Assembly: GCA_033439265.1 (NCBI GenBank)
Contig: JAVTVX010000001.1
Coordinates: 1,257,501 to 1,321,500, forward strand
Direction of reading: 5' to 3'
DNA from: Dillenia suffruticosa
Taxonomy: Eukaryota > Streptophyta > Magnoliopsida > Dilleniales > Dilleniaceae
Length of the DNA: 64,000 nt
Shown here: positions 1 through 64,000 of the stretch, piece by piece
How the letters are laid out: each line of letters begins with the position of its first letter
How positions within the stretch are numbered: the stretch's first letter is position 1
Position numbers and translations under genes: made by a program
The notes under the pieces: generated by a model
Databases searched by the model: none
Told to the model about the DNA's origin: nothing
Seen by the model: only the letters and a program-made list of their open reading frames with translations

Positions 1-249
1 AAAAAAAATAATAACATAGGAATAAAAAAAAGTGAAAAAAAGAAAGGTGAACCATAAAAAAAAAAGGAAAAAGGAGAAATAAAAAAATAAAAGAAGGGTA
101 AATTATGAAAAAAAAAAGAAGTAAAAAGAAAAAAGAAAAAAAAGATAAATGGGTGAAAAAAAGAAGTTATAAAAAGGGATAAAAGAAACCAAAAAAAGAA
201 GAAAAAAAAAAAATAGGGAATGCTGTTTCCATCCGACGTGACACGCTCT

Positions 250-253
<4 letters not shown>

Positions 254-300
<47 letters not shown>
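254..300. repeat. (CT)n microsatellite
   Basis: Uninterrupted CT dinucleotide run of about 47 bases. Confidence 0.95.
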
Positions 301-303
<3 letters not shown>

Positions 304-1075
304 TGTTTCTTTCTACGATAGTAGGAAATGTGTGACATATCCTCCCTAACAAATCCATACTAACACTAAAATGGACTCATTGATATTGACAATACATTGA
401 TTTGATATGTTGTCTTCACAACATCAATTTGCCTAAATTAAAAATAAAATTTACTTTCCATATTTTTAATTTAGTTTATATGAAAAAGAAATTTTTTTAA
501 TATGTTTTATGTATACAAAATACATAATAATTAATATCCAAATTAAATTTAAATAAAAATTTATATATACCGTCTTGTTTATAATATCTCATATTTTATC
601 CGTTCATCGTAATTTATTTTTATTTTATTTATACTGGGTTTTAATTAAAAAAGAAAAAATCTTTAAAAATGTCAAAATTTATTATTCTATTAGAAATTTA
701 TTTTTCTAAAAATTTTATCTAAACACAAATAATCTAAACTTTCTCAAATAAATATTAGTGGAATTAAAAGCTGGTCGGATTAACTAGTAATTTTTTTTAA
801 AAATATGTAGATTAATAAAGTGAATATTGTAAAAAAAAAACAATCTAGTTAATCTAATGACTAGATACTATATCCCTTATATAAAGTCTTAAATTCGAAT
901 GTTGTTTATAGAGAAAAATAAGTATAGAAAGGGTTTTATTTTTTAAAAGTTCAATTTGATCGGTAGAGTTTAATATAATTAAAAAAAAATAATGGAAGAG
1001 ACAAATAATGAAAGTTGAAAAGGACCTAAAGGTGATGGAAAAAGATAACGCAAAAAGGGTAAAGGGGGGAAGGGG

Positions 1076-1078
<3 letters not shown>

Positions 1079-1128
<50 letters not shown>
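1079..1128. repeat. (GA)n microsatellite
   Basis: Uninterrupted AG dinucleotide run of about 50 bases. Confidence 0.95.
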
Positions 1129-1130
<2 letters not shown>

Positions 1131-1804
1131 GTAATGGTGGTTGACAAAAAAGAGAGATTTGAGTGAATTATTGATTGGGGGGGTTTGACAATTGCACCGG
1201 CAAAACAGACCTAACTCTTCATTAAATGAGAGATGATGTTGAATAGAGAACCACTCTTCTTTGCTTCTCAAGTTTCTTTTTCCCTTTTTTCCCCCTTTCT
1301 GTAAGTAGCTTACAAGCAAAATCATTGTTTCTATTAGCATAGCTAAGGGTTGCTGGCCTAAGAAGCACCAATATTCAATATAAATTCATACATATTTGTT
1401 GTGCTCTTAGGGTTGTTTTTGTTTGTTAGTCTGAAAAATAATATAAAAAACGAAGAAAAGGAATGAGGAAATGAAGATTCTGGTTGGTGTGGATTCTGGC
1501 AAAATCTGATGTCATGAGCAATCAATGTGGTAGATGTTCTCAATTTATGAAATCTTTCAAAATCCTCTTCAGAAGTTTAGTGTCCAGTTTGCAGAATCCT
1601 CCGACTCCTTAATCTTTATTTGGTGGAGGTGCATGCATTTCCATGTTACTTTTTTCTTCAGTTAAAGTGGATTCCTTATTTGATGAGATCAAACTCCTCA
1701 AACTGGAGAAGCTTCTTCCGAAGCCCATGACTTTATTAATGTGGATGATAAGGGAGAAAGGAACAGATGTTAGGGTTTCCTGCGCCATGCCTGTCTGAAT
1801 CGAG

Positions 1805-2290
1805 TAGTGACGGTCATGAGATACACGTGAGTGATTATTGTTGGCCATGGTTTTGTAAATTTCACATGATCATTCCCTCATCTGACGATTTGGCCGTGAA
1901 TGGACACATCTGTGCCGAGCCTTAGGAAAGCCCTTTGTTGAGCATTTCTCCATCTTCTTCTTTCAACTTAGAATTTAGGATATAAGTAAACCTTGCACTG
2001 CCTACCCCCACTACCATCATTTACATACAAACCAAAACTTAGCAGACCAATAACATTTCATCTGGTTAGGACAGGTCAATGCATGAGACTTCCGTCACTA
2101 TGAAATCTAGGATGGATCAATACCCTATTGTTGCTGCTTGACACCAAAATTCTTAGGTCACAGTGGAGCCAAGCTGACTGATGCCCCAAGTCCTACACTC
2201 TCATCCAAGCGAGTATGATTCCCAACTGTTTTGTTTGACATAAATAGATCGGCCAACTCATCTATTTGGTAAAATTGTTAGGAAATTATT
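1805..2290 (+). repeat. Segmental duplication, copy 1
   Basis: This stretch aligns by eye with 6785-7085: both contain a ggtcatgaga motif, then acatgatc, then a shared core ending ttttgtttgacataaat and a tttggtaaa motif. Similarity resumes further on: 3665-3730 (cttcatcgttgga-like, cctttctctt) matches 7200-7260, and 4020-4085 matches 7325-7385. Indels separate the matching blocks, so the duplication is old. The CACTA element at 4171 lies between the two copies. No coding sequence is evident in either copy. Confidence 0.65.
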
Positions 2291-4167
2291 GATTTTTTTT
2301 GGGGTCCTGTTTAATAGAACTGTTCTGGTCTGATCAACACCTGGTCCCTAGCAACAGATGTGCCCTACAGTTAGTAAACACAAGCATGAGGCACGTGGCC
2401 TCCCCTTCTCTGAGCCTGCTGAGATTTTGCATATGACCTCATGCTGCCTGTCTTCACTCAAGATGTTGAGGCTATGTTTGACTTCCAGCCTGCAATGACT
2501 GCCAATTTACATCACCTATCCTAGAGAGGAGCATAAAGATGATTGTGGACCTGTTTGATGGTTTTGCTTCATTAGTTATGATCAATGCAAATTATTAATT
2601 TCAATAAAGAGAAATGCGATACGTCATGGTGTATGAATTGTGTGGTAAACTAGCATGGAAAGCAATTAATAATGAATGATGCTACAAAAGGGTTATCCCA
2701 TGCTTGTTTGCCACATTAATTATAGAAAGCTTCAAGACTAATGTTGATCATGCAGAATAGCTTTGCCCTCCAAGACATTCTAGCAAGTGAATGTTGAGAG
2801 TTGTTAGAGTGCTTTATGTAGTTAGATTTCTACTGAACAGTTTTGTACTTAAGGGGCTTTTGCTTTCTTCTTGCATTTTTTGACACTAAATCTTTATGTA
2901 AACCATGGATTCCTGGATTGATTGTGCTGCACAAACACCTTAGTATTGCAAATTGTGAATTGACATGCATCCTAAATCCTGACAGAGCAAAAACATTCGT
3001 AGTAACTTTATTGCTTTCCGTCCCTAATTTTGCAGGATTATCTTGGGTTTTGCCAGATTTTTCACGACGGAAGTTAGTGTAGCAGCCTTGATATGTTTCG
3101 TATGTAATTTCTATTTTTCCCCCATAAATTAATATCCTCCATCATTGTACTCTAATTGATGGAAAAATTATTGAACTTTTGAGAGTTTTGTGGTGTTAAT
3201 CCTTTTTATGATGGATTTTTGACAATCAAGTGCGAAACAAAGTGGAAATGATCGTTTATTGACAACAATAACAATAGAATCAAGATATCTTTTTATTTAT
3301 AATCATATATTTTTTAATTTTACTATACATTCACTTAAATATTTTAGTTTTGGTATTTAATAACCCAACATTTAATATCATATAATAGTGTAGATTTTAT
3401 TACGATTTTATAAAACTTTCTCTTAAAATATAATGGTATCGTGCGATTGCAAAAAATTCTAAATACCCTTTTTCATTTCATCCGATCATTTGAATCCCGT
3501 GATTCACATCTCCATCTATATTATCATCGTTCTAAATAATAAAATCAAGATAGGTTTATTGAGAGATATCTGTAATTCACATTCTATGATTTTCATTTCC
3601 ATCTATCTTGTCATATATATTGTCATCGTTTTGAATAATAATTATTTTTTGGAGAGAAAAGCTTTTATTAGATAGGTTTGATTCATCGTTGGACAATCTA
3701 ATCCAATATGCCTTTCTCTTCCAAAGAACCAATTGCCTTGTATATTTTTGAATTGCCCTTATTTTCTTATGAGAGGATTTACAACTTCCTTTTAAAAGCT
3801 TTGTCTAAGTAAAAAGAATGAACTAAATTATATAGAAATAAAATTAATTACTTCCGTACATCTTAGCAACTCTTGCTTAAATAATAATATTCTTTTAATT
3901 TTACAAATTTTGTGAGATTGGTGGTTTCAATTTCACTAATAGAATGTTTCACAATTTTCATTTGACTATTATTTATTGAAATTTCTAAAATGGGGCCTTG
4001 CCTTTTTTAAATTGGGAAAATGTTTATTCAACCCATTTAAGTTTTTGAATAATCAAATATTCTAATCATTTTTGTTATAAGTTTTATTTAAGTAATTCTA
4101 TTTATAAAAATTCTCTTAGAAAAAAAAAGTGATTCTAGAAGGAATTAAATACTGTTTGGCTGAAATA
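2291..4167. other. Intergenic, no gene seen
   Basis: AT-rich non-coding DNA. An open frame at 2843-3082 has no recognisable family or splice context. The blocks at 3665-3730 and 4020-4085 belong to the diverged duplication shared with 7200-7385. Confidence 0.5.
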
Positions 4168-5069
4168 TTACACAACAAAAAAACACGGTTTTAGTCACAG
4201 ATTTTCGCGACGGAAAAAATTCGTCGCTATTTTGCGACAAAAACTTTTTCGTCGCTAATTTGTCACAAAATTTGTAACGAAAAGCAAGTCGTGACTAAAT
4301 TAGCGACGGACACATTATTCGTAGCAAAATTCGTCGCTAATTAGTGACGAAAAAATTTTCATGACTAAATTCGTCGCTAATTGGTGACAAAAAAATTTTT
4401 CGTTGCAAATTTCGTCGTAAAATTAGTTTTTTATATATAATTAAATAAAATATAATATTAATATAATATTTAAATTAAAAAATTAATTTAACAACCACGG
4501 TTTAGCGACGGATTTCTAAATTCGTGGCTGATTCAGCCACGGATTCGAAATCCGTCGCTAAATAGGTTTTTTTATATATAATTAAATAAAATATAATATT
4601 AATATAATATTTAAATTAAAAAATTAATTTAACAACCGAATTTAATTTAGCGATGGATTTTCAAATCCGTGGCTAATTCAGCGACGGATTCCAAATCCGT
4701 CGCTGAATAATTACAATTTTGTTTTATTTTTATTTTATTTTAATAATTTCAGCGACGGATTCCAAATCCGTCGCTGAATTTTATCTTCTTTTAATTATAA
4801 TTTTATTTTATTTTTATTTTATTTTATTATTTTATATTAACAAATCATATTATTATTTTATAATATTTTAATTTACATTTTATTTTATTATATTATATTT
4901 CTTAATTCTTAAAAAAACCATATATTTTATTTTATTTAAATTATATATATATTTTAATTAATTTATTATTTTTTTTCTTTTTTTTGATTTAATACTTTTT
5001 ATTATTGTATATGTAATTTTATTTTATTTGTATTATTTTATTTAATAATATAAATTTTTTAATTAAATA

Positions 5070-5317
5070 TTCGCGGGCGCCGGCCCATGCACGCACGGGC
5101 GCCTGCTTGCCCGCGCCCTGCGTGCGCCTACCTGGACACCCGCACGTGCTGGGGCGTGCCTGCCAGGGCGCCCAGGTAGGCGCACGCAGGGCGTGGGCAA
5201 GCAGGCGCTCGTGCGTGCATGGGCGGCTCGCCTGCCTGCCTGGGTGCCCAGGCAGGCGCCCAGGCGGGGTAGGCGCGGGCGCCCGCGCGCCTGCTAGGGC
5301 GCGCCTACCTGGGCGCC

Positions 5318-5349
<32 letters not shown>

Positions 5350-5513
5350 CGAGCCGCCCATGCACGCACGGGCGCCTGCTTGCCCGCGCCCTGCGTGCAC
5401 CTACCTGGGCACCCGCGCGTGCTGGGGCGTGCCTGCCCCAGGCGGGGTAGGCGCGGGCGCCCGCGCGCCTGCTGGGGCGCGCCTGCCTGGGCGCCCAGGC
5501 AGGCAGGCGAGCC
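5070..5513. repeat. GC-rich foldback and minisatellite core of the CACTA element
   Basis: A ~440-bp island of very high GC content sits abruptly in AT-rich DNA. It is built from shuffled copies of words such as gcgcccaggcaggc and cctgcttgcccgcgcc. 5098-5165 is repeated in direct orientation near 5370-5437. The block 5178-5243 is the inverted counterpart of about 5309-5397, so the middle can fold into a long hairpin. A (GCAG)n run lies at about 5319-5351. Open frames crossing it on both strands are Ala/Gly/Pro/Arg-rich artefacts of composition, not genes. Confidence 0.85.
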
Positions 5514-5535
5514 ACAAAAAATATGCCACAAAAAT

Positions 5536-5612
5536 AATGTAATTGAAGGGATTCGAACCTTAAACTTGAAACTCGACCTCGAAGACATGTTACCACTGCA
5601 CCATGAGTGTTG
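5536..5612 (-). other. tRNA-like patch with A-box and B-box words
   Basis: On the minus strand, tggtgcagtggtaacatg (A-box-like) is followed after about 30 bases by ggttcgaatccc (a perfect B-box). Spacing suits an internal Pol III promoter. I cannot fold a full cloverleaf with a confident acceptor stem, so this is a tRNA-derived fragment rather than a tRNA gene. Confidence 0.4.
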
Positions 5613-6192
5613 TCTTGTGACTTTCTTCCTCCTCTTTTTTTTCTATTCTCACTTTGTTTTCCTTATCTCTATTTTTGGTTTTTTTTTTTTCTTTCTACTC
5701 TCATTTCTTATATATAATAATTTTATTATAATATATAATAATTTTATTATAACGAATAAAAATATTTTGTAATTAAATATATAGATTTTTTAAATTATTA
5801 ATATATTATAATTTATTGATAATTATAATTTTATAGTTTTGAGATATTGTAATCCATTTTTAAATTATGGATTAAAAAAATAAAATAAAAATGAAAAAAA
5901 TAATAAGATAATAAGATAAAAGAAAAAAGAAGAAATCAAAATATAATATAAACATATTTTTTAATTAATTAATTATTTTATTTTAAATTAGTATTTTATT
6001 ATTTTTTATTTTATTAAAAATTATCATATTTATTATTTTTAATTAATATTATTTTAGGTGGGTGGTATAAATAAAAAAAGTTATTATATTTATTATTTTA
6101 AATTATTATTATATATTATTTTATTATTATTAGAAAAATGTGAAATAAAGATAATAAATAATAAAAAAGAAATTTATATCATAATAATATTT

Positions 6193-6272
6193 TTGGCTCG
6201 GTGGTTTACAGGTTGGATGCAGGAATGCGGAGGAGTGCGGAGTTTAGAGTTCGAACCACGGCGGAGGCAGAA
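6193..6272 (+). other. Second tRNA-like patch inside the CACTA element
   Basis: ggctcggtggtttacagg resembles an A-box region and gttcgaacca resembles a B-box about 45 bases later. Orientation is opposite to the patch at 5536-5612. A degenerate tRNA-derived fragment is the simplest reading. Confidence 0.3.
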
Positions 6273-6784
6273 GGCATTTGCCTAAATTAGTGACGGATTT
6301 TAGCGACAAAAATTATCTGTCGCTAAATTTAGCGACGAATTTTAGATTTTCGTCGTTAAATTTAGCAACGGATTTTTTATGTCGCTAATTTAGCGACGGA
6401 TAATTTTTCGTCGTTAAAGTTTGTGACGAATTTTAGCGACGAAAAATTATTTGTCGCTAAATTTAGCGACGGATTTCGATTTTCGTCGCTAAATTTAGCG
6501 ACGGATTTCTAATTTTTGTCGCTAAATTTTTGCGACGCGTTATTAGTGAGAAAAATTTTTCATCGCTAAATCCGTCACTAATGTTTTTAGCGACAAATTT
6601 TTTAAAAATTTTCGTCGCTAAATTTGTGGCTAAAAGCTGTTTTTTTGTAGTGTTATGTTGTGGATAATAATAGTTAGAAAAAAAAAATAATAAGGGGAAA
6701 TCTGAAGCAAAGATAGACCTTCAAATGATGCAATTGCTATGCTAAGAAACAATGGGGTTCCTTTTAAAACATAACATCCCTTAT

Positions 6785-7085
6785 TCAATCCCGGAGATGG
6801 TCATGAGATCAACAAGAGTGATGGTAGTTGTGCATGGTTGTGTAATTTTTACATGATCTTTCTCCCCCTATAAATTCTAAGATGGGCCAATAGTGGTAGC
6901 CCTATTCTTGTTCTTGCTTGATTGAGGGCTGTTTCCATATTTCTTACCAGAATCCTTAGGTCAGAGTGGAGCCGAACTGACTGCTCCTCCAACCTAGTAT
7001 GGTATGCTACCCAACTCTTTTGTTTGACATAAATTCTTGTATTTGGTAAAGTTGGTCACATTGTCAGGCAATTATGATTCATCTC
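6785..7085 (+). repeat. Segmental duplication, copy 2
   Basis: Diverged and shortened counterpart of 1805-2290. Shared landmarks include ggtcatgagatc, the gtcagagtggagcc region and ttttgtttgacataaa. Similarity continues in blocks to about 7390. Confidence 0.65.
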
Positions 7086-7389
7086 ATGCCGATGGCTGCA
7101 CAGAGAAGCCCATAAAACAATCAAGTGTAAAACCCTAGCCTGCCATTGACCCAGATGGAATTTTATTGTATATTGGGAGAAGAATTTCTAATCAGACAGA
7201 TCTGCTTCATCGTTGGACCATCCAATTAAGTGGGCCTTTCTCTTTCTAAGCATCAATTGCCTGGTTAGGAGTAATATGGTAAATTTACTTTTAATATTTT
7301 ATTTACCATTTTTTAATATCAAAACAAATTTATTCAATAGTTTAAGTTTTTCGAACAATTAAATATTCAAAACTATTTTTATTATAGCC

Positions 7390-8506
7390 TCAGATCCCTT
7401 AATCCATGTTTATTTTATTTGTCTGTCTTTAGTTTTAAAATCAAAATCGACTACACAAATCACGTGGGAATGAATGCATGACATGTTAGAAGCTCTGAAA
7501 TTTATATGCATGAGCCGGTGGTGTGTCGTAAAATAACTAAAATTAAAATTTTCTACTTCACTAAAGATAAATCTAAGGTGAGTAGCGTTGAATTCATAGG
7601 AAACGACGGATTTATCTATTTCAAAAAAATTAAAAATATGAGAGGTGTGAGAGATTATCTAAATCTAATAAAAATAAATATATCAATGAAAATTAACTAA
7701 AATAAAATAACTAGAGAATGCTAATTAAAAGAGAGAATGTCAATGAGAGTAAAATCTAACCAAATGAGTTATTTCTACATTGAAATATTTGATTGATTAT
7801 CGATATAAAAATTACTCAATATTATATGAATAAATTTGTTATAGTCTTTAAGTACCACGAGACAACCAATTTCTTCTTACTTTTCGGTAATCAAAATACC
7901 ATCGTTAATTACTTCCCTAATTAAAAGACAACCCAAGAAACACTCGTTGGATTTAATGTTCCGACAGTATTAAAATCTAGAAAAACTCAATTCTAATCAA
8001 TAATTTTCAATCTGAATTTATTTAAATTAGATTATCTAATCTTTTGACATAAATTTTACCGCTTACGATATCATAAAATTATGTCAATTACCACTCTATT
8101 AAAAACACATAAATTTTGTTGTTTTTAAATGGTTATAAACTATTCTAGAGTTATTAAACATAGTGTTTCATTTAATAATCCCAAAATAATCATAAAAATT
8201 AAGTATAGATATTAAACAAATACCCATAAATATCAAGCAAATAAAATTACTTAGATCTCACAATTCTTATTCATTAAAATTTCAATAATTGTTTGACTAA
8301 AAAAATTAATTAAAAATGAAACATGAAGAAAAGAAAATTCACTAAAATAAATAAGAATGGAAAGAAAAAGCTTCGACTACACGGTTGAAAAATGCATTTC
8401 GACTGGTGCTTCCTAAGCTAAAGAAATGTGCTTTCCCGGCTGGAGTGGCTGCTGCCCCCTGAGGTTGCCTCTCTCAAAAGTTGTCTCTCCATAATATGAA
8501 ACACTC

Positions 8507-8537
<31 letters not shown>

Positions 8538-9400
8538 TTAACTCTAAAATTTTTTCTTTATTTAAATTGGTTTATAAGAAGAAATATAATTCTCTAAAAG
8601 ATAATATTTTAGAAATTTAAAATAAAAGAAAAGTTCACAAATGGTAAAATAGTTCGAGATTTATATATTCAAAAATTTATTTTCCTAAATATTAGAAACG
8701 GAATAAATATCTTCAGTATTTCTAATTCCATCCCAAATTCTTTTTGAGTGTGCAATTGGAAAATAAATTTTTTACTGCAGTAAATCTTGCATTGACTCTT
8801 GAGATCCATGTATCCACGTGATAATGAAAGAATATTGTTATCTAATTTTTCATATTTTGTAAAATTACTCTAATTTAACTTATTTTTCTTCATTTTTCAT
8901 CATAAGTTTCCTTCTAAATCAAATGTCACAAAATATAAATATTAGTATACTATTTATTTAAAAATAATACAAAATCGATCATAAATATTACACTCATTTA
9001 ACCCCTATCACTCGGCAAAAGTGACTTCCTAGATCAAATCATTCATAATGCAGTAAAAACATGGCCTGGCACTGAGTTCATAGAAAAACCCATTTTGTTA
9101 TAATTTTTTTTTTATGAAAAAATTCTCATAATATTTTGATGAGTTCGTCGTGTTTTTGCAAATATTATATAAATATTATGCAGATTGTTAAAAGTCGATC
9201 TTAAACAAAGTGATTAATTTGATTACATTTTGTTTTGTGAAATTTGCAAGTCAAATTGAAGATGAAGAATACAAAATTTTCATAATTATGAAAATGGTTT
9301 TTTTAACATTACCCTCCCTTGAAGGGAAGACGGATCATGGTTTCATTTTGTGAGAGAGAGAAAGGGAGAGAAAGAGAGAACGTGTTGGGGGCATGAAAAT
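7390..9400. other. Intergenic DNA, possible old LTR-retrotransposon remnant
   Basis: No gene is supported. 7560-8110 has the feel of decayed retroelement non-coding sequence: a gttgaattcataggaaac motif like the gaatccacaggga segment common in plant LTR elements, and long AT-rich stretches. I found neither paired LTRs nor coding motifs. An (AT)n run lies at 8507-8531 and a GA-rich stretch near 9350-9380. Confidence 0.3.
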
Positions 9401-9401
9401 T

Positions 9402-9872
9402 ATGCTCGTTTGGTAGGATTGTTTTTCAACTTCTTTTTTCTTTATAAAAAAAAATCCTATCAAATAAGATTTTTTAAAAACTCTTAAAAAAGAAGAATTT
9501 TTTAATGAAAAAAAATTTTAAAATTAATTTTTAAGAAAAAACTCCTGGAAGGAGTTTTTTTTCCTCCTTTTTTTAATACTCAAACTTTTTCGAAAATATA
9601 TATATATTTTTTTTCCATTTATATCTTTATATAATTGTTTTTATTCTATTAATAACCTCATTTAAATAACGTAAAATTTCAAATATATCCATTAATTTTT
9701 AATTTTTAATTTTACTTTAAAAGTAAAAAAGTAAAAAGTTAAAAAAATAACTTTCAAAATTTAACTTAATTTTAAAAGTAAAAAAATTAAAAAAATTTTA
9801 ATTTTTTTAATATTAATATTAATTTTTTCTTTAAAAAAGAGGATAAATTAGAAAAACCTATCAAATCGGCAC
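9402..9872. mobile_element. MITE-like element, copy 1
   Basis: The left end tgctcgtttggtagg and the reverse complement of the right end (tgccgatttgatagg) form an imperfect terminal inverted repeat. The interior is AT-rich and non-coding. It aligns along its length with the adjacent element at 9876-10316 (shared ttcaaatatatccattaat and similar blocks). The gtgcc...tttgg ends and lack of coding sequence suggest a hAT-like non-autonomous family; I could not identify a clean target duplication. Confidence 0.6.
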
Positions 9873-9875
9873 TTA

Positions 9876-10316
9876 GTGCCCATTTAGCAGAGTTTATTTT
9901 CAGTTTCTCTTCTCCTTATAAGGAGAAAACCTACCAAACATGATTTTTTAAAATCTCTTAAAAAAATAACTTTTTTTATGAAGAAAAATTTGAAAAGTAG
10001 CTTTTAAGTAAAATCTCCTAGGATAAGCTTTTACTTCTCCTGTTTAATGCTCCGATTTTTTTGAAAGTTTATATTTTTTTTCATTTATATTTTCACATAA
10101 TTATTTTTATTCTATTAATATTATCATTTAAATGAAACAAAATTTCAAATATATCCATTAATTTTTAATTTTTAACGTTATTTCAAGAGTAAAAAGGTAA
10201 AAAAGATATTACTTTATTTCAAAAGTAAAACAATCAAACAACTTTTAACTTAAAAAAAAAAAGTAATTATTCTTAAAAAGAGAAGGTAAGCCCCAAAAAA
10301 AGTGCTAAACAGGCAC
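9876..10316. mobile_element. MITE-like element, copy 2
   Basis: Starts gtgcccatttagca and ends with the inverse, tgctaaacaggcac: a 14-bp terminal inverted repeat with two mismatches. It begins three bases after copy 1 ends and is related to it along the length. It ends about 285 bp before the ferroportin start codon, so it lies in that gene's promoter region. Confidence 0.65.
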
Positions 10317-10560
10317 GTCATTCGTTTCACGCCGCCTCCGGTCCAACTCTGAAGTAAATGATATAGGTCATCATTCATCCAATTCCCATTCTATATTAAA
10401 CTCACTCATGCATGCACCCCTTCAGGAGAAATAGAGAGAAAAAGAGAAGTGTGCATATTAGCCTCGCCTCACAGGGCAGTCAAAGAAGCACACCAGCCTC
10501 ATACCCACACACTCCACGCCGTCCAACATTTTCGAATCTCATTTCGTTCTCTTAACCAAA

Positions 10561-10578
10561 AGAGAGAGAGAGAGAGAG
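10561..10578. repeat. (AG)n run in the presumed 5' leader of the ferroportin gene
   Basis: Nine-unit AG run ending 23 bases before the start codon at 10602. Purine microsatellites are common in plant 5' leaders, and no function can be read from it. Confidence 0.8.
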
Positions 10579-10601
10579 GTGGGGGATAAGAAAGCTTAGA
10601 C

Positions 10602-13600
10602 ATGATGAGAGAACAAATGCAGGTTCCCGGAGAAAACCTTTCTCCATTTCCATCATATCTGATCTCATATTTGTATGTGGGTCACTTCTTGGCCAGATGG
10701 GGAGCGAGGTTCTCTTTCTTCTTGTTCTTTTTTATTTTTTATTGATAAATTTCCTCTGTGTGTGTGCCCTTTTTTAATTGCTTCTTCTATTAGTGACTTT
10801 GGTCTTGGAGTTCGTTACTGTGCTCTTTATCTCCAAGTTTTTTTCCGAAGCCCTTTTTAGGCAACTTTTGCCTTCTGGTCTTCACCTTTGCACTTGGTAT
10901 GTGTTATTCTTGATTAAGGTTTTGATGAACTAATTGTAATCTCACGGGAATAGTTAAAAAATCTTAACGCTTAATTCCAAGACGATCAGAGTCACTATAT
11001 TAATCCTTTTTTATTTTTTTCATTCGTGGGAATAGTCAAATATTAGCATGCTAAACAAAAGCAAATTCTATAGTAGTCCCCTATTTTGCTTTGAGTGGGT
11101 AAGAACTTTGTGAACAAACGGAAAAGTCTCAAATTAAAGGTTGTAGCCAATGTTGTTATGAACCAATTCATCGCTTCCAAAAATACAAAAAAATTCCATT
11201 TACCCATCTGTCCTTTTTGGTTTCTTTTCTTTATTTTTTCGAAATGGTTAAATCTAAGACCTAGGGATAGTTGATTACTTGATATTGATGACATATTTGC
11301 TAGGTGCTCTACCTCCTAGGGAATAATACTTTTACGTACCTCCACAGCCTTGCATGACTGATGTGAACCTGTTGGTTATAAAACAAGTCAATTTAGCCCA
11401 AAAATCGTCCCAACGAATTATTTGAACCGGTGGAATTAAAGACCTCAACTCTTGCCCTAAAGGAGAAAGAATCTAAGGTATATGACTTTAAACCTGTTTA
11501 TCACTAGATCAAGAATTTTAGTATAAAGATGGAATGAATGACGCCACAATCTAGATGGTTCGAAACCTAGATTGATAAGTCAAAGAACTAAACAAGACTT
11601 CTATCTTGAATAAGTTCAAAGTTCTCAAAAGAACAAGAACTGTGTGAAAAATTCTCACAATTTTATTAATTCTCTCCAAAGTGTTGTTTTTTTTACACAA
11701 TGTATAATGCCTATTTATAGGTTAAAGGTAAAAACATAATTGGCAACTAAAAATTTAGTAACTCCCTAAACAATAAAAAATTAGGAAACTAAATATAAGT
11801 TACAAAAAATAAAAATTAGGAAACTAAATAAATCAAACTATTTTGACCAAGTCTTGCTGTTATTTTTCTTTATTTTCGTCTTCCCTTAGTTTTGAGTAGT
11901 TTTGAGCATTTTATTCTTTCAACTGGGATTGCATGAGCATAATTGAGACCCCTTTTGGTTCTTCATTCATTTGGGTTTCAATTTCTTATTGTAAACCCTC
12001 TGAATTAAGTTTTTCAATACTTTTTTGGATTTTTTAACTCGAACTTTTGTTATTGATCCAATTAGAACTTGAGTTGAATTTTGTAAATTTCTTATAGTCT
12101 TGATGATCACATCATTCCCCCTTCTTGACGACGATTTGTCCCCAAATCGTCACCTGTATGAAAATGCATCCGCAACTGCATTTTGCTTGGAAATAGTCTC
12201 AATGAATTCAATCCCTCGAACATGTTTCTTACCATCTTAATGAATCAACAACTTTTTAAATTTAATTTACAAATAATTGTCTTGTGAAATTCAAAAAAAG
12301 AATAACAAGAAAAATAAAGAAAGAAAATAAGTGAGAAATAAGGAAGTCGCAAATTTGGAAAAATTTCAAATTAAGAAAGAAACAAAGATGGAATGAATTG
12401 AATAAGAAAAGTGAATAAAGGAAGAAAATAAAGAAGGTGAACAAATAAGAAAAAATAAGAAATAAAAAAGAAACAATAAAAAAAAGAAAAAAAATTCGAA
12501 ACTGCCTTTGTTTTATGAAAAATTGTAGACAAATATGAACAATTATAGACAAGTATGAACAACTCAAAGGGTAACCCGAAATTGCTGAACCTGTTGGGTA
12601 TAAAAACCCTAGAACCCACGAACAATTTAATTTAGCCCAAAAATCGTCACAACGAATTATTTGAACCGGTAACCCTTGCCCTAAAAGAGAAAGAACCTAA
12701 GGTATATGACCTTAGATCCGTTTCTCACTAGATCAAGAACCTTGGTATAAAGATGGAATGAATGACGCCACAATTTAGATGGTTCGAAACCTAGATGTGT
12801 GACTTCATGATGTGTGACTTCTTTATTTTGGTTGGCTTTTTGCAGGTCCTCCGACTATGGTTATTGACACAAAATCTGTCCTTTATCATTGCTGGATGCT
12901 CCGTAGTAGGTTTGCTGGTATATGCAGACCTGATAGCTTCACAGTTAACAGCATTCATCTCACTCGTTGTGTTGACCAATCTCTCGGGGGCTCTGGGTGT
13001 GCTTTCTACTCTTGCAGGAACCATTTTGATAGAGAGAGAATGGTAAGTGCAAGGGCTATAGAAATTGGGGAATAGCATGTCGATATCTTGATTCAGATCA
13101 AATTTCATGCCTCATTACAGGGTTGTAGTGATATCAGAAGATCATCCTCCAGAAATGCTGACAAAGATGAATGCAATGATCAGACGCATTGATCTAATAT
13201 GCAAGCTAGTTGCTCCTGTGGTCACTGGATTCATTATCAGCTTTGCATCACTCAGAGCTTCGGCTATAGCTTTAGCCCTTTGGAACACACTATCTGTTTG
13301 GTTAGAGTATTGGCTTCTGATTAGTGTATACAAAGGAATCCCAGCTTTGGGAGAAAGAAGCAAGAGGAGGATTTCAGGACTCCTGGATAATGATATAGAA
13401 GGGAGCACATCGACTTCTCAGGAGAGAAAAAGTTCACCTCCTCATCATGGATCAGATTCAGCAGTAGCAGAGAGCAGCTCAAAAAGTACAGAAAGCGAAT
13501 CGGAGCCAGATATCCCTTTCACTGGTGCTTGGAGAATATACCTAAAGCAAGATGTAGTACTGCCAGGAGTAGCTTTGTCTCTGTTGTATTTTACCGTCCT

Positions 13601-14825
13601 CAGGTAAACTTTAGCCTCTACGCATTTATATGTAGCTTCTAAATTTCATTCTACAACCTGTATCAATTTCTTTGAAAATGGTCTGAATGGTTATGTTTTA
13701 GCAGTAATACTTTGCTTATTATTATGATCTTTGGAAAATATTAAAAGTCTAGTTCATGTTTCTGCAGCTTTGGAACCTTAATGACCGCTGCATTGGAATG
13801 GCAAGGAATACCAGCATACGTCATAGGAATAGCTCGTGGAGTAAGTGCACTAATTGGAGTTGCTGCAACTTTTCTATACCCTATCCTACAATCTTATATT
13901 GCAACTCTTCGAACAGGACTGTGGTCTATCTGGTCCCAGGTATCAACTTATAACAAGGAAATGGTAATTTGTCATTTTCTTAGGTTTAGCTAATACCAAG
14001 TGCTTTTTTATAGAATGATTGTGTTTGTACTTTTTGCGTCTTTGTTTTCAGTGGATCTTTCTCCTCCCATGTGTTGGTTCAATACGGGTTCAGAACAACA
14101 TGGTATCCGCATATATGTTGATGGGTGGAGTGGCAGCATCTCGCCTGGGGTTATGGATGTTTGACTTATCTGTAATTCAACAAATGCAGGTATGGAAATT
14201 CATTCTAAACCTCAATTACCTCCCAGAATGGATCTGTTTCTTGTTTACTTACTTGACAGTGTTTTGGCTTTTTTCTTTACAAAAAAGATTTTATTCTCTT
14301 CTTTTCTTGGAGTAGGATCAAGTTCCAGAATCTGATCGTTGTGTTGTGGGAGGTGTTCAGAGCTCTCTTCAATCTGTTATGGATTTGATGGGATATGTTA
14401 TGGGAATTCTTATTTCTAATCCAAGGGTGACATATTCTACCATCTCTATACATCTTTCTTTTTCCTCAGATTTAGTTGAACGTCATGAAATATGCTGATT
14501 GTGATTATAGTTACCAGCATAACATGCTTAATTTTACTAGCATTTTGTGAATTAGTTCTTGAGTTCTCCATTACAAGCATAACATGACAGCGGAGATTCA
14601 TCTTTACAAAAATTACATACACAAATAGCAATTTTATCCTTAATGCTTGCCTTGCTCAGTGGCATCATACCACCTTTTCATTTTCTCCAGGACTTTGGTG
14701 ACTTAATATTCCTCTCCTTCCTGGCAGTTAGTTTAGCTGCAGTACTCTATAGCCTACATATATACCGCGTCAGGAAGCACCTATTTCACTTCGAAAAGCT
14801 GGTTTTCTATAAATATTTTGTATGA
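10602..14825 (+). pseudogene. Ferroportin / solute carrier family 40 (IREG1/2-type), missing one exon
   Basis: Family proteins export iron or other divalent metals across the plasma or vacuolar membrane. Exons seen: 10602-10708 (start MMREQMQVPGE, then YLYVGHFLARWGAR), 12846-13042 (VLRLWLLTQNLSF; GVLSTLAGTILIEREW), 13121-13603 (SEDHPP, IRRIDL), 13768-13939 (ALEWQGIPAYVIGIARG), 14052-14189, 14316-14426 and 14691-14825 (stop). All junctions have GT donors and AG acceptors, and phases agree from 12846 to the stop. The match is to IREG1/2, not the plastid IREG3. The exon expected after exon 1 (MWEFSVGLYMI region to the residues before VLRLW, about 50 residues) is absent from 10709-12845. Exon 1 ends in phase 2 and the next exon starts in phase 0, so direct splicing shifts the frame. 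A gypsy remnant fills this gap. Downstream exons have no stops or frameshifts, so the loss is recent, or an assembly fault. Near-full length otherwise (about 447 of ~500 residues). Confidence 0.85.
11362..12796 (-). mobile_element. Deleted Ty3/gypsy retrotransposon in the ferroportin gene
   Basis: On the minus strand the sequence reads KQNAVADAFS (12170-12205), the RNase H C-terminal signature of gypsy polyproteins. It then jumps to a gaagggggaatgatg segment typical of the end of pol plus polypurine tract. An LTR of about 750 bp follows (minus-strand start TGTGATCA at 12111, end GGTTCACA at 11362, giving TG...CA). A second copy of the LTR's terminal ~210 bp occurs at 12585-12796 (shared caacgaattatttgaaccgg, tggaatgaatgacgccacaa), cut off about 50 bp before a ferroportin exon. 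Almost all gag-pol is gone. The truncated right LTR marks a deletion breakpoint. Confidence 0.75.
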
Positions 14826-15054
14826 TCATAGTCTGATCTCTCATCTCTCTATATCCTAACAATAGAGGCTCGTTCATTGTCTCAAATTCTTCTTGATGAT
14901 TGATTTGTAAGCATAAGCAGATAGATACATGGTGGCAATTTGGCCTGCAATGTGATGGCGCTCTGCCATTAATATATGATGTACAAATTAGTGCTTGTGA
15001 AAGTAATCACGCGAGACCAACTATTATCGCCTTGTTCTAACCTCTTCTTCTTTT

Positions 15055-15106
<52 letters not shown>

Positions 15107-15899
15107 CTCCTTCTCTATCTGGACCATTACTCAGAATCATGATCTGACCCAAATAAAAATTTACCAGATACGTTCATAACTGGTCTGGTGGGTAGGTAAA
15201 GGCATGGAAGTTGGGATAAAAATGGAATAAGCATCTGGGGAGACATTCCCACTATCTTGGATCTTGAATGAAAGGTAGATTACTGATGTTGAGATGAGAT
15301 GGATTCTAGTCATTACTAAAGAGAGAATGCTTCTCTTGTTCAAACACCAAACTCTTGTGGGAATTTCTTTGACCATGGGGACTCTTTACTAGATTTTGAA
15401 ACTTAGATTGTCATGAACCCCTTCTCCCCCAAGCATAAGTCATCAAATAATGAACCCCTATAGAGGGTGAAGAGTTACCTTGTCATGAAATTATAGTGAA
15501 CCCCAAGCATAAGTCATCATATATGCTTAATTAAAATTTGATTTTGAATTTTGAAAATTGAAAAACTATATTGGGAGAACTCCCTTTATAGAAAATTCAA
15601 AAATAGTACGAATCAAATTAGTCGTAGATGAATCCGTATACTGATCGATCAAGTGAAAAAAAAACAAAGAACCCTTTCTCCCCCAAGCATAGGTCATCAA
15701 ATATACGCATTTAGACTTTCCTAGAATCAAAATCACCGACTATCTACATCAAATTATAAATTTGAAACACCAAAAATTGCCTTAATTTTCACAAGTGAAA
15801 TATGAGGGTGAAGATAGTTGCCTTGAAACTTACAATCCATAATACGACGCACCAAATGATAAATCCAAAGAAGGAAATCAAAATTAGCTCATAAACTTA
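14826..15899. other. Downstream flank of the ferroportin locus; no gene
   Basis: Includes a pure T run at 15057-15106 (50 bases) and three scattered copies of a phrase containing ccccaagcata(a/g)gtcatca near 15428, 15505 and 15680. Nothing else recognisable. Confidence 0.5.
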
Positions 15900-16415
15900 T
15901 TACTCATGAGCCATAACCATTCTACTAAGAGGACTAGGCCCAAGCTTTTTCCTTCTCATCAATGTCCTCTTTCTGATGACTTCCATTTGATTTCTCCTCC
16001 TAATTTGCATCATTGCCTCTTCTTCCACTACAAACCTTCTCATTAACACATCATCTGTCAATGATTTTCCGCGAAAGATCTTCCTCCCTTCGGTACTAAT
16101 TCGAGCACGCTTCGGAATTCCATCCTGTGGCCCAGCAGGAATAGGCTTTGCCTTAGGGTAACTATTGCTTCTTCTTGGTGGAAGTTCAGCTTGAAAGACC
16201 TCAGTGTATGAGGAAATGGGTGCACAAAGACAAACCCTTGTGAAGGAAGTCGCTACTCTTAGAGAAGTGCATTTTCTTAGCTTATTTGGTACAACTCTAT
16301 TGGAATTTGGTGAAGGGATTTCCGTGGATTTGGTAATTGATTTCCATAATGTGGCATTTGTGTTTGGGATTTCCGTGGATTTGGAAATTGTTCTCCATAA
16401 TGTTGCCATCTCCAT
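15900..16415 (-). CDS. Hypothetical protein, 171 residues, family not recognised
   Basis: Open frame from ATG at 16415 to TGA, single exon as seen. The N-terminal 35 residues contain a duplicated unit ([15 protein letters not shown] then [15 protein letters not shown]). The C-terminal half is highly basic with a putative helix ([20 protein letters not shown]) followed by [14 protein letters not shown]. The basic composition would suit a nuclear or nucleic-acid-binding protein, but that is inference. The non-repetitive C-terminal sequence looks like real coding. It could be a terminal exon of a longer gene or a degraded gene; I see no promoter or upstream exon. Confidence 0.4.
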
Positions 16416-16439
16416 TGCTCTTTGATACCAAGGCTTCCT

Positions 16440-17796
16440 ATGAAAAACAAAAATAAGATAATGTCACTTTTGTAATGCTTGCATGATCATAAATTATTCT
16501 ACTTCTAGTTGGCCACTTGTCTCAAAGAAACAAAGGGGAAAAAAGAGAGAAAATCATAATCAAATTACTCTGCATTGAATGCAAGACAAATAATGCTTAT
16601 AATTCTAATTATTGCCAAAAACATCAAGAGAGAAGCTAGTGATAATTTTCAAAATTAATCACTACGAAGTTGGAGTTGGGCTTTAGATGGTAAAACTGGA
16701 TAAAGACTTTGATTTGATTTTGGAGCTCCAAATCTGCTCATTTTCATAAATTCAAGTCAAATCAATGTTCTCTAAATTTAATAACAGTGCATTAAATTCT
16801 CTTAACTAAGGTTTTAAATTCGAGTCTTGAGATAGATACACTAAGAGAATTAGCTCTGAAATTAGATCTCATACTATTTGAATCGGATTATCGAATAATT
16901 CGAATATCCGTCAATCAACATATAAAAAAAAAAAAAAAGTCAAAGAGGCCGTTATTATACCCTGATACCATTTTATATGGGAATAACAGGCTTACAAAAC
17001 ATAATTAACCGATAATTGATTTAGTAAAAAAATATTAAACTTTTTAATAAAAATTAACATTCGAATTTTGAATACGAAAAGAAATATGTTAGGAGACCTT
17101 CCCCTAAAAGAGGGTTTACTAGTAACTCGTAGTGGATTAATCAAAATATAATTCTTAATAAAGATCGATCCATAAAAAAATAAGAAAAAAAATACCAATA
17201 CAATTGATTAAAGAGGATGCAGAGGGAGCCTGGTTCGTAAGGAATGGAAAACTAGTTGTTTTACCTCAAAAAAAAAAAAAAAAAATTGAAAACTGGTTGC
17301 GGGGTCTATGTGAGGCACCTAGGATGGGAAATTGGTGAGTCTTTTGTTATTTCCTTTGCCTTTTCTTCACTCATGGGTACCAAAAAGAACCCACCAAATA
17401 AATAAATAAATTAAATAAGGATTTATCACAATTTTATTAATGAGTCATTTCAATTTCATAAAAAAATTTAAAAATTAGAAATTAAACTCTTTAAATAGGT
17501 CAAACAAACATTTTCAAGTTGTAAATGTGAGTCTAATGTGATTATGAATATAATTTGAAAAAAAAAAAATCCTAATTATGATATTTACGGTATAAATAAT
17601 TTTTATTTTGAAATTATTATTATTATTATTGTAAAAGGAATCTAATTGACAAGGTCAATTTCATATCAATATGCATCTAAATTATCCTTGATTAAAAACA
17701 TTTAATTGCTTTAATTATTCAAATTTTATAAAAAAATAATATAAAAATTATCTCAAAATAAATATATCTTCTATTAGTGTGTGTGTGTGTGTATGC

Positions 17797-17847
<51 letters not shown>

Positions 17848-19849
17848 CATGTTGGTAGCTTATTTAGATCTTTGAATTTCGATTTCGAATCTTAATTTTT
17901 TTTTAACAAAAAAAAAAACATTGATATTCAAGAATATTATAGACAACTAAAATGTGACACATTGTGAATCATCATTTCCTTTTATTAATATTTACATATA
18001 AATAGCATAACAATTGGCCTCTAAAAATGGAGAAAATTTCACATAATTACAAATATTTCCACAAATATATGATTAATACAAAAATAATTGGACTAAATTC
18101 ATTGTCTTCACTTCAAAAAAAAAAGGGTACCCCACGAGCCCTTTCCCTAAGGGTACTAAGATATCCCCCTGCCTACAAGTTTAAGGTTCTCTAGTAAAAT
18201 AGAAAATAAATAAAATAAAAAATGGAGAAAATTAATTAAAAAATATATATTATTAAAAATTTGAGAATTAATTTTTGGTTATAATTACACATTTTGCATG
18301 AATATTAAATCATATTGAGTCCTAAATGATGCAAAGCCATATTAATATATTTATGGGGGATGAGTTGATAATTTCCTAGTACATTGGTGATCGAAAATGA
18401 ACCAAAGGTTCATATGATTAGCATGTATACAACATTATGTAAGTGGGTAATTGTAGTTTTGCATTGCTCTGTGTGTGTGTGTGGAGAGAGAGAGAGAAAG
18501 AGAGATAGAGATGAGAGGAGAGAGAGAGATGAATTAATACCCTTTTGCCAAATGACCCAATCTACAAATCTTGGGGTGAGAGAGAGAGAGCATGATGACA
18601 TACCTTGTCGTAGAGTTCTTTGGATCCGGCATGAACAAAACCACCTGAAGTATGACGGAGGTAAAGTGAGAGCAATGGAGTTCATCTGGGGTAGAGAAGA
18701 GAAGTAATGAGTGTGTTTAGAGAGCCTTTTTTTTTTTTGGCTTCCAGTTTCTGATTCAAAGATGGGTTGGCAATATGCCTTCTCTCTCTCTTTTCTTTCT
18801 TTTTTATTTTTTCCTCCCATTCTTTATTAAATCTTTACTTTTGCTTTGGCAGACAACATCCATATCATACCTATATTGAGAGAGAGAGAGAGAGAGAGAG
18901 AGATATGCAAATGTTCAAAGGCAAAGTAAAATTGGTTGCTTTTGATGCAATTGCAAAAGTGATCTCCAACCACCGATTTTTTTTTAATCGATCGGTATCC
19001 GGATTATTTGATTAATCTAATTCAAGTATTATAGGGATCATACTCTCTCAACATCTATTTTTTATTTTTAAAATTTAAATTTAAAATTTTAATTAAAAAA
19101 TATAATACTCGATTATTATATTCACACAACGACTCCGATCACCTTTGAAAGTTTTCCCCCCTAATTAACCTCATTGGGTATTAAAAGTAGTACCTTCATA
19201 TAATCATTAATTCTGTGTGATGATTATGATGAGCAAAGAAGACCATCATAGAGCTCTTATTATGATAAGCATCTCTTGCAAGATAATCATAAGGGATATC
19301 TACCCTACAGCCCTCTTCTACCTCTCTGTTTGGTTCACATCAGCATTTGGGAGCACAACATGAAGCTGATTGCACAATGTTTGTGAAATTATGGTGTTTG
19401 AAAAGTTTAATTAAGATTATTTTGAATTGTTTTTAATTTATTTTATTCTATTTATAATAATTTTTTATTAAAATAAAAAATACAGACTTCTATTCATAAA
19501 ACTTAAAATTTTCTCGTAAAAAAATATTTAAATTATTATTATATAAATAAAATTTATATTAAAATTAAAGTCAGATATATCAAAAATAAGAAATAAAAAG
19601 AAAAAGGGAAAAAGGTTATAGATATCTTTTGTTTTCTTCTCAACATCCTCCCCAAGTTCATCAACTTCTAGGAGATTTTTCTTTCTTTTGTTTTGAATAG
19701 TGTTGGACCACAAGATAAATCAGTTTAGTTTTTTTTTTTTTTTATATAAAAATTTAAATATGAAATTATCGTATTGAAAAAAAAAATTATATTAATAGAC
19801 TTTCTGGGACGTCCGTTTCTCAAATTAACACATTAATTCATAAATCAAA
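16440..19849. other. AT-rich intergenic DNA with simple repeats
   Basis: Contains a 37-base T run (17806-17842), a GT run near 17777-17792, GA-rich tracts at 18483-18530 and 18878-18902, and a pyrimidine tract near 18780. Open frames here are short and overlap the simple repeats. No gene supported. Confidence 0.5.
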
Positions 19850-20240
19850 AGTTTCGATTTGACATGACAATCAAGGGATCTTTCTAAAGTAAGTTGGAAA
19901 TTTTACCTCTTTTGGATTAAGGTAATTGCTTTGCAAAACCCCTTGAGAAAAGTACAATTATCGTAAGACCATAATAATAATGACTCACATCCACGGGCGA
20001 AAGAGAAGTAAAATTTTCAGAAAAAAAGCTCATAAGTCCACAAGTATTAATGCAAAAGAACTCAATAATACAAAAAGCATGGTGACCCAATAATCCTTAT
20101 AACCTAGTAGCCCTCCGTGACCAATTTTTCAACTCATCTGATGTCGGACAAGTGCAAGACTCCATTTATAATCCAACTCTTCAAAACATCTCATACGGGA
20201 CAAATGCAGATCACCACATAACAAAACTCAAAACCCATAA
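19850..20240 (-). mobile_element. Possible LTR or TRIM-type fragment
   Basis: Read on the minus strand it contains gtccgacatcagatgag and a second gtcccgtatgagatg motif around a gattataaatggagtc segment. This arrangement (GTCCCACATCGGATG words next to a TATAAATGG promoter-like box) is common in plant LTRs. No partner LTR or target duplication was found, so this rests on motif resemblance only. Confidence 0.3.
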
Positions 20241-20331
20241 CAAATAGATATTTTTATTTTAAATATAGAATTTAAGAGATGACAAAGAAATATAAGAGAG
20301 AAAATATTATTAGTGATTAGTATAAGATAAT

Positions 20332-20528
20332 ACGAATGGATAGTTAGCGTAACGGGTAGGTTGTTGCGCCCCTTAACCAAGATCATGAGTTCGATTCACG
20401 ACTTGGATATGGAATCGATTATATTGAGAACTCTTATCCTAAAAGGGATCTCAGTCGGGTCGACCTGAATTAATATAAATAAAATTCCAGACACCAAATG
20501 GAGAATCAAGTCCAAGGGCATAAAAAAA
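20332..20528 (+). mobile_element. tRNA-derived SINE with perfect 16-bp target duplication
   Basis: The body starts cgaatggatagttagcgtaa and has Pol III-type boxes: a head with cgggtagg / cgccccttaacc, then gagttcgattcacg as a B-box-like word. It ends in an A-rich tail (ataaaaaaa). The target duplication attagtataagataat is identical at 20316-20331 and 20529-20544. Length (~197 bp), tail and duplication fit a plant SINE. It shares the cgccccttaacca.gatc phrase with the element at 54896-55103, so the two appear to be related subfamilies. No named family assigned. Confidence 0.85.
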
Positions 20529-20553
20529 ATTAGTATAAGATAATTAGCAGGAG

Positions 20554-20554
<1 letters not shown>

Positions 20555-20595
<41 letters not shown>
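20555..20595. repeat. (TA)n microsatellite
   Basis: About 20 TA units, starting 10 bases after the SINE's right target duplication. Confidence 0.95.
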
Positions 20596-20598
<3 letters not shown>

Positions 20599-20628
20599 AA
20601 ACCTGTTTTGAATTTTTGAAGGAAAAGC

Positions 20629-20651
20629 TTGGCCGGCCTATGGCCGGCCAA
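20629..20651. repeat. Perfect 10-bp palindrome ttggccggcc/ggccggccaa
   Basis: Two 10-bp GC-rich inverted arms separated by three bases, isolated in AT-rich DNA. Too short and lacking a T-run to call a terminator. Confidence 0.7.
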
Positions 20652-23178
20652 AGCACATTTTTTGTTTAATATTTTAATCTATGATTATAAAATAATCAAT
20701 ATGTTAATATATAATATTGATGTTTGTGGTATGCAGCAAGCTTTATGAAAAGAGCAGCAGACATGATGATTGGAGATGTTGCAGCAGGGATTCCCCATAT
20801 CATATGTCAGCCTTTTTGACATGTTGATGAAGATTAACAAAAGAATTAATTGAATATCTCTCTATCATCCAAGGATTTTAAACTTAAATTAAAATGATTA
20901 AACGTTGGAAGAAGAAGAGGAGCAGGAGCAAGAGGAGGTAAAAAATTTTACAATCATTTGTTTTTCCCAATAGATTGACCGATAATATCATATTACTGTA
21001 TATAATATTTCAATTTAACATAATTGACGGATATAAAACATTCTTTTTTCTTTTTTAATGCATATATGGAACTCGAACTTAAGCATATTATATGGGGAGG
21101 ACGAATATATCATTTGAACTGAAATTTATTGACAGATATAAAACATTCTCTAATAGCACAGTCAATAAGGGTTTATGAATCATTTGGTAAATCAAATTCC
21201 AATATCTTGATATCGAGTAGCAATGCATTGTCAATGCATTGTCGAGAAATATCACTTATGCACTTTGGGCAGAAAGAAAAAGAAAATGATGTCTGTCTTG
21301 TTACAGACGGATGAAGAACTAAATTTGCTATGTAAGAGCGTTGTCGAGAAAGTTGAGATCCGACTTAATTAATACTAGGTGGAGTTTTTAATTAAAAAAT
21401 ATTAATATACAATAATTTTAGTTCTTTTTAGACAAATTTTAATTTTTATGGAGAAACTTTATATATTTTATAATTTTTGTTTTTGCTTATTTAAAAATGT
21501 TATAAGCAAAATAGAATGAAATAAAAATACATTACTCCAAACTAAAGCAAGTGAAGTTTCTAAAGAGCATTTTGATTAGTCAAATAAAAGATTTCTTATT
21601 CTTCCCTTCTCAAATCCCTGGTCTTCACAAAAGTGCATAATCACTATTGAGATGGATTTGTGAGTTTAATGGCAAATTACTAAATTCACTTAATCAAAGT
21701 CTTGAATTTAACTCTTAATAATAATAATAAAAAAAAGCGCGGGAGAGTTAATCCCTTAAATTGAGTTTTACAACCACTTGAATCTAGTTAGTCAAATTTC
21801 TAAATACCCGTGATTAAATAAAAAAAAAAACAATTAATTAAATAGCTCTCCACCATCTGCAACAAGGATCTATCCGCAGCTCCCTCTACCATACTGCTGC
21901 TCCAATGCTAATATCATATATTTGATACCAACCCAACTTTAAGTCTTCATACACCATCTACATCCAGTAGCAAAGGATTTACAGTACCTCAAATACTTCA
22001 TAAGGCCACCACAGCAACCATTGCAGTCTCTAATGAGGCTATCACACCTAACTGGCCCTAGATTTCCTTTTCTTCATAAGACCACCAGCCTGGCAACCAA
22101 TGCAGTCCCTAATGAGGCTATTACACCCAGCAAGCTTTAGATTTCCTTACTAGTGCCAACTAAATTTATTTTATACTATTCCTGAGGAGGTTTCATCCAA
22201 CCAACATTAATCATAGAAGTAGGGCCACATAATACCATATCACCTAAATTAACTGTAGTAAAAAATTCTCAACTTTATCCAACACAACAAGATGAAGTTT
22301 CCAGGGTGTTTGGTGATGTATTTTATGGGGCTACCATTTACACATCAAACTTGGGACTTTCTATCATCCCGTGAGTATTAATACCAAAGGTTGTAGTCAT
22401 AGGATCGCTGTCCAACAACTATTGATCATTTTACTATCTTGTCCATCAAGAATAGTGGTTGTTAGATAGCAATCTAACAGTTACAAATCCAAAGGGTATA
22501 ATACCATGGAAATAGTAGAAAATCCACCAACTTGTTTACTCGCCCCTACTTGCCAAACTATGAGTAGATGCGGGACAACTTGGGTCATTAGTTCATTAAG
22601 ACACCTAGTTAGCTGATGCTTCCACTTCCAGAGTAGTTCATGGAGACACCATGAGAACACCTGCGTTGTGGCAGCATCTATAGAAATGCTCAAAACAAAA
22701 TGCATAACCTAGACACCCACATGGCCAAATGCGCCTAGGTGTCGTCTAATAACATAGGCTGCATCACAATGCCACTAAAATCAGCTTGAGCAGAATAAAT
22801 TCATCAATAGCTAAACATGATCAAGCCTCTTCAAATTGGACAATGGCATTTTCTACTGAAAAAAAAAAAAAGAGCTCAAGTACCTAAAAAAATTAGAGTT
22901 GTGATCAAGTCGAAATTGAGTTCATAGTACATTGTCCTCAATACGATAGCAATGCATTGTCAAAACCATTGCTTAGTGAGCACTAAGCAACCATATTATG
23001 AATTACGAGAATTAAACCAAGCACATAATGTTACAGTGGCTGTAACAGAAACTTATATAGGGCTGAGTTTATCTGAACATTATTCAATGAATCTTGACTT
23101 CTATTGTCTGTGGCCCCTTTTCTTTTTGCACCTTGCTTTGTGATTCCAAAAATCTAAAATAAGGAAAAGGAAACTAGC
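20652..23178. other. Intergenic DNA; no gene seen
   Basis: No open frame here shows a recognisable motif. The last few hundred bases before 23179 probably hold the 3' untranslated region of the minus-strand gene; I cannot point to a definite poly(A) signal. Confidence 0.5.
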
Positions 23179-26100
23179 TCACTGACCATCTGACTTGCCT
23201 GCTCGATTCTGGCTCCATGCACCTATCCCAGCTTTCCGCTCTCCTCGCTTTCTTTTGTTCTTCGGGAATTGGAGTTCTGAGGATAAATGTGAAGTAAGGG
23301 TTGAGGGCACCAGAACAGCTTTTCCCTTGATGTCAGGAGCTGGCAATGGACCCTGAGGAGAATCAGTATTCTCTTTCTCATCCTTCGGTGGCTCCTGTGA
23401 CTTCTCCGGGCGTTGATTGCTTATTGCACTGAAAACATTGTCCTCTCCTTCAGCAGCCTTATCAAGCACAAGGGTGTTATCAACAATCTGCAGTTATAAA
23501 AGATAGCAAATTTTTCGGTCAATAAATCCATTCTAAGTATCAGGGTGCTCAGTTGAAAAATACGCCGCCGATGTGGGATCCCTGGCAGAGTGAGTCAGTG
23601 TGGTTCTAGCTTAACCTGAGAATTCAAGTGAATGGACAGCATAGCATGCCACAGTAGTCAATAAAAATTACATGAACTCTGGATCGCAGGTTTTATAATC
23701 GAACTGATCAAATCTGGCTATTCAGTATAATCGATTTTAAGAACTGAAAATTTACAAAGAAAAAAATGAAAATGATAAAATAGAAGCAAGGAAGCTTCTA
23801 AAATGAGAGCCCAAAAAGCAACATGGTAGAACTATCCTAGTTCTCAATTTTCCACATGCTTCTAAATCAATTATTTCACAAATTTCATCAGTTTCATGTG
23901 CATTTCAAATAAACCTTGGTATTTTAGCATTGGAAGCAGCATTTTCCTAATCATGCAAAATATGACAAACTGATACTGACAACAGAAATATGCATCAATA
24001 TTGATGGAATTAATGCCCACGTGGGGGCATTTTTCCATGTATGGAAAATGGGAATTATCCCACTTTCCATATCTCCAAAAATGTAACCGAGGTGATTTGA
24101 ATCTCCTTCCTTTTATGGTTATGGGAGAATAAGGAAACTAGGGAAAGACCCTAGAGATCACACGATTGCACACCATTGTGGGTGACGGCACAAGAAAGAA
24201 ACAAATATCTCCTTGTGAGGGCTAGAGAAAAAAAAAAAAATTCTGCGTAGAGAATTTTTGCCGTCTTCGTCACCGTATTTGGATTGCGGTGTTGTGGTAC
24301 AGTGGTGATAGTTCGATTTTCGTGGCTATCATCCCGACGGTGAGGTCGTTCGATCAAGACTCGTGGTTCCCCGGATTTTCTGTGATCTGCTCATTGAAAT
24401 ATGCCCAAAAAATCTAGAGTTTTATGATTCCAAAAATTTTGTCACGCTTCTGCATGTGTATGTGCATATAAATCCAACAAATATAGTTTACGCTTTCAAG
24501 TCGTGTTTGGCTTGCAAAAGCATGGTAAATGTAATGATGATTTGATGGTCATTATAAAAAACTGGCTGTAGAAATATCAGAACATGTGAAACCAAAAAAG
24601 AGAATGAAGCCTTGCCTGTTCACATGAATCCAAAAGTATTGGTTGGTGCAAAGAGACATCAGTGGCTGACAAAAGTCCCACCGTGCTTTCAACTACATCT
24701 GGAACAGTTATTGCATCTTGATACCTTGGCATGTTGTCCTCTTGCACAAGGAGGTTTTTATTAATATGTTCTGGTACAAGAGGAAGTAATGGAAGTAGAC
24801 CCTCCCCAGTGGTTGTGTCTCCATTGCCATCCAACAGAATGGGACTATGAATTGAATTCATCTCTCCATCAGAGGTTGATGAAAGGCTCAAGTTGTCCAC
24901 CTGAGAAAGGCTCCACACATCCTCTGGTGTAACCATTTCAAGCTGAGACCTCAACCTACAAACACGAGCTTGTGCAATTTCTGTCTTCCAAAGCATTGTC
25001 TCCCAGTTAGAATCATCAGCCAGAGGCTCTTTCAATGTCAAATTATCATCAACATTAGATTCTTCATTTCCCTTAATGTTTTGCTTTGATAAACCTACTT
25101 TCCATGATCAAGAATAAATTTAAAAGAAAAAAGAAATCACGACCAACCTTCAAAGGGAAAAATTAATAAATAAACCTCATGTCAATGATAAAAAATAAAC
25201 GCATTTAAAGAAAACAGCTCAATATATAACACCAATTTGTCATGCTATCAGAAACTGAAGAATGATGGTCCACATTTGAAGAACCATGCTAATCACTGGC
25301 AAGCGGAAGCAGTAGCTACTGTAGGCAAGGGCATTCATGTTGAATACACCACATGGCACAAGCACATCCATTTTTATTACTGTTTAAATACCATATAGTT
25401 CTTGGATACTCAAAGGATACTTCAGATAAACCTTTTCTTGAGGCGGTTTACAGTACCACATATATCAACTCTTCAATACTTTCCCCTGTCGGCCCTCAAA
25501 TTCCTGAATATCAGATTTCGTAGAGTCCCAATGTTGTGCAAGTAGATGCAGAATCAAGGAAAATATGTAAAAGGATTTCAATAGACAAATTGGTATGATC
25601 TTTTCGTAGTAAGCACTAGGAATTCCAGTTCTACAGATCCCTCTTGCACATTTTCAAGAAATTGTCATATTACTTTTAGGAACAAAAGTTTCATATGGTG
25701 CTATTGTTAGAAATTTCATTGCAGTATTTACCATACAAGACAAACCTCATTGAGCATAACTTTTGAAATTCTTGAATTGCTTATCTGATAACTTAAGGTC
25801 CAATGAGGGCAACGATGCTTATATTTCTTCATAAAAATGAATGCAGTGGAATGGTGTTGTGGTCCGCTGGGATGCAATGCTTGTTTGGTCAAAGGATGGA
25901 ATGTCTTGCCATGACATTCTCACCATCATGTTTGCTTACAAAATGAGTTAGTCCATTTAAGGAAGAGTGTTTTCTAAAACAATATTAACTAAATATTTTG
26001 TAGAAGACTAAAAGATAGGTTAAATAAAGCTTTTGAAATGCAAGTAACAAAAGTAACCATGTTTTGAACTTATCTATAGAAATAATAAAGCATGTCCTTC

Positions 26101-29100
26101 CTCTGTATTCAGGTCAATTTTGAAATGGATTATTATTGAAATACATGATAAATACTTAGTATACTTTTCATAATAGTAAATTTGAGATCCTGTATGCCAA
26201 ATTTGATCCATGGGTTGATCAAGTGCATATGCAAAGACTCCGGAATCTTGATATACTCAGGCACTCGCTCTCTTTCTTTGAGCCATATTTCAGACTGTTG
26301 ACATTTTTGACAGTGCAACTGTCTCAAATATCTAAAGCTTTCCTCAGTTGACAACTACCTATTATTAAGGAACCTTTCAAGGTTAAAAAGAAGATCATTT
26401 ACAAAGATGAGCATTTAAGGAATCTGGAAGCCTGGGGATATTAAAATAATTAAAAAAAAAAACAAAAAGAACAAAATAGACACACAGCAACAACAACCAC
26501 CTCGTACTCCATAAAAAGGGGAAAAAATTCTCCAACAAAATCTAGAAGTCCCGAAGAGGTTTCTCTAATCCACTTTTATTATTGTACTCCCCCCATCCTT
26601 ATCAGAAATTAGTAAACGGCATATAGTTTTCTTCCCAACTGTGGGGGTGGGGGGGGTGGGGTGAAGGTCTGTTATTCCTCCTTTGCCAAAACCACCATCA
26701 CCAATACTCCCTACAATCGAGAAAGCAGGATGCCAGAACGTTCTTGTCTAGTCACATCTCAAAAAATGCTGTTGCTAGTCTTAGGATTTCTTGTGAAAGA
26801 GAACATCTATACACTATAGACTGCATGGTTTGTAACTTACTAACTCCTATAGTGCTTGGGATCCCAGAATGTTCTTGTCTAGTCACAGGTCAAAAGAATG
26901 TGGTTGTTAGTCTTAGGAGTTCTTCTGCAAAGAGAACATCTATCCACTATGCACTGCAAGTTTGTAATTTACTAACAGTAAGATTCACTCCTTTGCTGCT
27001 TCGGGGGTAAAGTTTAGAAGGATTTCTTCTTTCCCATGCTCCATGCCTATTGGACATATAGGGGTGGCTCTTCCATCTGTACCCCTTTACTTTGGAGTGT
27101 TTCAACTTCTCTTCCCTAAGATCATCCATGACAGAAAAATCTCTATCATCTTAAGAGAGAGAAGCTTCTCATTCTCCAATCATAAGCATTTCTAGTAAAA
27201 GGCAAGCATAAAAGCACTCCTCAAACTAGCTCTCCTCCAGCAGGCAAGCGGATTAACTTCTGGAAATTAATCAGTCAAGGAAAGTAAGCAACATAATATA
27301 TCCACACTCCCCTTACTAGATGAAAACGTTGAAATTGCCATTATTCATTCTGATATTTCCTAGTTTGATCCCCATTAGCTCCTTACCCTTCTTTGAACCC
27401 ATACATAAGCTAATGTAGGTCTGGAAATTTTGCAGGCTCATCTTAGGACCTATGAGACTACCTAAATTAACCCTCCAGTGAATCCTTCCAAAATCTAAAA
27501 AGAAACCGCAGGTAGAATCTGTCCTTTCATCTTTTCCCAATCATTTGAAAAGGAAAAGCAGCTAAACATGATGCCCATTACTGACATGTCCATAGTAAGA
27601 GGTCACTCAATCCTTGTTTGTCTCCCTTTTTTATTATTAGGGGTCAAGATTCAATTGAAGAAGCTTACTTTAAATGATGTGTGTGTCTAGCTCCTTATCC
27701 AAGGAATGACGCCTATCTTTTTCCCCCAAGCATGCACTCCCCAACTTTAAACATAATTTTGCTGACAAATTTTCTAACGACTGCAATACTCCTCTTCACT
27801 TGCAAGATCTTAAACATCTATTCCATTCTTAATTCTTCTGAGTAATTTCAACTTCTTAGCCAACACCAAACTAGCTTTCCCTGCTTCACTAGCTCCTAGG
27901 ACCACTATGAAAACCAACGACCCACATAAAGAAATTTATTGCAATGAAAACATCCCATACCACTATCAGAAGGGCAGATCACCAATAGCACTTTCTTTCC
28001 CTAGAAACATACTTCTAAGAGCTCTTTCGTCAAAGATAACTACCATTAACATAGAATAAGATTGAAATCTCCATGTTCACCTAACCTTACCAAATAATAT
28101 GCAATTTTTGTCAAGAATACATGTTATTTTTCTCTTGGATAAACTCATGACATAATATTTTTATCCCAACAATACTGGGCATGTGGCTAAAAATGCTGGA
28201 AGCACATGGAAGACAAAGTTGAACATTTGCAGATGAGCTAACAAAATTAAAGTGTATAAGATTGAAATCTCCATGTTCACCTAACCTTACCAAATAATAT
28301 GCAATTTTTGTCAAGAATACATGTTATTTTTCTCTTGGATAAACTCATGACATAATATTTTTATCCCAACAATACTGGGCATGTGGCTAAAAATGCTGGA
28401 AGCACATGGAAGACAAAGTTGAACATTTGCAGATGAGCTAACAAAATTAAAGTGTATACTAGGGCTTGGTTCAACTATTTCTGCCACTTTACATTTGGCT
28501 ATAACAGAACATATAGGACAAAATTTGATGTGTTCATCCATGTTAGCCTTGTGGTCATTAGTAAACGTGCTTATTGAGACCATTTCCAACTAAACAACCA
28601 GCTAAGGAAGTAAATTGAATATGCCATATTTTCTGACTTTAACACAGACCATCTGATAAGTAGTGACATCACAGAAATGCAGCAGAACCTGTTACCTGAG
28701 TTCCCACAGTCAACAGCACTAGAAGCTCCATCTGGAACAGAACTCTTATTTTCTGCAACATATCAGAGAGCAGAATCAGAGAGAAAGGACAAAAAGAAAA
28801 CCAAGACCATGCCACCAAGGAAAGGGGAAGAACTTCTACCAAAATAGGAAAAGATTTCGTGTTGCGAAAAATATGTAGCAACATCAGTTGTCTCTTCAAC
28901 TCTCTTTCTTCTTCTCCTCCTCATGGCCTTCCTTTTTTGATTATGACCCCAAAATGGCAGTGACTTTGAACCAACATGTTCTGAAGAATAGTGATTTAAC
29001 TCCTGCTCATTGTAATCATATGCCGCAAGTTCCCTGGCATATTTAGCTGCTTGAGACTCTATTTGTTTGATTTTCAGCTCCAGCCATTGGCACCGCCACA

Positions 29101-30368
29101 TTAAAGGGCGAATAAAGTTCCTCCAATGTTTTGTCAACTTCCTCTTCCTAAAGAGTTAACAAGACATTCAGAATAGTAGACTCTAGATTTAAGGGCTTAT
29201 GATCTCAGTCTATTGGAACCTACACATGAACAAACCACTTAAAGGGGTTCACCAATTATAAACATAAGAAAAGTTTTAGAACCTTGATTCCAAATTCTCA
29301 TCTCAATTATTACCCAAATCACAGATTTCTCCCATATCCTCCTAATGTCTGTGAGAAAGTAGACTGTAACAACACATTAAGCATTTGAATTGCAACCTGA
29401 CCCATATTTGTACTGTATGAAGAACTTAAATCTTCATAATCTTGAGTTGTTTCAGAACGGTTGAGGGTATTTATTAGGACTTATATTGAAGCTAGATTTA
29501 TGTATGATGAAGTTAAGAGAGAGAGTCAAGAGGGTGTTTAGTGAGAATTGTTTTGTTGTTCTCAGCTTTCTTTTGTAATTAAGAAAGGTGGAAGGTGCAT
29601 AGTGGGGGTTGTATTAAGCTAAATCTACGCATGAAGATGTTAAGAGAGAGATAATCAAAATAGCTAGATTGTAGATAATCTTCTTGGGAGGCTGTTTGGA
29701 AGACCAAGAAGGGTAAAGTTATTATGAATAGGCGTTTCCTTTGGAAGGGGATACAAAATTGACCCACAGATTAGATGAGTAGACTAGGAAATTTGATGTT
29801 CTCTGTAGAGATTTCAGAAACATCTACAAAATGGTTCGGAATTACAATCATACTACTGGACTTCACAATGCACAAAAAGAGACTTGAAATCCAATCTTGC
29901 ATCTAAAGATAGTAAAGCAAGCAATTTGAAGGGTTCATATATCTAATCTTACCGGGGCCGAAACTCGTTGCTGTGTCCATCAAATGGTGGTCGTAAGCAA
30001 AGGTCGTTACATAATTGAGACTCCACTTCTGCATCACTAAATCCAGTCTCAGCTCCTGAATTGGTATCACCAAATGAGCTGGAGTAGTCAGTAGCATCAG
30101 GGTCCTCGGCTTTCTCAAACCCGAAGTTACTAGCATCTCCACTTTCCTCGATATCAACTTCAGCATCTGTGTCGCATTCAGAAGCATCCTTTTTAACATC
30201 CAATATGGCTTCATTTTCAAAAACATCTTTTAAGGTACTCATGCATTCTAAATCCATGTTATCTATATCTGCTGAGAAACTCCCATCCTCTTCATCAGCT
30301 GCAAGCTTTGGCATGGATTCTGGAGCAAGTCTTGGATCCACATCTTTCAATACTTGGGCAGAAGCCAT
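23179..30368 (-). CDS. Conserved plant protein of unknown function, probably nuclear, 522 residues
   Basis: Coding exons on the minus strand: 29953-30368 (start MASAQVLKDVDP), 28840-29147, 28696-28752, 24616-25094 and 23179-23487 (stop). They join in frame to 1569 bases including stop. Residues 1-138 are acidic, Asp/Glu/Ser-rich. Residues 139-190 hold the most distinctive block, KHWRNFIRPLMWRCQWLELK, then a helical SQAAKYAREL stretch. Residues about 211-222 form a strong basic cluster (KRKAMRRRRRKR), followed by ETTDVATYFSQHEIFSYFE. The C-terminal exon ends with a second basic cluster (FPKNKRKRGERKAG) after a Pro/Lys/Glu-rich region. The two basic clusters suggest nuclear import, by inference. 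Junctions are GT-AG except intron 4, whose donor is AG|GCAAGG. I believe this belongs to a plant family with no assigned function. Intron 3 (3.6 kb) contains two local tandem duplications. Confidence 0.85.
24000..24410 (+). mobile_element. Possible solo LTR inside intron 4 of the unknown-function gene
   Basis: The composition changes abruptly here. The stretch begins tgatggaattaatgcccacg and contains a tcttcgtcaccgtatttgg / ggtgatagttcgatt segment resembling the R-U5 part of plant LTRs. I could not fix the end or find a 5-bp target duplication. Confidence 0.3.
26737..26985. repeat. Diverged tandem duplication, period 131 bp
   Basis: The block starting ttcttgtctagtcaca at 26741 recurs at 26872, with gtcttaggattt / gtcttaggagtt and agagaacatctat shared further along. 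It lies inside intron 3 of the minus-strand gene. Several substitutions separate the two copies. Confidence 0.85.
28056..28458. repeat. Essentially perfect tandem duplication, period 200 bp
   Basis: The segment beginning ataagattgaaatctcc at 28056 repeats exactly 200 bp later, and I found no mismatch between the two copies by eye. It lies in intron 3 of the minus-strand gene, about 240 bp downstream of a splice acceptor-exon unit on the other side. Either a very recent duplication or an assembly artefact. Confidence 0.92.
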
Positions 30369-30404
30369 GGAGAAATTTTGGCCAAAGCCGCTTTTTGTTT
30401 CATG

Positions 30405-32212
30405 ACTAGAAAGCGAATGAAAAGAGCCTATCGTTAGCCAGCATATTAGCAAAACAGATGGGGCTCTGTAAGACCATTTATCAAATAGAAAACTAAGCAA
30501 AATTCTTTCCAAATTGAAAATACAGCAATATTGTAATCCGTAATCAAAGAAGATCACTGAAAGAAATAACAAGACTAATACCATTTCCTCATACTGAGTT
30601 CTAATATTGCTATGAGAAATATATGATGCGACAGAGGAACATCATATAAAGGAGAAACATAAGAAAAGAATATTTCACACCCCATTTATTGCATCTTCTG
30701 ATTAAAGAAACTAATAAAACAAAAGGGTGAAAATAATATATATAAATATGGGAATGCTCAAAAATCTGAAACAACTCGATCACTAAGATATGTAAACCAA
30801 ACTAATGTCTAGAAATGACAAACAACTGGAGACTTGATATCATGACTTGGAAGACCATGATTACGAATATGTGAAATCCCTAGCCTTGAAATGAAATACA
30901 GAAAGAAAGGAAAAAAAAAAAAAAAGACACACAAGCACGCACACATGGACAAGGCAATTGAGCTAACTACAAGCCAGAAAAAGAATGTCAGGAAGTCCAT
31001 AACAGCATTTATAATTAAATAAATTTTTAAACAAAAAAAAAAATCAATGGTACACACATCTCCCAATTGAGTTAAGCAGGCACACTATTGTTGACACTGT
31101 TATAGCCCGACTGCAGTTAGCACCTTTACAAGAAAACAAGAATATTTATTCTAAATAATTCTGAGCTTAGGCATTTATCTAAAGGCTAAAAGCTACAGAC
31201 ATCCATCTATCACCCTTCCTTTTTGCTGGTAAATTGTTGGTGTGGAAACATTACAAGGAAAGAGTACCATAGACCATATAAATCATTTTCCTTTTAAAAA
31301 GAACATCAAACCACACATTTCCTTAATTACAACCGAGAATAATTTTTATTGGAGTATTCTCTAAATTGTTACTCTTCTGCTACACATGTCCTTAAATTAC
31401 ACAATGACATAAAAATAATAATCATATTCAGAATAACCTACACTGGCTTCTGCTAATAAAAAAAAGAAGCATTCTTTTCTATATATCATCATTTTTTTTT
31501 TCTCTAGAATCTTTTACCTCAGCTTCTGGAATAGCAACGTAATATTATTAGAACCTCGAACACAAAAATTCAAAGCATTGCATAATGTGATACAATCATA
31601 ATCATTTCACTAAATTAGTAAGTCATTAGACATGACTTGCAGAAGCTAATCACTACCCATTGCATCTGTAAAAGCAACCTTAAAAGAACAATCATCACGC
31701 ATATGCCCTATTCCCATAATGTAGAACCCAAAATGCAGAATCACTTAAACTGCTTTGTACTTAAAGAATTTGAGCATAATTTTATATCTACGAAGCAGGA
31801 GAACATCTGGGTGTGCATATTTATATTCTTCCGGTACTAAAAATCGCATAAAATCATTCAATGCAAGTGAAAGCTATCCTCTAATTTTGTTCAATCAAAC
31901 AAAACATCCCAATTCTTTGGGCCATACAGAGGTCTGATACGTACAAGACATTAAAAAGTCAACTAAGAGAGATAGAGAGACAGAGAGAAATCACAATAGC
32001 AGCAACAAGAACAAGAACATGAACATGAACAACTGAAGGAAGAAACATAGAAAAAGAAAAGCAAACATGGGAAAAGATCAGACAACAGAAAAACATAAAA
32101 CAAAGAAAACCCATTTGGAAATACAAAGAATTGGAAAAGAAAACGCCAAAATTTGGAGGAAAAGAAAAAAAAAAAAAAAAAAACAAACAATGGAGTTTGA
32201 AGTACTAACTAC
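30405..32212 (-). other. Presumed leader intron of the unknown-function gene
   Basis: Upstream of the start codon a clear acceptor (ctttctag, minus strand) sits at about 30406-30413, and a donor-like gtagttag lies at 32205-32212. A ~1.8-kb intron in the 5' leader would join the non-coding first exon to the coding exon. The exact junctions are my inference. Confidence 0.45.
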
Positions 32213-32395
32213 ACAGTGATGCAGACAAGCAAAGCTCTGTAATTTCGATCCAAAGTGAAGAGAAACCCAATTCAGATGCTTGAGATGAGAGAGAAAGTGA
32301 AGAGAGAGAGAGTGAGAGGAAACGGCAGCGAAGACGATGTTGCTAGAGAAGAGAGAGAGGGAGAGTTTTGCTAGCGAGGACATGAACACCGTTGT
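32213..32395 (-). other. Probable non-coding first exon of the unknown-function gene
   Basis: Minus-strand sequence rich in CT/TC pyrimidine runs, typical of a plant 5' leader. A tatatt word lies just upstream at about 32413-32418 and may be the TATA region. No long open frame, as expected. Confidence 0.4.
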
Positions 32396-32419
32396 ATTTG
32401 TGTAGTTGGCAATATATCG

Positions 32420-34616
32420 AGTGTGACCCTAAAGAGGCCCATGTCTTGAATTCCTTCCCGCTTTTTATTTTTTATTTTTATTTTTTTTACTCTTTTTTTA
32501 AATATATAATACTAATTTATTTTAAAATGATTTTTCTTTTATTTTTTAAATAAACAAATATAAGACTATGTATCTGACATTTTTACCCTTCATAATAGTA
32601 AAAATCTAAATTCTACTTTTAAAATTTATACTTTTTTATATTACTTAATAGTAAAAATTTTAAGAGTCGTGTCGTTTGAGTTTAAAATTTTTTTGCATAA
32701 AGTAATAACTAAAAACTCAAATGATGTTTTAAAAAAAATAAAACTAAAATTTTCAGGTCTACTAGAAAAATAAACTAAAATTATAAAAAAATGACTTCAC
32801 AAAAAAAAAATCAAAAGTACAAAATACAACTATAATTGACATTTTAACAAAATAAATCTTTCGGAAATATTTAAGTTGGTGTTGATAATCGATGGGTTAA
32901 TCACTTTATTAATTAAGGGAGAGAGAGAAAGATTACTGGTAATTAAGGTTTTTCGATCGATATTTATAATATATCTATTGTGTTTTAACTGATTAGACAC
33001 ACAACAAAATTTTACAAATTTAAAAAACAAAAAATATAAAGCATGAAATATGATTTTCCAATAAAATAATAAAGAAGAGCAAATAAAAATTTACTTTTCG
33101 TTTTGCTTAATTTCCATTAGATATTTTCTTTAGTTAAGGTAGATCATCGGATTAATTGCTTCATTAATTAATGGAGAGCAAGATTATTAATAATTACATT
33201 GTTATCATCGAGATCGATATTTACTATATATCTATTATGTTCTAACCAATCAGATGCAAAGAGGATTTAAGAATTAAATAAACAGAAAATATAAAGTATG
33301 AAACATGATTTCCAATTAAATAATAAGAATCAAATAAAGATTTAAATAGAGATTACTCTTTATCTGTTGTATCGACATTTTCGATCATTCTGTTGAAATC
33401 TGAACAGCACCAAGCCTACACCGATCTCGCCTTGCATAGACAATACGAAATCACGCATAAGATTTTAAATCTAACCTAAGTCGCTCCTTTATCGCTGACT
33501 CGCTCTCATCGGGGAGAGGCAAAGGGCTGTAAGGAGGTCCAAGAGAAGTGAATAAATATAACTAGGGTTTCAACTGTTTTATCCTTCATCAACTACTTTT
33601 GGTAATTACTAAATTTCCCTATAATTTTGAACACCAAAAAAACATATATATAATAATGTCCCTAAACTTAGAGTCAAACACAAATAATGCTCTAAAACTT
33701 AGAAAAGAAAATCCAAATTAAAAACATTCCCTCAACTATTAAAAAATTACAATTTTAGTCCTTCCGTTTAGTGCCTATAAGTATTTGCCGTTACAGTGAC
33801 ATGTGTCGCACGTGATTGTAACAAAAAATAATTTATTTATTATGTTAAAATAATTTATTTTTTATTAGTATTATTTATTTTTTATAATTTTAGTTTTCCC
33901 ATTTCTTCTTTCTATCTTTCCTTTGCACTCTTTTTTTTTATGTACTATTTCTTTCTTGGACACCGTCTGATATCCTAGATTTCGTTCTGACTAATTCAGA
34001 CTGACCATTACAGTGACTCCTTTCGGAGGGCAAGTCTCCTAATGGAGAATATTCCATACACATGAAAGCTTAATATTCCTGATAAGAATCGAATCTCAAT
34101 CATGATTATGAATACTTCATCACACATTCGGTTAAACTAAGTCACCTCGATTTCACGACACTCTTTTCTTCCCTTTCTTTGTCACCTAAGGCTATACCAT
34201 TCTCTCTCACACACTTTAACACCGGTCATTGACTCTACTTCCTCCCTGCTATTCTTTGCGAAATCATCATCTCTATTTCTCCGGTCTCCCATTTTCTTTT
34301 GCTTTTCTTTGATTTCACAATCAAACTACATCGTAAACCTATAACCATCGTCGATTTCAAGCTTCCTTGCCTTAAAATCTACTTCCGACTGGTGTCCACC
34401 ATTAATTACAAGCCTCAAAACTTTTCCACTTACAGTAAATTGAAATTATAGTTCAAAAAGTATTTTTGTTATGATCTCCGAAGATGATTAAAGCTTTAAT
34501 AATCCTAATCGAGCCCCAAACTATGAAATTTCTAGTTTTTGGTCACAACCTTCCTTTTTGTCTACCATTAATTCGATGAAGAGATTCATCCACTATTGTT
34601 CACTCCTACAAAAATC
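32420..34616. other. AT-rich intergenic DNA; no gene
   Basis: Apart from the duplication at 32868-33345 nothing is recognisable. 33960-34160 has a mixed composition that might be an old repeat, but no ends could be defined. Confidence 0.5.
32868..33345. repeat. Diverged tandem duplication, period about 260 bp
   Basis: Two copies share ttcattaattaa / tttattaattaa, the gatcgatattta.ta.tatatctatt block, and aaaatataaag.atgaaa.atgatttcca. Start points are about 32868 and 33125. Many substitutions and indels: an old duplication. Confidence 0.7.
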
Positions 34617-35080
34617 TGTTGGAAAATGGGGTGGGTCTGCCCATGATGGTAGACCCGTCCCAAACACTTTCAAATATTTTGTCTTTTTTTTTTTAAATTT
34701 CAAATGGGGAGAGGATGGTTATTGGAACAACTCCCTCTCTCTCTCTCTCTCTTCTTAAAAAACTCCATTTCCTTTGTAAATGCCAACCACCTCATTTTTC
34801 TTGTACATGAATTTGAAATAAGAGGCACAATACTCTTTTTTTGAGTACGACAAAAGTAAGAAGCCATTTTCGTGTGTGAGTAAAAGAAAGAAATTTTTTT
34901 TTCACATTGTAAATAAAGAGAGGGTTTGAAAAATATCAATCATTGATTTCACCAATGTATTTGGATTGTGAAACATAGAAAGCAATCCTATTTAAGTGAC
35001 ATCTTCTTGAGTAATTTTAACCCTATTTAGATTCGTGAATTTTCGTATATAAAATATGTTTATTGGTTTGTTTTAAAATC
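34617..35080 (+). mobile_element. LTR-like dispersed repeat, copy 1
   Basis: Begins tgttggaaaatgggg and contains a gggtctgccca..atggtagaccc segment, a T-run, and an agaaagcaatcctatttaagtgacat block. The same order of blocks occurs at 39146-39665. TGTTGGAAAA is a common plant LTR start. The right boundary is unclear and no retroelement genes lie between the copies. Confidence 0.45.
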
Positions 35081-35607
35081 TTTTTTAGTTTAGGATGTTT
35101 TTAGTCTCTTTGTTAGGTATTGAAAATGCAAAATGGCAAGAATAATTTTTCAAAATTCATTAATAGCGACTTGAAATTGGTTTAACGGAATACTTTCAAT
35201 TTTATAAAGTAGTATGCCCATAACATGAAAATTAAATTTGTAAAATTTGGCATGCACCCAATGAGTACATTATGTGATTTTTCAAACACTAACCGAAACT
35301 TAATGTATTCGTAACTTTTAAAATATTATATTTCATCATATGAAATTTATATGGTTAGAGTTCTCTCAAAAAATTCTTTTCAATCATATAAAAATTGTAA
35401 AAAATGGTTAACAATTGAGAGATATATAGTCATTCGAAAATGGGATCGTATTGTAAAAAATTTTTGAAATATAGAAGAAGATAAACAATTCTCAATGGCC
35501 ATTCCTACTCCCACTCTCGGCTGAGGCATGTTTAGCCCAAACCCAAGATTAGAGATGTTTGATTTGAAAACTAAGATCACTATTGAATTCAGAGATATCG
35601 AAAATAT

Positions 35608-35745
35608 GGGATAACTAAAATCCTATGGCTTTCTACCACCGAGAAGGAGGCGCGTGGGCCTTACGCGCCAAAATTGGGATAGCTAAAATCCTGTGGCCGT
35701 CTACCGCTGAGAAGGGGGCGCGTGAGCCTCACGTATTGGCAATGG
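35608..35745. repeat. Tandem duplication, period about 69 bp
   Basis: Two copies of ggataactaaaatcctatgg / ggatagctaaaatcctgtgg, each followed by tctaccgc/accgagaagg and ggcgcgtg. Locally GC-richer than the surroundings. Any open frame across it is fortuitous. Confidence 0.8.
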
Positions 35746-35829
35746 CGCATAAGGATGGCCATTTCTTTTTTATTTTTGCACAGCCACTACAGCGGCGCAT
35801 GGGGGCACGTACAAGGTGTGTTTTGGCCG

Positions 35830-37880
35830 AAATTTTTGTGAAAATAATTGTTAAGTGTTTCCATTTTTTATTTTTAATTTATTTTTCAAAGTCAAAAAAT
35901 AATTTTTATTGATTTTTAAACTTAAAAATTATTTAAAAATATAGAAAAATAATTTTCGATACACGAAAAATTTTGAAAATTTTTATATATATTGAGAAAA
36001 TTATTTTCTTAATTTTGGCTACCCGGGTGAAGATTTGTTTTTCACCCGTCATTTGTTTAAATTTTTGTTCATTTATTTATGTTCAAAAAATAATTTTTAT
36101 AACATGTAATTGTTTGAAATTTGAGCAAATATTTTTAAAATAAATATTTTACGATTTATTATAATATTATGATTGGTTGTATGCCTAACATAATATTGTT
36201 CCCATTTTAAGGGAAATTATGATAATTAAACGTCTTTTCGAAAGTTTTCTAGGTTTTTGGGGGAGGGAAAAAGATTTAAAAAGTTCGGAGAGTTTGATAA
36301 AATTGATCAAATATTGATTTACAAAATGAACTCATCTTATACATTATCGGATCATCTGGAAATCATGGAAGAAAAACGTTTAGAATTTATTCAATTAAGT
36401 CGTATCTTTTGTGAGAAAACGTATACATACTGAGAAATTCTCTGTTTTCTTATTGGGTTAGTATGGTTGATGAGTTGTTTGTCAAGAATGGGCATATGAT
36501 TTTTGACGATACGAGACAATTATTAATAGAAAAGTGAAAAATTAAGATATAGAGATTCAAATGAAGAAAATACTATCTCGAAATATAAATAGTTCTCTAC
36601 AAGCTATAAGGAGATTTACTCCTAGGGATGAGCTATCTAATGGAATTATAAATATGATATACCGAATAGATTTGTCCTGAATGAGATAATTTATTTATAT
36701 ATTTTCTTTTGCGTATTATGACTGTTAGTTAGGAATATGATTATGTAATAAAGAAATTTTTAAATTTTTTTTAATATAAAGTTTCTTTTAAACAATTGTT
36801 GACTATATTTGTTGAATTGTATAATCATGTAGGTAAAAGAAAACTAGGGTCTCTTGAATGAAAATTTTAGACTAATAGAATTTGAGTAATTCTCATCCAA
36901 AATTGAAACGTTAGTTAAATATTTTATGTATTTAAATAAAAATTTTGGATTAATAGAATTTGAGTAATTTTTATCTAGAATTGTAATACTATTTAAATAT
37001 TTTATATATTTAAATATAAGGTTTTTGTTAAAAGAATTTGGCTAGTTCTCACATAAAATTTATTAAATTTTATAGTTTTAAATTAAATTTGTGATGATAA
37101 TGCATTAGATCCATAGATGATGATTGAGAATGTAGTAAACTTTCAATTGTATATCCAATGTTGATCTGTCATGAATATTAATTTTGAAATACAAAATTAT
37201 ATATATGATACAAACATTAATATTAGTGTCCACATTCTTAAAAACCCAAATCATAGCATTGAAATCTAATATTGCGGATTTAAATAGAGATGACAAATTA
37301 AATAACGATGATCATAAGATACGATATCATAAAGTGTATATGTACTGAAAGAACAAAACATCTTCGAAGGTATCAAATATGTCATATAAGATTTTGATGT
37401 GGGTAATGTTGCTCCACAGAGAAGAGAACCAAATGCTTACCAGACGTGAAAAATGATAGATTATACTGTTTGAGTAACCCTGTTTAACTCTGTAATTGAT
37501 GGCACGATCTCTGAGTGTGAGTAATATTCAATTACTCATGTCATTTGGATGTATCTTAGAGAGAAATATAGAGATACCAGTGACTTATCTTAGACGAATG
37601 ACCATAAACTTTGATACCGAATAAAAGTGAGGTGGCTATAGTATCAAACAGTAATTAAAGGTCATGTCTAATATGATTAGAGAGTGGTAGTCATCTAGTC
37701 ATGTTCTCTCCGATAAACAAAAAATTCAAACTTTGATTTGATCTTTTTATGCCAAGTGAGAGCACTTGATAGTAAATTTGATTCACGATAATAGTATAAA
37801 ATCTTTCTCAGATATTACTCTTCATGTTGAGCTTGAGGATGAGCTTTTAGTGCTGCAAAATCAACATTATTTAACAGATC
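35830..37880. other. AT-rich intergenic DNA; no gene
   Basis: No recognisable coding or repeat ends. 36840-37040 has a short internally repeated phrase (gaattttagactaatagaatttgagtaatt-like, twice or three times). Confidence 0.45.
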
Positions 37881-37924
37881 TTTCCTGCACTCTCTACCCT
37901 GGATGTGTGCTAAATATAAAATTT

Positions 37925-38868
37925 TGTTGATGCTTCGCGGAAGGCCGTTACCCTATTTTTGTCAGAAGTTGCTCTGGTTCAGCACCGTGGTGGGACTGTG
38001 AATATCCTGTTCCAACTTTTTGTGACAATTGGAATTCTGATAGCAAATTTATTGAATTATGGAACATCAAAGGTACATCCAGGGGGATGGAGGATTTCTT
38101 TGGGCTTGGCAGGTGTTCCTGTTCTCTTCCTCTTCATTGGTTCCACTATCATTGTCGAGGCCCCAACAAGCCTTATAGAACGGGGTCAGCGTGAAGAGGG
38201 AAGACAAACTTTAGAAAAGATCAGGGGTATGAAGGAAGTTGATGCAGCGTTTGAATCTATTGTGCATGCTTGTGAGGTTGCAGAAAAAGTGAAGCAACCA
38301 TTGAAGAAGCACATGCAGAAGTCAAGCATGCCACCGCTCATCATTGGCATTTTGATGCAAGTGTTCCAGCAGTTCACGGGTATCAATGCCATTATGTTCT
38401 ATGCACCAGTCTTGTTCCAAACCAACGGATTTGGAAGCGATGCGTCGTTGTTGTCCTCTGTTGTCACCGGGTTGGTCAATGTGCTAAGCACTTTCGTTTC
38501 CATTTTTGCCATTGACAAGTTGGGAGAAGAGTATTGCTTCTTCAGGCTTGCATTCAGATGTTTATTTCCCAGACTGTCAGCGGAGTGATTTTGCATGTTT
38601 TGCTCAAACCAACAGGTTCCCTTGACAAAGGGCCTTCGATAGTAGTGGTGGTGCTCGTGTGCATGTTCTTCTTCTTCGTCGCCTGGATCTTCGTAAGGGG
38701 CTTGTTTGTGGTGTTCTTGTTGCCCAAAACTAAAGAAGTGCCAACAGATTTAATCGCTGACAGTCTGGAAAAAACATTCCTGTATGGAAAAAATTCTTGG
38801 ATGATGAAGAGGCTAAGGCTCATGGGGGAAAAATCCAGACATGGCCTAAACGAGCTTGGACAGAGTTG
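37925..38868 (+). pseudogene. STP-type hexose/H+ symporter pseudogene
   Basis: Intact family members have 12 membrane segments and about 500 residues and import hexoses across the plasma membrane. Here the N-terminal third is missing. Homology starts near the GFANQ.VPL.LSE region, with an apparent frameshift before TLFLSEVALVQHRGG, then continues in frame to LSTFVSIFAIDKLGE, including GGWRISLGLAGVP and QQFTGINAIMFYAPVLF. A 1-bp shift at about 38530 breaks the frame; it resumes as LLQACIQMFISQ, with LLKPTGSLDKG. About 60 residues, covering the PLGWLIPSE region and neighbouring segments, are then missing between VVVVLVCMF and FFFVAWIFV. The end, VVFLLPKTKEVPTDL, is typical. No introns interrupt the part present. 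Non-functional by at least three independent lesions. Confidence 0.9.
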
Positions 38869-39145
38869 AGCTTGTCTACACTTGATTATTTTCTTAGCTT
38901 GTCAACGTGACATTTCACAATGCTGACAAAAGTGTACAACACTACTGCAGCTAAGAAGAACGATTTTGCCATCTTCTGTGCGGCTGGTGTCGGCTGCAGT
39001 GGAGTGAAGTGGGTGAGGTGGATTTTTGCACCCCCAATATAATTCACTCATGGAATTTAATGAAGGGTTCAGAGATTTGCCTATGATATCATGAAAGAGT
39101 ATAAAATAGTGAGAATGATTTGTATTATTCGGTGTATTTGTTCGA

Positions 39146-39665
39146 TGTTGGAAAATAGAGACGGGTCCGTCCATGAGGGTAGATCCGGCCCAACATTCAT
39201 TTATTTGAATGTTGTGAGGGAGGGACTGATTATTGAAAAAAAAAACCACCCCCTCAATTCCCTCGTGTGCAAAAAAGGAAACCCCCCTCTCTTGTTTTTT
39301 GGGGATGCACATTTTTTCACTTCCTTTTGGATGACGTGAACACACAACAAAATAAAAACAGAGACCATTTTCTTTTTTTTTGGTTTCGGAAGAAAGAGAA
39401 TGTAAAAAAGAGAGAATATTCACATTTGAGAAACAAAAAAAAGAAACCTCTTGAAGAAGGATTTGAATTTATTGATCATTATCTTCAAAGACATTTAGAT
39501 TATAGAACATAGAAAGTGAACATAGAAAGTGATCCGATTTACATGACATTTTCTTGATCTAGAATACCTAACTATCAAAAAGGGATAAGTGATTCTAACC
39601 CAATTAAATCCAAGAATTTCTGTATGAAAATTTGTTTGTTAGTTTATATGAAAACTTTCGGCAAG
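39146..39665 (+). mobile_element. LTR-like dispersed repeat, copy 2
   Basis: Begins tgttggaaaatagag and aligns with copy 1 at 34617: gggtccgtcca..agggtagatcc, the fatty T/A runs, and agaaagtgatccgatttacatgacat. Same strand as copy 1, 4.5 kb apart, with the hexose-transporter pseudogene between them. Confidence 0.45.
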
Positions 39666-39669
39666 CATA

Positions 39670-40228
39670 CAGAATCACAACATTTACAAGCCCCAAACCT
39701 TAATCTATCACGAAACATTTAATAAATATTTTTTTAATATTCTCTAATTATTGTGTTGTTAAAGATAAAAAATATCATATTACCTAAATTATATTGATAT
39801 ACAACTTTAACAATTATATTGATATTAAAAAAAACCTGTAATTCATGCCGATAAATCTAACTTACAATTATAAGGTATAACACAAAACTCAAAGGTTCTA
39901 GTTTCAACAAAATCATCCATGGAGAGAGAGTGAGAGAGAGATTTTCATTTGATAGCTGTAGCATTTCTACCCTGGTGTGCCAAATGAAACCCTCCATATT
40001 CTTCTCCTTGGCTGCCCTTGATCTTTAAAAGAATGCTTTTCGTTTTTTCCCTTTTCTATATTTTGCAACTTCTTCTTATTCTTTTTTTTTTCTTTTGATG
40101 GTATAAGCTCCCTTGTTTTTAAAGTTCTCTATTTTTGCAAATCACTTGATTCTCTTGTTATAAAAATTTAAATTCAAGTCATTGTATCTAATTTACATAA
40201 AAAGGAAAACCCCTCAATTGTTGAGTCC
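39670..40228. other. Left flank of the tRNA-Tyr array; no gene
   Basis: AT-rich, with a short GA run at 39921-39941. Nothing else recognisable. Confidence 0.5.
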
Positions 40229-40246
40229 ATTATTCAACTAAATGAC
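40229..40246 (+). repeat. 18-bp direct repeat at the left edge of the tRNA-Tyr array
   Basis: attattcaactaaatgac, identical to 54335-54352. The first tRNA-like unit starts within or immediately after it. It looks like a target-site duplication. Confidence 0.85.
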
Positions 40247-40332
40247 TACATAGCTTAGTTGTTGTTAGAGCAGTGGACTATAATGTGATTGTTGAAATTC
40301 TTAAGTCGCTTGTTTGAAATCGGCAAGTCGGA
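40244..40332 (+). pseudogene. Y1: tRNA-Tyr-like unit, decayed
   Basis: Anticodon ATA. The D loop is 3 nt longer than consensus, and the 5' acceptor strand (gactaca) cannot pair. It overlaps the edge of the 18-bp flanking repeat. Confidence 0.75.
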
Positions 40333-40507
40333 ATTACCCGTTCATTTTCTACTTTTTGCCCTTTTACTTTTATTAATTATACATGCTCTTATGCTCTTTT
40401 TAGTCCCACTCTTCCTCCTTTTCTTTAGCCTACGTGACATATAGCACATGACAACACCCATTCTCCCTCACTGTAGTATTATATTATTGCATTCAAATTG
40501 TTTGTGT

Positions 40508-40593
40508 CCGATTTTAGCTCAGTTGGTAGAGCGGAGGACTATAGTGTGATTACTGAAATCCTTAGGTTGTTGGTTCAAATCTGACTGCTCGGA
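40508..40593 (+). pseudogene. Y2: tRNA-Tyr-like unit, decayed
   Basis: 86 bp, anticodon ATA. Acceptor strands ccgattt and tgctcgg are mismatched in the inner half. Confidence 0.8.
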
Positions 40594-40722
40594 ATTACTT
40601 TTGCCCTTTCACCGTTTTTGTGCCCACGACTATAATAATTTGTCCCATAACATCCAACACAAGGTAACACCCATTCCGCCTAGTAATACTATTATATTAT
40701 TGCATTTAAACTATTTCTGTAC

Positions 40723-40799
40723 CTGAACTTAGCTCAATTGGTAGAGCGGAGGAGTTTAATGTGATTGGTTAAATCTTTAGATGGCCGATTCAAATCATC
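40723..40799 (+). pseudogene. Y3: tRNA-Tyr-like unit, 3' end lost, anticodon TTA
   Basis: The anticodon position reads TTA (ochre type), with position 32 changed to G. T arm and 3' acceptor strand are destroyed, so it cannot make a tRNA. Confidence 0.7.
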
Positions 40800-40924
40800 T
40801 GTGTTTTAATTAATTATACATGTGCATTTTAGCCCAACTCTTCCTCCTACTTTTCCTTAGCATGCACGACATATAGTGCATGGTAACACACATTCAAACT
40901 ATAGTGCACGGTAACACGCTTTGC

Positions 40925-41009
40925 CCGACCTTAGCTCAATTGGTAAAGCAGAGGACTGTAGTGTGATTGCTTAAATCCTTAGTTTGCTTGTTCGCTCCGG
41001 CTATTTGCA
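40925..41009 (+). pseudogene. Y4: tRNA-Tyr-like unit, 3' end decayed
   Basis: Anticodon GTA and good 5' half. The B-box has a small deletion (ttcgctccgg) and the 3' acceptor strand is lost. Confidence 0.75.
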
Positions 41010-41178
41010 ATTTTTATTTTCCTTTCCACTTTTTTCCCTTTCACTTTTAATAATTATATAGACGCATTTTAACCCCACTCTTCCCCCTCCTTTTCCTTAG
41101 CTTGCATGACATATAGCACAGAGTAACACCCGTTCCCCCTCGTAGTATTATATTATTGTATTCAAATTATTTCTACAT

Positions 41179-41264
41179 CCAACCTTATCTCAGTTGGTAA
41201 AGCATAGGACTATAATGTGATTGTTGAGATCCTTAGGTTATCGATTCGAATTTGGCATGTCAGA
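41179..41264 (+). pseudogene. Y5: tRNA-Tyr-like unit, decayed
   Basis: 86 bp, anticodon ATA. Acceptor strands ccaacct and atgtcag. Confidence 0.8.
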
Positions 41265-41435
41265 ATTACATATTTCTTTTCTACTTGTTGCCCTTTCACT
41301 TTTATTAACTGTACATGCACATTTTGGCCCCACTCTTCGTCCTTCTTTTCCATAGCTTGCATGACATATAGTGTACAAAATACAGATTCCCCCTCATTGT
41401 AGCATTATATTACTATATTTAAGCCATTTCCATTT

Positions 41436-41521
41436 CTAATCTTAGCTCAATTGGTAAAGCGCAGGAGTGTAATGTGATTGCTGAAATCCTTAGTTTGCTG
41501 GTTTGAATCCGACAGTTCCTT
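41436..41521 (+). pseudogene. Y6: tRNA-Tyr-like unit, 3' acceptor lost
   Basis: Anticodon GTA with position 32 changed to G. 5' strand ctaatct; no matching 3' strand. Confidence 0.7.
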
Positions 41522-41604
41522 AGCGTCCACAACATATAGTGAACAGTAACACCCATTCCCCCTTATTGTAGCATTATATTATTATATTAAAAATATTTTT
41601 GTGT

Positions 41605-41690
41605 TCGACCTTAACTCAGTTGATAGAGCAGAGGATTGTTGTGTGATTACTAAAATCCTTAGGTTGCTAGTTCAAATCCAATAAGTCAGA
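41605..41690 (+). pseudogene. Y7: tRNA-Tyr-like unit, anticodon GTT
   Basis: 86 bp. A36 is T, giving an Asn-type GTT anticodon. Acceptor strands tcgacct and aagtcag have mismatches. Confidence 0.8.
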
Positions 41691-41847
41691 ATTAGTTGTT
41701 TCTTTTCTACCTTTACCCTTACCTCTATTAATTATAAATGTGCATTTTGGTCTCACTCTTCGTCCTCTGCACGACATATAGTGCACATTAACACTCACTC
41801 CCCCCTCATTGTAGTATTATATTATTGTTTTTAAACTATTTTCATAT

Positions 41848-41933
41848 TCGACCATAGCTCAGTTGGTAGAGCGATGGACTATAGTGTGATTGTTGAATTT
41901 CTTAGATCGCTCGTTCGAATCTGGCATATCAAA
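41848..41933 (+). pseudogene. Y8: tRNA-Tyr-like unit, decayed
   Basis: 86 bp, anticodon ATA. Acceptor strands tcgacca and atatcaa. Confidence 0.8.
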
Positions 41934-42103
41934 ATTGCATGTCTTTACTACATTTTCTCCTTTTAGTTTTATTAATTATATATGCACATTTTGGCATCGC
42001 TCATCGTCCTCCTTTTCCTTAGCATGCGCAACATATAGCGCACATTAACACCCATTTCCCCTTATTGTAGTTTTATATTATTGTATTCAAACTATTTCTA
42101 TGA

Positions 42104-42189
42104 CAGACCTTAACTCAGTTGGTAGCGCAGAGGACTGTAGTGTGGTTGCTAAAATTTTCAGGTTGCCGGTTTGAATTCGACATGTCGAA
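42104..42189 (+). pseudogene. Y9: tRNA-Tyr-like unit, decayed
   Basis: 86 bp, anticodon GTA. D arm changed (gtagcgc); acceptor strands cagacct and atgtcga. Confidence 0.8.
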
Positions 42190-42341
42190 ATTATTTGTTT
42201 CTTTTCTACTTTATGCACTTTTACTTTTATTAATTACATATGCACATTTTGGCCCACTCTTTGTCCTCCTTTTTCTAAGCATACATGACACATTCCCTCT
42301 CATTGTAATATTATATTATTATATTCAAACTATTTTTGCAT

Positions 42342-42427
42342 CTGACCTTAACTCAGTTGGTAGAGCGGAGTACTGTAGTGTGATCGCTAAAATTCTTAGG
42401 TTGCTGGTTCGAATTCGGTAGGTCGGA
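42342..42427 (+). pseudogene. Y10: tRNA-Tyr-like unit, partly foldable
   Basis: 86 bp, anticodon GTA. The acceptor stem pairs with one wobble (T2-G71), but there is a D-stem mismatch at 10-25 and an anticodon-stem mismatch at 30-40. Confidence 0.75.
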
Positions 42428-42586
42428 ATCACTCATTTCTTTTCTACTTTTTACCCTTTCACTTTTGTTAATTATATATGAGCATTTTGACCCACTCTTC
42501 TTCCTCCTCTTCTTAGATGTGCGACATATAGTGTCTATTCTCTCTCATTGTAGTATTATATTATTGTAGTCAAACTATTTTTATGT

Positions 42587-42650
42587 CTAACCTTAGCTCA
42601 ATTGGTTGAGCAAAAGACTGTATATGATTGCCAAAATCCTTAGGCCGAAA
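42587..42650 (+). pseudogene. Y11: tRNA-Tyr-like unit, T arm deleted
   Basis: Anticodon GTA. The sequence jumps from the 3' anticodon stem to a remnant of the 3' acceptor. Confidence 0.75.
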
Positions 42651-42766
42651 TTACAAGTTTCTTTTCTGCCCCACTCTTCGTCCTCCGTTCCTTAAAGTGC
42701 ACGACATATAGCACTCATTCCCTCTCATTGTAATATTATATTATTGTATTCAAACTATTTTTGTGT

Positions 42767-42851
42767 CCGACCATAACTCAGTTGGTAGAGCGGAGGATTG
42801 TAGTGTGATTGCTAAAATCCTTAGGCTCTAGTTCGAATCCGGTAGTTCGGA
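42767..42851 (+). pseudogene. Y12: tRNA-Tyr-like unit, 1-nt deletion
   Basis: 85 bp, anticodon GTA, missing one base in the variable region. Acceptor strands ccgacca and agttcgg. Confidence 0.8.
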
Positions 42852-43012
42852 ATTACTCATTTCTTTTCTACTTTTTGCCCTTTTGCTTTTGTTAATTATA
42901 TATAAGCATTTTAGCCTTACTCATCGTCCTCCTTTTTTTAGCATGCGCGACATATAGCGCCTATTCCATCTCATTGTAGTATTATATTATTGTATTCAAA
43001 CTATTTTGATAT

Positions 43013-43098
43013 CCGACCTTAGCTCAGTTGGTAGAGTGGAGAACTGTAGTGTGATTGCTGATATCTTTAAGTCACTGGTTCAAATTCGACAAGTCGGA
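43013..43098 (+). pseudogene. Y13: tRNA-Tyr-like unit, decayed
   Basis: 86 bp, anticodon GTA. Acceptor has one C6-A67 mismatch; the T stem has mismatches at 49-65 and 50-64. Confidence 0.8.
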
Positions 43099-43258
43099 AT
43101 TACTCGTTTCTTTTCTACTTTTTGTCTTTAACTTTTCTTAATTACATATGAGCATTTTGGCCCCAATCTTCGTCCTCCTTTCCTTAGCATGCACGACATA
43201 TAACGCACATTCCCTCTCATTGTAGTATTATATTATTGTATTCAAAATATTTTTATAT

Positions 43259-43344
43259 CCGACCTTAACTCAATTGGTAGAAAGGAGGATTACAGTGTGA
43301 TTCCTAAAATCCTTAGGTCGCTGGTTCGAATTCGGAAGGTTGAA
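43259..43344 (+). pseudogene. Y14: tRNA-Tyr-like unit, anticodon ACA
   Basis: 86 bp. The anticodon triplet reads ACA. The D stem is broken (tagaaag) and the 3' acceptor is aggttga. Confidence 0.8.
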
Positions 43345-43504
43345 ATTAATTGTTTCTTCTCTACTTTTTGCCCTTTCACTCTTGTTAATTATATATGAGC
43401 ATTTTGTCCACTCTTCGTCATCATTTTTCTTAGCATGCGCGACATAGAGTGCCAATTTCCTCTTATTGTAGTTTTATATTATTGTATTGAAACTATTTTT
43501 ATGT

Positions 43505-43589
43505 CCGACCTTAGCTCAGTTGGTAGAGCAGAGGACTATAGTGTGATTGCTGAAATCTTTAGGTCGCTGTTTGAATCAAGCAGGTCGGA
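43505..43589 (+). pseudogene. Y15: tRNA-Tyr-like unit, T-arm deletion
   Basis: 85 bp, anticodon ATA. The acceptor stem is perfect (ccgacct/aggtcgg) but the T arm has lost a base and its stem. Confidence 0.8.
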
Positions 43590-43763
43590 ATTACTCGTTT
43601 CTTTTATACTTTTTGCCCTTTCACTTTTGTTAATTATTTATGAGCATTTTGGCCCCACCCTTCGTCCCCAATCTTCATCCTCCTTTCCTTAGTATGCGCG
43701 ACATATAGCGCCTATTCCCTCTCATTGTACTATTAAATTATTGCATTCAAAATATTTTTATGT

Positions 43764-43849
43764 CCGACCATAACTCAATTGGTAGAGCGGAGAACTGTAG
43801 TGTGATTGTTGAAATCCTTAGGTCATTGGTTCAAATCCGGTAAGTTGGA
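43764..43849 (+). pseudogene. Y16: tRNA-Tyr-like unit, decayed
   Basis: 86 bp, anticodon GTA. Acceptor strands ccgacca and aagttgg do not pair cleanly. Confidence 0.8.
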
Positions 43850-44010
43850 ATTGCTCGTTTCTTTTCTACCTTTTGTCCTTTTACTTTTGTTAATTATATA
43901 TAAGCATTTTGGCCTCACTCTTCGTCATTTTTTTCTTAACATGCGCAAAATATAGCTGTCATTCCCTCTCATTGAAGTATTATATTATTGTATTCAAACT
44001 ATTTTGATGT

Positions 44011-44096
44011 CTGACCTTAACTCAATTGGTAGAACGGGGAACTGCAGTGTGATTGTTGAAATCCTTTGATCGTTGGTTCAAATTAGGCGGGTCGGA
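44011..44096 (+). pseudogene. Y17: tRNA-Tyr-like unit, anticodon GCA
   Basis: 86 bp. T35 to C gives a Cys-type GCA anticodon. Acceptor strands ctgacct and gggtcgg. Confidence 0.8.
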
Positions 44097-44255
44097 ATTG
44101 CTCGTTTCTTTTCTACTTTTTGCCCTTTCACTTTTGTTAATTATATATAAGCATTTTGGCCTCACTCTTCTCCTCCTTTTCTTGGCATGTGGACATATAG
44201 CACACAATCCCTCTCATTGTAGTATTATATTATTGTATTCAAACTATTTTTATCT

Positions 44256-44341
44256 CTGACCTTAGCTTAGTTGGTAAAGCAGAGAACTATAGTATGATTG
44301 CTGAAATCCTTAGGTCGCTAGATTGAATTTGGTAGGTCCGA
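44256..44341 (+). pseudogene. Y18: tRNA-Tyr-like unit, decayed
   Basis: 86 bp, anticodon ATA. Acceptor strands ctgacct and aggtccg; B-box changed (agattgaat). Confidence 0.8.
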
Positions 44342-44499
44342 ATTACTCATTTCTTTTCTACTTTTTGTCCTTTCACTTTTGTTAACTATATATAAGCATT
44401 TTGGCCCACTCTTCCTCCTTCTCTTCTTAGCATGCGTGATATATAGCGCACATTCCCTCTCACTGTACTATTATATTATTGTATTTAAACTATTTTTAT

Positions 44500-44572
44500 A
44501 ATTGGTAGAGCGGATGACTGTAGTGTGATTGCTGAAATTTTTAGGTCGCTAGTTCGAATTAGGTAAATCAGA
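44500..44572 (+). pseudogene. Y19: tRNA-Tyr-like unit, 5' truncated
   Basis: The spacer joins directly to attggtagagc, so the acceptor strand and part of the D arm are deleted. Anticodon GTA. Confidence 0.75.
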
Positions 44573-44730
44573 ATTACTCATTTTTTTCTACCTTTTTTTT
44601 TACTTTTGTTAATTATATATGAGTATTTTGGCCCCACTCTCCATCATCCTTTTTCTTAGCATGTGCGATATATAACGCTCATTCCCTCTCATTGTAGTAT
44701 TATATTATTGTATTCAAATTATTTTTATAT

Positions 44731-44817
44731 CCGACATTGGCTTAGTTGATAGAGTAGAGAGCTGTAGTGTGATTTGTTGAAATCCTTAAGTCGTTGGTTC
44801 GAATTCAGTAGATTAGA
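44731..44817 (+). pseudogene. Y20: tRNA-Tyr-like unit, 14-nt intron
   Basis: 87 bp, anticodon GTA, intron with an extra T. Acceptor strands ccgacat and agattag. Confidence 0.8.
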
Positions 44818-44978
44818 ATTGCTCGTTTCTTTCCTACTTTTTGCCATTTCACTTTTGTTAATTATATATGAGCATTTTGGTCCCACTCTTCATCCTCATT
44901 TTCTTAGCATGGGCAACATATAGCGCTCATTCCCTCTCATTATAGTATTGTATTATTGTATTCAAACTATTTTTGTGT

Positions 44979-45043
44979 CGAATCTTAGCTTAGTTGGTAG
45001 AATAAAGAACTGTAGTATGATTGCTGAAATCCCAACAAGTTAG
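44979..45043 (+). pseudogene. Y21: tRNA-Tyr-like unit, internal deletion
   Basis: Anticodon GTA. Most of the variable loop and T arm is deleted. Confidence 0.75.
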
Positions 45044-45206
45044 AATTATTCATTTCTTTTCTACTTTTTGCCCTTTTACTTTTGTTAATTATATATGAGT
45101 ATTTTGGCCCCACTCTTTATCCTCCTTGTTCTTAGCATGCGCGACATATAATGCTCATTCCCTCTTATTGTAGTATTATATTATTGTATTCAAACTATTT
45201 TGATGT

Positions 45207-45268
45207 CCGACCTTAACTCAGTTGGTAGAGCGGAGAATTGTAATATGATTGCTGAAATCTTTAAGTTG
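45207..45268 (+). pseudogene. Y22: tRNA-Tyr-like unit, 3' truncated
   Basis: Anticodon GTA, 5' strand ccgacct. The sequence runs from ttaagttg straight into the downstream T-rich spacer. Confidence 0.75.
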
Positions 45269-45420
45269 TTTCTTTTCTACTTTTTATCCTTTCACTTTTA
45301 TTAATTATATATGAGCATTTTAGCCCCAATTTTCGTCCTCCTTTCCTTATCATGCACGACATATAGCGCATATTCCCTCTCATTGTAGTATTATATTATT
45401 GTATTCAAACTATTTGGTGT

Positions 45421-45471
45421 CCAACCTTCACTCAGTTGGTAGAGTAGAAGATTGTAGTGTGATTGATCAGA
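45421..45471 (+). pseudogene. Y23: tRNA-Tyr-like unit, large internal deletion
   Basis: Anticodon GTA. Deleted from within the intron to the last acceptor bases (gatcaga). Confidence 0.75.
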
Positions 45472-45632
45472 ATTACTCGTTTCTTTTCTACTTTTTGCTC
45501 TTTCACTTTTATTAATTATATATGAGCATTTTGACCCCACTCTTCGTCCTCCTTTTCTTAGCATGCGCGACCTATAGCGCTCATTCCCTCTCATTGTACT
45601 ATTATATTATTGTATTCAAATTATTTTTATGT

Positions 45633-45719
45633 TCGACCTTAGCTCAGTAGGTAAAGTGGAAAACTATAGTGTGATTTACTGAAATCCTTAGGTCATTGGT
45701 TCGAATCCGGTAGATCGGA
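45633..45719 (+). pseudogene. Y24: tRNA-Tyr-like unit, 14-nt intron
   Basis: 87 bp, anticodon ATA. Acceptor strands tcgacct and agatcgg. Confidence 0.8.
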
Positions 45720-45880
45720 ATTACTCGTTTCTTTCCTACTTTTTGTCATTTCACTTTTGTTAATTATATATGAGCATTTTGGCCCCACTCTTCGTCCTCC
45801 TTTTTTTAGCAGGCGCAATATATAGTGTCAATTTCCTCTCATTGTAGTTTTATATTATTATATTCAAACTATTTTTATAT

Positions 45881-45966
45881 CCGACCTTAGTTCAGTTGGT
45901 AGAGCAGAGGACTATAATGTGATTGTTGAAATCCTTAGGTTGTTGGTTCGAATTCGACAAGTCGGA
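45881..45966 (+). pseudogene. Y25: tRNA-Tyr-like unit, decayed
   Basis: 86 bp, anticodon ATA. Acceptor has a single C6-A67 mismatch; A-box changed (tagttcag). Confidence 0.8.
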
Positions 45967-46127
45967 ATTACTCGTTTCTTTTTTACTTTTTGTCCTTTCA
46001 CTTTTGTTAATTATTTATTAGCATTTTGGCCCCACCCTTCATCCTCCTTTCCTTAACATGCGCGACATATAGTGCTCATTCCCTCTCATTGTAGTATTAT
46101 ATTATTGTATTCAAACTATTTTTGTGT

Positions 46128-46213
46128 CGAACCTTAGCTTAGTTGGTAGAACAGAGAACTATATTGTGATTGCTAAAATTCTGTGATTGCTTGTTCCAAT
46201 CTGACAGGTCGGA
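46128..46213 (+). pseudogene. Y26: tRNA-Tyr-like unit, decayed
   Basis: 86 bp, anticodon ATA. Acceptor strands cgaacct and aggtcgg; B-box changed (gttccaatc). Confidence 0.8.
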
Positions 46214-46373
46214 ATTACTCGTTTCTTTTCTACTTTTGGCCCTTTCACTTTTGTTAATTATATATGAGCATTTTGGCCCCAATCTTTGTCCTCCTTTCCT
46301 TAGAATGCCGACATATAACGCTCATTCCCACTCATTGTACTATTATATTATTGTATTCAAAATATTTTTATGT

Positions 46374-46459
46374 CCGACCTTAACTCAATTGGTAGAGTGG
46401 AGCACTATAGTGTAATTGCTAAAATTCTTAGGTCACTGGTTTGAATCCGGTAGGTCGAA
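46374..46459 (+). pseudogene. Y27: tRNA-Tyr-like unit, decayed
   Basis: 86 bp, anticodon ATA. Acceptor strands ccgacct and aggtcga (outer pair lost). Confidence 0.8.
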
Positions 46460-46620
46460 ATTACTCGTTTCTTTTCTATCTTTTGTCCTTTCACTTTTGT
46501 TAATTATATATGAGCATTTTGGCACCACTCTTCGTCATCATTTTCTTAGCATGTGCGACATATAGCTCCCATTCCCTCTCATTGTAGTATTATATTATTG
46601 TATTCAAGCTATTTTGATAT

Positions 46621-46706
46621 CCAACCTTAGCTCAGTTGGTAGAGCGGAGGACTGTAGTATGATTGCTGAAATCCTTAGGTCGCTGGTTCAAATCCGGCAG
46701 GTCGGA
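46621..46706 (+). tRNA. Y28: tRNA-Tyr (GTA), nearly intact
   Basis: 86 bp with all arms present, anticodon GTA, 13-nt intron (tatgattgctgaa) and an acceptable B-box GGTTCAAATCC. The only stem defect I see is A3 opposite C70. Upstream TATA-like and ttcaagc signals are present. Whether it is transcribed cannot be told from sequence. Confidence 0.55.
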
Positions 46707-46856
46707 ATTGCTTGTTTCTTTTATACTTTTTGCCCTTTCACTTTTGTTAATTATATATGAGCATTTTGGCCCCACTCTTCTCCTCCATGTGCGACATATA
46801 GCTCCAATTCCCTCTCATTGTAGTATTATATTATTGTATTCAAACTATTTTTTTAC

Positions 46857-46942
46857 CTGACCATAACTCAGTTGGTAGAGCAAAGGACTATAGTATGATT
46901 GCTAAAATTCTTAGGTCGCTAGTTCAAATCTGGCAGGTTAGA
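46857..46942 (+). pseudogene. Y29: tRNA-Tyr-like unit, decayed
   Basis: 86 bp, anticodon ATA. Acceptor strands ctgacca and aggttag. Confidence 0.8.
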
Positions 46943-47103
46943 ATTACTCTTTTCTTTTCTACTTTTTGCCCTTTCACTGTTGTTAATTATATATAAGCAT
47001 TTTGGCCCTACTCTTCCTCCTCATTTTCTTAGCATGCGCGACATATAGCGCATATTTCCTCTCATTGTGGTATTATATTATTGTATTCAAACTATTTTGA
47101 TGT

Positions 47104-47189
47104 CCAACCTTAGCTCAGTTGATAGAGCGGAAGACTATAGTGTGATTGCTGAAATTCTTAGGTAGCTGATTCGAATTAGGCAGATCAGA
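47104..47189 (+). pseudogene. Y30: tRNA-Tyr-like unit, decayed
   Basis: 86 bp, anticodon ATA. D loop gttgatag; acceptor strands ccaacct and agatcag. Confidence 0.8.
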
Positions 47190-47350
47190 ATTACTCGTTT
47201 CTTTTCTACTTTTTGCCCTTTCACTTTTATTAATTATATATGAGCATTTTAACCCCACTCTTCATCCTTCTTTTCTTAGCATGTGCGACCTATAGCGCTC
47301 ATTCCCTCTCATTGCAGCAATATATTTTTGTATTCAAATTATTTTTATGT

Positions 47351-47437
47351 CCGACCTCAACTCAGTTGGTAAAGCAGAAAACTGTAGTGTGATTTATTGA
47401 AATCTTTAGGTTGTTGGTTCGAATTTGGTAAATCGGA
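47351..47437 (+). pseudogene. Y31: tRNA-Tyr-like unit, 14-nt intron
   Basis: 87 bp, anticodon GTA. Acceptor strands ccgacct and aaatcgg; anticodon stem weakened (agaaaac). Confidence 0.8.
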
Positions 47438-47593
47438 ATTAGTCATTTTTTCCTACTTTTTGCCATTTCACTTTTGTAATATATGAGCATTTTGGCCCCA
47501 CTCTTCGTCCTTCTTTTCTTAGCATGCGCAACATATAATGCCCATTCCCTCTCATTGTAGTATTATATTATTGTATTCAAACTATTTTTGTGT

Positions 47594-47687
47594 CCGACCT
47601 TAGCTCAGTTGGTAGAGCAGAAAATTATAGTGTGATCGCTGAAATCCTTAGGTCCTTAGGTCACTGGTTCGAAACCGACAAGTCAGA
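47594..47687 (+). pseudogene. Y32: tRNA-Tyr-like unit with 8-bp tandem duplication
   Basis: 94 bp, anticodon ATA. The word ccttaggt is duplicated between the anticodon stem and variable loop, destroying the fold. Confidence 0.85.
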
Positions 47688-47767
47688 ATTATTCATTTGT
47701 TTTCTACTTATAATGCCCATTTCCTCTCATTGTAGAATTATATATTGTATTTAAACTATTTTTATGT

Positions 47768-47853
47768 CCAAGCTTAACTCAGTTGGTAGAACGGAGGACT
47801 ATAGTGTAATTGTTGAAATCCTTAGGTAACTGGTTCGAATTCGACAGACCGAA
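47768..47853 (+). pseudogene. Y33: tRNA-Tyr-like unit, decayed
   Basis: 86 bp, anticodon ATA. Acceptor strands ccaagct and agaccga. Confidence 0.8.
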
Positions 47854-48015
47854 ATTACTCGTTTTTTTGTACTTTTTGTACTTTCACTTTTGCTAATTAT
47901 ATATGCGAATTTTGGCCCTCAATCTTTGTCCTCTTTTTTTCTAAGCATGCGTGACATATAGTGTGCATTCCCTCTCATTGTAGTATTACATTATTATGTT
48001 CAAACTATTTTTTTA

Positions 48016-48101
48016 TCGACCTTAGCTCAGTTAGTAGAGCGGAGAACTGTAGCGTGATTGTTGAAATCCTTAGGTCGCTGGTTCGAATTTGACAGGTCGG
48101 A
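48016..48101 (+). pseudogene. Y34: tRNA-Tyr-like unit, decayed
   Basis: 86 bp, anticodon GTA. The acceptor pairs with one wobble, but A30-C40 and C50-A64 mismatches and a changed D loop (gttagtag) are present. Confidence 0.8.
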
Positions 48102-48263
48102 ATCACTCATTTCTTTTCTATTTTTTGTCATTTCACTTTTGTTAATTATATATGAACATTTTGACCACACTCTTCATCCTCCTCTTTCTTAGCATGTGCG
48201 ACTTATAGTGTTCATTCCCTCTCATTGTATTATTTTATTATTGTATTCAAACTAATTTTGTGT

Positions 48264-48349
48264 CCGACCTTAACTCAGTTAGAAGAGCGGAGGACTGTAA
48301 TGTGCTTGCTGAAATCCTTAGGTCGCTGGTTCAAATCTGGCAGGTCGGA
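48264..48349 (+). pseudogene. Y35: tRNA-Tyr-like unit, D arm broken
   Basis: 86 bp, anticodon GTA and a perfect acceptor stem. The D-loop GG pair is lost (gttagaag) and position 10 is A. Confidence 0.8.
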
Positions 48350-48511
48350 ATAGCTCATTTCTTTTCTACTTTTTGTCATTTCACTTTTATTAATTATATA
48401 TGAACATTTTGACCAGGCTCTTCATCCTCATTTTTCTTAGCATGCGCGACATATAGCGTCCATTCCCTCTCATTGTATTATTTTATTATTGTATTCAAAC
48501 TAATTTTGTGT

Positions 48512-48597
48512 CTGACCTTAACTCAGTTGGTGGAGCGGAGGACTATAGTGTGATTGCTAAAATCCTTAGATAATTGATTCGAATCCGGCAGATTGGA
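48512..48597 (+). pseudogene. Y36: tRNA-Tyr-like unit, ATA class
   Basis: 86 bp, anticodon ATA. Carries the tggtggagcgg D-arm variant typical of higher-order type C; 3' acceptor agattgg. Confidence 0.8.
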
Positions 48598-48730
48598 ATT
48601 ACTCATTAATTATATATGCACATTTTGGCCCCCACTCTTTGTCCTCCTCTTTTTTCTAAGCATGCATGACATTTATTGCCACTTCCCTCTCATTGTAGTT
48701 TACATTATTATGTTCAAACTATTTTTGTGT

Positions 48731-48815
48731 CCAACCTTAGCTTAGTTGGTAGAGCGGAGGATTGTTGTGTAATTGCTGAAATCCTTAGATCGTTGGTTCG
48801 AATCCACCAGGTAGA
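48731..48815 (+). pseudogene. Y37: tRNA-Tyr-like unit, anticodon GTT
   Basis: 85 bp. Asn-type GTT anticodon, as in Y7. 5' strand ccaacct; the 3' acceptor has lost a base. Confidence 0.8.
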
Positions 48816-48976
48816 ATCACTTGTTTCTTTTCTACTTTTTGCCCTTACACTTTTGTTAATTATATATAAACATTTTGGCCACGTTCTTCATCTTTTTTTT
48901 CTTAGCATGCGCGACATATAGCGTCCGTTCCCTCTATTTGTATTATTTTATTATTGTATTCAAACTAATTTTGTGT

Positions 48977-49063
48977 CCGATCTTAACTCAGTTGGTAGAG
49001 CGGAATACTGTAGTGTGATTTACTAAAATCCTTAGGTCGTTGGTTTGAATCCGCTAGATCGGA
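48977..49063 (+). pseudogene. Y38: tRNA-Tyr-like unit, 14-nt intron, covarying acceptor
   Basis: 87 bp, anticodon GTA. Acceptor strands ccgatct and agatcgg pair fully through T5-A68. The anticodon stem and T stem have mismatches. Confidence 0.8.
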
Positions 49064-49128
49064 ATTACTCGTTTCTTTCTTACTTTTTGTCATTTCACTT
49101 TTGCTAATTACATATGAGCATTTTGGCC

Positions 49129-49168
49129 TAAAATTCTTAGGTAACTGGTTCGAATCCAACAGATCAAA
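49129..49168 (+). pseudogene. Y39: 3' half of a tRNA-Tyr-like unit
   Basis: A deletion joins spacer (attttggcc) directly to the 3' half starting at the intron end. No anticodon remains. Confidence 0.75.
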
Positions 49169-49331
49169 ATTACTCGTTTCTTTTCTACTTTTTTGTACTT
49201 TCACTTTTAATAATTATATATGCAGATTTTGGCCCCACTCTTTGTCCTCTTTTTTCTAAGCATGCATGACATATAGTGCCCATTCCCTCTCATTGTAGTA
49301 TTAAAGTATTATGTTCAAACTATTTTTGTGT

Positions 49332-49417
49332 CCGACCTTAGCTCAGTTGGTAGAGCGGAGGACTGTAGTGTGATCGCTGAAATCCTTAGGTCGCTGGTTC
49401 GAATTCGGCAGGTTGGA
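49332..49417 (+). tRNA. Y40: tRNA-Tyr (GTA), foldable
   Basis: 86 bp, anticodon GTA, consensus A-box and D arm, 13-nt intron tgtgatcgctgaa. Two differences only affect pairing: T61 and T70 both become wobble partners of G. The B-box reads ggttcgaattc, weaker at its last base. Upstream ttcaaac retained. Confidence 0.65.
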
Positions 49418-49565
49418 ATTAGTCGTTTCTTTATACTTTTTGTCATTTCAATTTTGTTAATTATATGAACATTTTGACTGGGCTTTTTATCCTCCTTTTT
49501 CTTAACATGCGCGACATTCCCTCTCATTGTATTATTTTATTATTGTATTCAAACTAATTTTGTGT

Positions 49566-49651
49566 CCGACCTTAGCTCAGTTGGTGGAGTGGAGGACTAT
49601 AGTGTGATCACTGAAATCCTTAAATAACTTATGCAAATCCGACAAATCGGA
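49566..49651 (+). pseudogene. Y41: tRNA-Tyr-like unit, ATA class
   Basis: 86 bp, anticodon ATA, type C D arm (tggtggagtgg). B-box lost (atgcaaatcc). Confidence 0.8.
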
Positions 49652-49812
49652 ATTACTCCTTTTTTCTACTTTTTGCACTTTTAGTTTTATTAATTATATA
49701 TGCGCATTTTAGCCCTCACTCTTTGTCCTCTTTTTTCTAAGCATACGTGACATATAGTGCTCTTTCCTTCTCATTGTAGTATTACATTATTATGTTCAAA
49801 TTATTTTTGTAT

Positions 49813-49898
49813 TTGACCTTAGCTTAGTTGGTAGAGCGGAGGGCTGTAGCGTGATCGCTGAAATTCTTAAGTCGCTGGTTTGAATCCGGCATGTCGAA
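49813..49898 (+). pseudogene. Y42: tRNA-Tyr-like unit, decayed
   Basis: 86 bp, anticodon GTA. Acceptor strands ttgacct and atgtcga. Confidence 0.8.
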
Positions 49899-50060
49899 AT
49901 CACTCGTTTCTTTTCTATTTTTTACCCTTTCACTTTTGTTAATTATATATGATCATTTTGACCACACTCTTCATCCTCCTTTTTCTTAGCATGCGCAACT
50001 TATAGCGTTCATTCCCTCTCATTGTAGCATTAAATCATTATGTTTAATTTATTTTTGTGT

Positions 50061-50146
50061 TCGATATTAGCTCAATTGGCAGAGTGGAGGACTGTAGTGT
50101 GATCGCTGAAATCCTTAGGTCGCTGGTTCGAATCTGGCAGGTCGAA
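50061..50146 (+). pseudogene. Y43: tRNA-Tyr-like unit, acceptor decayed
   Basis: 86 bp, anticodon GTA and good B-box. Acceptor strands tcgatat and aggtcga. Confidence 0.8.
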
Positions 50147-50305
50147 ATTGCTTTTCTTTTCTATCTTTTGCCATTTCACTTTTGTTAATTATATATGAAC
50201 ATTTTGACTGGGCTCTTTGTCCTCCTTTTTCTTAATATGCGCGACGTATAGTGCACATTCCCTCTCATTGTGTTATTTTATTATTTTATTCAAACTAATT
50301 TGTGT

Positions 50306-50391
50306 CCGACCTTAGCTCAGTTGGTGGAGTGGAGGACTAAAGTGTGATTGCTGAAATCCTTAGATAACTGATTCGAATCCGACAGACTGGA
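50306..50391 (+). pseudogene. Y44: tRNA-Tyr-like unit, anticodon AAA
   Basis: 86 bp, type C. The anticodon triplet reads AAA (Phe-type box) where its relatives read ATA. 3' acceptor agactgg. Confidence 0.8.
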
Positions 50392-50551
50392 ATTACTCAT
50401 TTTTTCTACTTTTTACACTTTCACTTTTATTAATTATATATGCGCATTTTGGCCTCTACTCTTTGTCCTCTTTTCCTAAGCATGCATGACATATAGTGCC
50501 CATTCCCTCACATTGTAGTATTACATTATTATGTTCAAACTATTTTTGTGT

Positions 50552-50637
50552 CCAACCTTAGCTTAGTTGGTAGAGCGGAGGATTGTAGTGTGATTGTTGA
50601 AATCCTTAGGTCGTTGGTTCGAATCCAGCAAGTCAAA
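50552..50637 (+). pseudogene. Y45: tRNA-Tyr-like unit, decayed
   Basis: 86 bp, anticodon GTA with good A- and B-boxes. Acceptor strands ccaacct and aagtcaa. Confidence 0.8.
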
Positions 50638-50799
50638 ATCACTCGTTTCTTTTCTACTTTTTGCCCTGACACTTTTGTTAATTATATATAAACGTTTTGA
50701 CCATGCTCTTCATCCTCTTTTTTCTTAGCATGCGCGACATACAGCGTCCATTCATTCTCTTTGTATTATTTTATTATTGTATTCAAACTAATTTTGTGT

Positions 50800-50886
50800 C
50801 CGATCTTAGCTCAGTTGGTAGAGTAGAAGATTGTAATGTGATTTACTAAAATTCTTAGGTCGTTGGTTCGAATCCGGTAGATCGGA
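50800..50886 (+). pseudogene. Y46: tRNA-Tyr-like unit, nearly foldable, 14-nt intron
   Basis: 87 bp, anticodon GTA. The acceptor pairs fully via T5-A68, the T stem pairs with wobbles, and the anticodon stem has one A29-C41 mismatch. Borderline between a weak gene and a pseudogene. Confidence 0.65.
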
Positions 50887-51047
50887 ATTACTCATTTCTT
50901 TCCTACTTTTTGCCATTTCACTTTTGTTAATTACATATGAGTATTTTGGCCCCACTCTTCGTCCTCCTTTTCTTAGCATGTGCAACATAGAGTACCCATT
51001 CCCTTTCATTGTAGCATTATATTATTGTATTCAAACTATTTTTGTGT

Positions 51048-51133
51048 CCAACCTTAACTCAGTCGGTAGAGTGGAGGACTATAGTGTGATCGTTGAAATC
51101 CTTAGGTTGCTGGTTCGAATCTGACATGTCAGA
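51048..51133 (+). pseudogene. Y47: tRNA-Tyr-like unit, decayed
   Basis: 86 bp, anticodon ATA. Acceptor strands ccaacct and atgtcag. Confidence 0.8.
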
Positions 51134-51295
51134 ATTATTCGTTTCTTTTCTACTTTTTACCCTTTTACTTTTGTTAATTATATATGAACATTTTGGCCCT
51201 ACTCTTCATCTTCCTTTTTCTTAGCATGCGTGACATATAATGTCCATTCCCTCTCATTGTAGTATTGTATTATTGTATTCAAATTATTTTTGTGT

Positions 51296-51381
51296 CCAAC
51301 CTTAACTTAGTTGGTCGGGCGGAGGACTATAGTGCGATTGCTGATATTCTTAGGTAACTGGTTCGAATCCGATAGATCGAA
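51296..51381 (+). pseudogene. Y48: tRNA-Tyr-like unit, decayed
   Basis: 86 bp, anticodon ATA. D arm changed (ggtcgggc); acceptor strands ccaacct and agatcga. Confidence 0.8.
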
Positions 51382-51543
51382 ATTACTCGTTTCTTTTTTA
51401 CTTTTTGCACTTTCACTTTTATTAATTATATATACGCATTTTGACCTCTCTCTTTGTCCTCTTTTTTCTAAGCATGTGTGACATATAGTTTCTATTCCCT
51501 CTCATTGTAGTATTAAATTATTATGTTCAAACTATTTTTGTGT

Positions 51544-51629
51544 CCAACCTTAGCTCAGTTGGTAGAGCGGAAGACTGTAGTGTGATCGTTGAAATCCTTA
51601 GGTCGCTGGTTCGTATCCGACAGGTCGGA
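51544..51629 (+). pseudogene. Y49: tRNA-Tyr-like unit, B-box mutated
   Basis: 86 bp, anticodon GTA. A3-C70 acceptor mismatch and a B-box change (gttcgtatcc). Confidence 0.7.
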
Positions 51630-51791
51630 ATTACTTGTTTCTTTTTTATTTTTTTCCATGTCACTTTTGTTAATTATATATGAACATTTTGACCGGGCTC
51701 TTTATCCTCCTTTTTCTTAACATACGCGAGCTATAGTGTCCATTCCCTCTCATTGTATTATTTTATTATTGTATTCAAACTAATTTTGTGT

Positions 51792-51867
51792 CCGACCTTA
51801 ACTCAGTTGGTGGAGTGGAGAGATCACTGAAATCCTTAGATAACTTATTCGAATCCAACATACCGAA
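51792..51867 (+). pseudogene. Y50: tRNA-Tyr-like unit, anticodon arm deleted
   Basis: Type C unit. The anticodon and start of the intron are deleted between gtggag and agatcactgaaatcc. Confidence 0.8.
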
Positions 51868-52028
51868 TTACTCGTTTTTTTATACTTTTTGCACTTTCAC
51901 TTTTATTAATTATATATGCGCATTTTGGCCCCCATTCTTTGTCCTCTTTTTTCCAAGCATGCTAGACATATAGTGCTCATTCCCTCTCATTATAGTATTA
52001 CATTATTATGTTCAAACTATTTTTGTAT

Positions 52029-52113
52029 CCGACCTTAGCTCAGTTGGCAGAGCGGAGGACTGTAGTGTATTGTTGAAATCCTTAGGTTGTTGGTTCAAAT
52101 CCGGTAGGTCGGA
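52029..52113 (+). tRNA. Y51: tRNA-Tyr (GTA), foldable, 12-nt intron
   Basis: 85 bp, anticodon GTA, perfect acceptor stem, intron shortened by one base (tgtattgttgaa). The T stem pairs using wobbles and the B-box GGTTCAAATCC is acceptable. D loop has one C. Confidence 0.6.
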
Positions 52114-52277
52114 ATCACTCGTTTCTTTTCTATTTTTTTTTCCTTTTCACTTTTGTTAATTATATATGAACATTTTGACCACACTCTTCATCCTCCTTTT
52201 TCTTAGCATGCGCGATTTATAGCGCTCATTCCCTCTCATTGTACTATTAAATAATTATGTTCAAATTATTTTTGTGT

Positions 52278-52363
52278 CCGACCTTAGCTCAGTTGGTAGA
52301 GCGGAGGACTGTAGTGTAATCGCTGAAATCCTAAGGTCGCTGCTACGAATCCGGCAGGTCGGA
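52278..52363 (+). pseudogene. Y52: tRNA-Tyr-like unit, B-box destroyed
   Basis: 86 bp, anticodon GTA, perfect acceptor stem and A-box. The B-box reads gctacgaatcc and the anticodon stem has a T42-to-A change, so Pol III recruitment and folding are doubtful. Confidence 0.7.
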
Positions 52364-52452
52364 ATTACTTCCTTTTTCTTAACATGCGCGACATATAGCG
52401 CCCGTTCCCTCTCATTGTATTATTTTATTATTGTATTCAAACTAATTTGTGT

Positions 52453-52538
52453 CCGACCTTAGCTCAATTGGTGGAGTGGAGGACTATAGTGTGATTGTTG
52501 AAATCTTTAGATAACTTATTCGAATTCGGCAGATTGGA
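52453..52538 (+). pseudogene. Y53: tRNA-Tyr-like unit, ATA class
   Basis: 86 bp, type C D arm, anticodon ATA, 3' acceptor agattgg. Confidence 0.8.
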
Positions 52539-52700
52539 ATTACTTGTTTTTTTCTACTTTTTGTACTTTCACTTTTATTAATTATATGTGCGCATTTTGA
52601 CCCCCACTCTTTGTCCTCTTTTTTCTAAGCATGCATGATATATAGTGCTCATTCCCTCTCATTATAGTATTACATTATTATGTTCAAACCATTTTTGTAT

Positions 52701-52786
52701 CCGACCTTAGCTCAGTTTGTAGAGTGGAGGACTCTAGTGTGATCGCTGAAATCCTTAGATCGCTGGTTCGAATCCGACATGTCGAA
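52701..52786 (+). pseudogene. Y54: tRNA-Tyr-like unit, anticodon CTA (amber type)
   Basis: 86 bp. G34 to C gives CTA, complementary to the UAG stop codon. The D-loop GG is TG, the acceptor has mismatches at 1-72 and 6-67, and 50-64 is mismatched. Probably not functional. Confidence 0.8.
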
Positions 52787-52947
52787 ATTACTCGTTTCTT
52801 TTTTAATTTTTATCATTTCACTTTTATTAATTATATATGAACATTTTGACCACACTCTTCATCCTCCTTTTTCTTAGCATGCGTGACTTATAGCGCTCAT
52901 TCCCTCTCATTGTACTATTAAATTATATGTTTAAATTATTTTTGTGT

Positions 52948-53033
52948 CCGACCTTAGCTCAGTTGGTAGAGCGGAGGACTGTAGTGTGATCGCTGAAATC
53001 CTTAGGTCGCTGGTTCGAATCCGGCAGGTCGGA
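52948..53033 (+). tRNA. Y55: tRNA-Tyr (GTA), intact
   Basis: 86 bp. Every stem pairs: CCGACCT/AGGTCGG with discriminator A, GCTC/GAGC, anticodon stem with one G27-T43 wobble, and GCTGG/CCGGC. Anticodon GTA, 13-nt intron tgtgatcgctgaa after position 37, and consensus A- and B-boxes. It decodes UAU/UAC tyrosine codons if expressed. A T-run lies about 10 bases downstream. Its upstream CAA motif is mutated (tttaaatt instead of ttcaaact), which may reduce initiation. Confidence 0.92.
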
Positions 53034-53194
53034 ATTACTCGTTTCTTTTTTATTTTTTGTCATTTCACTTTTGTTAATTATATATGAACATTTTGACCGG
53101 GCTCTTTATCCTCCGTTTTCGTAACATGCGCGACACATAGCGCCCGTTCCCTCTCATTGTATTATTTTATTATTGTATTCAAATTAATTTGTGT

Positions 53195-53280
53195 CCGACC
53201 TTAGCTCAGTTGGTGGAGTGGAGGACTATAGTGTGATTGCTGAAATCTTTAGATAACTGATTCGAATTCGGCATATTGGA
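53195..53280 (+). pseudogene. Y56: tRNA-Tyr-like unit, ATA class
   Basis: 86 bp, type C D arm, anticodon ATA, 3' acceptor atattgg. Confidence 0.8.
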
Positions 53281-53442
53281 ATTACTCGTTTTTTTCTACT
53301 TTTTGTACTTTCACTTTTATTAATTATATGTGCGCATTTTGGCCCCCACTCTTTGTCCTCTTTTTTCTAAGCATGCATAATATATAGTGCTCATTCCCTC
53401 TCATTATAGTATTACATTATTATGTTCAAACCATTTTTGTAT

Positions 53443-53527
53443 CCGACCTTAGCTCAGTTTGTAGAGCGAAGGACTGTAGTGTGATCGCTGAAATCCTTAG
53501 GTCGCTGGTTCGAATCGACAGGTTGAA
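53443..53527 (+). pseudogene. Y57: tRNA-Tyr-like unit, 1-nt T-stem deletion
   Basis: 85 bp, anticodon GTA. D-loop GG reads TG as in Y54; one base lost after the B-box; 3' acceptor aggttga. Confidence 0.8.
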
Positions 53528-53687
53528 ATTACTCGTTTTTTTTTATTTTTTATCATTTCACTTTTGTTAATTATATATGAACATTTTGACCGGGCTCTTT
53601 ATCCTCCTTTTTCTTAACATGCGCGACATATAGCGCCCGTTCCCTCTCATTGTATTATTTTATTATTGTATTCAAACTAATTTGTGT

Positions 53688-53773
53688 CCGACCTTAGCTC
53701 AGTTGGTGGAGTGGAGGACTATAGTGTGATTGCTGAAATCTTTAGATAACTGATTCGAATCCGGCAGATTGGA
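53688..53773 (+). pseudogene. Y58: tRNA-Tyr-like unit, ATA class
   Basis: 86 bp, type C D arm, anticodon ATA, 3' acceptor agattgg. Confidence 0.8.
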
Positions 53774-53935
53774 ATTACTCGTTTTTTTCTACTTTTTGTA
53801 CTTTCACTTTTATTAATTATATGTGCGCATTTTGGCCCCCACTCTTTGTCCTATTTTTTCTAAGCATGCATGATATATAGTGCTCATTCCCTCTCATTAT
53901 AGTATTACATTATTATGTTCAAACCATTTTTGTAT

Positions 53936-54021
53936 CCGACCTTAGCTCAGTTGGTAGAGCGGAGGACTGTAGTGTGATCGTTGAAATCCTTAGGTCGTTG
54001 GTTCGAATCCGACAAGTCGGA
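53936..54021 (+). tRNA. Y59: tRNA-Tyr (GTA), nearly intact
   Basis: 86 bp, anticodon GTA, consensus A- and B-boxes, 13-nt intron. The T stem has T50-A64 in place of C50-G64 and still pairs. The only mismatch is C6-A67 in the acceptor. Upstream ttcaaac retained. Confidence 0.55.
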
Positions 54022-54183
54022 ATCACTTGTTTCTTTTCTAATTTTTGCCCTTTCATTTTTGTTAATTATATATGAACATTTTGACCACACTCTTCATTCT
54101 CTTTTTTCTTAGCATACGTGACTTATAGCGCTCATTCCCTCTCATTGTATAATTTTATTATTGTATTCAAACTAATTTTGTGT

Positions 54184-54269
54184 TTGACCTTAGCTCAGTT
54201 GGTAGAGCGGAAGACTATATTGTGATTGCTGAAATCTTTAGGTCGCTGGTTCGAATCCGACAACTTGGA
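54184..54269 (+). pseudogene. Y60: last tRNA-Tyr-like unit of the array
   Basis: 86 bp, anticodon ATA. Acceptor strands ttgacct and aacttgg. Its spacer breaks off about 45 bases on, after acatgcgca, and continues as an A-rich run. Confidence 0.8.
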
Positions 54270-54334
54270 ATTGTTCATTTTTTTTTTCTACTTTTTATTA
54301 ATTATACATGCGCAAAAAAGAAAAGAAAAAAAAA

Positions 54335-54352
54335 ATTATTCAACTAAATGAC
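54335..54352 (+). repeat. 18-bp direct repeat at the right edge of the tRNA-Tyr array
   Basis: Identical to 40229-40246. Immediately preceded by an A-rich run (about 54314-54334). Confidence 0.85.
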
Positions 54353-54895
54353 CATTTTGCCATTGAAATATCTCACATCACAAAGGGAATTTGGGGGACA
54401 AGTATGGGACTAAAGGACAAAATTTTAATAAGGTTTATTTGTCAATAATTAGTAGAGAGAGAAATGAATTCCAATTTTTCGAATCAATTTTTGGTCAATG
54501 AAAAATATGTTTTTTAAGTTCATTGAGAGAGTCTTTTTCTTTTTACAGCCAACGGAAAGGGGACAAGGGTGGAACACCTCACAGATTCCAAGGGATTGAA
54601 AGTCTTTAGTAACACCGCATTCAACCGCAGGTGAAGCCGGGGCAATTGGCGTCCGAAATTTATTATAAAAAATGTTAGTACAAGCTATATTTCAATAAAT
54701 ACTTTTAAAAATTTTAAAAATATGCAAGAATTCATTAAAATGTTATTTAGTTTTCTAAAATTTATTATATTTGTCTCCTTTAACTATTCTCCATGATATC
54801 ATACTCTTCCTTTTAATATAAATTTCAAATTTTGTTTTTATACATAATGATATAAAATATCTAGATTACATAGAAATGAAAACGAATACATAAAT
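54353..54895. other. Spacer between array and SINE; no gene
   Basis: Non-coding. The first ~100 bases probably represent the original right flank of the array's insertion site. 54881-54895 is the SINE's left target duplication. Confidence 0.5.
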
Positions 54896-55103
54896 ATCAA
54901 CGTCTGATGGTTCAGTTAGTTCGGAGACTGACGCCCCTTAACCATGATCGGGAGTTTGATCCCCCATAAGAATGAAAAAATCAGCACTGGCAGACCTGCC
55001 CTCTCAATTGGGCCCTACAAGCGGTCAATCCAGATTAATCGGGGCGAAACCCCGGATACTGGATTGGTGGCCTAATGATGGTACCAAAAAAAAACAGAGA
55101 GAG
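54896..55103 (+). mobile_element. tRNA-derived SINE with perfect 15-bp target duplication
   Basis: A tRNA-like head (ggttcagttagttcgg, then cgccccttaaccatgatc, then gggagtttgatcccc as B-box) is followed by a ~100-bp body with tcgggg/cgaaaccccgga and an A-run ending in agagag. The flanking duplication aacgaatacataaat is identical at 54881-54895 and 55104-55118. The shared head phrase links it to the SINE at 20332-20528. Family name not assigned. Confidence 0.85.
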
Positions 55104-55118
55104 AACGAATACATAAAT

Positions 55119-56091
55119 GGTATATGAAAACGGTATTTGTAAGAATATAGAAAATAAAAATATAAGAAAATATAAAAATATAAAAAATATAAGGATTTTT
55201 ATTAAATAATTAAATAATTTATTAAATTTAAAAAAACGTAAATATAAAGATTTTGTTTTTATGATTAAATAAATAAATAATTTATTAAATATAAAAATAT
55301 ATGTAAATATAAAGATTTATATATAAATATTAATTATTTAAAAATAGAAAACGTTTCAAAAACAAAAAATGTTAATATTGAAAAATTTTGATATATAAGA
55401 ATAAAATATATTCCACATATTGAAACCTTTTTATATAACTAAACTAATATATATATCTTATATAAGAGAAATTCGAACTCGAGACTTCTAACGCTTGAAT
55501 TCGAGATTTCTAAAGAAAAGAAGTTGATATCAGTTGAGTTATAATTCATTAATAAACTAATATTTTATTTATTTGTAGATGAAAATCCATAAACCGAATT
55601 TCAACCGGATTCAATTATTAAAATTAGAGCTAATACCAAATCCAAGAGATGAAGATCAAAAAAAGCTGTTTCTTCTTCTTTTCCGATTCCAATTCCAAGC
55701 CGAAAGTCAGTTTTGGAATTTCAACGTGTTTCTTCATCCTTTGGTCCATATTGACAACATTGACTTTGATCTTTGTTTTATTTATCTTAATTTATTTTTA
55801 TTTTTATTTTGTTTATAAATTTTTAATTAAAATAAAAATTAAAAAAAATATGAATTAAATATTTAATTTGATTAAACAAGTGCATTTGGAATATATATTT
55901 AATTAAAGACAATAAATAAAGTAAATCTCTTATGGATAAAAAAATCAGAATTATTATTGGAATTTAAATTTATTCCGTTAAAAAAGTTTGCAACCACACC
56001 CATAATCACTCTATATTTACGTGTGCATTTTTGAAATAGTTTAATTTGAGTATAGAATCTTCGAAGGCATGTCTTTTTTTTTTATTAATGT

Positions 56092-56122
<31 letters not shown>

Positions 56123-57330
56123 ATTATAAGTGCAATTAAAAAAATCAGTTTGGTCCCATGTTCATGGTTGGCGGCTCATGGGAAATTGGGTCGGTCTGGT
56201 CAAGCCCATCAAAGTTGTCTCTTCATTCGTCCCCCAATGGCCAATTACTGTTATGCCCTGAGGATGAACTCCATTTCTTATTAAAGAAAATGACAAAAAA
56301 ATTAGAATCCATTTCTTATTAAACAAAAAGCCATGGGAGATGAACTCCAACACGGATGCGTTTCATCTTCTTGGGAGATTCTTTTAGACAATAAATTTAA
56401 ATTTTAGTAATTCCAATTTATTATGTGATTACTTAAAAATTGTTACTCTATATTACAGTGTTAAATATATATATTTATCGATAAATTATAAAAAATTTAA
56501 ATTTATTAATCATTATAATATTATAATTGATTTTCAAAATTTTAAATTAAATTTAACCATTTTTTATGTTTTTTAAAAAAATTGTAAATATACATTACTT
56601 TTTTCTCTTTCACTACCTTATAAAAACATCATTTAAAAATTAAAAATTGAGTAATTTTATTTTATACTTAATTACAACTGAGTTAATTTTTTTTTTTTTT
56701 TTGGTTATTCAAAAATTTGAATATGAAATCATCAGATTAAGAGAGAGAGATTTGTACCATTAGACTGTCCCCTTAAGACCAACTAAGTTAATTTTAATAA
56801 TATAATCAGATACATATAATTAGTTCGAATCAAATTTAATCAAATTTAATAAATAATTATTATACATCAATGATTTATTAAAAAAAAATAGTAAGATGTA
56901 TCTGATCTTAATTTTTCTTGAACCTTGTGCGCATCATTTTTGACACTTTTAAGAGTTTTGATTTAATGTAATACATGAGCTTAACAACCTCGTAATGCCA
57001 AATTAATTTTAGTGATGGTCCCACGACACACCAAAAATGATAATAACAATAAAAATAACTTCTATATGAACAGACAAAAAACAGAAAAAATAATTATGAT
57101 ATTGGAATGTCCTCCTTTCCTTAATTCCCCATTCCTTGCGGTGTTGTACCCTACCAAAACATTTCCATTTTCCACAAAATGCCCATCTCATTTACTCAAA
57201 TTTAGCACTTCAAAACGTAATTATGGATTTAAACAAGGGTATTTTGGGAAGTAAATATGGATCCTGTGGCTATCTCTATCACGTAGGCCAATTTTCCTTT
57301 CCTCCCCCTCTCCAACGGTCCAACCATCCT
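55119..57330. other. AT-rich intergenic DNA upstream of the C2-GRAM gene
   Basis: No gene supported. Contains an AAAT-type tetranucleotide run near 56093-56119 and a poly-T plus gagagaga block (56690-56750). The latter resembles 19730-19790 in order of motifs (T-run, aaaatttgaatatgaaat) and may be a small dispersed repeat. Confidence 0.5.
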
Positions 57331-57336
57331 CGTTTG

Positions 57337-57356
57337 ACTCTCTCTCTCTCTCTCAA
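57337..57356 (+). promoter_or_regulatory. Pyrimidine (CT) patch upstream of the C2-GRAM gene
   Basis: A ctctctctctctct run about 125 bases before the start codon, with further ctccctctctc at 57374-57384. Such Y-patches are frequent in plant core promoters and leaders. No clear TATA box; cataataaaa at 57401-57410 is a weak candidate. Confidence 0.35.
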
Positions 57357-57479
57357 ATTCAATTAATACTTCTCCTCCCTCTCTCTTCGGAATGTTCATG
57401 CATAATAAAAACTTAAAGTGGCAAAACATTAGAATTTTACAGAGAAAAGCCCTAAAAAACTCAAGTTTCTGATTCGAAA

Positions 57480-60388
57480 ATGGTGGAACCGATTCTGAGT
57501 GTTCTGTTTCCTTCATGTTGGGAGATTCGGGTCTCGGTTTTCGTGGCGTTTTTCGTGTTCGCTGCTTTCTGGTATTTCGCCTTCGGAAATTCTGATTCTT
57601 CCGCCGGGGATCCGGCGAATTCCGCCAATGGAATTGATGATAAAGATAAGGTTTTGAACCTCTTTTTGCTCTTTCTATTTCATTCCCAGTCACGTAAATT
57701 ATGGGTTTTTTGGAGTGATTTAGTCAGGTTTTTAACTCCCTAATCATAGTTTAACTGACTGTTCAATGCCTAATTGCTTGAATTTATTTTGAATATGTTA
57801 AATTTCAAAGTTCAAACCAATTCAAGTGATCGCCTTTATATGGGGTTTGTTTACTCGTTAGAACTATTGAGTTAGAGCAAGCGTGGAAGGACATTTTAAG
57901 CCCGCAATTTCTTTTGCGGTTCAGATTTAAGTAATTCGAATTCTGAATCTTTACCTAAAAGATTTCATTCTTTATAATTGTTTTGGTTTAGGGTTTCATG
58001 AAATCCGTGCAAAAATATTTGTTCCCTATTGGAAATGTTGAGGTTACATAAATTATCATAGGGGGTTTTTAATAATGAATTTGGTGAAATTTAATTTTCT
58101 CATAAAGATATATATATTTTTTACTTTAATTAAAAGTATTTAAACAGTAAATTGTGCAAGTAAGTAAGCTTGTAAACCAAGTTTTCAAGTTTTCAAGTTC
58201 ATAAATTTCATTTTCCTATTCTTGTTTAATGAGGGTTGTAAATTTAAGAAGTCTTTTAAGACCCAGTCCCGTTGACGTATTGAGCCCCTTTTCTTTCTCC
58301 TCCTTTATCGACCTCCTATCTTTGCAAATAAATGAGCACGACCTGGTATTACTTGTCACTTTTACTTCTCTCATCCACCCTTTTGTTCTTTATCAGTCAC
58401 CCATGTCCTTTTTACTTTTCTCTTTTGCTTACGATCTTTTAAGTTTTAACATAACTTTATTCTATGAATTTTTTGAATACGACAACAATAACAACTTGAG
58501 CTTTAATTCCAACATTTGAGATCGATCATTTGAGGTTGGTCATTTAAGAGACAAGTATGGAGAATGATAAATAAAATAAATAAATAAATAGATAGATAGA
58601 TATATATAAAAGAATGATTGGTATGTGATTTGGTTGCTTATGTAGGATCTTTCTGTTGTTATTGCTACTTTCACATGGATAATTTAATTTTTTTTCATTT
58701 AGTCCTTCTCATGCTCTTCATTATGATCTTGCTATTTTTTATCTTTTTCCTTTTTATATTATATTATATGTATATTGTTTTTGCTCGTTTGACCTCTTTC
58801 ACTGTTATCTCTCTCTTTTCTTATTAACTAGATATTAATACTTTGATTGTATTTAGATTTGGTTCAGTTGTATGCATTGGATCTCTTTCTGGACAATATT
58901 TCAAGTACCTAATGTGATATAATAATCATATTTTTCGGGACATTATAAATGATGATCTTGTTGTCATTGACTAAACATGCTAAAGCATGTAATCTCATTA
59001 ATGTTTTTCATGGAGTAATTTTCCACTTGTTTGACATGCCGTTCTACACTTATTTTGTAGATAGGTCAGCTCAAAGGAGATGTGCAAACCAATTCTGCCC
59101 ACATGATTAAGGTATGTCAATGTATCTTCTCCATTAAATCATCGTATCTTCAAATATTTGTAAAGCTTGTGCTAATGTATAGAGATTCGCGACATGAGAA
59201 TTTGTTGTGTCTTTTATCAATTGACGTGCCCATCCTTTAGTAGTCATTTTTATCCCTTCTTTCATAATATTCATCGATGCGTTTTGCACTCTGCCCACCA
59301 GGTGGAATTGTTGGCAGCCAAAAATCTTATTGGTGCAAACTTGAATGGAACATCAGATCCTTATGCTATCATTACCTGCAGAACTGAAAAACAATTTAGG
59401 TTGGTTCGCCTGATTTTTTTTTTCCACTTTTACAGTTGGATTTGACAAATCATTTCAATGTGTAACTTTTGCTGTCTAATTCTGCCATGGGGAACTTTCT
59501 TTAGTTAAAATCAACACCAATCGGCATTTGAGTTTACCTAAAGTATCTACTAGTTGAAAATCCACTTTTTCTGAGACAATGGTTGTGCATACAACATCGC
59601 AGGTGTTTATGTGGTTGTACTCCATTTCTATGATATAATATTAAGTTAGTTTCAACTTCTACTCATAAAACGCAGCTATGTAGCTTGTGTTGGAATTGAA
59701 GGCAGGCTAGTTATGAATTTTTAACCCACTCAAGGAAAGGTTGGGTGTAAAATGTTTATAAAATTGTTGAACGATTCAGGGATTTTGCATGCTTTGGTTA
59801 AAGTAGTAATACATAGTCAATTTGCAATAGTGATGTAATACCATAATAGTACGGTAAGTCATGTTGGCAGCCTCTCTGATACTGAACTCTCCTTTATTGT
59901 ATTCTCCTTTATCTATTGCTATTATAAAGGAAATCTAGACTTTAGTGAAGTCGACTTTGGAAATCCAGTCACGTTTTAAATTTGACAAATTTTCCCCCTT
60001 GGTTTTTCTTTTGCCATCTAAAGGGCACAACTGACAATATACATAAATTTCAAATAATTTCATATTTCAGCAAATTTTTGTACCCATCCTTACTCCCTAC
60101 TTTCTCGCCCATAACAGTCTTCTAAAATACTACTTCATTCTCTCTCTATTTTCTATTCCTCTTATCTTTGAAAAATTTCCCACATTTTGTCACAAACATA
60201 TTGAACGAATTAAATTGAAGGTGTGAGCATTGAAGATCATTTTTTTTTTTTTTTGAAAGCATGGATACAGACAGAGAACACGGAGACAACATAAAACGTC
60301 AAAAGTTATATGACAAGACACAACAAAGAGATGCTTATTAAAATGTTCATTAAGTGTGCAGCAAACCTATGCATATGTTTGTGTGTGT

Positions 60389-60422
<34 letters not shown>

Positions 60423-63400
60423 ATATGTTAATACTATAATCCTAAACATGAAATCAGTAGTCAAAATTCATGATTGGATTTGTTTGGAATAAATAAAATA
60501 TATTCTGGTATTCATTTATTTTGGAATGTAAAATATGATATTTGTAGTTCAAAAAACTATAAAGTGTTTAATCCTTCATCTCCAAGCGGAACAGTGGCAC
60601 ATTTGAGCAGTCTCCAAGATAAAAATTAATTATCTTCTAGTTGAACATATATGGACAGGTGTCTCTTTGTGTTTGAAGCATGTACAATGATGCTTTTCTG
60701 TCTTAATGCTTGTCATTTTTATAGTGTTTTAGTTTTCCAATGATATATGTTTTCCTTATTATGTTGCTTCTTCAGTTCAATGGTGCCTGGTTCAAGAAAT
60801 CCAATGTGGGGAGAAGAGTTCAAGTTCTCTGTTGATGAACTTCCTGTTGAGGTAGTATTATTATTTATCATTATGAGATTGGAGTTGCGGGTTTTGACAC
60901 AAATAAATTGTTCTTGGAAGTATGGTGTGTGTGGTCTTTTGAAACTTGTCTACTTGTTAAGACTAATGGTCCTTTTCCTTTATTTATTTTATGTTTACTC
61001 AGATTGTTAAGTTGCAATAATGGTCGAAGAGAAGGGAAAATTCTCAGTTCTAGCCCAAATGTTACCCCTGGGCAATAGTGATTGTCAAGAAATCAATAGT
61101 ATCTTCTTGTTCTCATTTAGTTAGGAACCATGTAGCACGGACATGGCAATGCGATAGAATCTAGAAAAAGTAGGGCATGACCCAACACAAATACAATAAT
61201 AATAACAATAACAACAAACTAAATCTTAATTCTAATATTTAGGGTTAGCCATTTGAGAGACAAATTTGAAAAAGATAGAGAAAAGAAAAATGAAATAAAA
61301 TATATATATGTAAAATAAAAATAAAATAAAAAGAAAAAGAAAAGTAAATAAATAAATCAATAGATAAATATTTAAAATATATTGGTTTAATTTGTGCGAT
61401 TTCTTCTACGCCATCCATTCCTATCCGAAACCATTTTCTCTTCTAAACGCTTAATTTTCATATCTTTACGAATAACTTACATCCAAATTTCCAGCGGTCT
61501 ACCTCTACGTTTTACTAGATCTCCTATATTTAAGTTCTCTATTCTCTTAATCGGTGTATTTTTGGGCCTTTTTTGTACATACCTGAACCACCTCAGGCGG
61601 CATTCTAACATAATGATTATAGGTCAACATTATTATGAGTATAGATCAACATTAATGTAAAACTATAGACTAACATAATGATTATTACAAAATTAATTAT
61701 CCAAACTATAATTAGTTGTATGATTAGATTCACATAGTAGAGTTTAAATTTGTTGTGTATATTTTTCTACTTTTTAAAAATATAAAATTATTTTATCTAT
61801 TAAAAATTAAAAAAAAAAATTGGACTGCTGTGTCATAGCTGTCTCATCTGTGTCAGTTGGATCATAATTAATTATCTTTTATTTAGATGCGTACATGACT
61901 TGTGTCATTGGCATGTCCGCAAGGTGTCATGTCTGACTCATTGGACACGTAGACACCCCAGTCAGTTGGCGTGTTTGTGCTTTATAGGTTAAGAATAAGC
62001 TCAAACAGATTTGTTCTGCATCTTAAGTGATTTTAACATATGGAAATTCTTGCCACAAGCTGTTTCTAAAGTTAGAACATGACCCTTAGAATAAAGCCGA
62101 CTTCTCTCCTAATTTGACCACCCAGGATAAGGGTGGGGGAGGTGTGGAGGGACTTAGGTACTTGAAATTATCAACATGTTGCTTTTACATTCATGATATC
62201 TAAATTCTAGACCTTATTACTGGCTAAAAATCTGTGCAAATTTGGTGCTTTTTTTTAATAGAATATATATATTATTTTTGTGTTTAAAAATATTTAGGTA
62301 ATGTCTGTTTGCATGACCATCACCTTAGACAATCGTCCTCGTATTCTATTCTAGCCTTCTTTCATCACAATATGTACATATGTACAGTATGTGTGTAGAT
62401 ATATGTATGGACATATGTATTTGAGGTCATTATTTTCACATTTTCAAGCTGTTTTCAGGAGCAGGAATACATTGATTCTTCATGTCACCATTTTAAAAGT
62501 AAGCAATAACTTCTTGAGTTCTTAGGCAGAACAAATGAGTTACTTTTTGTCTGAACCGTATTAAACTGTGACGGAGAAGAGGGAAATAGATAAGTCATCT
62601 ATACATGTAATTATCATATATCAATGTTCAAATTACGTAAAAATACATGCATACATGTATGAATGCAGAAGTAAGAATGTGTGCCTTCCTGTCAGGAAAT
62701 TTTAAAAACCACAATATTATAGAAGAAAAAAAGAAGAAGAAGAAGAAAAATGTCCCTTGCAAGGGTGCAAAAATGCTTTTGTATCCAACTTCAATTTTAT
62801 AGCTTTAGAAAATATTTCAGAGTCAGAAGTTATTTGAAATTTAGTGAATTTGAACTAGTCCAACAAAACTTTGATTAGCTCAGTTGTTGATAAACTTCAA
62901 TATGCATTCGGGTAATGCTTTGTTGTCCCAATACTTTGTAAACCCTACCTTGCAAGAATAATCTTATGCTGTGCGATTATATAAAATTCAAATGACCAAA
63001 CTGCAGAATCAACAAAAGTGGTACTCTACTCCCACCACAAACAAGGATCTATACTCCCTTGAGGAGGCATTTCCAGCTATTGATGACCAGTCAATTGCAC
63101 TTTCTGTACCTGCGCCACAACACCTTTTGCTTTGCCCTGGTTTCTTTGTCTCATTTAGAATCATTTTAATAGGTCCTTATGTCTATTCCATTGGAAGCAA
63201 TTATCCTTTCTTCTGTTAAAATGTCTCCAACAAAAGGCTATCTTGGTAGAAAGAAAACAATAGAGTTGTTTCTATATGTGTGTAACAAAGCAATACCACT
63301 TTAAGTGTAAAAAAAAAAAAAGGCACTACCACTTGGAATTTTATAATCTTGTGGTAGAAAGATGAGAAATATTGAACTTTGTAAAGATGCATTTTAGGAC

Positions 63401-63957
63401 CCCTTCAAGCAATGCTTCCTAGATCTTAAGCTTATGTATCTCTTATATTTGGTACAATGATCAATCTCTAAATTGTGCTGCTAGTTATCAGGAAAATGGA
63501 CATAATAATATGTCTTTTAAAATTTTATTTTGTGCTTGTTTAAGAGTTTACTTTGGTCATTAAAATATAGAATAATAAAAGCATCTCCATTGGCTGAACT
63601 CTTGCAATTGGTTATTTCACATGTTGCTTGAGCACAAGTATCTGAGTTCAAAATTTTTCAACCTTTCTCCTTTATATTCAATGCGTTTGGGACCACCTTA
63701 TAAGTCATTACAAGCCATGGGGAGAGTTAGAATAATGTTAAACATAGCATGCTCTATCAGGTGCTTATGCTTTCTTATTGCTATTGATGTTTAACAATTG
63801 TGATTTTTTTTTTTAAATCTTTCTGCAGATAAATGTTACAATATATGACTGGGATATAGTATGGAAAAGTGCTGTTCTGGGATCAGTTACTGTTCCCGTG
63901 GAAAGTGAAGGTCAAACTGGCTCTGTATGGTATACATTGGATAGTTCACCAGGGCAG
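57480..63957 (+). CDS. C2-GRAM domain protein, BAGP1-like (5' part, cut by window end)
   Basis: Exons: 57480-57650, 59061-59111, 59302-59399, 60776-60851 and 63829-63957; all junctions are GT-AG and in phase, giving 175 residues so far. Residues 1-13 precede a hydrophobic segment (about 15-35, [18 protein letters not shown]), likely a membrane anchor. A C2 domain starts at about residue 75: [20 protein letters not shown], with the DPY motif, then [31 protein letters not shown] and WYTLDS. This matches the Arabidopsis BAG-associated GRAM protein 1 family (known architecture: N-terminal anchor, C2, GRAM, C-terminal VASt-type domain; about 600 residues), a regulator linked to BAG6 processing and immunity. 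GRAM and later exons lie beyond the window. The start codon follows a short leader and gives the expected N-terminus [16 protein letters not shown]. Confidence 0.9.
60392..60419. repeat. (GT)n microsatellite in intron 3 of the C2-GRAM gene
   Basis: About 14 GT units. The rest of introns 3 and 4 shows no further gene; a frame at 62971-63219 has no recognisable motif. Confidence 0.95.
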
Positions 63958-64000
63958 GTAAGTTTCTTCCAAATGTGATTTTTTCAGGACCTTATTTTCA

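Follow-up and report, generated by a model that had tools for sequence, protein, structure and literature searches.

A tandem array of intron-bearing tRNA-Tyr units, located within the window (the whole 64,000-nucleotide stretch of DNA that was analysed), is bounded on both sides by a unique 18-bp direct repeat and carries an A-rich tract immediately inside its 3' boundary. The anatomy of these ends is directly seen; from it we infer a retroposition mechanism and an RNA step, and an account in which the block is an insertion that became a tRNA satellite (retroposed, then expanded, then decayed) has slightly better than even chances. The repeat with its A-rich tract, a group of source-like units at the left edge, and the existence of several tRNA-Tyr arrays on the same chromosome all go beyond a preliminary description of this DNA. 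The features that define the array are collected in Table 1.

Table 1. Positions of the array, its boundaries and its individual units within the window
Feature	Positions	Strand	Basis and remarks
Left 18-bp direct repeat, target-site-duplication-like	40229..40246	+	Longest word common to both flanks
Nine left-edge units	40249..42248	+	Profile matches; most diverged from the array consensus
Expanded part: 50-unit clade and one fragment (49128-49228, absent from tree)	42243..54314	+	Profile matches, tree
Near-intact tRNA-Tyr unit	49332..49417	+	2 mature changes; 21/21 pairs kept
Most recently duplicated stretch	52168..54080	+	Nearest-neighbour distances; the most similar pairs differ by 2.3-4.5% and are separated by 2 to 5 units
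tRNA-Tyr(GTA) with mature sequence identical to consensus, sole such unit of the array	52948..53033	+	One change, intronic; Rfam 60.2 bits
A-rich tract (A at 19 of its 21 positions) separating truncated last spacer from right repeat	54314..54334	+
Right 18-bp direct repeat	54335..54352	+	Perfect match to left copy

Organization of the array

A search of positions 39001-55500 with nhmmer, using one unit as the query, located 60 tRNA-Tyr units between 40250 and 54313, every one of them on the + strand, and a profile rebuilt from those matches again returned 60 units (40249-54314), in agreement with an initial estimate of about 60 units in one orientation over approximately 14 kb. The recurrence of about 247 bp that had been proposed was likewise borne out: of the 59 start-to-start intervals of neighbouring tRNAs, 38 measure 240-255 bp, 12 measure 200-239 bp, five are shorter than 200 bp and four fall at 256-259 bp, while Tandem Repeats Finder reported periods of 246-248 and approximately 483-499 (plus some other periods) across positions 41516-54284. 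Across the window, the Rfam model RF00005 gave 23 matches that reach its gathering score, all of which coincide with the tRNA starts of Tyr units (to within 6 bp), such that no alternation with tRNA-Ser is present; ARAGORN, run in its bacterial setting, named five tRNAs. As first described, the units are intron-containing: their consensus is a complete tRNA-Tyr of 86 nt with the anticodon GTA and a 13-nt intron, in which the tRNA-like head with its A and B boxes is intact, and the unit as a whole consists of a bare tRNA gene and a 160-bp spacer.

The array resembles a satellite in being a long head-to-tail series of a single monomer, but its monomers are not homogenised (mean pairwise p 0.193, and 0.167-0.191 at lags of 1 to 12 units), and neighbouring units are no closer to one another than remote ones (immediate neighbours have a mean p of 0.191, all pairs of the 60 one of 0.193). 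Because the units differ by 19% on average, over-assembly of the array appears unlikely. Divergence from the consensus is greatest at the left edge, where p ranges from 0.154 to 0.259, as compared to no more than 0.153 for all other units. Recent duplication is confined to the right end of the array, where Tandem Repeats Finder detected a period of 493 with 87% matches (52373-54284).

Boundaries of the array

The 18-mer occurs exactly twice in the 596-Mb assembly, in both cases at an end of the array, and the limits originally assigned to the array (40247-54334) correspond exactly to the stretch between these two copies. Among 2943 random pairs of segments, the longest common word was 14 nucleotides; when three mismatches were allowed, 3 of 100 shuffled windows also held two copies of the 18-mer somewhere, a count that ignores both their place and their exactness. 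The A-rich tract, when extended by the first A of the right repeat, comprises 20 A of 22, and the window outside the array holds only two other + strand tracts with at least 20 A in 22. At the opposite end, the first profile match begins at nt 6 of the tRNA, separated by 2 nt from the left repeat, and the left edge of the array corresponds approximately to tRNA nt 4. Ends of the kind found in SINEs (a direct repeat and an A-rich 3' end) are present around the whole block and not around each unit. The canonical nick motif of L1-type elements is TT/AAAA, and the start of the left repeat does not match it, a point that speaks against retroposition.

Searches for an empty site gave no other full-length copy of the right flank in the genome (all eight candidates scored, seven of them partial matches), and none through the left flank among the 40 of 447 candidates that were scored in a search swamped by one repeat. 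At the ends of the blocks at C1:12.45-12.50 Mb and of a 380-bp array (both described below), no common word of at least 11 bp was found except words internal to the units. A search of the open-licence PMC literature turned up no previous description of a tRNA array with target-site-like repeats at its ends.

Relationship to other tRNA-Tyr arrays on the chromosome

A search with the spacer alone (all 14 candidates scored) returned 57 matches, of which 49 lie in the window array and eight in blocks at C1:12.45-12.50 Mb, on the same chromosome and the only other place found with this spacer; with every match in one or the other of these arrays, a dispersed SINE family was ruled out. A tree was built from 85 units, 57 from the window array and 28 from the C1:12.45-12.50 Mb array. 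Within it, 50 window-array units form one clade (support 98/96), and the seven left-edge units that were long enough for inclusion fall outside that clade, near the C1:12.45-12.50 Mb units, although the deep fork that unites them with those units is weak (34/76). The motif AACAC is found in six of these seven left-edge units and in seven of the 28 C1:12.45-12.50 Mb units, as opposed to none of the 50 others in the window array. In mean spacer distance, the left-edge units are not closer to the C1:12.45-12.50 Mb units (0.252) than are the other units of the window array (0.229).

Two more tRNA-Tyr arrays on the chromosome, called here the 933-bp and the 380-bp array, have spacers that are unrelated to that of the window array and to each other; with three mutually unrelated spacer types, the birth of tRNA-Tyr arrays has therefore recurred. 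Further clusters are located on C16, at 10.17-12.55, 13.65 and 21.37 Mb. The 933-bp array contains approximately 80 near-identical units, with diverged units at its left edge and a largely intact core, in which 42 of the 53 units examined bear no tRNA substitution (two of those 42 have gapped positions). The units of the 380-bp array are mostly decayed, and four of its 37 full units display at most one tRNA change; the spacers of those four are 5-26% apart, with one close pair (4.8%). In that array the variance in tRNA changes is 25.9 versus 8.1 expected, and that of the spacer blocks is 4.9-11.5 versus 5.9-7.7.

Intact and decayed units

The characterization of the units as mostly decayed proved accurate: 59 of the 60 differ from the consensus at two or more positions of the mature tRNA (gaps and truncations counted), leaving one without any such difference. 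The predicted fold of that unit is a cloverleaf with an intron helix, and its spacer carries 17 changes in 160 positions despite the unchanged mature tRNA. Among the 53 units that retain at least 80 of the 86 tRNA positions, three retain every one of the 21 pairs that lie outside the intron helix, nine have an exact B box, and one has both. A core of intact genes flanked by pseudogenes was not found in the window array. Judged from its sequence, the array today is most likely a relic, silent for the most part, in which one tRNA-Tyr gene is intact and possibly usable.

Mutation events were reconstructed by parsimony on a tree of 57 units; at most CG and CHG sites, transitions are shared by more than three units, which makes the counting of rare variants uninformative. 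In the tRNA part, C>T and G>A events per site amount to 7.5 (CG), 7.3 (CHG) and 4.9 (CHH), and in the spacer, which is without a CHG site, to 6.2 (CG) and 4.0 (CHH), against 0.8 (tRNA) and 0.9 (spacer) transitions per A/T site; back-changes, inferred by parsimony at 0.3-2.2 per C/G site, make all of these event counts rough. Per column, substitution amounts to 0.136 for the tRNA and 0.109 for the spacer. This decay, from which the tRNA part was not spared, is what would be expected of a long-methylated array. An apparent excess of intact units in the window array (P 0.003, assuming independent sites) does not single out the tRNA, because the spacer blocks are likewise overdispersed (11.8-18.7 versus 6.3-7.5 expected).

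These patterns bear on three interpretations offered at the outset. The ideas that a tRNA gene gave rise to a satellite and that the cluster may be silenced both fit the intact consensus tRNA, the near-equal context-specific rates of decay in tRNA and spacer, and the predominance of C>T and G>A changes. The idea of a tRNA-Tyr gene reservoir finds little support in the window array, with one unchanged mature tRNA in 60 units; the 933-bp array would fit that idea better.

Origin of the array

Under the favoured account of retroposition, target-primed reverse transcription of the LINE type would have left a start near tRNA nt 4, an A-rich end and an 18-bp duplication, its probable source being a read-through RNA that was unspliced and spanned several units of the C1:12.45-12.50 Mb array. 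Since the units keep their introns, processed tRNA is excluded as that source, and since 14 kb is long for a single retroposed RNA, a later expansion must be assumed. Unequal exchange could have expanded the units on the 3' side into the 50-unit clade, with the older units remaining at the left edge; the clade comes from the tree, whereas the process is deduced. Methylation in CG, CHG and CHH contexts, as suggested by the mutations, would then have been followed by decay through deamination, from which the tRNA part was unprotected. The more specific proposition, that a tRNA-Tyr array produced an unspliced multi-gene read-through RNA whose reverse transcription at a distant site founded a new tRNA satellite there, is put forward tentatively, at somewhat less than an even chance. 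If true, tRNA arrays would be able to seed daughter arrays via RNA, and the repeated births of tRNA-Tyr arrays on this chromosome (with unrelated spacers and different ages) would record a cycle of birth, methylation and decay; if the RNA step holds, SINE-like retroposition would be tied to the way in which a tRNA satellite arose.

Tandem arrays readily give rise to circles, and the founder might alternatively have been DNA, either a piece of an array or an extrachromosomal circle, that was captured at a staggered double-strand break, with fill-in creating the 18-bp repeat and expansion and decay following. The same unique direct repeat would result, and neither the several source-like left-edge units nor the kept introns require RNA; however, such an event predicts neither the presence of an A-rich tract precisely at the 3' junction nor a 5' edge a few nucleotides from the tRNA start, and we consider it rather unlikely. 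Unequal exchange is also thought to amplify other plant tRNA clusters, and the three spacer types demonstrate that amplification can affect different tRNA-Tyr loci, so that an old dispersed tRNA-Tyr gene might have been amplified in place, the 18-bp repeat representing chance or a flanking duplication. An 18-mer situated exactly at both ends and absent elsewhere in the assembly, where the controls reached no more than 14, argues against this, as does a spacer common to the window array and C1:12.45-12.50 Mb, which indicates that sequence has moved between sites; amplification in place is accordingly the least probable of the explanations considered.

The remaining alternative concerns the present state of the array, which might be a living reservoir in which selection maintains the units and some tissue activates them, in the manner reported for the Ser-Tyr-Tyr cluster of Arabidopsis. 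The unit with an unchanged mature tRNA amid a changed spacer is in keeping with this idea, as are the four little-changed tRNAs amid diverged spacers in the 380-bp array and the excess variance of its tRNA changes. In the window array, however, the tRNA has diverged no less than the spacer has, the overdispersion extends to spacer blocks, and nearly all units depart from the consensus mature tRNA at two or more positions; a living reservoir is therefore improbable, if marginally less so than amplification in place.

Comparison with known systems

The Ser-Tyr-Tyr (SYY) cluster of Arabidopsis thaliana, as described in PMC12308677, contains tandem intron-bearing tRNA-Tyr genes together with pseudogenes, has a core of major-type genes with variable flanks richer in pseudogenes, and is methylated but probably not silenced by methylation itself; a methylation footprint therefore cannot by itself reveal the way in which silencing of an array comes about. 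Clusters of this type are methylated and silent in most tissues, and of these traits the window array displays the mutational footprint. The window array shares with that cluster, so described, its head-to-tail intron-bearing tRNA-Tyr genes and pseudogenes, while the core-and-flank layout is matched by the 933-bp array and not by the window array. The latter further differs in having no tRNA-Ser, a 247-bp single-gene unit, one intact unit of 60 and an 18-bp direct repeat at its bounds, and its chromosome in having multiple tRNA-Tyr arrays with unrelated spacers. Passages on other plant clusters describe arrays of tRNA-Pro, tRNA-Ile and Tyr-Ser genes (PMC11700998) and clusters of 2 to 110 nonidentical tRNA genes in 50 plants (PMC12652284), similar to the window array in the tandem duplication of one tRNA isotype, and the size of the array alone is therefore not new; a flanking target-site-like repeat and a comparison of spacers are absent from those passages. 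The former survey retained only high-confidence genes and discarded pseudogenes, and most units of an array such as this one would therefore be missed, as they would in any survey so limited.

Like the block, tRNA-derived SINEs have short direct repeats, an A-rich 3' end and a tRNA head that contains Pol III boxes; they differ from it in that the spacer here is not dispersed, the units are tandem and not interspersed, and the tRNA is full-length with an intron. Cassandra retroelements bear Pol III-type sequence. They also form long tandem arrays in plants, and are described (PMC7215508) as retrotransposons without gag, pol or env domains, in contrast to the bare tRNA gene and spacer of the unit described here. 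The window array is a variant of clustered plant tRNA-Tyr genes, new in its 18-bp-repeat bounds.

On a single chromosome of this genome, arrays of one isotype have decayed to different degrees and have three mutually unrelated types of spacer. These arrays allow a test of how such arrays are born, how fast silencing erodes them, and whether single genes are kept up inside a dead array. They touch on the broader question of why clustered tRNA genes are retained, silenced and at times used by plants; the intact tRNAs amid diverged spacers in the 380-bp array are relevant to the upkeep of single genes.

Organization and preservation of the array

Sixty tRNA-Tyr units in a single orientation had been proposed in a preliminary description of this DNA, and both their number and arrangement were recovered using one unit as an nhmmer query (60 matches at 40250-54313) and again using a profile rebuilt from those first 60 matches (60 units, 40249-54314). 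The proposed recurrence of approximately 247 bp likewise held, with 38 of 59 tRNA start-to-start distances falling between 240 and 255 bp; the 247-bp unit combines an 86-bp tRNA-Tyr(GTA) gene, interrupted by a 13-nt intron, with a spacer of approximately 160 bp. That most copies are decayed was also borne out, in that 59 of the 60 units display at least two differences in the mature tRNA (gaps and truncations counted).

Rfam accepted 23 copies as tRNA, all 23 of which sit at unit tRNA starts. Fifty-three units retain at least 80 of the 86 tRNA positions. Of these, three preserve every one of the 21 stem pairs lying beyond the intron helix and nine an exact B box; only 52948-53033 combines the two, and in this unit the mature tRNA is unchanged and the predicted fold comprises a cloverleaf plus a helix in the intron. 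At the anticodon loop, 21 of the 53 units read CTATA and 20 read CTGTA; in CTATA, the first anticodon base, which lies in a CHG context, has changed from G to A.

The mean difference between units of the array is 19.3% and hardly depends on how far apart they lie; recent duplications close to the right end (2.3-4.5% different) are the exception. When events were counted by parsimony on a 57-unit tree, C>T and G>A changes together amounted to 7.5 (CG), 7.3 (CHG) and 4.9 (CHH) events per site in the tRNA and to 6.2 (CG) and 4.0 (CHH) in the spacer, while transitions per A/T site were 0.8 and 0.9, respectively; the same procedure also infers 0.3-2.2 back-changes per C/G site. The tRNA is not better preserved than the spacer (0.136 vs 0.109 substitutions per column), and in a circular-shift test of that difference 228 of 247 shifts lay at or below the observed value. 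This pattern of decay is the footprint that would be expected from long cytosine methylation, which we infer from the substitutions, acting without selection on the tRNA.

The nearest known counterpart is the Arabidopsis Ser-Tyr-Tyr cluster, which is methylated and silent in most tissues but active in root cap cells, and whose silencing is considered by its authors to be probably not due to methylation itself (PMC12308677). Plant clusters are reported to reach 110 nonidentical tRNA genes (PMC12652284), and the size of the present array alone is therefore not new.

Borders of the array and its possible insertion

The array is bordered on both sides by an 18-bp direct repeat, ATTATTCAACTAAATGAC. 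Among 2943 random pairs of segments of the same sizes, drawn from the window outside the array, the longest common word was 14 bp. With up to three mismatches allowed, the window contains only the two copies (shuffled-window expectation 0.37), and at least two such inexact matches arose in 3 of 100 shuffled windows. The exact word occurs twice in the entire 596-Mb assembly (37 contigs), both times at the array ends, and its reversed control word is absent from that assembly. On the right, the last spacer ends at CATGCGC and is followed by an A-rich tract (54314-54334, 19 of 21 A) and then by the repeat copy; outside the array, the plus strand of the window has two other tracts with at least 20 A in 22. 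On the left, the first profile match starts at tRNA nucleotide 6, two bases past the repeat copy.

A direct repeat, an A-rich tract at the 3' end and a 5' boundary close to where the tRNA begins are the traces left by LINE-driven retroposition, which may have placed the array here. A serious alternative is that the array represents inserted DNA that was fixed in during repair of a staggered break. A search of open-licence PMC literature returned no earlier report of a tRNA array bordered by a target-site-like repeat.

Related arrays and the possible source of the window array

The window corresponds to C1:1257501-1321500. Array A, the B blocks (a related tRNA-Tyr array) and array C lie on the same chromosome and strand as the window array.

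Coordinates of repeats, arrays and other features (C, contig)
Feature	Location	Strand	Details
18-bp direct repeat ATTATTCAACTAAATGAC, left flank	window 40229-40246		word common to both flanks
18-bp direct repeat ATTATTCAACTAAATGAC, right flank	window 54335-54352		word common to both flanks
Two ferroportin pieces	window 13.1-14.3 kb		Pfam
Sugar transporter	window 37.9-38.6 kb		Pfam; 1.7 kb left of array
Array A	C1:12273655-12357173		933-bp units; 60 tRNA-Tyr matches in 12.2736-12.3292 Mb; extends to 12.357 Mb
B blocks	C1:12.451-12.499 Mb		30 tRNA matches
Array C	C1:13385139-13404456 (13.3851-13.4045 Mb)		380-bp units; 49 tRNA matches; 18% apart
tRNA-Tyr matches	C16:10173299-12546850 (10.17-12.55 Mb)		29 anticodon-intron matches
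tRNA-Tyr matches	C16:13.65 Mb		2 anticodon-intron matches
tRNA-Tyr matches	C16:21369163-21380000 (21.37 Mb)	minus	10 within 11 kb; different intron
Scattered tRNA-Tyr matches	C10, C12, C17, C20, C34		7 in total; other introns

Across arrays A and C and the window array, units have 89 bp over the tRNA in common at 99-100% identity; outside the tRNA, the longest matches are 33-39 bp (77-82%) between A and C and 23 bp between A and a window unit. The array C spacer is, judged by sequence, unrelated to those of the other arrays, and is private except for partial matches at C1:13.4244 and C35 (all six candidates scored). Several single-isotype tRNA arrays with unrelated spacers on one chromosome were not encountered in the open-licence PMC literature searched. 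The core of array A, estimated from spacing at approximately 80 units, is flanked on both sides by decayed units; the 53 core units examined differ by 1.1% on average, and 42 of them lack any tRNA substitution.

A spacer-only query returned 57 matches (14 of 14 candidates scored), 49 in the window array and eight in the B blocks, and because all of them are confined to these two places a dispersed SINE was ruled out as the identity of the spacer. A maximum-likelihood tree was built from 28 B units and 57 window units, three window units being omitted as too short (two of the nine diverged left-edge units and a fragment at 49128). In it, a clade (98/96) unites 50 window units, which extend from 42243 to the array's right end, and excludes the seven remaining left-edge units; the deep fork is weakly supported (34/76). 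An AACAC motif is found in six of those seven, in 7 of 28 B units and in none of the 50, but mean spacer distances to the B blocks (0.252 for left-edge units vs 0.229 for the remainder) oppose a kinship of the left edge with the B blocks, its units being no nearer than the rest. Of the four B blocks, three are preceded on the left by sequence approximately 72-73% identical to the array A spacer, in the same orientation, and the B blocks and array A therefore probably derive from a common ancestral locus.

Possible selection or gene conversion in array C

Array C is mostly decayed, but four of its 37 full units have no more than one tRNA change. Spacers within this group of four differ by 5-26% from one another, the variance of tRNA changes across the array is 25.9 (8.1 expected) while that of spacer blocks is 4.9-11.5 (5.9-7.7 expected), and spacer CpG changes are equally frequent in the near-intact (6/24) and decayed (36/149) units. 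Such intact tRNAs within diverged spacers, the excess tRNA variance and the CpG changes point to selection on a few units, or to tRNA-limited gene conversion of them. In the window array, the same variance test did not separate tRNA from spacer.

Other tRNA-Tyr loci and neighboring sequences

Genome-wide, an anticodon-intron pattern gave 113 and 46 matches, of which the first 100 were itemized, against zero for the control; a version excluding the array A intron gave 71, itemized in full (23 on C1, 41 on C16 and the scattered remainder). One variant among the largest C16 group recurs every 0.44-0.52 Mb, which suggests either about five copies of a large repeated segment or an effect of assembly.

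Within the window, 3 of 20 open stretches tested had Pfam matches. A dispersed repeat (54890-55095) lies just to the right of the array; at least 39 additional copies, 83-88% identical, are spread over many contigs. At 28056-28458, a 200-bp unit occurs twice head-to-tail with 100% matches, attributable either to duplication in the very recent past or to an effect of assembly, and at 4298-6571 a GTCGCTAAATTTAGCGACGAA-like word forms tandem and inverted runs, perhaps a MITE-like element. Elsewhere, papain-like protease matches are densely clustered at C31:18084194-18500132 and C12:35683063-35916688, several of them scoring identically and lying at near-regular intervals.
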